NCBI GenBank assembly: GCA_021018995.1
Contig: CM037590.1
Span: 82,554,097-82,618,096, forward strand
DNA: 64,000 nucleotides
Reading direction: 5' to 3'
Origin: Chloranthus sessilifolius
Lineage: Eukaryota > Streptophyta > Magnoliopsida > Chloranthales > Chloranthaceae
Shown here: positions 1 through 64,000 of the stretch, one piece after another
Layout of the letters: the number at the start of each line of letters is the position of its first letter
How positions within the stretch are numbered: position 1 is the first letter of the stretch
The notes under the pieces: generated by a model
The model's database searches: none
What the model was told of the DNA's origin: nothing
Seen by the model: the letters and a program-made list of their open reading frames with translations, nothing else
Program-made: the position numbers and the translations under genes

Positions 1-940
1 CTCCCGCTCTATAAGATAGAAACAGTTGATGATTTAGTTGGTCAGTTCCTGAACTAATACAAGCATCTCATCAAAGCGACAGTTAGTCTCAGTGATCTGA
101 TGGTAATAAAGCAAGGACCCGATGAAGAATTTGCCGACTTCGTCGCCAGATGGAGAAAACTCACTGTCAGGACCAACACTTTAATGAAGGAGAAAGACTC
201 GGTTAACATTATTATCAATAACACTAGAGAACCGTTAAAGAGCATGTTTGTCATAAGTGATTGCCTCGACTTCACTGCACTCCACTCCTAGGCATCCCGA
301 CTAGCGCGACACATTAAAGGCGGAGTCCTTGCCCTATCCATAGTTATGTCGAAAGTAGGCTTTTCTGGTGAATCAAAGTTGAAAAATAATAAGAAAGCCT
401 GACGAATCGAGCAGGTCAATACCGTTGTCAACCAAGGACAAAACTCTGGGAACGAAAACTTTCAGCCACAAAATTTTGAGCAAAATCAAAATCAATAACT
501 GTACACAAACTAAAACTAATGTACTAATCAACAAAGATATACAAACTAAAACTAAGGCTAGAACTAGAATTAGGGCCAATACAAAAACATATATTAATAT
601 CCTAATACTTACCAGAACCAGAATACAACGCAGAATCGACCGGCCCACATACAGAACTACAGTAATGTACCCTCACCGTAAACCTTCAACCTAGCTAGAG
701 GCCCCAACCAGCCGAGGCGGGAGCACTATCCCCCTTTATCTGATATGATCCCTAACATTTTTCATCTCCTTAACATTCAGAATCTCCTCCAATTCTCGCA
801 AGAAAGACCCCTACCATGGCCGACAAATCTAGACTATAGCAAATACTGTGCATTCCATTGATATGCAGGACACAACTTAGAAGACTGCTGGGTCCTCCGG
901 GATGTGATCTATGACATGAATGACTAGAACCAAATCGACT
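1..940 (+). pseudogene. gag: E1 gag remnant (capsid and zinc knuckle)
   Basis: This is the distal part of a retrotransposon gag, which packs element RNA into cytoplasmic particles. Bases 100-290 encode a capsid-like stretch (QGPDEEFADFVARWRKL), which is the Retrotrans_gag signature found in plant Tat elements. Near 835-915 is a C-x2-H-x4-GH-x4-C type knuckle followed by LRDVIYDM, typical of Tat nucleocapsid. Between them lies an Asn/Gln/Thr-rich low-complexity stretch. The same order is seen in E2 at 13260-14100. The start is off the window. The frame is broken in several places. Confidence 0.85.
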
Positions 941-1660
941 GGGAGGCACTTAGGAATCCTAACCCTAACAATAACCAGCCCCAACAGAATTTAGGGATCA
1001 TTAATAATCCTATGCCCAACCACAACCAAGGAACACTGGCCCAGTCACCACTGTGGATCTTCTCGATCAATCCTCCTTCCAGCCCTCCACCTTAATCACT
1101 CGCATCCAACCTTCCAACACTTTTGCCACCCCTATGAGAGATTCTTCACCCCCTCACCCCTTGGCCTTGATCAGTTGAATCGCCCCGTCGAGCCCACCTC
1201 CTAACCCAAAATTCACTCAGATACAAGTCCAATCCTTTAGGGTCAGAAGACCATTCCTCTATAGTTTCCCACCAGAACCTTCAACCCCTCCAAATCCTGA
1301 GCCAACACCATTGCCACTCCCCTTGTCTGATTTTGAACCTGAGTATGGAAATCATGTTCTTCAAACTATAGCCTAAATTGCCGCATGGGTAGACAGTGTC
1401 ACCCGATAGACCCCGAGCCAAGAAAATGAAATAACAATCGAGTGTTTGCTAAACACAGAAGAAAGTGAGTGAGAAGAACATTTCGACCCGTGCGAGAAAC
1501 TGGTCTCTGCTTTCTTCGAAGAAGAGGATTACACACAGTACCTCCCACCTTGGAGCGGCACAGTACAAGCATGCGCTCCGACCTTGAATTTCACTCACTT
1601 CACAAGCACCTCAACGTCGAGCAACACCAGGTTCGGTCAACAATTGACTTTCCCTATTCT
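941..1660 (+). pseudogene. E1 proline-rich spacer between gag knuckle and protease
   Basis: The sequence encodes Asn/Pro/Gln-rich low-complexity peptide (PNPNNNQPQQNLG) and a proline-serine-rich tail that matches E2 14100-14720. No enzymatic domain is visible. Its job is probably a flexible tether between nucleocapsid and protease; this is inferred from position only. Confidence 0.6.
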
Positions 1661-2435
1661 TAAGTCAGGAACCAATTATCCACCTCCACCCTTCTCTCAA
1701 AATAAGGATTTCATGAATGCCCAACCACCAGAGGGGAACATGAGAGAAAGAGAAGTTAACTTGCCGCCCCCGCCTCACATTATCCCTCCACCAATCCCTG
1801 CACCTCAACCACTCCAACCACCTGCACCCAAGGCTCATCGACCAGGCAAAGAAATTGCCCTCGAACCAGGACAAGAATATGACCTTTTGCAGCATTTCCA
1901 AAAGATCTCGGCCCAAATATCTATACTAGAACTCATCAAGAAATCGCTTGACCTTCATCGATTATTGATAAGGACACTTGAAGACACACAAGTGGACGAG
2001 GACACGACCTTGGATGAGCTACATCAAATCACCTCGGTCATGGCACAACCTCCGATGCTCACTTTCATAGACGCAGACATGCCTAAAGAGTCCCTCCGCA
2101 GAAGCGCAGCTTCCATATACCTTACAGTCATAATTAGAGGATTCTCCATACCCCATGCGTTGGTCGATACAGGAGCAGGACTCAATATCTGCCCTCTCAC
2201 AATGTTAAAGACACTTGAATACACGAAGCAGGATGTCAGGCCCTCAGCACTATCTCTTATAGCCTATGATGGCTCACGTCATTTTGTCAAAGGAACTATC
2301 AAACTCCAAGTTCGCCTCGGACGTGTAACAAAAGACATCACCTTCCATGTCTCTGAGTCTACTAGTATGTACAATCTTATCTTAGGAAGAAAATGGTTAG
2401 ATTCAATAAAGGTCGTCGCATCCACATACCACTAA
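1661..2435 (+). pseudogene. pol: E1 aspartic protease region
   Basis: This is a retropepsin that would cleave the gag-pol polyprotein. The region opens with KSGTNYPPPPF and a proline-rich stretch, then GKEIALEPGQEYDLLQ, a segment that precedes protease in Tat elements. The catalytic motif is ALVDTGAGLNICPL near 2158-2200, a DTG triad followed by the hydrophobic stretch. YNLILGRKWL near 2370-2400 is the ILGR flap-end motif of plant gypsy proteases. The frame is open over 283 codons (1584-2435), the best-preserved part of E1. It is one piece of a fossil polyprotein. Confidence 0.9.
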
Positions 2436-2649
2436 TGCATTAAATTCTCATACGAGGACTCCATTATCCATATATACGCTGATACGCCCCTCTAGGAGAT
2501 GGACACTGATTATGCGGCAAGTATTCAGACAACCCATGATTCCATATTGAACACGAGCCATATTCAAAAGACTCGAATCTCCGATGAGGCAACCATTGCG
2601 GAGTCCATCCCCCTACCCCTCCTAGTTCTCCCCCAAAACGTCAACAAAA

Positions 2650-3225
2650 ATGATGAGAGGAGAGGTTGGCCCAGACCTCGCCAAACTTTATGACCTCAAC
2701 CCAACCACGATAAAAGGTTGGGACCTTATGTATCAGCTCGGGTACATTCCCCACACCGGACTTGGCAAAAATAAGCAAGGTCATGTAGGGCCTGTCATCT
2801 TAAGAAAAATATGCAAACACATAGGGTTAGGTTACCAATCGGACGGCTCACAAGCTGACTTGTTTCCTACCTCACCAAAATGGTCTCTATATGACCACTT
2901 CATTTATGGGACCACTGAGAAAGCAGATGTACTAAGGCAGAAGGAAGTGTCCTTCATTAAATCTCAAGAAGAAAAAATCAAACGAATGGCTAAAACATTC
3001 AATGATTTAACAAATTTGAATGACGATATTGATAAATTGCTCGAGGGAGTCAAACCTTTGTTTGACACTAAGGAGCTTACAGAAGAGAGAGATGAAGAAC
3101 CTCCAGAACTCGAGCCACGAGTAGAAGAGTGGGAATCCACTAACGACGAGAATTTTCATGTAGCAGCCTTGCAAGATGATGAAGAACACTTACACTCAAC
3201 ATGGGGAGAGGACGACACCTTATAA
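2650..3225 (+). pseudogene. E1 G-patch domain and acidic tail
   Basis: Residues 25-60 of this frame read GWDLMYQLGYIPHTGLGKNKQG, the glycine spacing of a G-patch, an RNA-binding fold also found after protease in betaretroviruses and in several plant gypsy elements. After it comes DLFPTSPKWSLYDHF and a strongly acidic tail (about residues 130-190). It follows the protease directly and precedes the linker to RT. A host G-patch splicing factor is unlikely because the same block occurs at the same place in E2 and E5. Confidence 0.8.
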
Positions 3226-4399
3226 GAAAACCTTAACTCGCATAGCATTCACCTCGGCCTTGGCCTTGGGGGATGAGAATGCCTGTGGGAGTCCCCTTGT
3301 ATCGCTCACCCATACCAACCCCGCTGCAGGGCATGCACCAGCATATTAGAATACTTCGCTAGTTGGATATAATATTCTACAATAGTAGAATCGAATCACC
3401 CCAACCTCGTTATAACAGAAGCGAGTAATGACCCACTAACTCGGCTACTAACATAAGAAGAAGTGAATCCCAACAGTCATTTGGTTGACCTAGGGGGAAA
3501 CCCCCACATCGCCCTCATTGAGTTTAAGAGGAACTTGAACTAGACACGCCTCCATCTCCAAACACGCCACAACTCCAAATACTTTGGAAATCTCTCGAGA
3601 AAGAGTGGCAACCTCCCCCGAGTGATGACGAGGACTACTAGATAGACCTCCCCACACTTAAGTTAGCAGAGCAGGCTAACCAAGGACTTCAAGCACTGTC
3701 AGATCAAGAAGATGAGTTTGATGTCAGCCTCGACTCTAACTCAGAAGGATGGGAATGTCCTTGGGGATCTCCCTGCATTTCTCACCATTATCAGCTTTGC
3801 TGCCGAGCATGCGTGCTTATCCTAACCTACTATGAAGTTTAGGGGAAAGAGCTCACTACCCCTGAGGAACCCTTAGGAGATGACCCTCGATAGGAGGAGC
3901 AATCGTATTATAACTCAGAGGATGATAGTTTGATCGATTACAATCTCCAGAGCTTATTCGAAGAAGATGCAATCAATGTGATAGAGGGAATCTGAACGTT
4001 AATTCCGCTATTACCCCCGTTGCTTATTTAAAAGATCTCATCATATGAGGACTCAAAAAAAAAAATGCCAAATCCAGAGCAAGTCCACATTTCTCGAAGA
4101 ATTGCCCGAACGGCTCTGGTAGCTATCTCGCTCCCTCAGTTAGAGGAAGCAACTCTCCCGCCGCCTCTTGAGGTGACCGACTATGCACCCTATCTATTAT
4201 CAAAAATAAAAAAAATAGAAAAACAGAAAACCCTAAAAATTTAAAAATACAAAATCCAAAAAAATCAGAGGACCCCAAAAAAGAAAGGGAACCTGTCATC
4301 CCGAATCAATTTTACGACCAACAAGGAGACTTTTCTCCTAAGATTACTATCCCATCTCCCGTACGAGGACGTAAGGCATCTAGGCTAAACAACAAGCTA
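3226..4399 (+). pseudogene. E1 protease-RT linker with duplicated CPW/CxxC motif
   Basis: Two related cysteine motifs are encoded near 3268-3345 and 3746-3825. They match E2 copies in which W-E-C-P-W is followed after 14 residues by C-x2-C. Between them sits a block rich in Asp and Pro (EEWQPPPSDDED). A long A run lies just before an ATG near 4065, as in E2. I do not recognise a named domain. In pea Ogre the pro-RT interval holds an intron, so part of this stretch could be intronic. It is broken in several places. Confidence 0.5.
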
Positions 4400-6120
4400 G
4401 TGATCATACCGGATGAGATACTTTGTAACTTTGAGAAAAAGATCAATAGCCTTGACCTTCACCTTACCAAAGAGCTCTTAGTCATAAATTATACCGATGA
4501 AGGGTTACCTTTCGCAAAATCGAATCTCCAGTGTAATAATTTTGCAATATATGAGCTTACCGAGGAAGAAGGAACACCAATCACCGAGGAGGTGCAGGGC
4601 TTCCAACGGGTTATCAAGCGTTTCGACGAGTAAACCCAAGCAGTCATGAAACCTATGGAAGAAATTAACTTTGACACTGAAGAGAAACCCAAGAAGCTAT
4701 TAATTAGCGCAACGCTCAACTCCAAGGAACATCAACAAATCATACACGTCCTACAAGAACACCTTGACTCATTTACATGGTCCTATGAAGATATGCCTAG
4801 TTTAGACCCAAGTTTAGTAGAACATTGTCTTGTCTTAGAACTCGATGCGAAGCTTGTTAAGCAGAAACTCAGTAGGATGCACCTGCAAATAGCCCTTCAA
4901 GTTAAAGAGGAAGTTGATAAATTACACAAAGCCAAATTCATCTGAGTCATCCTCTACCCCAAGTGAGTTGCCAATATAGTATCTATCGCCAAGAAGGATA
5001 GCAGAGTACGGGTTTGCATTGGCTTTCGAAACCTCAACCAGGCATGCCCAAAAGATGACTTCCCACTTTCGCACATTGACACTCTAGTTGACAACACCGC
5101 TGGGCATGAGATGCTATCGTTTATGGACAGTTTCTCTGGGTATAATCAGATTAAATTAGCAGAGTCTGACTAAGAGAAAACTTCTTTCACCATACCATGG
5201 GGAACTTACTGCTACGTTGTCATGCCTTTTAGGCTTAAGAATGTAGGAGCCACGTATCAACGTGTCATGATGGCTATTTTTCTTTACATGATGTATAAAT
5301 GTATAGAAGCCTATGTTGATGACATATTAGTGAAGTCCTAAGCGCGGGTAGGACATGTTGAAGCACTCCGACTGGTGCTACAAGGAGATAAGAAATATCA
5401 ATTAAAAATGAACTCAAAGAAATGTGTCTTTGGAGTCACTTTCGAAAAATGAACTCAAAGAAATGTGTCGAGGAATCGAAGTCGACCCTGCTAAAGTCAA
5501 AGCCATCCTTGAGATGCCACCTCCCAGTAATATCAAAGAATGATGAGGCCTGATAGGAAGATTGCAATTCATCATGAGATTTATCTCCCAACATTCAGAC
5601 AGATGCGATCCTTTCTACAGACTACTTAAAGGAGGAATCGAGTATAAATGGGATGACCAATGTCAGCAAGCCTTTGACAATATCAATAAGTACCTCCTTA
5701 ACCTATCAATACTATCGCCACTAGTTTTCAGAAGACCTCTAATCCTCTACCTCTCAGCAAACGATAAAGCAATAAGAGTAATTTTGGGATAATATGAAGA
5801 AAACGGCAAGAGAGAGAAGGCTATCTATTACCTTAGTAGGACGATGGTCGAGTATGAATAAAAATACACTTCAATAGAGAAGACCTGCCTTACACTGGTG
5901 TGGGCCTTAACCAAATTATGACACTACTTCGGAGCACATAAGATACTAGTACTAACCCGAATGGACCCTCTGAAGTACATATTCAAAAAACCCATAACAT
6001 CCAAAAAGATCGCTCGTTGGCATATGCTGTTGCAAGAATTTGATATCACTTATGTCATGTAGAAGTCGATTAAAGGATAAGAAATCGCCGATTATCTCGC
6101 AGATCTCCCACTCTCGAGCG
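4400..6120 (+). pseudogene. pol: E1 reverse transcriptase and first RNase H
   Basis: RT copies element RNA into cDNA and RNase H removes the RNA strand. The thumb-proximal start is KLLISATLN...QIIHVLQEHLDSF (4690-4770). The palm blocks follow: a VCIGFRNLNQACPKDDFPLP block near 5010-5070, MDSFSGYNQI near 5125, and the catalytic YVDDILVKS near 5310-5340. The connection and first RNase H run from about 5562 to 6110, with YLSRTMVEYE and CLTLVWAL signatures. About 80 percent of residues match E2 by eye. The region carries many breaks. Confidence 0.9.
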
Positions 6121-6600
6121 ATGGACCTATTATATGCAGATTTCTCCTATGAAGACTTACTCTTGATTCATAATGAAGAGCTCGATAAGACCTCATGGAC
6201 CCTTTATTTTGATGGTGCTCTAAATCATAAAGGAAAAGGCATCGGGATAGTCCTCCTAAGCCCGAAAGTGGTTGTCATACCTAAGGCTTTTCAACTAGAC
6301 TTTCTTGTCACTAACAATGTCGCGGAATACGAAGCTTTCATAGCTGGACTATGAGCTACACTACAATTAGGCATTAAACAGTTGAAAGCCATCAGTGATT
6401 CCAAGCTCGTAATCTCACAAGTCATAGGAGAATGGAAAACTAAGGAAAGGACACTAATGGCATATCTAAAAACTGCTCAATATTTGATAAAAAAATTTGA
6501 AAGAATCTCTTTCACGCACATCCCTAGATTAGAAAACAAGCTCGCAGACTCCCTTGCCACATTAGCCTCGGTCATCCAAATACCCATCAGATAAAATACC
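6121..6600 (+). pseudogene. pol: E1 second (Tat-type) RNase H
   Basis: A second RNase H follows the first. TSWTLYFDGALNHKGKGIGIVL (about 6190-6256) carries the DGA strand, NVAEYEAFIAGL the Glu helix (about 6315-6350) and AISDSKLVISQV the third acidic strand (about 6388-6425). A dual RNase H, the second resembling archaeal/plant type I enzymes, is a published hallmark of the Tat clade. This supports lineage assignment more strongly than the RT does. Confidence 0.85.
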
Positions 6601-6799
6601 AAGACCTTTTTCATCAAAAAGCTGATCGTACCCGCCCACAAGATAGCATGGACTGTTAAGAGAGAATTGTTAATCCTCCCCACGAGCACAGGACCAAATG
6701 AAGTAATCACTCCGGAAAATCACGTCAGGGCAAAAACCGAATTCACTATATTCATATTTGAAAAATCACCAACCGATGACGGATCGCCATGGTATTTCA

Positions 6800-8064
6800 A
6801 CATCTAGAACTTCTTAAAGCATCAACACATCCCTCCATATGGCATAAAGATCGAACGGAAGACTATAAGGAACCGATGCGCCCGATTCTACATACTCAGC
6901 GAAATATTATACAAAGAAGCCTTCCCCAAAGGAGTACTTCTATGATGTGTCACAACCACCGAAGGATAATACATCATCTGAGAAGCACACACCACTGCCT
7001 GCAGTGCCCACACCGGTAGACAGAGACTCACTGATCAAATTATACAATATGGCTACTTCTGGCCGAAAATGATAAGAGGTTGCCACCTCTATGTCCAATT
7101 CTGCAAATAATGCCAAGAACACGCTGCACTCATCAAAGCTCCATCAGTTGTATTGAACATTATGACCTCGCCGTAGCCGTCTTTTATATGGGCCTTCGAT
7201 GTCATCAGACCTTTCACAGAGACAGTTGGGAATAATCACAAGCACGCATTCATACTTACGACAATCGAATATTACACCACATGGGTAGAAGCTGAATTTT
7301 ACCCCAGAATCACCGCTTTAACACTCGTGAGGTTTATCGTTCGAAATATCATCACCAGGTTTAGAATACCCAGAATGTTTGTCATTGACAACGGACCACA
7401 GTTTATCATAGAGAAGATGAAGAAATTATACAAGAAGTTTGGCATCCATCTACGCCACTCATCACCGTTCTATCCCCAAGGAAATGGACAAGTGGAGGCT
7501 ACAAATAAGACGTTGATTCAAATTTTGAAACGCACAGTAGAAACGAGTAATGGAGCCGACTGTCTTGAACGACTACTAGAAGCACTCTGGGCCTATAGGA
7601 CCTTTACTCGTACGACCACTGGCCAAACTCCCTACCTCTTCACCTACGGGATGGAGGTAGTCCTATCATATGAGATACAAGTACCATCCTTATGAATTTA
7701 ACTCGATGATGAACTATCCTTAGACAAGAGGAGAATTGCCCTACTCACACAGTTAGAGCAGCTCGATGAGACATGTCTAAGAGCAGCTGATCATGCACAT
7801 ATATATTAGAGGAGAGTGGCCAGAACCTATGACAAGAAAGTCCTCGAACGAACCTTTAATATTGGAGAATTAGTCTTAAAGAAAATCATGCCTTTTAAGC
7901 ACGCCCATCCGAAAGGAAAATTGAAATTGAACTGGAAAGGCACTTATGTTATAACGGCCATATACCCTGGGAATGCATACAAATTGGTGAACCAAGATGG
8001 GGAAGAACTCCCTAGCCCTTGGAACGCCATATACCTTAGAAAATACTTATCCTTAGCGCTGGGA
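6800..8064 (+). pseudogene. pol: E1 integrase
   Basis: Integrase joins cDNA to host DNA in the nucleus. The His-Cys zinc-binding half lies about 6960-7130 (CHLYVQFCK...CQ-like), and the DDE core about 7190-7620. Visible core landmarks are FVIDNGPQFI near 7380 and HSSPFYPQGNGQVEATNK near 7458-7510. GLWAYR-like LWAYRTFTRTTTGQTPY follows. The C-terminal GPY-like fold is GTYVITAIYPGNAYKLVNQDG about 7930-8000. The end, PWNAIYLRKY, matches E2. Several breaks. Confidence 0.88.
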
Positions 8065-8386
8065 CCCCTTCACTGGTCGTACGTCATAAATTCTCATGAT
8101 ATCCTTAAGACCTCCAATTTATTGCCCACTTTCTTATTTGGACAATCTGATCAAAGGACTAGTGACCTACCTAACCACTTTCAAAAACATAAGTAACGCC
8201 CAATCCTCATTTCCCTTCCCCCGCCATTGGAGGAGACATTAAAGCGAAAAAAAAATGAAGATGCTAGGTTCAATCAAAACTCATTATTCTCGCGCTAGCA
8301 GGATGCTTTCAAAAATACATATATCAAATTTTTTTTGAGTGAGAGCATTACGATGAATGAACAAGTCAATGAGCTTAGGGAAGTAT

Positions 8387-8476
8387 AAGCAGGCCGTGAG
8401 GGCGTCTCTGATAACTTTACTAGAGATGTATAAGCAAGCTGTGAGGGCATCCCTGATGTCCCCATACTACTAAATA
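8387..8476 (+). repeat. Two 45-bp imperfect tandem units
   Basis: Units begin AAGCAGGCCGTGAGGGCGTC at 8387 and AAGCAAGCTGTGAGGGCATC at 8432, a spacing of 45 bp. The same pair, more diverged, lies in E2 at about 21606-21690, so it predates both copies. Confidence 0.7.
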
Positions 8477-9486
8477 TCATTGTAAGGTGGCGGGAGGAGG
8501 ACAAACTCTTGCTAACCATAGAATGTGAGATTTTGATGGCACCAAAATATGATGAAGAACTCAATCATGGCACCCCGTGTCCCTCTGAGAAAAAGATTAT
8601 TACTCATCCCTTTTGAAAAGTATTGGATACAAACTATTCCCCACATCATTGAGCCTTACCCCCTCTTCTACTTTTTATTTTATTTTTGGACCATAAATCA
8701 GAAGCCTTACAGGATACTCCTAGGAATGGAGCCGAAAACCGATGAATGATGACTGATGCAATTACTTACTATACCTACTGTACTTCTCCCTAATAACCAT
8801 GGGATAGGATGACCACCACCCTAAGATAGACCCCTATATACAACTGACCTAATCAAAATGACCTCCCCTAGTTCGATGACAGTACTGAAAAACTTTTCTT
8901 CAAAACTAACTCACAAAATACCCCTGACTGCTTATAGACCCAAAGTACTAATCTAAAACCTAGAAAAGATCCATTGCATCTACACACTGGGGCATTTTCT
9001 TTTATCAGAAGGAGAATCGCATTAGAAGCGCCGACTCGTTCGCAAAGAAGATGAGGAATAACGAAGTTGCCATCTGAAAAAAGCTACCGAAGATACCATA
9101 CTGCCAATCCTACCACGCTCCTTCACTGGGGCATTTTTATTTTTATTTGTATCTTACTTATTTGCTTTGCCTATTGCATTATCTTTATTTCAAAACAAAA
9201 AAAGAGAGAAAAAAGAGACCACATATCCATCTTTTACTATCAGACCCCGGTCTGAGACACGCGCCCCCCTTGACAACTAGCAAGGGGGATAATAAAATTA
9301 TTGGTAGCATTACCTTTACATGTGCAGATACAAAACAGCCTTCAACCATCACCAGGCCAGCTCAGGAAGCATCCAAATCTCGATGACGGTTGACGACGCT
9401 AAAAAAAAGAGAGAAGAGAAGCAAAAGGAAAATGCAAGAGGTAATCAAAAGAAAAGGAGTCAATCAGGTACCTCTAAACCAAAAAT

Positions 9487-9488
<2 letters not shown>

Positions 9489-9519
<31 letters not shown>
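9489..9519. repeat. (TA)n microsatellite
   Basis: About fifteen uninterrupted TA units. E2 has only a short TATATATA at the homologous place (about 22708), so the run expanded in E1 after the copies separated. A (CA)n tract lies nearby at about 9600-9616. Confidence 0.95.
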
Positions 9520-9520
<1 letters not shown>

Positions 9521-9639
9521 AAAGTTTCTTTTCTTTTTACATCTATCACCGGGGCATACCCCCACTATATACAATGTGCACACGTAATGGAAAAAAAAAA
9601 CACGCACACACACACCCCTACTCCCTATGCTGACGCTAA

Positions 9640-9879
9640 GAGGGCCGATCACCGCTGTCCCCAGTGTTATCAGGTCGAAGGTTCGTAGACTGGTCATCTG
9701 AAAACACAATCCCGACACCCGGAGTCCGTGGAACCTCTAGATGATGAGGCCTCACTACAGAACCCCCTTCGCTTGTCTGACTAACGAACCGCCTCAATCG
9801 AGAACGAGGAGGATACCCCGTAAGAATCTCACGAATGACAGAATCCCCACGAGCATCATCTTTAGCATGATCACGTGAC
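9640..9879 (-). pseudogene. E1 antisense gene, terminal block
   Basis: Read on the minus strand, this encodes a peptide whose end (LEVPRTPGVGIVFSDDQS) matches the E2 antisense frame at 22831-23115 (LEVSRTPDVGIVFLDDQS). Upstream of that shared part the two copies are unrelated in sequence. The block is cut at 9879 by E2. The rest of the same antisense gene appears at 30820-32322 on the far side of E2. Confidence 0.6.
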
Positions 9880-12281
9880 TGTAGAAACCCTCATTTCGCC
9901 CTCTCGGAGTACACGAATTTCTTTGGTTAGCCCTTGACCTTTTTAACCCTTGACCCGGGACCATGCAGCAGTATATCGCTGAACACAAGTTGAAATAATA
10001 GCTCTGTGGCTCAGATCCCAACGTAGGGAGGCTATACACTAAGCAATAGTATATAGTCGAGATGCAGACTGAAATAATAGTCTTGCATTCCATTCTTGAG
10101 ACCATACCTGGACAATCCTGAATTAAGCGCCCGAAAACTCGTGCGTAATTCGATCACGCGCAGAACCACAAGCGCGCGATCAGTCCCCTTTCAGACCAAA
10201 CTTCCTTTCACAGACCGTTTCGAGACTCAATTACGTGGCTAGAACTGGATGCACGATCGGATTGTGCGCTACACTATCAGCGCGCAATTGGCCTACGCTC
10301 GACCTAGTCTCCTATCCTTGACTCCTATGTTTCCTCGATTAAGCGCTTCAGGTAACATGCTTAATTAGATTATGCATGTCCCATCACGAGTGCAATTAGC
10401 CCTAATTTTGTTAGGACTAAGAAACTTGCTGAGTAATTCAGCCGGTCGCTCACTGAGTCGGTGACCGACTCAAAGCGCTAGAAAACTAGCACGTAATTCA
10501 ATTAAACGCTCAAAAACAGGCACGCAATTAAAGGAAAACCTATAAAAACTCTTTTTCTCGAAGAGAGAGAGAGGCTGTGAAATTTAGAGAGGAGAGACCG
10601 TAAATTCCAAAATCAGAGAGTTCCGAGAGCGAACCCCCTAGACCAAATTAGCCATGATTTTGAGATTCAAACTTCGAGATTTCTCTCCGCAGCCCCGACC
10701 CTAGGTAAGAATTTAATTTTATTTTAGACTTAGGATTTTCCCTTAGTTTAATTAATCAATTCTATTTCTAATTTTTAGATCGTAGCACCCTCTTCGGACC
10801 AAAATTCTCTATATTCGGTTCTAGTTCTCTGTTTTTAGAACTGATCCTTAATCTAGCGATTCGATATACCTACCTTATGCTTTGATTCTACTCTAAAATC
10901 TTAATTTACATTCCTATCATTAATTTCTGGTTCTGACTCTCAGAGTTCAGAACCAGTCCTTAATCATATGACCCGATTTTTCTGATTTCGGACCCGAATT
11001 CAGTCCTAAATTTTTAATTTATAATTTAATTCTATATTTTCATAACGTCAAAAATCCAAAAAAAATATAAATTTCAGTTCATAACTTTAGTTTTTCAATC
11101 TAATTTCTTATTATAATTTTGAATTCAATTCTAAAATTCTCCCTTTCATTATTTAACTGTCGATCTATCTTTTATCTCAGCCGATTTGCCCACGAGAGCT
11201 TACGGAGGATACTCGGGAACGAGGCCAATCCTCCTTAGCATAGCGGGCCCAACCCCCCTTTTTTTAAAGATTGTTTAGGGTTAACTAGTTAATTATAGAT
11301 AGTTTTTTCTATTTCAATATAATTGGCTAATTGCATCAAATAGGCATTCATATCATTATTTGCTTTGATTCAATTTAGTCTTCTAGTTCAGTCAATTTAT
11401 TATCTCAACCAGAATTTAGGAAAGTTAATTTCGTTTATTATTAGTTAGATTTTTACCATAATTGATCTGTAGATTATGATTCTAAAAAAAAAGAGTTAAT
11501 TTTATTGCCTCGATCATTTATTTCTATTTTAGTAAATTGATTTATTGCTTCAATCAGAGTCGTAGTAAAAATTAGTCTTTATTTTCTTCAAATTAGAATG
11601 CTAGTAAGATTACCTTAAGTGCTTTAGTTGTAATTGTCATATAATTAATACATCTACTTATCTAGAATTGTAATAAAATTAGCGTACCTGCTTTATCTAG
11701 AATTGCTATATAATTAGACTCTTTTATTTAATTGGAATGTTATTAGAACTGATACACATGCAATCCTAGTACCAGTAGGAGACTGGAACTGATTGGACTT
11801 TTAGTAGTACCAAGACTTTGACATTAATTGGACTCCTAATGATATCGAGAAACTGAAAATGATTGGACTCCTAATAGCATCAGGACACTAAAATAACCCA
11901 TCATAATAAACTCACCTAATCATAATCAACAATAAAAAAGGAGAATCTAAATTGACCATAACCGCAATAAGGGAAACTAAAAAGAAAGCTGAAACTATCT
12001 AATTAAAAGAGAACACTGCGACTGACGTTCGCAGGCGGACTATTTAGTATAGAAATAACCCACACCCACTTAAACACGTGATCATTGACGTGTTGCAGCG
12101 TCGATAAATATCTGTAACTGGCGATCGTAAATCAACTAGGAATCATCCTACGAAATTCCTTCTATTATTATTTATCCCCACCTTATCACATACACCGCAT
12201 CGTTAGAGTCCAACAGGACAGAATTGGAAACCACTTATTCAATGGGAACCGAGAGGAACCTAGAAAAAGCACGCACCAACA
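9880..12281 (+). repeat. E2 5' LTR
   Basis: It runs from TGTAGAAACC to CACCAACA. The first 650 bp (U3) are rich in GCGCGYAATT/GATTAAGCGC motifs and contain a palindrome (10455-10471) upstream of a TATA box at 10541. Downstream is a GA-rich leader and a splice-donor-like CTAG|GTAAGAATTT at 10705. The distal half (about 11280-11900) is AT-rich and made of degenerate repeats around ATTGGACTCCTAATNATA and TAGAATTGYAATAAAATTAG. Confidence 0.95.
10541..10548 (+). promoter_or_regulatory. LTR TATA box (E2 5' LTR)
   Basis: CCTATAAAAACTC sits just downstream of the motif array and just upstream of a GAGAGAGAGG leader. It is kept at the same place in the other family LTRs: 29069 (E2 3'), 32993 (E3) and 61711-61717 reversed (E7). 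It is very likely the core promoter of the element. Confidence 0.75.
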
Positions 12282-12284
12282 GAC

Positions 12285-12302
12285 TGGCGATCGCGATGAG
12301 AC
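12285..12302 (+). promoter_or_regulatory. Candidate primer-binding site
   Basis: TGGCGATCGCGATGAG begins 3 nt after the LTR end. The first six bases match the 3' end complement of some tRNA-Arg (TGGCGA...), and tRNA-Arg priming is reported for Ogre elements. The inner bases do not obviously fit, so the tRNA is uncertain. Confidence 0.45.
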
Positions 12303-12417
12303 ACTTTTGTAAATTCCTTCTTTTTCTTTAGATAGTTAGCTTTATTTTACTTCCCTATTTTCTTTCTTATTGTGTTGTTTAGATTCTTTTTATATGAGTC
12401 TTCGCCAAAGACTCGAG

Positions 12418-14400
12418 ATGTCGGGTATACGAAGAGTAAGTTGAGGAGACCCACCAATGTGGGCCTATGATGACAACCCCTCATATGAAGAGCCACTTTA
12501 TGATTTTAGCCCACGACAGCCAGAGGTTAATATGGCTGGAGAACAAGAGAATCCCTTCTCTACTCCACCCGCCGGTAGTAGTCATAACGGAAGAGAGAGT
12601 TGCATCGGGCAAAATCTTACTACTCAACAAATTTTAGAGCCTAGCATTCAAAGGATACAAAGAGGAGATGAGGACTCCGAGGAGTTACTCAAAGGATCAG
12701 CAACAACGTATGACACTATTAAGTCACAACAATTCTTAGGAGAGCATGAACGACAAGAGAGACCGCCTTCTACCCCAAGCATGGTGTCAGCCCGCGCTAT
12801 GCCATTAAGGCAACATACTCACACGTTCTTTAATGACAGTTTGCCAGACAAGGGTATCTCACGCATCACTCCCAAAGACAATACCATAAAGATTGAAGAC
12901 CTCCCAAAAATGCTCGATGAATACATGGCTAAGAGGGAATGCCCAGGTCGCTCGTTCGGATTCGATAAATTCTGTCGAGATATTGAATTTGACCTACCCA
13001 TAGGATTTAAACCATCAAAATTTACTAAGTACAATGGCACCGGAAATTCGAACCATCACTTGGCCCTCTTTTGTAATGATTGCTGACCTATACACGACAA
13101 TCAAGGACTTCTCATTCACTACTTTCAACGTTCATTAGAAGGAGAAACTCTAGACTAGTTCGCGGAGCTCCCACTTTATAAGATAGAGACTTTTGATAAT
13201 CTAGTCGGTCAATTCCTAGACCAATACAAACACTTGATTCAAGAGATGGTTAGCCTCAACGACTTGATTGTAACCAAGCAAGGACCAGATGAAGAATTCA
13301 CCGACTTCATCGCTAGATGGCGAAAGCTTGCTGCTAGAACTGGTACTTCAATGAAAGAAAGATTCAATTGACATCATCATTGACAATACTAAGGAACCAC
13401 TAAGGAGCACCCTAGTCATCAGTGATTGCCCCAACTTCACTACACTTCACTCTCGGGTATCCCAACTAACGCGACACATCAAGGGCGGAGACCTTGCATT
13501 ATCCATAGTCACGTCAAAGGTGGGCTCTTCCAACGAGTCGAAACCAAAAAATCATAAGAAAGCCTCAAGAATCGAACAAGTTAATACGGTTGCCAATCAA
13601 GGGTAAAATTTGAATAACGGGAACTTCCCACCATGCAACTTCGGGCAGAACCAAACCCAACAACGATACGCTAGTCAAAATCAGGGCGCTAATCGACAAG
13701 GTACGCAAATCAGAACCAGGGCCAAAACCATAACCAAGGCCAATATCAAAATAGAAACCAATACCCTAACGCTTATTAGGCCCAGAGCACAGCACATAAT
13801 CGACCAGCTCATGCGCCAAATTATAACAGTGTACCTCCACCTCAGAACTTTAACCCAGCTAGGGGACCCTACCAGCCAAAGGGGGAACACTATCCCCCTT
13901 TACCTGATACTATTTCTAACATATTCTGCCTCCTTAGTGCCCAAAATCTCTTACGATTCCCACAAGAAAAGCCTAGGCCATAGCCTGCAAATCTAGACTA
14001 TGGTAAATACTGTTCTTTCTATCGGTATGCGGGATACAACCTAGAGGACTGTTGGATTCTCAGGGATGTGATCTATGACATGGACGACCAGAATCAAATT
14101 AATTGGGAAGCGCTTAGGAACCCTAACCCTAATAACAATCAACCCCAACAGAATTTAGGGATCATAAATAACCCCATGCCTAACCACAACCAAGGGACAC
14201 CAGCCCAGGTCACTACTGTAGATCTCCCCAGTCAACCCTATTTTCAGCCTTCAGCATTAATCACTCGTATCCTACCCTCCGACACTGTTAATACCCTTAT
14301 GAGGACTCCACCCTCCTTACATCCCCCTGCCTTGATCACACGGATCGCGCCACCGAGCACGCCTCCAAATCTAAAGTTTACTCAAATATGAGTCCATTCC
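12418..14400 (+). pseudogene. gag: E2 gag
   Basis: The gag start is either the ATG at 12418 or, more likely for the preserved frame, 12457 (MWAYDDNPSYEEPLYDF). The N-terminal 150 residues are polar with no domain. FDLPIGFKPSKFTKYNGTG (about 12990-13040) is the typical entry to the capsid-like Retrotrans_gag fold of plant gypsy elements. The capsid follows to about 13520, with the QGPDEEFTDFIARWRKL segment at 13280. A Gln/Asn-rich stretch (13600-13760) precedes the zinc-knuckle-like YCSFYRYAGYNLEDCW (about 14007-14055), then PNPNNNQPQQNLG. The region is broken in several places. Confidence 0.88.
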
Positions 14401-15640
14401 TTTAGGGCCAGGAGGCCATTCCTCCATCATTCCCCACTAGAGCTATCGACCCCGCCAAATCTTGAATCACTAGTGTTACCACTCCCTTCACCCGACTCTG
14501 GATCTAAGTATGGAGACTATGCTCTTCAAACTGCTATTTCGACTGTCGCACGGGTAGACAGTGTCACCCACATGACTCCCAACCAAGAGAGTAAAGCCAG
14601 AACTGAGTATCCGTCAGATGAAGAGCAAAGTGAATGAAAATAATACCTAAATCCATGCGAGACATTGGTCTCCACTTTCTTAAAGGAAGAGGATCACACA
14701 CAATACCTCCCACCTTGGAGTAGTGCCATATGGACACGCACTCCGACCCCCAACTTCACTCGCTTCACAAATGCACCGACGTCGAGTCATGCTAGGTTTG
14801 ACCAGCAACCGGCCTACCCTATTCTCAAGTCAGGAACCAACTATCCACTTCCCCCTTTCTTACAAAATAAAGATTTCATGCATGCACAACTACCCGAGTG
14901 GAACACGAGAGTAAGGGAAGTCGACTTGTCACCCCCACCGCACGTCATCCCACCACCAATTCTCATACCACAACCACCTCATCCAGCTGCACCTAGGGCC
15001 CATCGGCCAGGCAAAGAAATAGCACTCAAGCCAGGGCAAGAATATGATCTGTTACGACATCTCTAAAAGATTCCAGCCCATATATCTATACTAGAACTCA
15101 TCAAGAAGTCACCTGATCATCACCGGCTGTTAATAAGGACACTCGAGGACACTTAAGTGGATGAAGACACGACCCTAGATGAGCTTCATCAAATTACCTC
15201 TGTCATGACACAACCTCTTGCCCTCAAATTCATGGACGCAGACATGCTTAAGGAGTCACTTCACGGGAGCGCTGCCCCCATATATCTTACAGTCATAATC
15301 AGTGGGTTTTCTGTACCCCATGCACTAGTCGATGCGGGCGTGGGACTCAATATTTGCCCTCTCATCACATTAAAAACACTTGAATATACAAAACAAGATG
15401 TTAGGCCCTCGGCCTTGTTGCTCATAGCCTACGACGGCTCACGTCGATTCGTAAAAGGAACTATTAAACGTTAGGTCCACCTTGGACCCGTGAAAAAAGA
15501 TGTTACGTTCCATGTTTCTAACTCCGCTAGTATATATAATCTCATTTTAGACAGAAAATGGTTAGAATCAATGAAGGCTATCACATCCACATACTATCAG
15601 TGCATTAAATTTCCGTATAAGGACTCCATCGTCTGTATAT
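14401..15640 (+). pseudogene. pol: E2 proline-rich spacer and aspartic protease
   Basis: A proline/threonine-rich stretch (14401-14720) leads into KSGTNYPLPPF (about 14830) and RPGKEIALKPGQEYDLL (15007-15055). The retropepsin follows at about 15160-15580. The active-site region ALVDAGVGLNICPL is near 15328-15363, and the flap-end YNLILDRKWL near 15535-15560. It is collinear with E1 1661-2435, where the site is better preserved. A further 70 residues (about 15590-15810) link to the G-patch. Confidence 0.85.
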
Positions 15641-15819
15641 ACGCTAATACACCTCTTCAAGAGATGGATACCGATTATGTGACAAGCATTCCGACAGCCC
15701 ATGAATCCCTACTAAACACAGGTTACATCCAAAAGACGCAAATTCCTGATGAAGCAGCTGTCACAGAAGTCTGCTCACCTGCCCTTCCTGGTTTTCACCC
15801 AGAGTGATAACAAGAGCTA

Positions 15820-16107
15820 ATGAGGAGGGAGGTTGGCCCAGACCTCGCTAAATTATATGACATCAGCCCAACTGCGATGAAAGGGTGGGATCTTATGTAC
15901 CAATTCGAATACGTCTCCCACACCAGACTCGGTAAGAATGAGCAAGGTTGTGTGAGACCTATATTCTCGACTAAAATACCCAAGCACATAGGATTAGGTT
16001 GCCAATCAAACGGCCAACCAGTCGATTTATTCCCTACCTCACCGAAATGGTCTCTTTATGACCACTTCGTCTATAGAACTACTGAGAAAGCAGATTTACC
16101 GAAGTAG
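15820..16107 (+). pseudogene. E2 G-patch domain
   Basis: MKGWDLMYQFEYVSHTRLGK near 15878-15937 is the equivalent of the E1 G-patch, followed by DLFPTSPKWSLYDHF. A G-patch is an RNA-binding fold. Here it would be a polyprotein segment between protease and RT, perhaps aiding RNA handling; that role is inferred from retroviral examples. Confidence 0.75.
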
Positions 16108-17560
16108 AAGGAAGGATCCTTCACCAAACCCCAGGAGATAAATATTGAACTAATATCTAAAGCATTCAACGATTTGACAAACCTGAACGATGACATCGAT
16201 AAATCCCTCGAAGGAGTCAAACCTTTGTTTGACACTGAAAATCCCATAGAAGGAAGAAAGAAGGACCCTCCAAAAATTGAACCACAATTACAGGATTAGG
16301 AATCTACAGATGACGAAGATTTTCATATAGCAGCCTTACGAGACGATGAAGAACACTCACGTTCACCATGGGAAGGGGATGACACCTTGCAAGAAAATAT
16401 TAATTCATATAGCATCCGCCTTTGCCTCGGCCTTGGAGGATGGGAATGCCCGTGGGACTCACCTTGTATCTTTCACCCATATCAACCCCGGTGCGAAGCA
16501 TGTATTCACATACTAGAGCAATTTGCTAGCAAGATCACACATCCCATAATGATCAAAGTGGACGAATCCGACCTTACAACCATAAGCACGACCAGTAATC
16601 CACCAACCTCGCTATTGGCACTGAAGAGAGAGAACTCGATGGTCAGTTGTTTGACTAAGGAGGCATCCATGAGTACGAAGAGGAGTTTGAATTAGACGCT
16701 CCTTCATCCCCAGACACACCATAACTCTAAATATTTTGGCAATCGCTCAAGGAAGAGTGGCGACCTCCACCAAGTGATGATGAGGACTACTGGATAGACC
16801 TCCCTGCACTTGAATTGGCAGAGCAAGCCAACCTAGAACTTCATGCCTTATCAGATCAAGAGAGCGAATTAGATAATATCATCGACTCTAACTTGGAAGG
16901 ATGGGAATGTCCTTGGGAATCTCCCTACATTTCTTACTATTATCAGCCCCGTTGCCGAGCATGTGCGCTCATCCCGACATGTTCTAAAGATCAAGAGAAA
17001 GAGCTCCCTCCCCCTGGGGACCCTTTAGGAGATTCTCCCTCGCGGGAAGGACAATCATCTTATAACTTTGATGACGATAGTTCAATCGATTATGATCTCT
17101 TGAGCTTCTTTGGGCAAGAGACAATCAACCTAGTAGAGGAAACTCGAACTATGATACCCCTGTCATCAACATTACTTATTCAAAAGATCCCATTAGATGA
17201 GGACTCTAAAAAAAAAAATGCCAAATTTGCAACAAGTTCACGTTCCCCGAAGGATCGCCCGAATGGCTCCAGCAGCCGTCTCGCTCCTTCAACTAGAGGA
17301 AGCGACTCTCTCGGTGCCTTTTGAGGCCACCGACCTTGTACCATATTTATTATCAAAAATAAAAAAAATAGAAAGTATAGAAAACCCTAAAAAGCTAGAA
17401 ATGCAAAACCCAAAAAAATCAGAAAACCTTGAAAAAGAAAGGGAACTCTTTATCCCGACTCAAGTCTGCAGTCAACGAGGGGACTTCCCTCCTCTAACTC
17501 TTGACCTGTCTCACACGCAAGAACACAAAGCCTTCAGGCTAAGTAATTAGCCAGTCATCA
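16108..17560 (+). pseudogene. E2 protease-RT linker with two CPW/CxxC motifs
   Basis: Two copies of an unfamiliar motif are seen: WECPWDSPCIFHPYQPRCEAC (about 16442-16504) and WECPWESPYISYYYQPRCRAC (about 16900-16962). Both have the spacing C-x14-C-x2-C and sit about 458 bp apart. Between them lies PPPSDDEDYWIDLPALELAEQ (about 16770-16830). A run of A precedes an ATG near 17209. A Lys/Glu-rich tail with KIKKIESIENPKK follows (about 17360-17450). E1 has the same layout. The motif spacing suggests metal binding, but no family is recognised. Confidence 0.6.
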
Positions 17561-19300
17561 TACCAGAAGAGATACTCCACGACTTCAAGAGAAGAGTCAA
17601 TAGCCTTGACCTTCACTTTACCAAAGATCTTTCGATCATAAATTGCATTGATGAAGAGTTGCCTTGCACAAAATTAAATCCCCAGCCTAGTAATTTCGCA
17701 GTATATGAGCTCATCGAGGATGAAGGAGGAACACTAGGCCCTAATGAGACTCAGGACTTTCGGCAGGTTATTAAATGTTTTGACGAACAGACCCAGGCTA
17801 CCGCCGAACCCACGGAGGAAATCAATTTTGGCACTGACAAGAAGCCCAAGAAACTGTTGATTAGTGCGACGCTCAATCCTAGAGAATGTCAGCAGATTGT
17901 ACAAGTCCTACAGGAACATCTCGACTCTTTCGCATGGTCCTACGAGGACATGCCTGGTTTAGACCCAAGTCCAGTAGAACATTGTCTTGTCTTAGAACCC
18001 GATGCGAAACCTTTTAAGCAAAAACTCCACAGGATGCACCCCCAAATAGCCCTTCAAGTCAAAGAGGAAGTTGACAAGTTACACAAAGCTAAATTCATCC
18101 GAGTTGTCCTCTACCCCAAGTGGGTCGCCAACATAGTATCTGTCGCTAAGAAAGACGGCAGGGTATGGGTTTGCATTGACTTTCGAAACCTCAATCAGGC
18201 ATGCCCAAAAGATGACTTCCCACTCCCACATATTGACACTCTTGTTGACAACACTGTTGGACATGAGATGCTATCCTTCATGGACGGTTTCTCTGGATAT
18301 AATCAGATCAAGTTAGCAGAGTCTGACCAAGAGAAGACTTCCTTCACCACATCATGGGAAACTTACTGCTACGTCGTCATGCCTTTTAGGCTCAAGAATG
18401 CAGGAGCCACATATCAATGCATCATGATGGCTATTTTTCGCGACATGATACATAAGTGTGCAAAAGTTTATGTCAATGACATATTAGTAAAGTCACAAAC
18501 GCGAGTAGGACACGCTGAAGCCCTCCGGCTAGTGCTACAGAGAGCTAAGAAATATCAACTAAAAATTAATCCTAAGAAATGTATTTTCGGAGTCACCTCT
18601 GAAAAATTACTTGGTTCTATAGTTAGCAATAGAGGGATTGAAATCGACCGTGTGAAAGTGAGAGCCATTTTAGAGATGCCACCTCCCAGCAATATCAAGA
18701 AATTACAAGGTTTGATAGGAAGATTGCAATTCATTAGGAGATTTATCTCTCAGCATTCAGACCGATGCGATCCTTTCTACAAACCACTTAAAGGAGGGAC
18801 CGAGTACAGATGGGATGACCAATGCCAGCAAGCTTTCGATAGCATTAAAAAATACCTCCTTAACCCACCAATACTATCGCCACTAGTTCCCGAAAGACCC
18901 CTAATCCTATACCTTTCGGCAAATGATAAAGTGATGGGAGTAATCTTAGGACAATATGAAGAAAATGGCAAGAGAGAGAAGGCCATTTACTACCTTAGTA
19001 GAACGATGGTCGAATACGAATGAAAGTACACCCCTATGGAGAAGACATGCCTCACATTGGTATGGGCTTCAACTAACTTACGACATTACTTCGGAGCACA
19101 TAAGATACTAGTACTAGCCCGAATGGATCCTCTAAAGTACATATTCGAAAAGCCCACCACATACGGGAAGATCGCCCGCTGGCATATGCTATTACAAGAG
19201 TTTGATATCACTTACGTTACCCAGAAGTCGATCAAGGGGCAAGCCATTGCAGATTACCTCACAGATCTTCCACTCCCGAATGATGAACCCATACACACGA
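17561..19300 (+). pseudogene. pol: E2 reverse transcriptase and first RNase H
   Basis: The longest open stretch of the window is here, 454 codons at 17659-19023. RT landmarks in order are CQQIVQVLQEHLDSFAWSYEDMPGL (17885-17960), the VCIDFRNLNQACPKDDFPLP block (about 18167-18230), MDGFSGYNQIK (18280-18312), the catalytic-strand region DILVKS (near 18478-18496), and KINPKKCIFGV (18562-18596). The RT connection IRRFISQHSDRCDPFY leads into the first RNase H, with LILYLSANDKVMGVILGQ (18900-18955) and YLSRTMVEYE (about 18990-19020). Better preserved than E1. Confidence 0.93.
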
Positions 19301-19319
19301 ACTTCCCCGATGAAGACTT

Positions 19320-19770
19320 ACTCACAATACATGACGAAGAGCCTGATAAAACCTCATGGACTCTTTATTTCGACGGTGCACTAAGTCACAAAGGGAAGGG
19401 CATCGAGATAGTCCTTCTAAGCGTGGAAGGAGTGGTGATACCCAAAGCTTTCCAACTGGACTTCCCTGTTACCAATAATGTTGCAAAATATGAAGCTTCT
19501 ATAGCTGGATTGCAGACAACGTTACAATTAGGGAACAGTTAAAGACCATCGACGATTCTAAACTAGTAATCTTGCAAGTTATAGGAGAATGGAAAACTAA
19601 GGAAAGGAGATTGATGACATACCTAGAGACTGCTCAATATTTGGTGAAGAAATTTAAAAAGATCTCGCTCACACACATCCCTAGATTAGAAAATGAGTTA
19701 GTAGATTCCTTAGCTAGACTAGCCTCTGTCATCCAGATACCTATCAGCCAAAATATTAAGATCTTCTTCA
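19320..19770 (+). pseudogene. pol: E2 second (Tat-type) RNase H
   Basis: TSWTLYFDGALSHKGKG (about 19350-19400) carries the DGA core, NVAKYEASIAGL (about 19477-19512) the helix, and IGEWKTKERRLMTYLETAQYLVKKF (about 19580-19655) followed by HIPRLENELVDSLARLAS the C-terminal part with the terminal His/Asp region. A duplicated RNase H is diagnostic of Tat elements. Confidence 0.85.
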
Positions 19771-19779
19771 TTGAAAGAT

Positions 19780-21212
19780 TAACAGTACCCGCCCACAAAG
19801 TAGCATGGGCCGTTACAAGGGAACTACCAATTCTCCCTGCCAGCACGGAATTAAAAGAAATAATCACTTTAGAAAATCACGCTGAAGCAGAAACAGAAGT
19901 TGTTACGTTCAAATTCGAGAAATCACCAATCGACGACGGACAACCATGGTATTTTGACATCTAAAATTTCTTGAAACATTAACACATTCCCCCATATGCC
20001 ACGAAGATTGAATGAAAGACTATAAGAAACTGATGCGTCCGATTCTATATACTTGACGAAACATTATACAAAGAGGCCTTCACCAAAGGAGTACTGTTGC
20101 GATGCATCACGATTGTCGAAGGATAATACATCATCCGAGAAGCACACACCAGTGCCTGCGGTGCCCACTCCGGTAGACAAAGACTCACCGATCAAGTTAC
20201 ACGATAAGGCTACTTCTGGCCGACGATGATTAGAGACTATCATCTCTATGTTCAATCCTGCAAATAATGTCAAGAGCATGCCACACTTATCAAAGCTCCA
20301 TTAGTTGTGCTAAACACTATGACCTCGCTGTGGCCATTTTCGATGAGGGCCTTCAACATCATTAGACCGTTTACAGACACCGTTGGGAATACTCACAAGT
20401 ATGTGTTCATACTTACAACGATCGAATACTGTACCAAATGGGCAGAAGCCGAGTCTTATGTCAGAATCACCGCTTCGACGCTCGTGAGGTTTATAGTTTG
20501 AAATATCATTACCCGGTTTGGAGTACCCAAAATGTTCATCAACGATAATGGACGGCAGTTCATCACAGAATAGACGAAGAAGTTATGCAAGAAATACGGT
20601 ATTGATTTGTGCCACTCATCGCCGTTCTACCCTCAAGGCAATGGACAACCAGAAGCTACGAACAAGATGCTGATTCAAATCCTGAAATGAACTGTGGAAA
20701 CAAGCAATGGAGCCGACTGGCCCGAACGATTACCGAAAGCACTCTGGGCCTATAGGACCTCTATTCGTATGGCCACTGGCCAAACTCCCTACCTCCTCAC
20801 CTGTTGGATGGAGGCAGTTCTACCATATGAGATATAAGTATCATCTTTATGCATCCAACTCGATGATGAGCTATCCTTAGATGAGAGGAGAATTGCTTTA
20901 CTTACTCAGTTAGAGAGACTCGATGAAATACGCCTAAGGGCAGCTGATCACGCTCAAGTATATCAGAGGAGAATGGCTAGGGCCTATGATAAGAAAGTCC
21001 TTGAAGGAACCTTTAACATTGGTGAGCTAGTCTTAAAGAAAATTATGCCTTCCAAACACGCCCATCCAAAAGAAAAACTGAAACCAAACTGGGAAGGCCC
21101 TTACGTTATAATAGCTGCATACGCTGGAAACGCATACAAATTAGTGAACCAAGATGGGGAAGAGTTCCCTAGCCCCTGGAATGCCATGTACCTTAGAAAA
21201 TACCATCCTTAG
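19780..21212 (+). pseudogene. pol: E2 integrase
   Basis: A linker to about 19965 is followed by the zinc-binding half (about 20100-20280), the DDE core (about 20330-20790) and the GPY-like C-terminal part. Core landmarks are ILTTIEYCTKWAEAE (about 20408-20452) and HSSPFYPQGNGQ-like residues near 20610-20650. The C-terminal stretch is best kept (20973-21212): NWEGPYVIIAAYAGNAYKLV and PWNAMYLRKYHP. More decayed than RT. Confidence 0.87.
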
Positions 21213-22830
21213 TCTTATGATCATCACATCCCGTGATTAAAATACTTATACTTATCATCCCTGTAGTCATCATGACCCATCCATTGGTCGTATGTCTTCA
21301 ATTCTTAGAATATCCTTAAAATCTCCAACTTGTCGCCCACCATTTACACTCGGGCGATTTGATTGAAGGATTAGTGACCTACCTAAAACTTTTTTCAAAA
21401 GCGTAAGAAACACCCGATTCTCATTCCCTATCCTAGCCATTGGAGAAGACGTTAGAGCAAAAAAATGAAGATGCTAGGTTCAATCAAAACTCATTATTCT
21501 TGTGTCAGCAGGATGCTTTCAAAAGAAATATACACATAAAAAAATATATATATCGAGTGAGAGCATTACGACAAATGAACAAGCCAATGAACTCAAGGAA
21601 GCATAGTCAGGACGTGAGGACATCTCCGATAATTTTACTGGAAGTATAGAAGCAAGCTGCGAGGGCATCCCTGATATTCTCATACTACTAGATGTCGTCG
21701 TAAGGTGGCGGGAGGAGCATAAACCCCTGCTAGCCATAGAATGCGAGATTTTGATGGTACCAAAATATGATGAAGAGCTCGATCATGGCATTCCATACCC
21801 CTCAGAGGAGAAGATTGCTACTTACCCATTTTGAAAAGGTGTTAGTTATGAACTATTCCTCATATCACTAAGCCTTACCTCTCCCCCTTCTAGTTTTATT
21901 TTGGACGATGAATCTGAGATTTCACAGGATATTCCTAGGAATGAAACTGAAAACCACTGAATGATGATTGATGCAATCACCCATTATACTTACCATGCTT
22001 TTCTCGAATAACCACGGAATGGGATGATCAATATCCTAAGATAGACCCCCGTACACTATTAATTGAAGGACCTACCCCTGGTTTGGAGACAGTACCGATG
22101 CACTTTTCTACAAGACTAATTCACCTAATTCCCATGACTATTTATGGACCCAAAATGCTTATCTAAGGCCCAGGAAAGCTCCATTGCATCCATACGCTGG
22201 GGCATTTTTTTGAAGAAGGAAAATTATATAAGAAATGCTGACCCGACCACGAAAAAGATGAAGAATGATGAAGATACCGCTTTGAGAGCACTATCAAAAT
22301 ACCGTACTGAAAGTTCAACCATGCTTCTATGCTAGGGCATTTTTATTGTCATTTGCTTTCCCTGCTGCACTATTTATTATTTCAAAAAAATGAAGAAAAA
22401 AAAGAGAAAAAAAGGGAGTGAAAGTGAAAAAAAAGAGAGAAAAAGGAAAAAAAGCTTATATCCACCTTTCTATCATCAGACCCCGGTCTAAGATATTTTC
22501 TCCCCTTGACAACTGGCAAGGGGGAAACAAAACTACTGATAACATTACCTTTACATGTGCAGACGTAAAGCAACCTTCAAACCAGCATCATGCCAGCTCA
22601 GAAAGCATCCGAGTCCCAGTGACGGTTGACGGCACCGAAGGCAAAAAGAAAACACCAAAATATAATCAGAGGAGAAGCAAATCAGGTACATATGAACCAA
22701 AAATCCCTATATATATAGACATATACCAAAAAAATAGTCCTTTCTTTTTTTCTTCACATTTGTCACTGGGGACACTCCCCCTATATACAACGCACATACA
22801 ACGAATATAAACATACACATACACACACCC
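21213..22830 (+). mobile_element. E2 3' internal region, convergent spacer after pol
   Basis: No sense gene is visible. The stretch holds the 45-bp repeat pair (about 21606-21690), two GGGGCATTTTT/AGGGCATTTTT motifs (22196-22210 and 22331-22345) downstream of pol, a purine-rich AAAAAGAGAAAAAA tract (about 22390-22455) and a short TATATA. It lies between the end of integrase and the end of the antisense frame at 22831, so sense and antisense transcripts would converge here. Confidence 0.7.
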
Positions 22831-23244
22831 CTAATCCCTACGCTGCCGCTGAGGAGGATGAGCACCACTATCGTCGGTATCGTCACCCCAGAGGTCCGTA
22901 GACTGATCATCTAAAAACACAATCCCGACATCCGGAGTCCTCGAAACCTCTAAACGGCGAGGACCCACCACCAAACCCCCCTCAGCCCCTGGCTGCTCCT
23001 CACCCTGCTCACCCTCAACTCTGTCGCCCTCCTCCTTAGCTACCCTTGGCTTAGCCTCGGGTACCTCCTCCCTGACCACCATCTGGTCACCCTCGGGGAC
23101 TCCCTCCGCGACCATCTCTCTGATATCTGCCTCTATGGTGACAGCTCTAGCCTATGCCCCTGAACTCTCACCTCCATTGCTCATCAACATCCCCTCTAAC
23201 TCAGAAATAGTGAGCTCTGGCCTACCAACACCCTCACCCTCCAT
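22831..23244 (-). pseudogene. E2 antisense accessory frame (short acidic form)
   Basis: A minus-strand frame starts at the ATG at 23242-23244 (MEGEGVGRPELTISELEGML) and ends at 22831 (HPPQRQRRD). It has about one break. The product is acidic and Glu/Gly/Pro-rich, with no membrane segment or known fold. The C-terminal LEVSRTPDVGIVFLDDQS is shared with the E1 antisense block at 9640-9879; the middle is not. A TATA box sits about 170 bp upstream at 23414. Antisense frames between pol and the 3' LTR are known in the Tat/Retand lineage, but their function is unknown. Confidence 0.6.
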
Positions 23245-23413
23245 CTAATACGAAGACCTTGAAAAACTGAAGAAAATAGAAGAAACGGCACTTGAAACGG
23301 ATGATCGGATCACAGGATATCATGAAAACACAAAAAATGAGCACACAAAAACTAGGAAATAAGAAAATCAAAGACTAAAATGGATCGCGCAATGAAAATG
23401 AGAAGTTCTAAAC

Positions 23414-23421
23414 TATTTATA
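23414..23421 (-). promoter_or_regulatory. Antisense TATA box for the 23244 frame
   Basis: The minus strand reads CTATAAATAG, about 170 nt upstream of the ATG at 23244, a normal plant spacing for TATA plus 5' leader. A T-rich leader follows. Upstream (23430-23800 on this window) lies an array of GCGCGCAATT, ACGCGTGATTCGATT and GCGTAATT motifs like the array before the LTR TATA. Confidence 0.6.
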
Positions 23422-23429
23422 GAAGTCAC

Positions 23430-23800
23430 CCGAATTGCGCGCTAGAAATAAAGTGCTCAATCGAATCACGCGTCACTCATAAAATGCTTAATTCGGATCA
23501 AACGCTCACTGATGAGCGCACAAATGGTTAGTCGCCCACTCAAATCTATCCAACCGGTTGATCACGCGCATTACTGAGCGTGCGTAATCACCTCAAATGT
23601 CCACACGTCGGTGCGAGATTGCCAGTGGTCGTGTTCATCCTGCGCATAGGTTCAAACATTTAAATGAATTAAACGCCTATGAACTAGCGCGTAATAACTC
23701 TTCACCCTTCCGAAATGCGCGCTCAAATTTTAGCGCGTAATTAGATTAAATGCTCAGGGATAAGCACGTAATTTGCTGAGAAACAAAATTTTCACACCCA
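23430..23800 (-). promoter_or_regulatory. GCGCGYAATT motif array upstream of the antisense TATA
   Basis: At least eight degenerate copies are visible on both strands (for example GCGCGCTAG near 23437, ACGCGTCACT near 23467, CGCGTAATTAGATTAAATG near 23735). The same word family fills LTR positions 10130-10530 and the region 26100-26460. Confidence 0.55.
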
Positions 23801-24336
23801 AGACAACAAGCTAAAACTCAAAATTAGGACATTCCTAACATTTACTATCGACCCGAATTACACCCTTGGTAAAACTAACAAAACACTTCTAACTTAAAGA
23901 AACACGTGCCCCGAAGAAAAAGAGAGCGCCTCAAAACTAAGACCGAACGATAAAAATGCCCTCTCCTTCACATTCATCAATTACACCAAAAAGAAAAGAT
24001 AGCCCCCATCTTCCATACATTCTAACAAAAAATATATACAACAAAAAAATGCCCCCCATTGCCTCTATATCCCTTAAGCTAAAGCTAAAAAAAAAAAAAA
24101 CAAAAAAAGGAGAAACTACCCCTGGTGCTCCCTGAATTTAATAAATCTAAATTAAACTAAACCCAAATAAACAAATATCACATGAGTCAAAAATGATACC
24201 GAGAGAGTCGAACCAAAATAAGACAAAAGATATAGAGAATATAACCACTTTATAGATCAATAAAACAATTACAACACACACCGAGGGCATAACCTCTGAA
24301 TATACAATGAAAATAAGAATGCTGAAATTAGCACAT
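23801..24336 (-). other. AT-rich spacer with TGGGGCATTTTT-type motif (minus strand)
   Basis: No gene is visible. A (GG)GGGGCATTTTTTT motif lies on the minus strand at about 24048-24062, downstream of the 24507 frame. Several A-rich homopolymers are present (about 24085-24110). Confidence 0.5.
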
Positions 24337-24507
24337 TCAGGCAATGCCTGAATCCGGATTTATTTGGGAAACTAGAAATCTTGGAGAAGTTCGGAGAATG
24401 AAAGCACCTTGAACGAATTCTAACCATGCAGCCTCTTCCCCTTGCCCCGAACTGATAGAAAAGGAAGAGTGGCTCACAGAAAGCCACCCAGGATCTACGG
24501 GATCCAT
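24337..24507 (-). CDS. Small antisense frame, 56 codons, unknown
   Basis: The minus strand opens with CAACAATGG, a good plant start context, and encodes MDPVDPGWLSVSHSSFSISS, then a Glu-containing amphipathic stretch and LRTSPRFLVSQINPDSGIA. No known domain, signal peptide or membrane segment. Its stop codon falls inside the palindrome 24335-24353. Downstream come GAGGTTATGCCCTCGG and then a GGGGCATTTTT motif, a layout similar to the 25793 frame. It could be a chance frame or an exon of a longer antisense gene; I recognise no family. Confidence 0.3.
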   Translation of the reverse strand: MDPVDPGWLSVSHSSFSISSGQGEEAAWLEFVQGAFILRTSPRFLVSQINPDSGIA

Positions 24508-24593
24508 TGTTGGAAGCTCCCTTTGAACACATTAAAAATGAGGAGCAACTAACACTGAATCCGTGGAGCCTACCGAGGAAAAATAAGTATCGG

Positions 24594-24734
24594 TCACAAG
24601 AACTCTGACGTTGCCTTATCCTTGGGTTTCCTCTCTACAACCTTTTTCTCTTCCATCTCTTCCCTTGATGGGGTGACACTTCGAGTTGGATTGATAGCAC
24701 CAACCCTAGCATCACCCCGAATTTCCAATCCCGA
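24594..24734 (-). CDS. Antisense coding-like block, possible exon
   Basis: The minus strand gives an open block (IRGDARVGAINPTRSVTPSR then EEMEEKKVVERKPKDK) whose composition looks coding: charged, no low-complexity bases. It is preceded by an AG acceptor-like GAGAATAG. It lies about 90 bp upstream of the 24507 frame in the antisense direction, so the two could belong to one transcript. No homologue recognised. Low confidence. Confidence 0.28.
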   Translation of the reverse strand, partial: SGLEIRGDARVGAINPTRSVTPSREEMEEKKVVERKPKDKATSEFL

Positions 24735-24749
24735 CTATTCTCATCATCC

Positions 24750-25630
24750 ACTTAATAAGCACAGTTCATTGGGTCCAATACCCGGGATACGAAACAGAAA
24801 GGAATAAAAGACATTAATAAATAAAAAATGCTCAAACTTATAAACACAAGATATCCCCCAAAACTTTTTAACCTATAAGCTTAAAATGAAAGTCCAAAAT
24901 AAACAATAAACCCAAAGCCTTAAATTCACACATTTATAAACTATGTTTTTTGAATCACCAATGGACAAGTGCTACACATTTGAACCCCCTACCAAGCTGA
25001 TTGAATCCAAAACCATACACATCCCCATTTAAAAAGACCATAATTCATGACAACCAAGATGAACCAATAATTACACAACACTTGCCTCTCTAGAAGCACA
25101 AACTCCCTAAGTCTAGATAGACCAATAGCATTAAAACACCCAACCACCATCTAGAACCCATGAAAAACTCACACATTCTAACAAGTATCATCTCAGATTA
25201 TACCTTGAACAAAATAAGACACCTCAGACAAAACAAACTACATTTAATAAGACTAAAACCTCAAACAAACAAAAAAACTCAAACAGGATAAAATCTAACT
25301 TGTTATAAAAAAATGCCCCAGCATGCCAGATAAAATCAAGTGAAGCTACTAAGTAGGACCAAATAGGACGAATGAATAAACCTTGGGTCATTCTCATAAC
25401 AAACTTTAAAATTATAAGCTAACTCAAATCTTAAAACCATGATAAAGCAAATAAGTCCAGTTAATTAATCAATAAAAATTTAAGCCAATCAACGTGACAG
25501 TGAAAATATACAATAAAAAAAATGCCCCTTTACTTATAATTTAAAGTTTTACAAGTTTCATCGAAGGCATACCTCCCGAATTACAACCCAAAATGAAAAC
25601 CTAAAATCTAACATACAACTAAAAATGAAA
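24750..25630. other. AT-rich 3' internal spacer of E2
   Basis: No gene is visible. Two minus-strand GGGGCATTTTTTT motifs lie at 25307-25320 and 25512-25530, and GGAGGTATGCCTTCGATG at about 25560-25580. Everything else is A-rich and unremarkable. Confidence 0.5.
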
Positions 25631-25631
25631 A

Positions 25632-25793
25632 CTAAATTACGATGAGCCAAAATGAGGAGCAGAACATCCAATCGGAGGCTTTAGAAATGCTGCCACCAGA
25701 CTTGGAAAACTTAAACGAGCCACCGGCAGAAGAGACGGAAGGATTGGTTGGGTAATACATCCCTCCATTTATAGCACCTGCTCTCCCCGCCAT
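25632..25793 (-). CDS. Small antisense frame, 53 codons, Gly/Ser-rich
   Basis: The minus strand starts GAAGATGGCG (good context) and encodes MAGRAGAINGGMYYPTNPSV, then a Gly/Ser/Lys stretch and an aromatic C-terminus (WMFCSSFWLIVI). No named domain. A TATA box lies about 300 bp upstream at 26086. Downstream follow GGAGGTATGCCTTCG (57 bp away) and a GGGGCATTTTTTT motif (about 105 bp away). It may be a real short gene of the antisense unit or an exon. Confidence 0.35.
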   Translation of the reverse strand: MAGRAGAINGGMYYPTNPSVSSAGGSFKFSKSGGSISKASDWMFCSSFWLIVI

Positions 25794-26085
25794 CTTCACT
25801 TCCTCCGCCGCCGCCCCATCAACGCTGCCTTCATTGCTCCCTAAAAAGGAATGGTGAGAAGATCGACGCTCTCATTCCCAACCATTCTCAGAATAATACT
25901 ATCCCTAGACATCACACTAGCATGATGATCACATGAAATAACAAATATAGGAAGAAACCCTATCCCAATCTGACGGTTAGATCACTCAATATCGCTGAAA
26001 CACAAATCTCAGAACGCTAGAACACTCAGAAAAGTCAAGACTCGAGACTAAACCCGAGAATGAAAAGCAAATAAAGACTCCTTTG

Positions 26086-26095
26086 CATATATAGA
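26086..26095 (-). promoter_or_regulatory. Second antisense TATA box
   Basis: The minus strand reads CTCTATATATGCAAAGG. Upstream, at 26100-26470, is another array of GCGCGATTAAG, ACGCGCTAGG, GCGCGTAATCCAATCACACG and similar words, as before the LTR TATA and the 23414 TATA. Confidence 0.55.
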
Positions 26096-26099
26096 GTAC

Positions 26100-26475
26100 A
26101 GCCTTAATCGCGCGCCTAAAAATGTGTACTCAATTTGATCACGCGCTAGGAACATTGTGCTCAATCGAAAATCCGCACTCCTAACCAGGCGAGCAATACG
26201 ACTGTCGCTGGCACAGATAGCGCGACCTTCTGATTCTGCGTTGCCTACCAGCCGCACAATCCGATTAAACGACTCACTTTTATTGCACAATTTGAAAAAT
26301 CACTCGTACACTGACCGAGTGACGCTTCAATCGCATGAAAGCATTAGAGCGCGTAATCCAATCACACGTTAACCTACACACGTGTAAATACTTCCTTTAG
26401 ACCCTGACTCGCATGCCTAGCATCGAGCGCATAATCAATTTAAGCGGCTGATGTCAGGCGCTTAATTCCTGATTT
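26100..26475 (-). promoter_or_regulatory. Second internal GCGCGYAATT motif array
   Basis: Repeated GCGCG/ACGCG words coupled to AATTNGATTR or AATCNGATTR, for example near 26108, 26140, 26256 and 26350. This is the third promoter-like place in E2 with the same composition, after the LTRs and 23430-23800. Confidence 0.5.
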
Positions 26476-26564
26476 TACCCAAAATTTACTCCTCGAGCGA
26501 GAGTCCCCTTTGTCCTATCACATAGCCTCATGAGCCATTCAGATTGAAAAGGGACCGTCACTGG

Positions 26565-27262
26565 CTGTTGTCCCATCGTAAAATTGTAGCCATGCCTTCA
26601 TGGCCCATTGCAAAAAGCTAAAAATAAATCTCCCGAAAATGCAAATACACCAAACAAAAAAAAAAACTAAGTCAATCACAATGCAACTACAACATAATCT
26701 CACCAGAACCCAAGATCTGCCAAAGAAAGAAACTAGACACACTTGTCACATGAACACCCTACCCAGCGTAACGCTTAGCTCACTTCCCATCGGGGACACC
26801 ACTGCCCAAATTTTTTTTTTCAAACAACACCGCTCACACTAAAAGAAGAAAGGTAGAAAGCATGAGCACGTCCCATCGCCGAAACAAAGAGCCTCCTCCC
26901 GAAGTGCTCACCACAAACCTACTAGATGCCGCTGCAACAGAAAGATAGGAAAACGTGGGACTCCTCCCATGTCCCATCGCATTTCACTACTGCCAAGCTA
27001 CAGCGCGAACATCCCAGCAATACCTCTCAAGTCCCATCGCAGTACCACTACAATCACCAAGGCCCCATCGCGACATGACGCCGACAACCGCCAACTACTG
27101 CTTAAGCAACAAGCAAGGAAAAAAAAAAGAAATCCCCAGGGTACCCTACTACGACATTACACCCGAAACATTGCATTACAATGATAGCCACCAAGTCCCG
27201 TCGCGACGCTACAATACTGCCAAAGTACCATTGCTACAATATTCCCAAGGTCTCACCGCGCA
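26565..27262 (+). repeat. Dispersed GTCCCATCGC repeat array
   Basis: About ten copies of (AA)GTCCCATCGC and close variants lie at 26570, 26599, 26784, 26870, 26971, 27031, 27062, 27194, 27229 and 27249, often followed by CTAC. Spacing is irregular. The reverse complement (CGATGGGAC) appears in E7 at 63764-63960. Tandem repeats in the 3' untranslated region are well known in Tat elements. Confidence 0.7.
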
Positions 27263-27264
27263 AT

Positions 27265-27292
27265 TCAGGTAAGTATCACCCCCAGGTAAGTA
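27265..27292 (+). promoter_or_regulatory. Tandem perfect splice donors
   Basis: TTCAG|GTAAGTA and CCCAG|GTAAGTA lie 17 nt apart (GT at 27269 and 27286), with CACCCCCAG between them. E7 keeps both at the same spacing (rc at 63702 and 63685). Both match the plant 5' splice consensus. Confidence 0.5.
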
Positions 27293-28386
27293 CTACCCCT
27301 TTTTCCATTACTCGATATTTCTTCTAAATTATAATTATCTATGATTAAGTTAAAATATTTTCAAAACCCGTCTCTCTCAACTCGCGAATTACTGTAGTCC
27401 TCTCATAAGAGACAATCATCAGTATTCGTCGAGAATGTTAGATGGAGTATTCGGCATGCCAAGTGTCGTCTTGACAACTACATGAACGGTCGGGTCCACA
27501 AATCCCGTACCGATGGATCTGCTCAGCGACATCTCAGAAGTCACGTTTTTCGTCGTTTTACCACTGAATTGATCTTAGGTTAAAATCTCCAAAATTTTAA
27601 AACCCCTTACTCATTCTAAAATCTTTTATCTCAAAAATCTTTCTTCTCTTACTTATAAGAAAAAAAAAGAAAAAAAGAAAAGAATAAAATGAACAAAATA
27701 CACCTTTCTTTAAATACCACAACCAACTACACTTAGCCTTGACCTTTAATTCCTAAAACCTCTGAACTCGCAATCGAGCACATACGCCACTACACAGAAT
27801 CACTTGTTCAGATGCAAAAATAAACAACGACTCCAGATGAATCAAGCGCATATGCCACTGCGCAGAATTCAACTGAGCACACTTCACAAAATTTACCTCA
27901 ATTACCAGCCCAAATCAACCATTCCCCTGGGAAGCCAAACAATGAGTATACTTAATCTAAGAACTTATAAATGCCTATTGGAAACGAAATGCCTAACATG
28001 TATTGGTGTAAGCAATGACGCGCCCGGTCTGACATGACTTGCAAAAGCTCTCGATATTATATACTATTTCATCTCTTTTTATATTATCGGTCTCTGCACC
28101 CTATGGACATTTGATTGACGCCCCGATACCTTGATTGCGTAAAATCCATCTGTTAGCTCACGCCATGTGATGGGATGTGCCATGCACCTCGATCCGGAAT
28201 GTGCCCTTCGATAGCTACCATTTGCCCTTTAGATGTTCCATTAAAGCTTGTGCTGATAGATAAGAAAGCCAAGCTTGTCATATCAGCATCACCAATTCAC
28301 ATTTGTGAATTCCCAAGAAACAGGAAGGTACCTCGAATGAGGGGTGTCTACTTGTTCGACGCATTCTTACTTAGCAAGAGTGCACC
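27293..28386 (+). other. Distal 3' internal region of E2
   Basis: No gene is visible. The stretch 27340-27560 and the last 350 bp before the LTR are conserved in E7 (63400-63660 and 62396-62760). Two copies of a GCCACTRCRCAGAAT repeat lie at 27787 and 27855, against three longer units in E7. Confidence 0.6.
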
Positions 28387-28399
28387 GAAGAGGGGCATC
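28387..28399 (+). promoter_or_regulatory. Polypurine tract of E2
   Basis: GAAGAGGGGCATC ends exactly at the 3' LTR start. E7 has AAAGAAGGGCATC at the same place (rc 62396-62409). It would prime plus-strand DNA. Confidence 0.8.
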
Positions 28400-30814
28400 T
28401 ATAGACACCCTCATTTCGCCCTCTCAGAGTACACAAATTTTTTTGGTTAGCCCTTGACCTTTTTAACCCTCGACATGGGACCATGCAGTAGTACATGACT
28501 GAACACAAGCTGAAACAATAGCTCTGTGGATCAGATCCCAACGTAGGAAGGCTATACACTAAGCAATAGTATATAGTCAGGATACAAACTGAAACAATAG
28601 TCCTGCATTCCAATCTTGAGACCATACCCAGACAACCCTGAATTAAGCTCCTGAAAACTCGCATGTAATTCGATTACGCGCAGAACCACAAGCGCGCGAT
28701 CAGTCCCCTTTCAGACCAAACTTTCTTTCACAGACCGTTTCGAGACTTGATTACGTGCCTGGAAGTGGACGCGCGATCGGATTGTGCGCTACACTATCAA
28801 CGCGCAATTGGCCTACGCTCAACCTAGTCTCCTACCCTCGACCCCTACATTTCCTTGATTAAGCGCTTCAGGTAACATGCTTAATTAGACTACGCACAAC
28901 CCATCATGCGTGCAATTAGCCCTAATTTTGTTAGGACTAGGAAACCCGCTGAGTAATTCAGCCGGTCGCTCACTGAGTCGGTGATCGACTCAAAGCGATT
29001 AAGTGCTAGAAAACTGGTGCGTAATTCAATTAAACGCCCAGAGACAAGTGCGTAATTGAAGGAAAACCTATAAAAACTCTTTTTCTTGAAGAGAGAGAGA
29101 GGCTGCAAAATTTAAAGAGGAGAGACCGCAAATTCCAAAACCAGAGAGTTCTGAGAGCGAACCCCCTAGAGAAAATTAGCCATGATTTTGAGATTCGAAC
29201 TTTGAGATTTCTCTCCGCAGCCCCGACCCTAGGTAAGAATTTTATTTTATTTTAGACTTAGGATTTCCCCTTAGTTTAATTAATCAATTCTATTTCTAAT
29301 TTTTAGACCGTAACACCCTCTTTGGACCGAAATTCTCTATATCCGGTTCTAGTTCTCTGCTTCTAGAACCGGTCCTTAATCTGGCGGTCCGATATACCGA
29401 CCTTTTGCTCTGATTCTACTCTAAAATCTTAATTTATAGTCCTATCATTAATTTCTGGTTCTGACTCTCTGAGTTCAGAACCAGTCCTTAATCATACGGC
29501 CTGATTTTTCTGATTTCGAACCCGAATTCAATCCTAAATTTTTAATTTATAATTTAATTCTATATTTTCATATCGTCAAAAATCCAAAAAAAATATAAAT
29601 TTCAGTTCATAACTTTAGTTTCTCAATCTAATTTCTTATTATAATTTCAAATTTAATTCTAAAAATCCCCCTTTTATTATTTAACTATCGACCTATCTTT
29701 TATCTTAGCCATCCGATTTGTCCACAGGAGCTTACGGAGGGTACTCGAAAATGAGGCCAATCCTCCTTAGCATAGCGGGCCCAACCCCCCCTTTTTTTTA
29801 GATTGTTTAGGGTTAACTAGTTAATTATAGGTAGTTTTTTCTATTTCAATATAATTGGCTAATTGCATCAAATAGGCCTTCATATCATTATTTGCCTTGA
29901 TTCAATTCAGTCTTCTAGTTCAGTCAATTTATTATCTCAACCAGAATTTAGGAAAGTTAATTTCGTTTATTATTAGTTAGATTTTTACCATAATTGATCC
30001 GTAGATTATGATTCTAAAAAAAAAGAGTTAATTTTGTTGCCTCGATCATTTATTTCTATTTTAGTAAATTGATTTATTGCTTCAATCAGAGTCGCAGTAA
30101 AAAATTAGTCTTTATTTTCTTCAAATTAGAATGCTAGTAAGATTACTTTAAGTGCTTTAGTTGTAATTGTCATACAATTAATACATCTGCTTATCTAGAA
30201 TTGCAATAAAATTAGTGTACCTGCTTTATCAAGAATTGCGATATAATTGGACTCTTTTATTTAATTGGAATATTATTGGAACTGATACACATGCACTCCT
30301 AGTACCAGTAGAAGACTGGAACTGATTGGACTCTTAGTAGTACCAGGACTTTGATATTAATTGGACTCCTAATGATACCGAGAAACTGAAAATGATTGGA
30401 CTCCTGATAGCATCAGGACACTAAAATAACCCATCATAATAAGCTCACCTAATCATAATCAACAATAAAAAAGGAGAATCTAAATAAACCATAACTGCAA
30501 CAAGGGAAACAAAAAAGAAAGCTGAAACTATCTAATTAAAAGAGAACACTGCTGCTGACGTTCACAGGCGGACGATTCAGTATAGAAGTAACCCACACCC
30601 GCTTAAACGCGTGATCATTGACATGTTACAGCGTCGATAAATATCTGCAGTTGGCGATCGCAAATCAACTAGGAATCATCCTAGAAAATTCCTCCTATTA
30701 TTATTTATCCCCACCTTATCACATACATTGCATCGCTAGGGTCCAACAGGACAGAATTGGAAGCCACTTATTCAACAGGAACCGAGAGGAACCCAAAAAA
30801 AGCGCACACTAACA
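28400..30814 (+). repeat. E2 3' LTR
   Basis: It begins TATAGACACC, aligned to the TGTAGAAACC of the 5' LTR, and ends CACTAACA. Layout is as in the 5' LTR: motif array, palindrome at 28975-28991, TATA at 29069, GA-rich leader, splice-donor-like GTAAGAATTT near 29235, AT-rich distal half. Most differences from the 5' LTR that I sampled are C/T or G/A. Confidence 0.95.
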
Positions 30815-30819
30815 ATGAC

Positions 30820-32322
30820 GTGTGACGAGATTGCCTGGCCGAGGAAACCCGTAGCCCTCAACTCCTATCCATCAAGCTGACCCGGTAACTGCGCACCTTG
30901 CGCTCCTCGTTAAGCGAAGCTGCGGCGATCCGAGACACACTGTCTACTGCCCGTGTGTGTCGACGTGTTGCCTCTAACACCTCGGTCTGAGTCCTCTGTG
31001 TGACCATCATCTCAACTACTAGGTCCTCGCGACTCTGTGTCTCCTCGAGGATCCACCTCGCCTCAGGAGTGGCATGCCCTCGTGCTGCCTCTAGGTGAGC
31101 CTCAAGCTGACGAACTTACGTAACCAGACCAAGTCAAAGAAAACCAATATATATATATATATATATGAACATAGAAAAAACTTTGAAAAGGTAAGAATCA
31201 TACTAGATCCATCCTCTCCCCCAGAAGTCGCTCAACCGTCACAGCGGTCACTGGATCAGCAGGAGGCATAGAGGGAACATCAAACGTAGGCAGCTGCAAT
31301 GATAATAAACAAATACCTCAGATAACACTACAATGACAAATAAACTATGAACATAATAACTAAAACATACCTGAGAAGGAATAAGAGCAGACTCCTGAGG
31401 GGGAGCCTCAGGAGCGGAGTCCGGAACAGCTTGCAGAAAAAAAACTTAAACAAACCAACCTAAGATATGTCAGAATAAAATGAAATAACCTAAACTGAAT
31501 TACACCAAACTAGAAACTATACCTGACTCTCGGGGCGTAGAGAGGCAGCAGTCGCCTCCCTCGTCTGGAGATCCTCGACAACCTGACGCTGAAATACCGC
31601 ATGATATTAGTAAGCTATCAAGAGAGCAAAATAATAAACTCAACAAACTACTACAATCATACAAACAAGTCAAAAGATTAAATGGAACTCACCCAGTGCT
31701 CCAGCTCGGCCCGAAGCTAAGCCATCGCTGGATCCTCTCGACTGGAAGGGGCAACCAAAGAAGGATCAAATGCCTGAGCAGCGGGCCCCGCGGTAGAAAG
31801 CTCTGCCCTCTGCAGACATTAACAAATGCACCAGTATTAATAAGAATCCACAAACTACCAATGAGATTAATAAATCTAACAAAGACACTTACCAATCAGT
31901 CAATCTCAGATCCCAGACTAGCCTCTACCTCCCGGCTAGCCTGCTGCTGATCGCGTAACAACTCGATCATCACCGCATGACTGGCAACCTCGGTCTCCCT
32001 CTCAGACTGGTTAAAATAAAATGAGAAATAACAACTATATCAGAACGACTGAGAGACTAAGTCAACATAATACATAAATAATTAAACCAATAAACTAACT
32101 CACCAGGAGTCGTCGAGTCTCCGCTAATTGAGCCCCTATCTCATCCTCCGCTCCCCTAGCCTGAGCAACCGAGGTGGCTAGAGAGCGCAACATCTCCTCA
32201 TCAGGACGAGGAGCACACCCCATCTGCTCCATCGCCCTATGAAGGGCATCTAATGCCCCTCGCACACTCGCTGTGAGATGGCCCTGCTCTAATGCGGCCA
32301 GTCTCTCCCTCAATGCTGACAC
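30820..32322 (-). pseudogene. E1 antisense gene in intron-separated blocks
   Basis: The minus strand shows open blocks bounded by plant-like GT and AG at about 32322-32104, 32006-31893, 31809-31693, 31588-31523, 31429-31371 and 31293-31204, plus a last one from about 31104 to 30830. The five full spacers up to 31294 are 76-104 bp, AT-rich, typical of plant introns; the final one is about 100 bp. The first block is a heptad-like helix (LRERLAALEQ...LDALHRAMEQM). The last is long, Arg/Glu/Gln-rich and helical (ARWILEETQSREDLVVEMM). This continues E1 after E2, and the block at 9640-9879 would be its terminal part. It resembles neither gag nor pol; accessory antisense frames are known in this lineage. 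It is interrupted by E2 and by E3 and cannot be complete. Confidence 0.55.
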
Positions 32323-34343
32323 TGTAGACACCCTCATTTCGCCCTCTTAGAGTACATGAATTCGTTTGGTCAGCCCTTGACCTTTTTAACCCTCGACATG
32401 GGACCATACAACTGTATATGACTGAACACAAGATGAAATAATAGCTTTATGGCTCAGATCCTAACGTAGGGAGGCTATATACTAAGCAATAGTATATAGT
32501 CGGAATGCAGACTGAAACAATAGTCCTGCATTCCATTCTTGAGACCATACCCGGACAACCCTGAATTACGCGCCTGAAAACTTGCACGTAATTCGATCAC
32601 GCGCACAACTATAAGTGCATGATCAGTCCCCTTTCAGACCAAACTTCCTTTCACAGACCGTTTTGAGACTCGATTACACACCTGGAAATAGATGCACGAT
32701 CGGATTGAGCACTAAAGTACCAGCGCGCAATTGGCCTACGCCCGACCTAGTCTTACTACCGTTGACCCCTACGTTTCCTCGATTAAGCACTTCAAGTAAC
32801 ACACTTAATTGGATTACGCACATCCCATCACGTGTGTAATTAGTTCTAATTTTGTTAAGACTAGAAAACCCGCTGAGTAATTCAGCCGATCACTCACTGA
32901 GTTGGTGCCCGACTCAAAGTGATTAAGTGCTAGAAAACTGGTGCGTAATTCAATTAAATGCTGGAAAATAGGCACGTAATTGAAGGAAAACCTATAAAAG
33001 TTTTTTTTCTCGAAGAGAGAGAAGAGGCTGGCAATTTTGAGAGAGAGAACGAAACTTTTTTGGGACTTCGAAACCAGAAAACTCTGAGGACAAGCCCATA
33101 GAGCAAATTAGTCATGATGTCGAGATTCAAACCCCCGAATCTTCGATGATTCCTCTCCACAGCCCTAACCGTAGGTAAGAATTTAATTTTGCTTTAGACT
33201 TAGGATTTTCCCTTAGTTTAATTAATCAAATCTATTTCTAATTTTTAGACCGTAGCACCTTCGTCGGACCGAAATTATCTATATCCGGTTCTAGTTCTCT
33301 GTTTCTAGAATCGGTCCTTAATCTGGCGGTCCGATATACCGACCTTATGCTCTGATTCTACTTTAAAATCTTAATCTACAGTCCTATCATTAATTTCTAG
33401 TTCTGACTCTTAGAGTTTAGAACCAGTTCTTAATCATATGACTTAATTTTTCTGATTTCGGACCCGAATTCAGTTCTAGAATTTTAATCTATAATTTAAT
33501 TCTATATTTTCATATCATCAAAAATCCAAAAAAGAATATAAATTTCAGTTCATAACTTTAGGTTCTCAATCTAATTTCTTATTATAATTTCGAATTCAAT
33601 TCTAAAAATCCCACTTTTATTATTTAACTATCCACCTATCTTTTATCTCAGCCATCTGATTTGCCCACGGGAGCTTACGGAGGGTACTTGAGAACGAGGC
33701 CAATCCTCCTTAGTATAGCAGGCCCAACCCCCCTTTTTAAAGGTTGTTTAGGGTTAATTAGTTAGTTGTAGTTAGTTTTTCTATTTCAATATAATTAGCT
33801 AATTGCATCAAATAGGACTTCATATCATTATTTGCTTTGATTCAATTTAATCTTCTAGTTCAGTCAATTTATTATCTCAATCAGAATTTAGGAAAGTTAA
33901 TTCGTTTATTATTAGTTAGATTTTTACCATAATTGATCCGTAGATTACAATCCTAAAAAAAGAGTTAATTTTGTTGCCTCGATCATTTATTTTTATTTTA
34001 GCAAATTGATTTATTGCTTAAATCAAAAATTCAAAAAAAGATTAGTCTTTGTTTTCTTCAAATTAGAATGCTAGTAAGATTACCTTAAGTACTTTAGTTA
34101 TGATTGCCATTCAATTGATACATCTGCTTATCTAGAATTATAATAAAATTAGCATACTTGCTCTATCTAGAATTGCGATATAATTGGACTCTTTTATTTA
34201 ATTGGAATATTATTAGAATTGATACACATGCATTCCTAGTATCAGTAGGAGACTGAAACTGATTGGACTCTTAGTAGTACCAGGACTTTGATATTAATTG
34301 AACTCCTAATGATATCGAGAAACTAAAAATGATTGGACTCCTG
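32323..34343 (+). repeat. E3: family LTR cut off on its right
   Basis: It starts TGTAGACACC and follows the E2 LTRs for 2.02 kb, including the palindrome (32899-32915), TATA (32993) and splice-donor-like GTAAGAATTT (about 33175). It ends at 34343, about 400 bp short of the usual end, where Athila sequence begins. It is preceded by antisense-gene sequence and not by a polypurine tract. So it looks like the 5' LTR of a third copy inserted into the E1 antisense gene, but E1's own LTR by recombination cannot be ruled out. Confidence 0.85.
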
Positions 34344-35000
34344 ATGCATGGAGAAACCACCCAAATTTGAGGTGGAGACAAGATAATTACCCTCAACCCC
34401 AACAGCAACAGTTGGCAGCTCCATATAAACCCTAGCACTAGTTTAACCAAGGATGCCCACCAAGATATAATTTTTAGTTGCCTGCCCCACAACCCAACCA
34501 GTTGGTCTTGCCCCCACAGTAGCCTAGATTCTCTTCCTTTAAAGAGCAAATGCTTGCATCCATGCAGAATTTGGGGAACTTAGTCCAAATTGTGAACTCT
34601 CATGGGCAAAGCATTAAGATAATAGAGGACCAGCTGGGTCAAATTTATAATGTTTTGAACAAAAGAGAGGAGGATAGACTGCCTAGTCAACCATTGGCCA
34701 ACCCCAAAGGGCAGTACATGATTGGAGAAGCATCCTCTACCCATGAGGATACTAATGCAATTCCTACCCTGAGGAGTGGCAGAGTGGTTGATAATTTAAT
34801 AGGTAGGGCAACTGGGGAGGTCATAGAAGTGAAATTGAAAGGAATGTGAGTGATGAAGAACCAAAGAAGTCATCCCCTGCTATGGATCAACAAGGAAAAA
34901 ATAAAGGGGCTGATGTTGAGCCCTAATAGAAATCAATAAATGAAGAAAAAAGAAAAAAACAAAAATCTGAACATGATGTTGCTAGGCATGCAGCTGTGGC
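34344..35000 (+). pseudogene. gag: Athila gag, distal part
   Basis: Bases encode RNHPNLRW-type residues followed by a Gln/Pro-rich stretch, then EQMLASMQNLGNLVQIVNSH with a predicted coiled coil, LPSQPLANPKGQYMIGEASS and TLRSGRVVDN. The LPSQP...NPK...LRSG series is the usual C-terminal signature of Athila gag. The capsid start is not present. A spacer (about 34850-35030) leads to protease. Confidence 0.88.
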
Positions 35001-35029
35001 ACCAACAGTCCCACAACTTCCATTTCCTC

Positions 35030-35640
35030 ATGCATTACCTGGCCCTTCTCCTTTTGATAAGGGGAATGCTCAGATGAAAGAAATGATGGAGACTTTCAAG
35101 CAGGTCAAGATCAATTTGCCCTTGCTTGATGCCATAAAATAGGTCCCTGCCTATGCCAAGTTCTTGAAGGATCTTTGCACACAGAAAAGGAAAGCAAGGG
35201 TGCAGTTGTCCAAAAAGGCTTTTGCTATTAAGCATGTTGAGTCAGTTCTGGTCATTGCCACAACTGAGAAATTACAAGACCCAGGGGTACCTACTATCCC
35301 CTGCATAATTGGAAATCACACCATTGGTAAAGCCCTCTTAGATTTAGGGGCTAGTGTGAACCCGCTCCCATACTCTGTGTATGAGGATCTAGGTTTTGGG
35401 GAGCTGAAATCTATATCAGTTGTGCTCTAACTAGTTGATAGGTATGAGAGGAGACCTATGGGTGTGGTGGAGGATGTTTTGGTGGGGGTGGACAAGTTCT
35501 ACTATCCTGCTGATTTTCTTGTTTTGGACATGGAACCTTGCAAAAGGAAAGTCCTAATTCCTATCATCCTTGGAAGGCTATTCTTGGCCACTGCTAATCT
35601 TTGCATATATGCATGTCAGGGGTGATGGAGGTGACCTTTG
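35030..35640 (+). pseudogene. pol: Athila protease
   Basis: After PFPHALPGPSPFDKGNAQ the segment KQVKINLPLLDAI.. precedes the retropepsin. IPCIIGNHTIGKALLDLGAS (about 35300-35355) is the active-site region, and NPLPYSVYEDLGFGELK follows, the standard Athila wording. A flap-end ILGR-like ILGRLFLATA lies about 35565-35590. Confidence 0.85.
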
Positions 35641-35799
35641 GGAACATGAAGGCCCAATTGAATGTCTACAAGGCTGCTAGGCACCCTCAGATGGACATTG
35701 AGGACTGTTGTGCAATAGATGTACTAGATGGCGTAGTGGAAGAGGAATTATCTAATCTGCTGGATTGGGATAATGTTGTTGATGACTTAGAAAATATTT

Positions 35800-37524
35800 A
35801 GAGTTTGGTTGAAAAAGAGGCCCAAGTTTTCATGATAGAAGATAGCACAAAAATAGAGTCTTCTGTGGGCCAATGTAGCACTCCAGCTAGAAACCCTCAT
35901 TGCTGTCCCTTCCTTAAACCACTAAGGAACCTTTGTTGCCTTCAATTGAAAGTCTCCCTAAGCTAGAGCTAAAACAACTCCCAGCCACATTAAAATATGC
36001 CTTATTGGGGCAGAACAATAAGCTTTCAGTGATTATCTCCTCCTCTCTCACCAGTGAGCAAGAGGAGGAATTATTGAGTGTTCTCAAGAAGCAAAAGAAA
36101 GCAATGGGGTGGACAATAGTTGATCTTGGAGGCATTGATTCCTTAGTTTCCATGCACAGAATTCATCTGGATGAGGGTACAAAACCCTTAAGGGAGATAC
36201 AGAGGAAGCTTAATCCTCACATGCAGGAAGTGGTGCTTAAGGAGATAGTGAAACTATTGGAAGCAGGGGTAATTTATCCCATTTCAGATTCAGAATGGGT
36301 GTCACCTATCCAGGTGGTACCTACAAAGTCAGGCATAACAGCTATCACTATGGATTCTGAGGAGTTAATGCTAGCTAGGGAGACCACTGGTTGAAGAGTT
36401 TGCATCGATTATAGAAAACTCAACTCCAAAACTAGGAAAGACCACTTCCCCCTCCCTTTCATTGACCAAATTCTAGATAAGCTGACTGGAAAGATATTTT
36501 ATTACTTTCTTGATGGATACTTAAGGTATAACCAAACTCCTGTTTATCCTCAAGATCAAGAGAAAACTACTTTCACATGTCCCTTTGGCACCTTTGCTTA
36601 AAGAAGGATGCCTTTTAGATTGTGCAATGCCCCAACCATATTTCAGAGGTGCATGTATGCAATCTTTTTTGATATGATTGATAAATTCTTGGAAATCTTC
36701 ATGGATGATTTCTCAGTTTATGGGGATAGCTTTAGCCAGTGCTTGAGTCACCTTGACCTGGATTTACAAAGATGTGAGGAGGCCAATTTAGTCCTAAGCT
36801 GGGAAAAGAGTCACTTTATGGTGACACAAGGAATTGTATTAGGCCATGAGGTCTCTCACAAAGGAATAGAGGTTCACAAGGCTAAAGTGGACTTGATTTC
36901 ACACCTGCCCCCACCCAGGACTGGATTCTATAGGAGGTTCATTAAGGACATCAGCAAAATTTCAAAGCCATTTTTCCACCTACTTTGTCAAGATGTGTCA
37001 TTTGACTTCTCTGCTGAGTGCCTTCAGGCCTTTGAGGTCTTAAAAAAGTGCCTTACCATTGCTCCTGTAATCCATGCCCCAGATTACTCACTCCCCTTTG
37101 AGCTGATGTGTGATGCATCAAACTTGGCCAAAGGTGTTGTCTTAGGACAGAGGAAAGATAAGTTGCCTGCAGTGATCTATTATGCCAACAAATCACTAGC
37201 TGAAGCTCAGCTGAACTACACCACTATTGAGAAGGATCTGCTAGCTGTTGTGTTTGCTGTGGACAAGTTTAGACCCTACTTGCATGGGTCTAAAATTGTT
37301 ATTTTCATTGATCACTCAGCCCCGAAATACCTATTGGCTAAGAAGAATGCCAAGCCAAGGTTGATCAGATGGATCCTCCTACTACAGGAGTTTAATCTTG
37401 AGATCAAGGATAAAAAGGGAGTTGAGAATGTGGTGGCTGACCACCTCTCTAGGATTATTTTAGAAGAATGTGCAACAGCACCTGTTAATGAGTTTTTCCA
37501 TGATGAGCAACTATTTGATGTATA
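35800..37524 (+). pseudogene. pol: Athila RT and RNase H
   Basis: An N-terminal stretch (35933-36160) contains LKYALLGQNNKLSVIISSSL and VLKKQKKAMGWTIVDLGGI. RT then shows EAGVIYPISDSEWVSPIQVV (about 36255-36325), a RVCIDYRKLNS block near 36398, DHFPLPFIDQ (about 36440), and the catalytic [11 protein letters not shown] (about 36698-36730). RNase H follows: [20 protein letters not shown] (about 37098-37155), [20 protein letters not shown] (37225-37280) and [11 protein letters not shown] (about 37425-37455). The frame 36608-37525 (305 codons) is the best preserved. Confidence 0.92.
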
Positions 37525-38824
37525 GTCTAGCATGCCCTGGTTTGCACACATTGTCAATTTTCTTGCTGTTGGAAGGATCCCCCCTCATTGGTCCAAGATG
37601 GACAAAGACCTGTTTTTCTCTCAGGTCAAATATTTTTTATGGGAGGATCTATACTTATTTAAGCACTGTGCAGACCAGGTTATTAGGAGATGTGTACCTG
37701 AAAGTGAGTTCCACAACATTCTTTCTACGTGTCATGAGCAAGCCTGTGGAGGTCACTTCAGTGGCAAAAAGACTACAACAAAAGTGCTGTAATGTGGTTT
37801 CTATTGGCCTTCTTTGTTCAGAGATGTATTTATACATTGCAAAGCTTGTGAGAGATGTCAAAGGTTAGGAGGCATTTCCAAGAAAAATTCTATGCCATTG
37901 TAGCCCATCCTTGTGATAGAACTTTTTGATATCTGGGACATTGATTTTATGGGTCCCTTTCCTCCATCTATGGGTTTTAACTTCATACTTGTGACAGTGG
38001 ACTATGTGTCCAAATGGGTGGAAGCCATTGCCACAAGGACCAATGATCACACAGTTGTCCTTAAATTTTTGAAGGATAATATCTTCTCCAGATTTGGCAC
38101 ACAAAGCTATCATTAGTGATGGGGGGAGTCATTTCTGTAACAGGCCTTTTGAGAACCTCCTCAAAAAATATTCTGTTACACACAGAATTGCAACTCCCTA
38201 CCACCCACAAACCAGTGGGCAAGTTGAAATTTCCAATAGGGAGATTAAGCATATCTTGGAGAAGACTGTGAGGACTCATAGGAAGGATTGGGCACAAAAG
38301 TTGAATGATGGTTTGTGGGCTTATAGGACTGCCTATAAAACCCCTATTGGCATGTCCCCATTTAGGTTAGCTTATGGCAAGGCCTGCCACCTACCAGTAG
38401 AGTTAGAGCATAGAGCCTATTGGGCTATCAAATCACTAAATTTTGATCTAACTACTACTGGTTCTCACAAGAAATTGCAGCTAGCAGAGCTTGATGAGCT
38501 AAGGCTGGAAGCCTATTCAAATGCCAGAATATACAAGGAGAAATCAAAGGCATTCTTTGACAAGAAGCTAATGAGAAGGGTCTTCAATGCTGGTACTAAG
38601 GTTTGACTTTTCAACTCCAAACTAAGATTTTTTCCAGGGAAGTTAAAATCCAGATGGGATGGACCTTACACTGTCATTCATGCCTCCCCATCTGGAGCTG
38701 TGGAGATCTTTTATCCTATGTCTAGGAAGATCATGAAAGTGAATGGGAAAAGGCTAAAAATTTGTATAGACAATTCAGTGGAGCCTCCTTTGACCATTCA
38801 CCTATATGAACCTCCCACTGCTTA
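37525..38824 (+). pseudogene. pol: Athila integrase
   Basis: Zinc-binding part with CHEQACGGHFSGKKTTTKVL (about 37730-37790) and CKACERCQRLGG (about 37838-37870). The core has [14 protein letters not shown] (about 37938-37980), [13 protein letters not shown] (about 38000-38037), and [20 protein letters not shown] (about 38192-38250), ending with the [18 protein letters not shown] helix. C-terminal SRWDGPYTVIHASPSGAVEI (about 38650-38710) is the GPY-like module. The pol end is YEPPTA at 38824. Confidence 0.92.
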
Positions 38825-39234
38825 GTGATCCACAACTTTGTAACATGTGTATCATATATGTTGAATGTTTTATTTTCTTTTGTGTGCTTAGGAATTTTTT
38901 TCAATTACTGCTTTAGGGTGATGCTTTGATTGGTTGCTTGATTTTAGTTTGTCCTGTTCTGTTTTGAGTACATGTGCATATTTGTCATTTGAATTTGATG
39001 ATCCATGTTTGTTACTGATGGTTGGTGTGCTGTCATTTTAATATCATGAATTTGATTTGAAAGTTTATCTTTAGAACTCTGCATTTTTGATGAATAGATG
39101 TTGAGATTGAGCACCCAATGATAATGATGAATTGGAGTACATATCATGGATTTGGTGCTGATGCACAATGGAGAGTTGCATAACAGTATGGATGGACTGG
39201 CCAATGTCCAACACTGAGTCAAAGGGCTAAAATG
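38825..39234 (+). other. Post-pol spacer of Athila
   Basis: AT-rich, T-tract-rich on the plus strand (for example 38895-38903). Long frames here on the minus strand look like composition effects. No feature supported. Confidence 0.6.
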
Positions 39235-40130
39235 TTGTTTTCTCGCGAGGCTAAATAGCCTAAATTTTAAGCTCACGAGCCACTTATAGGTTTTCTCACA
39301 GAGTTAGAAGAGAAGTTTTGTTCCTCACGAGAGCCTCGTGAACAAAGACAATTGCTGAAGCTTGACATTGAGCTTCGCGGGGCTCTATCCTGTCAGCAAC
39401 AGAGAACTGTGCGAAAAACAAAATTCACATTTTAAAACTACGCGAGAGCCTTGCGAGCCATCATTTTGAAGGCCACACCATTAATTGCCTTGTGAGGTTC
39501 CTAATACTCTAACTGGATGTTCCTCGCGAGGATCACAAGCTAAGCTGCGCGAGGAATGCAAGACTGCCTCGTGCGCTGAGGCACAGTTACATCTCTGCGA
39601 AGAGACCTCGCGAGGCCTAGATTTAGAAACTTTATGACCTCGCGAGGCTCTGTTCTTCTCGACAGAACTTCTCACGGGGATGGATGTTTAGTGCACGAGA
39701 AAAATTTACTCCGCGAGAAATTGGATCCAACTGCGCGAAGCACAGTTTAGCCCTATAAACCCAATGATTTCTCCACTCTCGCCATTTCATTTCTCTTTGC
39801 CCTAGCTTTCACTACACATTTCTGAGCTCCCCCTATTCTTCTTTCTTCTATACAACCCTTGCCACTCAATCTTAGCTAGTTTTCTCATACTATTTTACTC
39901 CCCATCACCTCCTGGTCACTTTGAGCTAGGTTTCGGGGGATTTGAACATTTGTGCAATGTGTGAAGTGAAACCCTAGCTATTTTTTGGTAAGATTTCTCT
40001 CTCTCTTAGTTGATTTAATTAGACATTAATTCAGTGCAAATAGAGAGCAATTTGGGGCTTGTTTTAGTTTTGAAGTGTGCATTACACCTGCTGGAAGTTT
40101 CAAACCCTAATTTGGAGAAATTTAATAGTT
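39235..40130 (+). promoter_or_regulatory. CGCGAG-rich island, TATA and leader before the env-like frame
   Basis: About twelve CTCGCGAG/CGCGAGG/CACGAG words cluster at 39235-39740. At about 39753 CCCTATAAACCC forms a TATA-like box, followed by a pyrimidine-rich leader (39760-39900), AAACCCTAGCTA and a donor-like TTTTTTGGTAAGATT near 39988. The Athila LTR has the same order (45230-45900, TATA at about 46068, donor-like TTTGGTAAG at about 46224). This suggests a second promoter for the downstream frame. Confidence 0.4.
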
Positions 40131-42972
40131 ATGGCCACGGGCTCAAAATTCACAGACACCTTGTCTGCTTTGGTAACCCCACCACCTTTTGGGAGCCCTG
40201 TGGCCACTCGAAAATCTGAAAGGATTGCAGAGGCCTCCAATGTGGAGACCCCTGTGGTAATTGCACCCACTGAGGAGCCCCAAATTGAGCAAATTGGGAA
40301 GAAAGGAAAGGGTGTAGCCTCTGATGCCCAAGGTACCAAAAAGAAATCTGCTCCTAAGAAGAGGGCCAGAGAATAACTATTAATTAAAAGCCCTGAGAAA
40401 TCAAAGAAGAAATAGAAAATGGGCAATGAAGTAGCTCCTAAGGTCCTTGAGGATGAAGAGGAAGAAGATAATGAATTCCTTAGGGTCACATCTGAATTTA
40501 TTGCAGTAATTAAGCTGGAGGCAGAGATAATTTTTGATAAAACCTTCTTTGAGGAGCTACTTGAGACAACTGCCTCCATGGGGTACCTCACCAAAGCATC
40601 ATTGTTGTCCCTACTAAGACCCCCAATGCAGCTAGTCTTCCCTAGACTAGTGCAATTGTTCTACCAAAATATCAGAATCAAGACTGGGGATGATGGGAGC
40701 CCAACATTGTTGGTACTAATAGACAAGTTTGAGATGTTGTTTAATCAAAAAGCCATTGCTAAAATACTTGGGATACCAGCCTAGTATAGTCCTGAATGTG
40801 GCTTGGGTCCCCCTTTGACAGCCACCATCCCAGAGATAGCCAAGGAGCTGACTTGAGGGATCACAGCTTCAGGGGCATCAATCAGGAAGAGAGATATGCA
40901 CCCCCACCTCATATTTACGAATGGGGTGCTGAGGAAAAATGTATACTACTCTGGCCATGAGCAGGAGAGGAGGTCTCCCATTGCTGATACACTCCTCTCC
41001 TTCCACAAGAACCACTACTTGGATGCTCCCAAGTTAATTTTGGAGGGGATGAAAGACATTGTGGAGAAGGTGAAGACAAAGACAAAACCCCACTCACATC
41101 CCTATTGCAGGCTCATTACAGCCTTGCTGAAATTGGGGGGGGGGGTACCAATTTCACATGGATGCGAAGACCATCCCCTTGGCCCCCAGAAATTGTGGAT
41201 AGAAGCAATGGGAGATCAGTGGCACTCTCATTGAGAAGATGAAGAAGCCAAAATTAATAGTCACCTCTGTAGCCACTGCCTCACCAGCCACTACCCCAGC
41301 CTCACAACCTCCCATAGTCCCATTACCCTCACCCCAGCCAACTCTACGCATCCCCACAGCCCCCATACCTACTGCTACCTTAACCATACCCTCACCCATC
41401 ACATCAGCCACACCAAGCTCACCCATCCATACCACGTTTGAAGAAACCATACCAGTCCCTCAACCATCCTCACCTGTGCTAACAACCTATAAAAAGAAAA
41501 GAAGATTAACCAAAGCACAGAAGGAACCCCAACCTACCTATATCCCCCAAACCATCCCAATTCCTGAAGCCTCCACTATCCTAGACCCAACCATTGATCT
41601 ACCACCACCCTCACTAGACGAAGCCTTTGAACCTGAGCCTCACACCTTTCAAATCCCACATAGCTCCCCACTACACCCCAGCCCATTGAAACAACCACAC
41701 CTTTTCCACCTGAGTTCCTTGAACCCTTAGCCCAATCCATTCCATCCTCACCTACTCATGACTAAATCCCTCTTTCAGAAGAGGGCTACTCAGCCATGAT
41801 GTCCTCTATCATAGGGGACATCAACTATGAGTTTATCCTTCTCCCAGATTCCCCACACCTCCATCATTTCACCCCTCCACCTCCATCACCACAGCCCACC
41901 ACCTTCACTCATGCACCCACTTCCCCATTTCAACCAATTTCACCCACCACCCCTGATTTCCTATCCCAAATCTTTCATTTATTACTCTCCATTCAAGCCC
42001 AAGTGTTGGCTAATACCCAAACCCAATCATCAATTACAACCAATATGCAATCCATGAACTCCACTCTACACAACCAGTCCTCCATCCAAACTAGTATACA
42101 TGCCATCCAATTAACTTTGACATCTTTAACCCAACCATCCCACTAGTCACCTACCCCTCCACCTATCCATAACCCCACACCTGCTACTACACCCATTGAA
42201 CCTAGTCCAACAATTCTTCCTCCTACCTTTACCAATGCCTCAAGCCAAACTGACCCTGAGGTGATAGACCTCACAATACCCCCTACACCCACTCCTCCAT
42301 CATTGCTGGTTGGCCCTTCCTTCACTGATGAGCTGCCCATACTTCCTGCCTCTTTTAACCCCATGCCTCCATACTGCACCCTCCTTCAAGCCATGAAAAA
42401 AATGCCTACATCAAGAGAGATGTAATTAGAGGCATGGCCGACCTGAGAAGCACAGTGAAGCAACCTCTCCTATAAAAAATCAAACTTCTGATACTCACTC
42501 ATAAATTGGAGAGGAAGAGAATCAAGCAAAGATGGAGAGAGATAATGATCCAATACAATCACGAGAAGAATAGGGCCGAGGGGATGGAGGATGTAATCAA
42601 GAAATTGCAGGCAGACTTGAGAATAGCAGAGGACAAAGCCTATAACTATGGTGTGACTATTACAGCGCTGCAGAAGACCTTAATTGAAAATAGTGATTGA
42701 GAGTTAGTAGAAGTTGTTTCTAAATAATTAAACCTTGATGAACCTCACTCGGAAATAGCCCTAAACTCAAGGAGCCTAGCAAAGTTAGGCCTGGTATCAA
42801 AATCAAAGAACCTACTTCCAAGCCAGAGCCTACTCCAAAAAAGAAAAGCACTTCCAGACCAAGACACACTACTTCTAAAAAGTCGCAATCTGCTGCTACG
42901 GCTACCTTGAAGTAAGCAAAAGGTAAAGAAATCCAAGAACCATCTGCTGGAGAAGAGGATTCAGATGATTAG
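40131..42972 (+). pseudogene. Athila post-pol (env-like/plant transposon protein) frame
   Basis: Starts ATGGCCACGGGCTCAAAATT at 40131. The first 80 residues are Lys/Glu/Ala-rich (TKKKSAPKKRAR). From 40419 an acidic stretch is followed by IFDKTFFEELLETTASMGYL, LVQLFYQNIRIKTGD and AIAKILGIPA. These resemble the 'putative plant transposon protein' domain of post-pol Athila frames (PF20167 from memory). From 41239 to 42400 the sequence is Pro/Ser/Thr-rich with many PPTP-like runs. From 42490 a Lys/Glu coiled coil appears (KRIKQRWREIMIQYNHEK). The function is unproven; an envelope role has been proposed for Athila. Broken in several places. Confidence 0.7.
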
Positions 42973-44878
42973 ATATGCACCTGTAATTAGTTAGGATATA
43001 CTTTTTGTAGATCACTTTTCCCTTACAGTGTATAAATTTTTGTCTATATATGAAATGCCTTTTTGTTATGCTTTGTTTGGTTTACTTTCTATCATTATAA
43101 CTGTTAGTTTACTTTTTGTTTGCTTGTTTCTATGTTCTTTGTTTCTTGCTTTTACTTAATTTCTTTTGGGTCTGATTTTGTCTACGTTGCCTGTTGCACT
43201 TGCCCTCTCATCTTTGAATCAGTGAGGACACTGCTCCTCATTGGTTTGGGGGTGTGGCAAGGATTGCCAATGATATAGTTAACCTAAGTGCAACAGTATC
43301 AACTAAGTGAGGAATAAATAGAATGAACTTCACCTAAGCAATGTTGAAAGTGAGGAAATTTAAACACTGTGCAGACCCTTTTAATACTAAAATCATTTGA
43401 AAATCAATACTTCTATGAGGTGAACATCAAGAAATTTTCTATAAACAGTAGTTAGTGAACCAGTAAGGAGGGAAACAGGTAAAAGCATACCCCTTTGAGT
43501 CCAATAAAGACCATACCCAGTGAGCTTTGAGCCTGTAAATTTTTTTTTTTTAGGAGTGTCTTAGGCAACTTTTTTCTATTCTAAGCACTGACTGAGTCAA
43601 GCCCTTTTCACTAGAAGTTAGACACTCCAAGTTAAAACTGTTTGGCAGTAATCATGATACTAAGGAAAGGATCAAGGCCTTCATTTGGACAGTTTGAGCC
43701 TAAAAGATCAAACCTGTGGAACTACACTTGTGCATACACTTTTTGAGCCTTAAAGCCTCATTTTTTCTTCAATAAACACTAAAGTACTTGAACCTGAACC
43801 CCTTAAACTCATTCAGCCCTACCCTCACTCTGCGAATTCAGAAGGTAAAGGAGATGATGTTGAAGATAGGTGAGTATAGTTTAACATTTGGTGAAAGGAG
43901 AAGAAGAGAGGAGGAGATCAGTAAATAACAGTGTAGCAGTTGTAGATGTGTGACAACCATCATAAAAATATATATATAAATACAAGAAATAAAAAGGGAA
44001 GAGAAAAGAAAGAGAAGTCAAAAGAGGAATTTCATTGGAAAAGTTAAAAAGAAGAGAAGAAGTTGGTCACTTTAGCTCTGAAGTTTCAAAAAAAGATAAA
44101 GTTGTGCTGAAATGAAGGTGAAGTCATGAATCATCTACTACCTGTGATTGATTTCTCAATTTTGAATCCCTGTTTACCCCTTTTATTCTTTACAACCCAC
44201 ACCAATAAGCCACATTACAACCCATGAAAAACCCTTGTTGATCCAAAGTCAAATGAATTATCATGTGAAAATGAGGGAATGTCTAATCTATGGTGAGAGT
44301 ACTTTATGAAGTCAGAAATTAGAACCACCGCCTATGCTCATGCTTGCAAACCCATTTGGGGTATGTAACTGCTCTTGAGCTTCTGTGAAATGGTACACCC
44401 ATAAACTCAGTTGAGAGAGAGAGCCCTGGTAAGCATTGGGTCTAAGATTGAAATCATTGGGGCATTGTTTAAACCTGAATTTTGATGTATTGATAAGCTT
44501 AGTATTGTTTTGCACATATTGTTTTCTTGGTGTCAGCTAATTGGATGTGATGAGCATGCATGCATGACTGAGGTGTTAAATTATTTGCATACACTACTTT
44601 GGAACTCCTTTAATTTTGACAGAGCGAAGGTGAAGTGAACTGTATTTATTTCAAACTGACTTGACAATTTTGCACTTTCATTAATTGTTTCATTGAGAAG
44701 TTTGTGGGTACCTTCACTAAAAACCCTCAGGAGACTTCACTCCTCCACTAGGGATCACCTAGGGGTTTAAAAGGCTTGATACGAAAGCTAAATTCATCCG
44801 TGCTCCCTACGAAAGTGGCATTTACATTCTTAGAGTAACTGTTTAAATTTTGCTTTGCTAAGGGACTAGCAAAGATTA
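42973..44878 (+). other. Athila 3' spacer between env-like frame and LTR
   Basis: No gene is visible. A GGTTTGGGGGTGTG tract at 43243-43256 is the same as the tract that ends at the LTR. The rest is A-rich with short direct words. Plus- and minus-strand frames here are not supported. Confidence 0.6.
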
Positions 44879-44890
44879 GGTTTGGGGGTG
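44879..44890 (+). promoter_or_regulatory. Probable Athila polypurine tract
   Basis: GGTTTGGGGGTG ends where TGTTATTCAC, the likely LTR start, begins. The T-rich front and G-run are typical for Athila. Confidence 0.6.
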
Positions 44891-47588
44891 TGTTATTCAC
44901 TGAAAAGTACCACTTTTCACTTCTTAACCTAGCCCTTGCTAGACCTTGAAGCTGACTAATAACTCTTGTTTAACTTTTTTTATAGATTAGTAATAACTTA
45001 TACAGCTTAACACAAAATTCATGCCTTTGGTACCAAAAAGAGAGAATTCAAGCCAAAGATGACAGCTGAGCCAGAGAATGATGAAGCACCATGGTGACTC
45101 TTTTGCATGTCATGATGGACCAAGAAAGTCCAACGGATGAATCAAGCATAGATGAGAGTGGAGGAAGCTACAACAGAAGCATGTGCATAACAGCAGAGGA
45201 ACAAAAGATTTATCTTGCATAGTTGAGGTGCTGCATCGCGCTATTCAATTCCTTAGCAAAGCTTCCTCGTGCAGCTAAGATATGAAGCACACTAGTGCTC
45301 GCAAAGAAGTCACGTAGCTCAATAAAGTGATTATCACAATGCAGCCTCTCGCGCAACAGTCGCGCACTTAAGCTACAATCAACATGTAAAGAAACTCATG
45401 AAGTTGTCGGGCTCTAGGCCTTCAGAAATATAGCTCGCGAAGCTCTCGTGAGGATCAAGCCTTAAAGCAACAGCGTGCACTACCTCGCGAGACCAATTTG
45501 CAAGAACAACAGCCATGACCTCGCAAAGTTGTCGCGTGGCTCTGGAGGAGAGAGATGCCCAGAAGTTCTCTTGCGCAGCTCTCACGTGATTGGAAGCTCA
45601 ACCCTTAGCCGAGCAAGATGTAAACTTAGTTGTGTGAGTACCTCGCAATAGGAGTTTCTAAAGCTCTACTGCATGAGCAAGCCAAGTACTACAAACTCTT
45701 CCGTGCGAGTGCATTCAAAGCCAGATCAGCTGCGTGAACATCCGAAGTCCACCTGTGTGAGTGAACAAATCTTCCAAGCAAATCCTTACCTCGCGAGGAC
45801 TCTGCAAGCTGTGCGAAGTAACCAAAGAGCACAAATTAGCTATGTGATAGAAGTAATATGTAGAAGCCAGCCTCGTGAAGCTCGGGCTCTCCACTTCCCA
45901 ATCTTAACTCAAGAACCTTTTGGGGATTTTCCCAGGTCTAGGGCACACATCCTAAGGCACTGATCTCGAGGTGCACATTCTAAAGCATCTAAGGGTTGTA
46001 ATAGTGCCACATATGCTAGAAAAATTAGGGTTTACTCTTCTCTAAGCCAAGGCAGTAGGACTAAGTATATAAGTTGTGCTTGTAACTTAGAATTTTTATC
46101 AATCACTCTCTCCTTCAACCTTTGTCGGCTGAGAGCTCAAGCAGATTAGGGTTAAGGTTAGGGTTTTGATCACTCTTTTTCCATTTTTTCTTCTCTCTTA
46201 GCCTAGCACCTACTGGCTAAATCTTTGGTAAGCAATTAGGTGCAGTTTCATTTAGTTTTGTAATAGGTCATTTAAACATTGGGATTTTGTGTTGAGTTGT
46301 TGTGCACAAGGCTGCTGCCTTGAGAAATTTTATTGTTGGTATGTTAGATCAATGGAATTTGTGCTTTAAATGTTCATTTAATTTATTATTTTCCTATTTG
46401 CCCAAAGTTTTGTTCAGGCTATAGCATGCATTTAGGATTTGAGCTTATTGAAAGCCCCATGAAAGGTTGAGCTTGTAACCCTAGGACTATGGTAGCAGCA
46501 ACAGTTTACATGTTCCATCTCAGCATCGGTGAGTAAGGCAGCCTCTATGGATAGCCTGTGACCATTTGAGTGGACATACTATAGCCTTAGGATAGGTCTT
46601 GGTCATAGATCTGAGAAGGATTCTTCTCCTCTGCACTTGAGCTTGTAGCCTAGTGAGAGGTTGTGTAGAAACAGGCTCCCCTCTATTTTACTTAACCACT
46701 ATCAGATGTTAGGTCTTACTTCTCTGTTGCAATTGCAGACTTGTGAGCAGGGTCATTATAGCCCTTTTGTAGTAATGACTAGCTGTATTTAAGTTCTTAT
46801 TCAACCTGTTGCTTTTCTTATGTGTCCAAGCATTGTGCTGATGGCCATTGACAGACACATATGATTTTATGGGTTGGAACTCCTATGAATGTCTACTAGA
46901 TTTGTAGCAGATCTGGGGTACTTGTAGCCTGACAAACATAGTGTCTACAATTGTATTCATGGCCTGATTTGGTTCATTGGTTGGAGGAAATCTATTGGAT
47001 AGTTTATGACCATTTATGTGGACCGATTATAGCCTTAAGATCAATTCATTCCTTTCGATTAGGTTAGCTTTCTGATTTAATCAATGGGATTTGACAGACT
47101 CTATCAGATAGTCTGTGACGATTAAAGTGGACAAAGTATAGCCCTAAGAGCAGCCCAAATGGTATGGGTTAAGTTGGATTCTTCTACCGTGCTGAGGTTT
47201 TTAATTGCACTTCGGTAAGGATTTACTGTAGAGACAACCCTAAATCTGAGTTACATAACTGAATTAACCTTAGCCTAAACTACTTACTTCACACCCTTTT
47301 ATCTTTATTTCAACACACACCATCACTACCTTCTTCTTAACCCTTTCTTAGGATAGGACTGCACTTTATTTCTTTTCTTTTAGTAGGTAATTTAGTATAA
47401 TTGTAACACCCAACTCCCTTAATTTAGGATTGTCAGATCTGTAGCTAGATCTGGAGGCCTACTATTATAGCCCATTTTGGGTTCTAGATCAATTTCTCTG
47501 TGGGACAAACTCTTACTTATCAAAACTTGCTATAATAGCCCTATATCTTACAGGCTGTGTATACTTTAGGTTGCTGATTTCGTAATCA
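44891..47588 (+). repeat. Athila 3' LTR (probable bounds)
   Basis: From TGTTATTCACTG after the polypurine tract to GATTTCGTAATCA. The U3-like part holds a CGCGAG-rich stretch (45230-45900), TATA-like AAGTATATAAG near 46066, and a leader with a donor-like TTTGGTAAG at about 46224. The second half has three diverged units of TGTGACCATTTGAGTGGACA and TATAGCCTTAAGA (46557, 47005, 47114). No 5' LTR is in the window to prove the bounds. Confidence 0.65.
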
Positions 47589-47639
47589 TTTTACTCCACC
47601 TTTGTATTTTGATTTTTACCATCTCATCATTTAAATAAT

Positions 47640-49030
47640 ATCAGCAAAACCTTAGAGAGAAACCGACAATCTCCCACTCCCTGGTAGCCCAAAGTGAAGT
47701 CCAACCGACTGTCGAGAAAGTGACCCCCATATCCAAGGAGTCAGAGCAGTTAGACAAAATACAAAAGCAGTTGTTGAAAATGGGTGGTGTTGAAATCCAC
47801 GCCACGGACTTCACAGATTTATGTTTGTTCGCTGAGGTCCCCTTGCCTCCCAAATTTAAAATGTCAGCTTTTGATAAGTACAACGGCACCAACAATCCTA
47901 TTGCACACCTGAAGTTCTATTGTGGGGACATGTGCCAGTCAGACTTTTTTAAAAGACCTTTTTAGTAGTCTCTCATCCCCTCCATACTGGCACATGTCCC
48001 CAAAATAGAACTTTAGGTGTGCAATAGGATTGTTGGTGCCATTGTACTTGCCAAAAGATGGCATTTTAAATTTGGAAGGCAAGGGGACCTCAGGGAATAA
48101 ACATAAATCTGTGAAGTCCGTGGCGTGGAAGTCAGACTTGGCCTGTCTGAGGTTCGAATGAGACCTTCAATGACTATTTGGGGTGATGGAGAGCACTAGC
48201 AGCTCAGGTCAGAAATAGGAAACTTGACGATGAACATATTGAAATGATCTCTAAAAATACTCTACCAGTGATCTCAGACTTTTTGGTGTACCAGCAACAG
48301 TCCAGGTTTATTGATCTGGTGATGCATGCCAATCACTGTGAAGATGCCATTAGGGGGGGTCGCTGAACAAAAATATACTAAGTGGAGCCAGTGGGGTTAG
48401 AAGGTTTTCGAAATAAAGGAATGAGAAGAGAACAGGGGCCGATATCCAGAACATTGCAAATACCAAGTCCAATAATAATATAACCTCATTCCAATTCTAA
48501 GCAACCAGTCAGCCCTAGTCAGAACTGAATAGATGCAGAGAGTAGGGAACGATCAAGGAATAAAGATGACTCCAGAGCAAAGGAGAGCTTGTTACGACCG
48601 TGTGTTTACGCCCCTAGGGCAATCACTAAGTGTACTTTTACCTTTATTAATAGAAAAGGGATTAGTTACTATTCGTCAACTGCAACCTCCTCCTCACCTG
48701 ATCCCAAAAAATTATGACCCTAATACTCACTGTAATTTTTATCAGAGTTCGGGGCACCCGACTGATCGCTGCTTCCCATTGAAGCACACAATCCAAGATT
48801 TGATCGATGCTAGAAAAATCATTCCACCAGTACCTTCTCAAGCAAATCAGCACACAAATATTCATCAAGTGCCATTACCCCCACATTCTATTGGAGGAGC
48901 AGGTTCTAGACCCACCATCAGAATGATAGAATGTGAGGAGGAGTTCGAGTTTGACCCATCAGACTACATCAATGATCGGGAGAGCTGTGCAACACCATTG
49001 CGAGAAACGGTGAAGAAAGGAATATTGGGG
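47640..49030 (+). pseudogene. gag: E5 gag
   Basis: Frame 47720-47965 ends in MSAFDKYNGTNNPIAHLKFY, the gag entry motif also seen in E2 (FTKYNGTGNSNHH). After the inverted duplication, about 48160-48360 again resembles capsid (SVRFVFVFLC-like words are absent, but DDEHIEMISKNTLPVISDFL fits). The zinc-knuckle-like HCNFYQSSGHPTDRCFPLKH (about 48730-48790) is clear. The Pro-rich spacer lies at 49030-49550. Confidence 0.8.
47796..48129. repeat. Inverted duplication of gag sequence, 144-nt arms
   Basis: Arm 1 is 47796-47939 (TCCACGCCACGG to TGCCAGT), arm 2 is 47986-48129 (ACTGGCACATGTCCC to CCGTGGCGTGGA), with a 46-nt loop. The arms differ at only about ten to fifteen sites by eye. A transcript across it would fold into a long hairpin with gag sequence in its stem. 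Confidence 0.92.
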
Positions 49031-49559
49031 TGATTGAACCACTGAATTTGTCAGATTATTTTCCTAGCCCAACACTGCGAGTTAAGCCCTTAGATCTTAG
49101 GGTTTATTTTCTATCACCCATTCCTGTCAATTATGTGCATATAAATACGTATCAACCATACACCACCACTCCCGTCTATTACGCGATAACCAATCATACC
49201 CCTAATCCCCCGCCAGCACCTATCAGCTACCAATGGCCTACCCTTATCCCTTTTCCCTCAGCACCACCACTCACAAGCTTCACCAACCCCATCTGGCCTA
49301 ATTTTACCACCCAACCAGCTATCATCGAAGTAAACCAAGTGTTACCCACACCTCCAGAGCCCGCAATGCAAGAGCATTCGATACTAGTAGCCATACCATT
49401 TTAGATTATGGGACCAACCTATAACCCACATAAGGTCCCTCTGAGTTATGAGCAAACAGATATTAACATTGGCAGTAATAGAGAGGGGGCAGTGGACTTT
49501 GTGACCAACAGCACCAGCAGCAGCATAGGCCCAACCAGAGGGAAAGAAGGATAGTGTCA

Positions 49560-50110
49560 TGAATCCTTTTGAGAAGATGAGTCGAGAACATATACTGGAG
49601 ACTCAGTTGAGAAGAATGCCTGCCCATATTACTGTGTGGGATCTGTTGATAACGTCCCCACTCCATTTCCAAGCATTAATGGAGGTGTTAAAGAATGCGC
49701 ATGTCTCACTTCAAGTTAGCCCAGATGAAATCGGGCAAATAATCGGTCAAGTGATGGCTCCAAATGCCATTTCATTTTCTGATGTCGATTTACCTGAGGA
49801 AGGAGGTAGTCACTCAAAATCTCTAAATATAATTATTGACTCTGGGAATATGGTAATTCCCTTGGTTCTAATCGATAACGGGTTTACGTTGAATATATGC
49901 CCACTGAGATCCACCTTAAAGATCGGGGTAGATCCATGCATGTTGAAGCCCACGAGAACTAGTGTTCGAGGTTTTGATAATACCAAGAGAGAGATAATGG
50001 GAGAAGTTGACCATGAGCTATTGATTGGGCCAATGACCTTCTCCATATTGTTTCAGGTAATGGACATTAAATCCTCATATAATCTATTATTGGGGCGCCC
50101 ATGGTAATAT
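49560..50110 (+). pseudogene. pol: E5 protease
   Basis: The frame 49559-50107 (182 codons) holds NPFEKMSREHILETQLRRMP, the Tat pre-protease segment (equivalent to GQEYDLL in E2), then VDLPEEGG and the retropepsin with IPLVLIDNGFTLNICPLRST (about 49853-49915) and YNLLLGRPW (about 50080-50105). The NICPL motif matches E1 and E2. Confidence 0.85.
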
Positions 50111-51240
50111 GAAGTTGGAGCGATCCCCTCCACGTTGCACCAAAATCTCAAGTTTGCGTTCGGACATAAGATTATCACCATCATTGGTGAAGGGCACAGT
50201 GAGAAAGAAAAGGCCACCAACAGCATTGAAAAGTCTAATGTGTTGGATGTGCTGCACACTGCGGAGGACATCGACCTCCACAGTTTCGAGTATGAAGTAT
50301 CGGCAGTACTCCCGGAGCCCATCGAGGGCATCATTCTAAGGACCAGTGGTGGAATGGTAGCAATAGTGGCCATGCTCCAAAAGTGGGGCTATAAAAAAGG
50401 AAGGGGACTTGGGCCCAGACTGCAAGGTAGGAAGGAACCTGTCACGACTAAGGGGGCCAGAAAGTCACGTTTGGGATAGGTTACAAGCCCACGAAAGAAG
50501 TGTGAGAGGCTAAGGAGAAAGCCCTCCCAACGACAGCTATAAAAGCTAGGGGATCCACCTAGAGGAGAAACCCCGTCCTTGACCACATATCAGAAGTTCA
50601 TTTGTGAGTGTCAGGATTGTGAAGATTAACAAGAATAGGGTAACTCAATTGACTCCACATAAGCCCACAGCACCGATACACCCCACCAATCCCCACATCA
50701 CCATTCCCAGCCTTGAGATAGACTTGGCCGCGCTATCCCTCTTTGAGAAATGACAGCCTGTGCCTGAACAAACCCTCTCATGGTGAATCACCATAAAACT
50801 GTGTTAATGTTTGAGGATATCATTTCAAATGAAATGGGGATCAACATGATGGAGGCTAACTTCAAAGAGCTGTATCATTCAGCACCCTCCATCCAAATAG
50901 GTAAAGGAGCGGCCTCTCAGGTACACAACTGGGCATCTTTGCTCCAAACCTTGGAAGCAGGGAGTGACCTAAATTTTAGCACCCATTTTCCAAAAAAAAA
51001 AAACCTATAAAAAGTGAGATAAGCCCTTGGCAAGCGATACCTTGTATATACACAGACTCGCGCTGGCAAGGGTCCGTCTCCGAAGAAAATGAAAATCCCA
51101 AAAACATTGGAAAAATATAAAGTCCAAAAATATTGTCATTTAAAATTCCAAATAAAATCCCATAAAAAGATGTCTTAATTGAAATACCCGTCACACATAA
51201 AATTGACCCCTTCCCTATAGAAATACAAGAAGAGGTAGGT
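50111..51240 (+). pseudogene. E5 G-patch and pro-RT linker
   Basis: GGMVAIVAMLQKWGYKKGRG followed by LGPRLQG (about 50347-50430) is a G-patch. The remainder of the linker has no CPW/CxxC motif, unlike E1/E2. A poly-A stretch occurs near 50990-51005. Confidence 0.72.
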
Positions 51241-52800
51241 GTTATGAGTCTGGACGAGGATATCTCTTTGGAGGAGCTCCCAAATGAGCTCCTTGACCGA
51301 TTTGCCAAATTTGAGCATGGCCCTACCCCCATTGTCGAGGAAACTGAGGACGTTAATCTAAGGACTGAGAAGATTCCCCGAATTACCAAAATTGGAACAT
51401 CGCTGTCTCCCGAAGAAATAAAAAGCATGGTTGACTTCCTTCAGTCATACCAATCATTTTTGCCTGATCATACGAGGACATGCCTGGTCTAGACACCGAT
51501 TTGGTCGAGCATGAGTTGTCTCTCTACCCTGATATAAAGCCAGTTAAGCAAAAGCTGAGACATCTTTGACCCGAGTGGATGTTGAAATCAAAGACGAGGT
51601 CATCAAGCAGTATGACACGGGGTTTCTCATGGTGTCCAAATACCCGTAGTGGCTAACCAATATCATGCCTATACCAAAGAAGGATGGAAAGGTCTGCATG
51701 TGTATCGATTTTCATAATTTGAACAGGGTGAGCCCGAAGGACAATTTCCCATTACCGCACATCGACATCTTGGTCGATAATAATGCTAAGCACGGGATGC
51801 TTTGTTTTATGGAAAGATTCTCAGGATAGAATCAGATTAGGATGGCAGAGGCAGATCAAGAGAAGACTGCATTCATCACTCCTTGGGGAACCTTTTGCGA
51901 CAGAGTCATGCCATTTTGGCTGACGAATGTTGCCGTAACATACCAGAGAGCTATGACCGCACTGTTTCATGACATGATGCATCGAGAAATTGAAGTATAT
52001 GTCGATGATATGATAGCCAAGTCACCAGAGCGAAGCGATCATCTGGAAAACCTTTAGAAGCTGTTCGAGAGGTTGAGAAAGTATCGATTATGTCTGAATC
52101 CACAGAAGTGTGCATTCGGTGCTATGTTCGAAAAACTGTTAAGATTCATCGTCAGCAGGAGAGGGATAGAGGTCGACCTAGTCAAAGTCAAAGCTATCAC
52201 AGAAATGCCACCACCATCTACCGAGAAAGAAGTTAGAGGGTTCTTGAGTAGAATACAATATATCAGTTGGTTCATTACACAACTAACTCGATTCATTACA
52301 CAGCTAACTCTAATCTGCACGTCGATCTTTAAGCTACTTCAGAAGAACTTACCCATTGAATGGAATGACGATTTTCAGGCAACATTCGATAAAATCAAAA
52401 GCTACGTCTTTAATCCACCTGTGTTGGTACCACCCAAGCCAGGGAGACCACTCTAAATGTATGTCTCCACGACGGAAGTCTTGATAGGATGTGTCTTAGG
52501 GCAGCACGATAAGATGGGAAGAAGGGAACATGCCATCTACTATCTGAGCAAGAAATTTACTGATTATGAGACGCGCTATTCTCATCTGGAGAAAGCATGC
52601 CTGGCTCTTGTTTGGGCTACTCAAAGGCTCCGCCATTACTTGCTATCTCAAGCCGTTCTACTTTTGGCCCGGATGGACCCTTTAAAATACCTATTTGAGA
52701 AGTCGACTCTCACTGGGTGGACTGTTCGATGGCAGCTTTTATTGTCTGAGTTTGACATCACGTACGTTACTCAAAAGTCAATTAAGGGGCGCCGATCATC
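51241..52800 (+). pseudogene. pol: E5 RT and first RNase H
   Basis: IGTSLSPEEIKSMVDFLQSY (about 51390-51450) opens RT, then IPKKDGKVCMCIDFHNLNR-type residues (about 51670-51730), QIRMAEADQEKTAFITPWGT (51835-51890) and the catalytic VYVDDMIAKS (about 51990-52025). RNase H 1 runs from about 52450, with YVSTTEVLIGCVLGQHDKMG (52457-52520), YLSKKFTDYE and CLALVWATQRLRHY. Several breaks. Confidence 0.9.
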
Positions 52801-52879
52801 TTGCCGATAATCCTTTGCCAGATTATGAACCTTTGAGAACTGAGTTTCCTGATGAGGACATCCTACTCATGACGAAAGA

Positions 52880-53290
52880 CGATACAGAAGAAGCAAAAGA
52901 ATCATGGGTAATGCACTTTGACAGGGCAGCAAATGCCGAGGGTCAGGGAGTTGGTGCCATTCTGATTTTGTCGAAAGAATCCCATGTACCAGTCTCTATC
53001 AAGCTCAACTTCCCTTGCACTTATAACATGGCTGAGTATGAAGCTTGTGCCGCTGGCCTGCAGGCGGCTCTCGATCTAAACATAACTCGCCTCCATGTTT
53101 TTGGCAATTCACAGTTAATCATATGTCAGACGAATGGAGATTGGAAAATAAAAGACAAGAAACTAATCCCTTACCATGAGCACCTCGAGGAGTTGATAGT
53201 TTGTTTTGAAGATGTGACCTTCTCATATGTCCCCTGAATAAGGAATCGCTTTGTCGATGCACTAGCCACTTTGGCATCAATGATAGAAAT
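52880..53290 (+). pseudogene. pol: E5 second (Tat-type) RNase H
   Basis: ESWVMHFDRAANAEGQGVGA (about 52900-52955), NMAEYEACAAGLQAAL (about 53026-53075), VFGNSQLIICQTNGDWKIKD (about 53095-53155). This second RNase H confirms Tat affiliation. Confidence 0.85.
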
Positions 53291-53389
53291 CCTGTATGGT
53301 GCTAAGATGAAGCTGATCATGATCGAGCAAAGGAATGAGCCGGCCTTCTACCTCCAAATTGAGGAACCTACAAAGCCTGATGATGAGCC

Positions 53390-54640
53390 ACCTTGATTCT
53401 CAGATATCAAGAATTTCCTCGAGACACTAACTTTCCTTGAGGGTATGTCCAAGACGAACCAATGAACCATTCAATGTCTAGCAGTAGGCTACGTCATTTG
53501 CGGGGAATGCCTTTACAAGGGATCCTATAATAACATTTTACTCAGGTGCCTTACAGAAAGTGAAGCGATCAATATCATGAAGGAGATCCACGAGAGAGTA
53601 TGCGAAGCCCACGTCAGCGGTCACATGCTTGCTAAGAATGTTTTACGATAGTGATACTTTTGGGCCACTATGGAATCAGATTGCTACAAACATGTTTAGA
53701 AATGCTACAAGAGTCAGGAAAACTCTAGTCTAATATACGCTCCTGCCATCGATCTTCACTCATAACCACTCCTTGGTCAATTGCTACCTAGGGCCTTGAC
53801 GTCGTCAGAATGATTAATCCAAAAGCATCAAATGGACATCAGTTCATCCTTGTTGCCATTGAATATTTCACCAAGTGGGTAGAAGCAACATCATATGCCA
53901 ACATCACGGCTAGCCACATCGAGAAGTTTCTCAAGAGTAGCATTGTGTACTGATTTGGAGTACTCAAGGATATCATCACAGACAATAATACAAAGTTTGC
54001 GAATAAGCACATCCGAGCCTTCTATGAGCAATACAAGATCAGGCACCATCGCTCGTCACCTTATCAGCCTCAAACTAATGGACCCGTGGAAGCTGCAAAT
54101 AAGACAATCATTCGCATCCTAGAGAAGATGGTTGTCACCTATCGAGATTGGAGTGAAATGCAGCCATTTTCTTTATGGGCCTACAGAATGTCGATCCTAC
54201 TGCTACAGGGGTAACACTATTCTCCCTATGTATGGAACCGAGGCCATCCTACTGGTAGAGGTTGAAGTACTCTCGCCCTGAATCCTCATGGAATTAGGCT
54301 TACCCGAGGCAGAGAGGGAGAGATCTCACTTTGAATAATTAAACTTATTGGAAGAGAAGAGACTCCTAGCCTTGTGTCATACTCAAGTTTACCAGGGGCG
54401 AATCACACGCGCTTACAATAAACGTGTCCACGGTGGAGATCTAAAGGTAGGAGACACTATACTGAAGAAGATCTTACCATCCCTCTAAGCCGATCCGAGA
54501 GAAAAGTTCAAGCTGAACTAGGAAGGACCTTACGTCATTCGAGAAATGCTATCGGGATACGCCATCCACCTTGCCACCATGGACGAAGATCATCTTCCTG
54601 AGCCAATCAATGCTGGATACGTCCGATGATTCTACGCTTA
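53390..54640 (+). pseudogene. pol: E5 integrase
   Basis: Zinc-binding part about 53560-53715 (HVSGHMLAKN, CYKSQ). Core: PWSIAT.GLDVVRMINPKAS (about 53772-53830), FTKWVEATSYANIT (about 53868-53910), and HRSSPYQPQTNGPVEAANKT-like residues about 54050-54110. The GPY-like end is NxEGPYVIREMLSGYAI (about 54515-54565). The last conserved word, MDEDHLPEPINA (about 54580-54615), is typical of Tat pol ends. Confidence 0.82.
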
Positions 54641-54829
54641 GTCTATCGCGATAAGGTAAGTATTGGTGAAACAGATACGTGACTACTTAAGAACCACCCA
54701 AAAGAGGCCATCATTTAAAGTACAGTAGCCCAAAAAAAAAGGATCCCTAAAAATGATGATAACCTTTGCTACCGCATTTGAGCCAAGGCCTAAAGGCTTC
54801 GTATCGAAGATAGATCGTAGACTTGGAGT
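54641..54829 (+). other. E5 residual 3' sequence before Tekay
   Basis: After pol comes a donor-like GATAAGGTAAGTATTGG near 54652 and about 180 bp with no feature. Confidence 0.5.
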
Positions 54830-56872
54830 TGTGAAACCCCTTATTGTGAATGAGGGCTTAGGATCAAGAGATCTAACCGATTATAAAGGTAAGCTTCATT
54901 ATTTTTGTGAAATTCTAGCTGTCATACTAGGAATTTGACTTACTATGTGTGAAAAATGAGAAAGAAAGGAGAATAAATGTTGAAGAGGATGAGTTCTAGA
55001 AGTTGGAACTCGACCTGTTCTGAAATTGGCAAAACCGATAGAATGGAATTAGTGGTCGTTCGATCGATTTTGCCAAAGAAGAAAGAACTATAGTGCTGTG
55101 TTTCTGAGGAAACCGATCAAACAAAATTATTTCGTTCGATCAATTTTTAGAAATTGTTCAAATGATTTAAAACCGTTTGATCAATTTGGCAAATCGTTCA
55201 AACGGAATTAGTGATTGTTCGATCGGTTTTGCAAATGGATGAAAGTAGATAATGATGGGTTCTAAGGAAACCGATCGAACGAAATTAATTTGTTTGATTG
55301 AATTTGGAAAATTGTTCGAACGATTTAGAATCGTTTGATCGATTTGGCAAACCGTTCGATCGATTTAAAATCATTCAATCAATTTGAGCTGATTTAGGCT
55401 TTTGTTGGGTTTTTACTTTATGAACAGTAATTAGGCTTCCACACTCAATGCTTTACACCATTTATGATATGTTGCATGTGTTTTGGCCATGCCTAGGTTG
55501 AGCCGGACCTTGGGTGGTTAAGGCTAGCTCGGATTGACGAATCCTTAGAATAATTTCAAGTGAGGTAGGGAATACTTTGAACATATACACTTGATTACGA
55601 AAGCATGTATGTAGTGACGTGAATAAGTATGTGCATGTGTTGACAACATAGTGATGTGCTTGTGTTTTAAAATGTTGAGTTAAGTAAGTGAATTTAAGAT
55701 ATGTATGTGTGTGTACACTAAATGAGAAACCAGTAAGCATATGAGATGTGACATCCCAGGGATGCATATGTGATGTGAGCATCTAGTGATGCATGTGAGC
55801 ATGTGACATCCCAGGGATGTGTAATCAATTTGAATATCCAAGTGATGTGATCTATGTGGAAGAGACTTGAACAAGCTTTGAATTATTATATTTAGCATAA
55901 TTTTATGGTGAATAACTATATGTATTTTGCACAAATGATTTGAGGTTTAGAGAATACCCCACCGACGCGACGGTATAACCGCATCTGACTTGGTGGGATA
56001 TCCGTGACCGGTACGACGGGATATTCGTACACCAGTTTGACATCCCAGGGATATATGTGAGTTATGTACCTCGTCGCATATGTGAAAGGGACTTGGGTTA
56101 TGTTACATAAAAAATAGTCTGATTGGACGACGATGGAGGGTATTCCATCGGGGTTCGATGCTATATTGCTCGGGGGTTATTTAAGTTACTTGATTTAAGT
56201 CATAGGACCAGCCTTTTTGTGTTATGTGAAGAAGTTGAGAAAAAGATAACATATGTAGTGTAACAAATGCATTTAGTTCATACTTCCAATAACTTAAATT
56301 GTTTTCTAATGATAGATCATGCTTTAATTATATCATGAAATGTATGTGAGTAAGATAGCTTTACATGTTCAGATATTTTTTCCTGTTGAGCTAGGATGTA
56401 GCTCACCCTTTTTCACTATACGTCATAGGTTCTAAGATAGTGGCTGCTTCTGGAGACGTTGATCCAGAGGATACTAATTACGTTTCCTTGAGGAGTTCTT
56501 TTAGAAGACCCTCTGCGTACTTTGATTATTTTGTGAGAGTGATTGTACGGCTTGATATGTCCAGCCTTATTTTTGATATAATGTAATTATGTGAGATATT
56601 CTTTTGGCGAACCATCGGAGGTGACCTTTGTTTTGTCATCGATGGTTCGGGTTGGTTCTTTTGCTCATGCAGTGGCATGGGATTAGAACTATCTTTTGGG
56701 CCTCATGTTATGACATACTTTTACTTAGAACTAGAGTTTTAGTTTAATTGTTTATGCTTTACTTCTGCTTTTGTGTGGATATACCAAGTGTTTCGTACAA
56801 GTATATGGGGCATTGCCTCGAGGGTCGTGCCAATGGCAAGAGTTTCAGGGGGCCAAAATTTGGGTTGCGTTA
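54830..56872 (+). repeat. Tekay 5' LTR (start probable)
   Basis: Starts TGTGAAACCCC and ends just before the primer site near GGGTTGCGTTAG. It contains a 159-bp tandem duplication (about 55027-55345), three CATCCCAGGGAT words (55752, 55807, 56041), and the GGTGGGATATCCGTGACCGG stretch (about 55991) typical of Del/Tekay LTRs. The exact start is a judgement. Confidence 0.72.
55027..55390 (+). repeat. 159-bp tandem duplication rich in GATCGAAC
   Basis: TTGGCAAA-R-CCGATAG/TCGTTC recurs at 55026, 55184 and 55343, spacings 158 and 159. Within each unit GTTCGATCGATTTTG and CCGATCGAACGAAATT words alternate. Unit 3 is only partly present. Confidence 0.85.
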
Positions 56873-56874
56873 GT

Positions 56875-56889
56875 TGGTATCAGAGTCAT
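56875..56889 (+). promoter_or_regulatory. Primer-binding site, initiator-Met tRNA
   Basis: TGGTATCAGAGTCAT matches the complement of plant initiator-Met tRNA (TGGTATCAGAGC...), the usual primer of chromoviruses. It lies 2 nt after the LTR. Confidence 0.9.
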
Positions 56890-56976
56890 TTCTTTAGATT
56901 TTCTGACAAGTTTATATTTTTATCAGAGTATAGGACCTTCTGCTAATGAAATTATAGTTTCATGTTGCAGAGTGTT

Positions 56977-58130
56977 ATGTCTTCTAGAGGGAGGGGTCGG
57001 CCGAGAGTCGGCTATGGTAGAAACTTACGGAGCGGAGACGATTTTGTCTTAGCTTCAAATAGAGTGTTGTTGGGGAATAGCGATGCCTCGAGAGGCAATA
57101 GTCAAGGAAATAGAAACCAAGAAGGGAATCAGGAGAGAGATCAAGAAAGGGTTCATAAAAGAAATGGAGAAAGAGAAGAGCGTCAGAGAATGATGGACAC
57201 TATGGAAATCATGACAAATGCCATGGCTCAGCAAGCGGTGTCTTTGGCAACTCATAATGCCAATGATCAACATCAGACACCACCTACTCCTCCAGTGGGT
57301 ACTACGCAACCATTACCCTCTGCGTTTACGAAGTTTCGGAGGATGTGTCCTCCAAATTTTTCAGGGCACGCAGAGCCAATGAACATAGAGAATTGACTAA
57401 GTGAGATGGAGAAGGTATTCAGTGTGCTTACGTGAACTGAAGATGAAAGTATTCGCTGGGCAGCATATATGTTCGATTGGGAGGCAGGTCCATGGTGGAA
57501 GTCTGTGTCAAGGACTAGAGCTCAAGAAACCCCAGGATTGCCATGGACCCGGGATGAATTTGTGATCAAATTCAACAAACAATATTTCCCTGAAGCTGTG
57601 CATAATCATATGGAAGTAAAGTTTCTTCAACTTGAGCAGGGAAAGATGTCAGTAAAGGAATATGGGGTAGAGTTCATGAGGCTCGCTCGCTTTGCTCCTG
57701 ATTATGTGATTACAGATTTGATGAAAGCCAAGAGGCTTCAACGTGGCTTGAGGCCGGATATCAGGGGAAGAGTGGCGGCCTTTGAGTTGAAGACCTATGG
57801 GGAGGTTATGAGCAAGGCTCTAGTGATCAAGGAAGATAACGAGGATCGATATCAGAGAAGAGACCAATAGTGAAGGGGGAGGATGGAGCAGAGTAAAGTG
57901 GAAAACTATGAGTCGGTGAATAAAAAGCTGTGATTCGTAGCACCCATTCAGAGATATCAGTTTCAGACTGATTTTGTTAGATCGACGCAGACAAATTATC
58001 CTAGATTACCTATGATTGTGTCTGGGAAGCCGATCAGATATGAGAACCCTGCTACCACCACCGGAGTATCAGTTACCCAGGGTCTACCCATTCATTTATC
58101 ACTTCGCGGTTTGCTAAGAGAGTAAAGATT
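56977..58130 (+). pseudogene. gag: Tekay gag
   Basis: The start is MSSRGRGRPRVGYGRNLRSG at about 56977, a basic RG-rich N-terminus usual in Tekay. A Gln/Asn/Arg-rich stretch follows (57090-57200), then PSAFTKFRRMCPPNFSGHAE (57320-57378), the entry to capsid. The capsid core is in 57469-57870: WWKSVSRTRAQ, KFNKQYFPEAVHNHMEVKFL and EYGVEFMRLARFAPDYV. The region continues in more decayed form to about 58080. Confidence 0.9.
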
Positions 58131-58340
58131 GTCCCAGAGACATTGGATTTTCTCTTGGTTGTATCTATTCCGACTAAGGAATTGATCGATACGGACTTGG
58201 TTTATAGGTGGGTGATAGTAGCCATCAGAGATAGGGACGTCTATGAATTGGCAGCAGAATTAGTCTTATTGGATATGCAAGGATTCGACGTAATCCTTGG
58301 CATGGACTAGTTGTCGGCTCAGCGTGAAATGGCCGATTGT
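58080..58340 (+). pseudogene. pol: Tekay protease
   Basis: LDFLLVVSIPTKELIDTDLV about 58145-58205 and LVLLDMQGFDVILGMD about 58263-58310. The DVILGMD end is the flap-end motif typical of chromovirus proteases. Confidence 0.75.
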
Positions 58341-59300
58341 AGGAACAAGGTTGTTATCTTTAGACTGAATACGAGGAGATCGTTCTGATTCTTAGGGATG
58401 AGAGCAAAGTTTGTGCCACTTATTTCTGTAGTTAGAGCTGAGCGCTTGATCAGGAAGGGATGTAGTAGTTACTTAGCATTTTTTAAGGAAAACAAGGAAG
58501 GGAAGAACGTCATTTCTGAGATTACAGTTGCGCATGAGTTTGTAGATGTCTTTCTGAAAGAATTGCCAGGGTTACCTCCTGATAGAGAGGTGGAGTTCGC
58601 TATTGACTTAGCACCTAGAATAGAGCCTGTTTTCAAAGCACCATATGAATGGCTCCTGCTGAGTTGAAGGAGTTGTAAGAGCAGTTGCAAGAGCTCTTAG
58701 ATAAGGGGTTTGTAAGACCTAGTGTGTCTCCTTGGAGAGCACCGGTCTTGTTTGTAAAGAAGAAAGATGGGTCGATGAGACTATACATCGACTACCATAA
58801 GCTAAATAAACTGACCATAAAGAATCAATATCCCTTGCCTAAAATTGATAATTTATTTGATCAGCTGCATGGAGTAAGATATTTCTCCAAGATCAATATG
58901 AGATCTGAATAGCATCAACTAAGAGTTAAGGCAGAGGACATCCAGAAGACGACATTTAGGATGTGGTACGGACATTATGAGTTTTTGGAGATACCGTTTG
59001 GGTTGACGAATGCACTAACATTGTTTATGGATTTGATAAATCGGGTATTTAAGCCACACCCGGACACTTGCGTCGTAGTATTCGTTGACGACATTCTAAT
59101 ATATTCAAAGTCGAAGGAGCATGAAGAGTATTTGAGAATCGCTCTACAAACTTTTCGTGAACACCAATTATATGCCAAGCTCAGTAAGTGCTAGTTTTGG
59201 TTACAGAAAGTCGGCTTTTTGGGCTATGTCGTCTCAAAGGAAGGTGCCACAATGGATCCGGCTAAGATCGAGGCAGTTGTGCAATGAGAATAACCAAATA
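58341..59300 (+). pseudogene. pol: Tekay RT
   Basis: After the linker, FVDVFLKELPGLPPDREVEF (about 58543-58600), [20 protein letters not shown] (about 58728-58790), [20 protein letters not shown] (about 58786-58845), and the catalytic [20 protein letters not shown] (about 59072-59130). NPLD-type [20 protein letters not shown] precedes it. This is the standard chromovirus RT layout. Confidence 0.92.
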
Positions 59301-59893
59301 CGGTAACAGATATCCGTAGTTTCCTTGGTCTAGCTGGGTACTATGGACGTTTTGTGGAAGGATTTTTAAAAATTTTAGGACCGCTTATGAGACTCACAAG
59401 GAAGGATGCGAGAATTGAGTGGACTGAAGCTGTGAGAAGAGTTTCCAAGAACTCAAGAAGAGACTCACTTCAGCTCCAGTGCTAGCAATTCCTTCAGGCA
59501 GTGGAGGGTTTACAGTATATAATAATGCTTCTCATAATGGTTTAGGCTGTGTGCTCAACCAACACAAGAAAGTGATTACTTATGGGTCGAGGCAGCTGAA
59601 ACATCACGAGAAGAACTACTCGATGCATGACGTAGAACTAGCAGCGGTCATATTTGCATTGAAAATATGGAGACATTATTTATATGGTGAGACCTTTGGG
59701 ATATTCACCGACTAAAAGAGCCTCAGGTACCTATTTACACAGAAGGAATTAAATATGAGGCAGTGAAGGTGGATAGAGTTTCTCAAGGATTATGACTACT
59801 CCATACAATATCACCTAGGCAAGGCTAATGTTGTAGCAGATGCCTTGAGTCGTAAGAGTTTGGCTCAGTTAGCTAGTCTTGTCATGGGGATAC
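59301..59893 (+). pseudogene. pol: Tekay RNase H
   Basis: LGLAGYYGRFVEGF (about 59323-59370) leads to RNase [21 protein letters not shown] (59510-59570), [20 protein letters not shown] (about 59590-59645), and [12 protein letters not shown] (about 59838-59875). It is cut at 59893 by E7. Confidence 0.92.
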
Positions 59894-62395
59894 TGTTGGT
59901 GCGTGCTTTTTTTGGGTTCCTTTCGGTCCCCGTCGAATTAATGGCTCCAATTCTGTCCAAGTGGACTCTAGCAATGCGGCATTTGGAATAGTTGAGGTGA
60001 AAATAAATAATAATAAAAAAGGAGTTTTCTAGGAAGATTCTTAGTTTGTTGCGATCGCCAGCTGCAGATATTTATTGACGCTGCAACACGTCAATGATCA
60101 CGCTTAAGAGCGGGTATGGGTTACTTCTATACTGAATCGTTCGCCTGCGAACGCCAGCAACAGTCTTTTCCTTAATTTAGATAGTTTAATTTCTCTTTTA
60201 TTTCCCTTTATAGTTATAGTTTTGGTCAATTTAGACTTCCCTGATTCTATTGTGAGTTTAGCCGTGTGGTGATCTATTGTAGTTTATTATCCTAGTTCTA
60301 TCAGGAGTCTAGTTAATTTTTACTATTCCTATCCTTATTGAAAGTCTACTTAATTAAGTGTCCTCATGTTACTAGAAGTCCAATTAATTTTAGCCTCCTA
60401 ATTCCATTAGAAGTCTAGTTATGATCAGGTTTCCTAATTGTACTAGGAGTGCACATGTAGAAGTCTTGATGAAACTCTAATTAATTCAAGCATGCTAATT
60501 GTATTAGAATTCTAATTAAATTAGGTATAATAATTCTATTGAAATTCTAATTGAAGCAATTATAACAGTCCTGTTAGAATTCTAATTAAAGTAGAAAACT
60601 AATTTTACTGAAACTCTAATTTAAGTAAAGGAATAAAATTTATTAAAATCTAATTAAAACAAATAAACTAATTTTATTAAAAATCTAATTAAAATAAATA
60701 AACTAATTCTATTAAAGTTCTAATTAAAGAAAGGAATTAACTATACTAAAAATCTAATTGAAGCCATGAAATTAATCATATTAAATTCTAATTAAAGCAA
60801 GGAATTAACCAATTAAAATTAGATTTGAAGAAATTAATCAATCATACTAAAGTCTAATGAACTTGACTAATTAATTATGCTGAAAAAAATAAATCTACTA
60901 ATTAATTATACTAAAAATAAGAAAGAGTGATTAGTTAATTCTAAAATTCCTAAAAAAAGGGGTTTTGGGCCCGTTATGCTCAGGAGGATTGACCTCATTC
61001 CCGAGTACCCTTCGTAAGCTCCCTTGGACAAATCGGATGGCTGAGATTAAAGACAAATTGGATCTCGGACTGTAAAATAGTATTTTTAGATTTTTTGAAA
61101 TTGATTTTAGAATATTAATTATGAATTCAACTATGAATTAGAATTATAAGAACTAAAATTATATTTAGGATTTTTGGGAATATTAAAATGAGGAATTAAA
61201 ATTAAATTTTTAGGACTGAATTCGAGTCTGAAATCAAAAAATCAGATTGCATGATTAAGGACTGGTTCTGAATCGAAGGATTAGAACAAAAAATTAATGA
61301 TAGGACTGTAGATTGAGATTTTAGAATAGAATTAGAGCCTAGGGTCGATGAATTAGAACGCCGGATTAAGGACTGGTTCCGAATTCGGAGAATTAGAATC
61401 AGATATAAAATATTTGCGGTCTTAAAAGGGGGGTGCTACGGTCTCGGATTGAAAATTATAATCTATGATTAAAACTAATAGAAATCCTAAATCTATAGGC
61501 TAGAAACTATGGTCGAAAACTAAAAATTAAATTATTACCTAGGGTTGGGGCTGCGAAGAGAAATATCGAAGATTCGAAGCTTGAATTTCAAAATCATGAC
61601 TAGGTTGCTCTATGGGTTTGTCCTCGGAGTTCTCTGGTTTCAAAATCTAAAAAAAAATCCATTCTCTCTCGTGTTGTGTCCAGTCTCCTCGGTGAATTAG
61701 GAAAAATATCTTTTATAGGTTTTTCTTCAATTATGCACCCTTTTGTAGGCGTTTAAATGAATTACACGCTAGTTTTTTGGCGCTTAATCGCTTTGAGTCG
61801 ATCACCGACTCAGTAAGTGACCGGCTGACTTGCTCAACGAGTTTCCTAGTCCTAATAGTGTTAGGGATAATTACACGCTTGGTAGTATGAGCGCAATCCA
61901 ATTAAGCGTTTCTTTAGAAGCGTTTAATCGAGGAAACTTAGGGGTCAAGGATTGTGAGGCCAGGTCGGGCGTAGGCCAATTGCGCACTGGTGACAGGGCG
62001 TGCAATCCGATTGCTCATCTGCTTTCAGACGTGTGATCGAGTCTCGAATAGGTCTGGGAAAGGAAGTTTGGTCTGAAAGAGGGACTGATTGTGCGTTTGT
62101 GGTCTGGCGTGTAATCGAATTATGCGTGGGGTTTCAAGCGCTTAATTTGGGGTTGTCTGGGTCTGGTCTCTAGACTGAAATACAAGACTATTATTTCAGT
62201 CTGCATTCTGACTATATACTATTATTTTAGTATATAGTCTCCCTACGTTGGGATCTGAACCACAGAGCTATTATTTTAGCCTGTGTTCAGCCATGTACTA
62301 TTATTTCAGTGCCTAGTTCCCACATCAGGGTTATGAGATCAAAGGTTGACCGAACAAAATATATATTTCGAGAGGGCAAAATGGGGGTGTCTACA
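59894..62395 (-). repeat. E7 3' LTR
   Basis: Reading from the minus strand: TGTAGACACC at 62395 to CACCAACA at 59894, 2502 bp. The TATA box is at 61711-61717, the palindromic hairpin at 61795-61811, and the splice-donor-like GTAATAATTTAA near 61535. It is the longest of the four family LTRs and holds more of the TTCTAATTAAA degenerate repeats (60450-60900). Confidence 0.92.
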
Positions 62396-62409
62396 GATGC
62401 CCTTCTTTG
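62396..62409 (-). promoter_or_regulatory. E7 polypurine tract
   Basis: AAAGAAGGGCATC on the minus strand abuts the LTR. It is the same position and wording class as in E2. Confidence 0.78.
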
Positions 62410-64000
62410 GTGCGCTCTTGCGAAGTAAGAACGCGTCGAAGAAGTAGACACCCCTCATTCGAGGTGTCTTCTCGTTTCTCTTGGAATATCACAAATGTGA
62501 AATGTTGACATGATATGCTGAGCTTTCTTATCTATTAGTGCAAGCTCAAATAGAGTATTTATAGGGCAAATGGTAACTGTCAAAGGGCACATTTCGGGTC
62601 TGTGGGTGCATGGTGCATCCCGTTGTAAGGCGCGAGCTAACAAAGGGATTTTACACAATCGAGGGACCGGGGCATCAATCAAATCTCCAAAATAAGGTCC
62701 AAGGGCCGATAATAATAAAATAAAGTATCATGTAATTTCGAAGGCTTTTGCAAGTCATGTTAGACCGGGGCCGTCATTTCTCACACCAATGCGTGTTAGG
62801 TGTTCCTTTTCTAATATGCGTTTATAAGTTCTTAGATTGAATATACTTAATATTTAGTTTTTCAGGGGAATGGTCGATTTATACTGGTAATTGAAGTATG
62901 GGTCTTGTGAAGTGTGCTCAATTGAATTCTGTGCAGTGGCGCGTGCGCTTGATTCATCTGGAGTCAGCCTCTAAGTTGAGAATTCTAGTGCTAATGTATT
63001 TGAATAAATAATTCTATGCAGTGGAGTATGCGCTCGATCGCGAGTTCAGGGGTTGGTCTGTAAATTGAGAATTCTAGTCCTAATGTGTCTAAACTAATGA
63101 TTCTGCGCAGTGGAGTATGTGCTTGATTACAAGTTCATGCGGTCTTAGGAGTTGCAGGTCAGGCTTAAGTGTAATTTATTATGCGCGGGTGATGGGGTGC
63201 TTAATCAATTTTTTTTTGTATTTAAAGAAAGGTGGGTTGGGTCTATTTATCTTATTGCTTTGTTCTTCTCTTCTTCTCTTTTGCTTTATTTTATTTATTT
63301 TTTCTTTTTGTTTTGTTTTGTGAAGTAAAGGTTTTTTTTTTTTAAATAAAGGGGGTTTTGAAAATTTAAAATTTTAAGGATTTTAACTTAAGATCAATTC
63401 TGTGGTAAAATGGTGGAAAACATGGCTTTCAAAACGTCACTGAGCAGATCCACCGATACGAGATTTGTGGACCCGACCGTTATTGTGGTTGTCAAGACAA
63501 CACTTGGCATGCCGGATACTCCGTCTAACCTTCTCGGTGAGTACTAATGATTGTCTCTTATGAGAGGACTACAGTGATTCAAGAGTTGAGAGAGACGAGT
63601 TTTGAAAATATTTGACTTAATCATAACTAACTATATATATACGAGGAATATCGAGTAATTGAAAGGAAAAATTGGTAGTACTTACCTGGGGGTGAGACTT
63701 ACCTAGGTTGTGCGTAGCTTGTGGTAGGATTGGTGATGTTGTAGTGTTATTATGGTACTGTGATGGGACTTTATGGCTATTACTATGGTGCAGTGCTCAG
63801 GATGTGATATCACGATAGGACTTGGGGATTTCTTCCATCCCTTTGGCTGATATGGCAGGGCTTGGCGGTTGTGATACGATGTCTTAGGAGAAATGATATT
63901 ACGATGGGACCTGGGGATTCTCCCTTTCTTTGGCTGCGTGCTGGGTGAGTCCTAGTGGGATGTGGGGATCAATTCGGGAGAGAGAGAGAGACTTTTGCCT
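62410..64000 (-). mobile_element. E7 3' internal region
   Basis: No gene is visible. It holds three tandem repeats of about 85 bp (62926-63190), a conserved block (63400-63660), tandem splice donors (63685/63702), a GTCCCATCGC array in reverse (about 63764-63960), and a (GA)n tract at 63980-63994. Confidence 0.7.
62926..63190 (-). repeat. Three tandem repeats of about 85 bp
   Basis: ATTCTGTGCAGTGG at 62926, ATTCTATGCAGTGG at 63011 and ATTCTGCGCAGTGG at 63100, spacings 85 and 89. E2 has two shorter units 68 bp apart at the same place, so copy number varies between elements. Confidence 0.82.

Follow-up and report, generated by a model that had tools for sequence, protein, structure and literature searches.

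An open question about one stretch of the Chloranthus sessilifolius genome is whether a series of open minus-strand blocks represents an intron-rich gene running antisense to a Tat retroelement, as the first-pass annotation had proposed, and what such a gene would be doing there. The window, by which we mean the whole stretch of 64,000 nucleotides analysed here, corresponds to C7:82554097-82618096 of the 2.17-Gb genome. We consider it very probable that the blocks stem from an accessory gene which runs antisense in a Tat (Ogre/Retand-type) LTR retrotransposon and of which the back half is preserved here in a decayed state; in its complete form, this gene is located between pol and the 3' LTR.

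Based upon self-comparison and element boundaries, the order in the window is the internal region of the older element B, a short piece of the element B gene that extends to 9879, element A, the rest of the element B gene from 30815 to 32322, and a related LTR (Table 1). Element A is flanked by the 5-mers GTGAC and ATGAC, which are alike at four of five positions, and its LTR pair has a Kimura distance of 0.083 (2402 sites). The LTR that begins at 32323 is not preceded by a polypurine tract, unlike the 3' LTR of element A, and is for this reason probably a later insertion into the antisense gene. At its truncated end, this LTR stops abruptly in the sequence of another retroelement (34350-38606) with an RT/RNase H at 36608-37525 and a partial integrase at 38094-38603. 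Also in the window, we noticed a third RT stretch at 51641-52215, which belongs to a further related element and is 65% identical at the DNA level to 18112-18686 of element A, an inverted self-match of 334 bases (85%) at 47796-48129 that corresponds to a large near-perfect hairpin, and an imperfect short tandem duplication at 60466-60918 within the minus-strand LTR. The sense coding region of element B contains a G-patch domain (PF01585, 1.2e-5) at 2650-3225, and G-patch is named among the atypical domains of plant Gypsy elements in PMC9289625.

Table 1. Features of the window, ordered by position.
Feature	Position	Strand	Remarks
Element B internal region, carrier of the antisense gene	1-9770	+	protease-like, G-patch, aRH, integrase
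aRH of element B	5998-6591	+	RVT_3 match 6355-6591
Integrase of element B	7177-7692	+	rve match
Antisense gene, last exon, second half	9878-9639	-	in-frame C-terminal tail, displaced by element A
Nested Tat element A	9880-30814	+	inside last exon of antisense gene; self-comparison, boundaries
LTRs of element A	9880-12281 and 28400-30814	+	self-comparison
Antisense gene remnant in element A	22834-23244	-	start exon joined to tail
Exon 7 (last exon, first half)	31115-30816	-	one in-frame stop; acceptor AA
Exon 6	31293-31204	-	
Exon 5	31430-31371	-	acceptor AA in window copy
Exon 4	31588-31523	-	
Exon 3	31809-31693	-	one in-frame stop
Exon 2	32006-31893	-	one in-frame stop
First block (3' part of exon; 5' part cut off by LTR)	32322-32104	-	also tblastn of relative's exon to 32331-32251
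LTR of element A family	32323-34349	+	right end truncated at 34349; abuts first block
Fourth element of same LTR family	near 59893-63704	-	

All seven blocks have lengths divisible by three, and the six introns between them are all consistent with phase 0. The spacers are AT-rich as had been claimed, with a GC content of 0.279 in introns versus 0.587 in exons, and this contrast was reached by 3 of 1506 circular shifts. The five splice pairs proposed earlier were not the full list, from which a sixth intron at 31203-31116 was absent, and the GT and AG ends, while kept in relatives, required a correction: the acceptor placed at 31430 is one base off (31431). This acceptor of intron 4 (31432-31431) is AG in 21 of 25 relatives and AA in the window copy, and that of intron 6 likewise reads AA in this copy, as against AG in 21 of 26 relatives. 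Also, the blocks described as open are exons with phase-0 introns, but stops interrupt exons 2, 3, and 7, and the window copy is a pseudogene. Its extent had been given as 30820..32322, whereas these ends turn out to be an insertion point and an LTR junction: the gene is truncated upstream at 32322/32323, and downstream element A lies within the last exon, whose reading frame is taken up again on the far side. The missing 5' part of the first block holds the end of a plant mobile domain (PMD) in other copies, while the window itself is without PMD, and a Pfam search of its own exons, the coil included, gave zero matches. Of the helical character ascribed to the blocks, that of exon 7 was reproduced; namely, AlphaFold2, applied to exon 7 only and as a single sequence, predicted one helix over residues 17-84 of the 85 residues modelled, with a mean pLDDT of 92.9.

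On the strand of the genomic RNA, the intron ends read CT..AC, or TT..AC for the two mutated acceptors, and the introns would hence escape splicing in the sense direction. The idea that antisense introns survive retrotransposition agrees with these ends and also with the presence of all introns, 69-124 bases in length, in 27 of 27 copies.

To obtain these copies, 72 residues of exon 7 were used as a query against the same genome, which gave at least 150 scored matches of 3265 candidates. Thirty loci, picked by similarity to a decayed copy, were fetched, and 26 relatives were used after leaving out the window itself (L001) and three partial alignments (L011, L017, and L020). In these relatives, the donor GT was kept in 147 of 156 cases and the acceptor AG in 137 of 154, as compared with 848 of 1312 and 283 of 570, respectively, for the same dinucleotides elsewhere in the introns. 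Among the 28 splice-site changes in the 27 copies including the window, 19 were AG to AA or GT to AT and four were GT to GC; being mostly transitions, they would fit the decay of methylated DNA. Indels in multiples of three were hardly enriched in exons (75 of 492) as compared with introns (82 of 667), providing no support for coding.

In the spliced frame, dN/dS was 0.387 versus 0.666 and 0.967 in the +1 and +2 frames (325 pairs), and it fell from 0.56 in the 30 closest pairs to 0.33 in the 125 most diverged ones, which is the trend to be anticipated for selection that operates during the active life of elements and ceases after insertion. Stop codons numbered 103 of 8116 in frame and 381 of 7958 and 459 of 7946 in the shifted frames, and the site diversity at codon positions 1, 2, and 3 was 0.178, 0.155, and 0.232. 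Each of the 27 copies has at least two stops in the model, and there is no working copy among them. Taken as sequence comparisons, these results argue that the splice sites and the protein were kept by selection in related copies of the antisense gene. With three stops, two broken acceptors and an empty Pfam result for its own exons, the window copy by itself could pass for chance frames in the AT/GC-patchy 3' sequence of a retroelement with no gene at all, but the splice-site conservation, dN/dS, stop counts, and the PMD found upstream in other copies contradict this reading so consistently that we give it almost no credence.

The front half of the gene was found in other copies, of which twenty stretches of 9.3 to 9.4 kb were compared for gene order. 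On the gene strand, this order is LTR, LTR-adjacent stretch, start exon, PMD, coil, tail, and pol end; the pol end follows the tail in 17 of the 20 stretches, the LTR-adjacent stretch of element A is matched in 15, and an LTR match stands in front in three. L050:5454-6113 matched positions 11-181 of the PMD profile, PF10536 (E 3.5e-23), and L033:5455-5949 matched the same profile (E 2.1e-16); the next part of the profile, positions 237-303, was matched by L033:6314-6757 (E 3.3e-5), and the exon there continues into the first block of the window. The PF10536 scores in the relatives were 82.8 and 60.5 bits, the curated cut-off being 34.9. On the PMD side, the splice sites (in L050 coordinates) were kept at donor 6102 in 13 of 14, at acceptor 6195 in 12 of 14, and at acceptor 6455 in 14 of 14, and the start exon has an ATG after an acceptor in 11 of 15 copies. 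The model of the complete gene, which covers the start exon and then the first PMD exon onward, has phase-0 introns wherever the phase is readable, and its longest exons measured are about 220 codons. The complete gene would be composed of the start exon, three PMD exons, six further coil exons, and a tail near the pol end. In comparison of sequences with solved structures, the first PMD exon gave two weak matches (E 0.21 and 0.34).

The antisense gene adjoins the pol end in copies on different chromosomes, which indicates that it is carried by the element. A free-standing host gene into which retroelements were inserted might be considered, since both ends of the interval are abutted by LTRs of one family; the same gene beside the same pol end on different chromosomes and the large number of scored matches, however, are so hard to explain with a host gene that this possibility can practically be set aside. 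Of the two origins offered in the first-pass annotation, a captured host gene or an old accessory gene, the latter is therefore the better reading, given the at least 150 matches, the same place beside pol, and the fall of dN/dS with divergence. Capture would still lie behind the gene, because it is related to host and MULE-borne PMD genes.

Copies without element A, furthermore, show its insertion site in the empty state: the matches to 30815-32322 and 9300-9879 overlap by 3-5 bases in 12 of the 20 copies, an overlap that represents the duplicated target site of element A, and in L045, one uninterrupted exon matches 31133-30816 and then 9878-9801, where the last exon is unsplit. Element A has an antisense region of its own, which was considered as a full relative and rejected; its PMD and coil exons are deleted, and it is a deletion derivative without PMD and coil. 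The join of start exon and tail was spanned by one of 40 scored matches (2797 candidates), namely the window itself, and the deletion thus looks private to this element. The alignment of the A and B gene tails spans 44 codons, in which 9 differences fall on first, 10 on second, and 18 on third positions.

While the search for protein matches in other elements, suggested as a check, succeeded in other copies of the same genome, its counterpart in a protein collection did not: the coil and the tail as queries gave zero matches there at E up to 1 and 10. In a control, a pol query gave thousands of matches in the same collection, showing that plant proteins are present in it. A scan of IMG/VR gave none with a pol pattern, and with an exon 7 pattern 20 stretches matched, of which 0 were confirmed.

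In the three PMD exons, dN/dS was 0.30, 0.31, and 0.27, and the shifted frames gave 0.78-1.07 (105 pairs, 15 copies); given that the ratio in a non-coding control was 0.56-0.69 and hence well below 1, part of the low dN/dS reflects composition. It could be argued that there is indeed a gene but that it works through its RNA; namely, an antisense transcript, spliced or not, would regulate the element via double-stranded RNA, and the protein would matter little now. Antisense transcripts of plant LTR elements and effects of double-stranded RNA are indeed discussed in PMC7264820. An RNA function, however, would not favour codon structure, and since the PMD exons and the coil exons have both been under selection for their amino-acid sequence, we regard this alternative as improbable.

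In terms of classification, the carrier can be assigned to the Ogre/Retand-type Tat LTR retrotransposons, with the gene antisense between pol and the 3' LTR. The criterion given in PMC6317226 for Tat Ogre/Retand is an archaeal-type RNase H between RH and integrase; element A has RT_RNaseH followed by RVT_3, and element B has RVT_3 before rve. The earlier proposal of an intron-rich antisense gene inside a Tat element is supported. PMD in an extra ORF, as in Ogre, was found in the relatives of the window copy. According to PMC11963269, Retand elements have LTRs of 315-1194 bp and internal regions of 7.4-12.9 kb; the nested element A, with its length of 20.9 kb and LTRs of about 2.4 kb, is outside this range.

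For Tat elements, ORFs that run antisense in the region from pol to the 3' LTR are established (PMC7264820 and PMC11963269), and PMC7264820 calls for the study of antisense and spliced transcripts. Among such ORFs, those called aORF-3R (Grande gene23, RIRE2, and Retand; TRP28/PF04195) are like the present gene in their position between pol and the 3' LTR, in running opposite to gag-pol, and in being kept in many copies, and both sources describe them as genes of no known function. The present gene differs in being split into many exons and in having PMD instead of TRP28 in the scanned pieces, where TRP28 was absent among the Pfam matches (part of the pol-LTR frames covered). According to PMC6317226, PMD occurs in 57% of Ogre elements, and these extra ORFs, as compared by domain only, likewise place PF10536 in a Tat-type element; in PMC9289625, PMD ranks first in frequency among the atypical domains of plant Gypsy elements, and its occurrence in MULEs is cited. 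The PMD gene of the present Tat element is antisense and intron-split. An intron in a Tat element is also known from gag-pol of Ogre; there, as described in PMC6317226, it has the sense orientation and undergoes partial splicing, whereas the present ones are antisense. Surveys of extra genes sought uninterrupted ORFs of at least 600 bp (PMC11963269) or at least 250 codons (PMC6317226), and because long uninterrupted ORFs are sought, an antisense gene of short exons is easily overlooked. Antisense ORFs and PMD ORFs of Tat elements are, therefore, already known, and it is the many-exon version that is apparently novel: in the literature searched, which did not extend to the primary reports of Grande gene23, RIRE2, Retand, and PvRetro13 or to the survey of extra ORFs from 2011, we did not find a multi-exon antisense PMD gene under selection described.

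Searching the genome with PF10536 gave 117 scored matches of 20278 candidates, among which the whole domain was in one stop-free frame at three places. The first PMD match ended at profile positions 176-188 in 76 of the 117 and at 235-243 in 23, and we infer that the breaks of the other PMD matches near position 182 are introns. One of the uninterrupted cases, L052 on C2, has PMD 1-347 in one open frame of 549 aa (E 2.8e-98) and looks like a host gene. The host MAIN/MAIL1 family has the same Pfam domain as the antisense gene; MAIN/MAIL (PMD-C) genes are single-copy host genes outside transposons, which the antisense gene is not. In L051 on C13, by comparison, PMD is broken into pieces and has a MULE transposase domain (PF10551, 1.4e-11) next to it. 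When L051 is aligned with the Tat gene, the first PMD exon of both stops at the same residue, with a donor in phase 0, and the next intron end, before V-x-W-x-P-Y, appears by eye to be common to both, L051 being decayed there. While the MULE gene is carried by a DNA transposon and not a retrotransposon, the same position and phase of the PMD intron in this one MULE locus would be most simply read as descent of the Tat and MULE PMD genes from one ancestor that already had introns. The gene would then have arrived as intron-bearing DNA related to the PMD genes of MULE transposons. Its expression would involve transcription from a minus-strand promoter, splicing by the host, and then translation, and its introns would persist since the genomic RNA is the other strand, in which they are not presented as such.

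As for the function, we tentatively suggest, without holding it to be probable, that the PMD protein is multimerised by its helices and acts in the nucleus on the transcription of the element, in the first place by competing with or mimicking MAIN/MAIL1. According to PMC7156037, MAIN and MAIL1 silence transposons with PP7L, and PMC8616336 suggests transposon PMD proteins as counter-silencers. Alternatively, the PMD protein might serve another step, for instance the import of the integration complex into the nucleus or the choice of integration site. A nuclear location of the maize Grande antisense protein and accessory roles are discussed in PMC7264820, which would suit such a step; the best studied PMD proteins, however, act in gene expression and silencing as described in PMC7156037, and we consider this alternative rather unlikely, if by no means negligible.

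In conclusion, the introns of the Tat PMD gene might trace back to a gene common to MULE DNA transposons, and genes with introns might move as DNA from one class of transposons to another and, if antisense, withstand reverse transcription. A giant Tat lineage, with its thousands of copies, would then have long kept an antisense gene rich in introns whose expression is possible only from integrated DNA via the host spliceosome, and the protein of this gene would be a counterpart of the host PMD silencing proteins turned against them. We offer this as a speculative and, taken as a whole, unlikely picture. The PMD identified here allows a direct test of the proposal in PMC8616336 that transposons make their own PMD against silencing, and the intron common to the MULE-side PMD gene serves as a marker of where the gene came from. 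Should such genes be present in many Tat elements, the coding capacity of these elements and their dependence on host splicing would have been underestimated.
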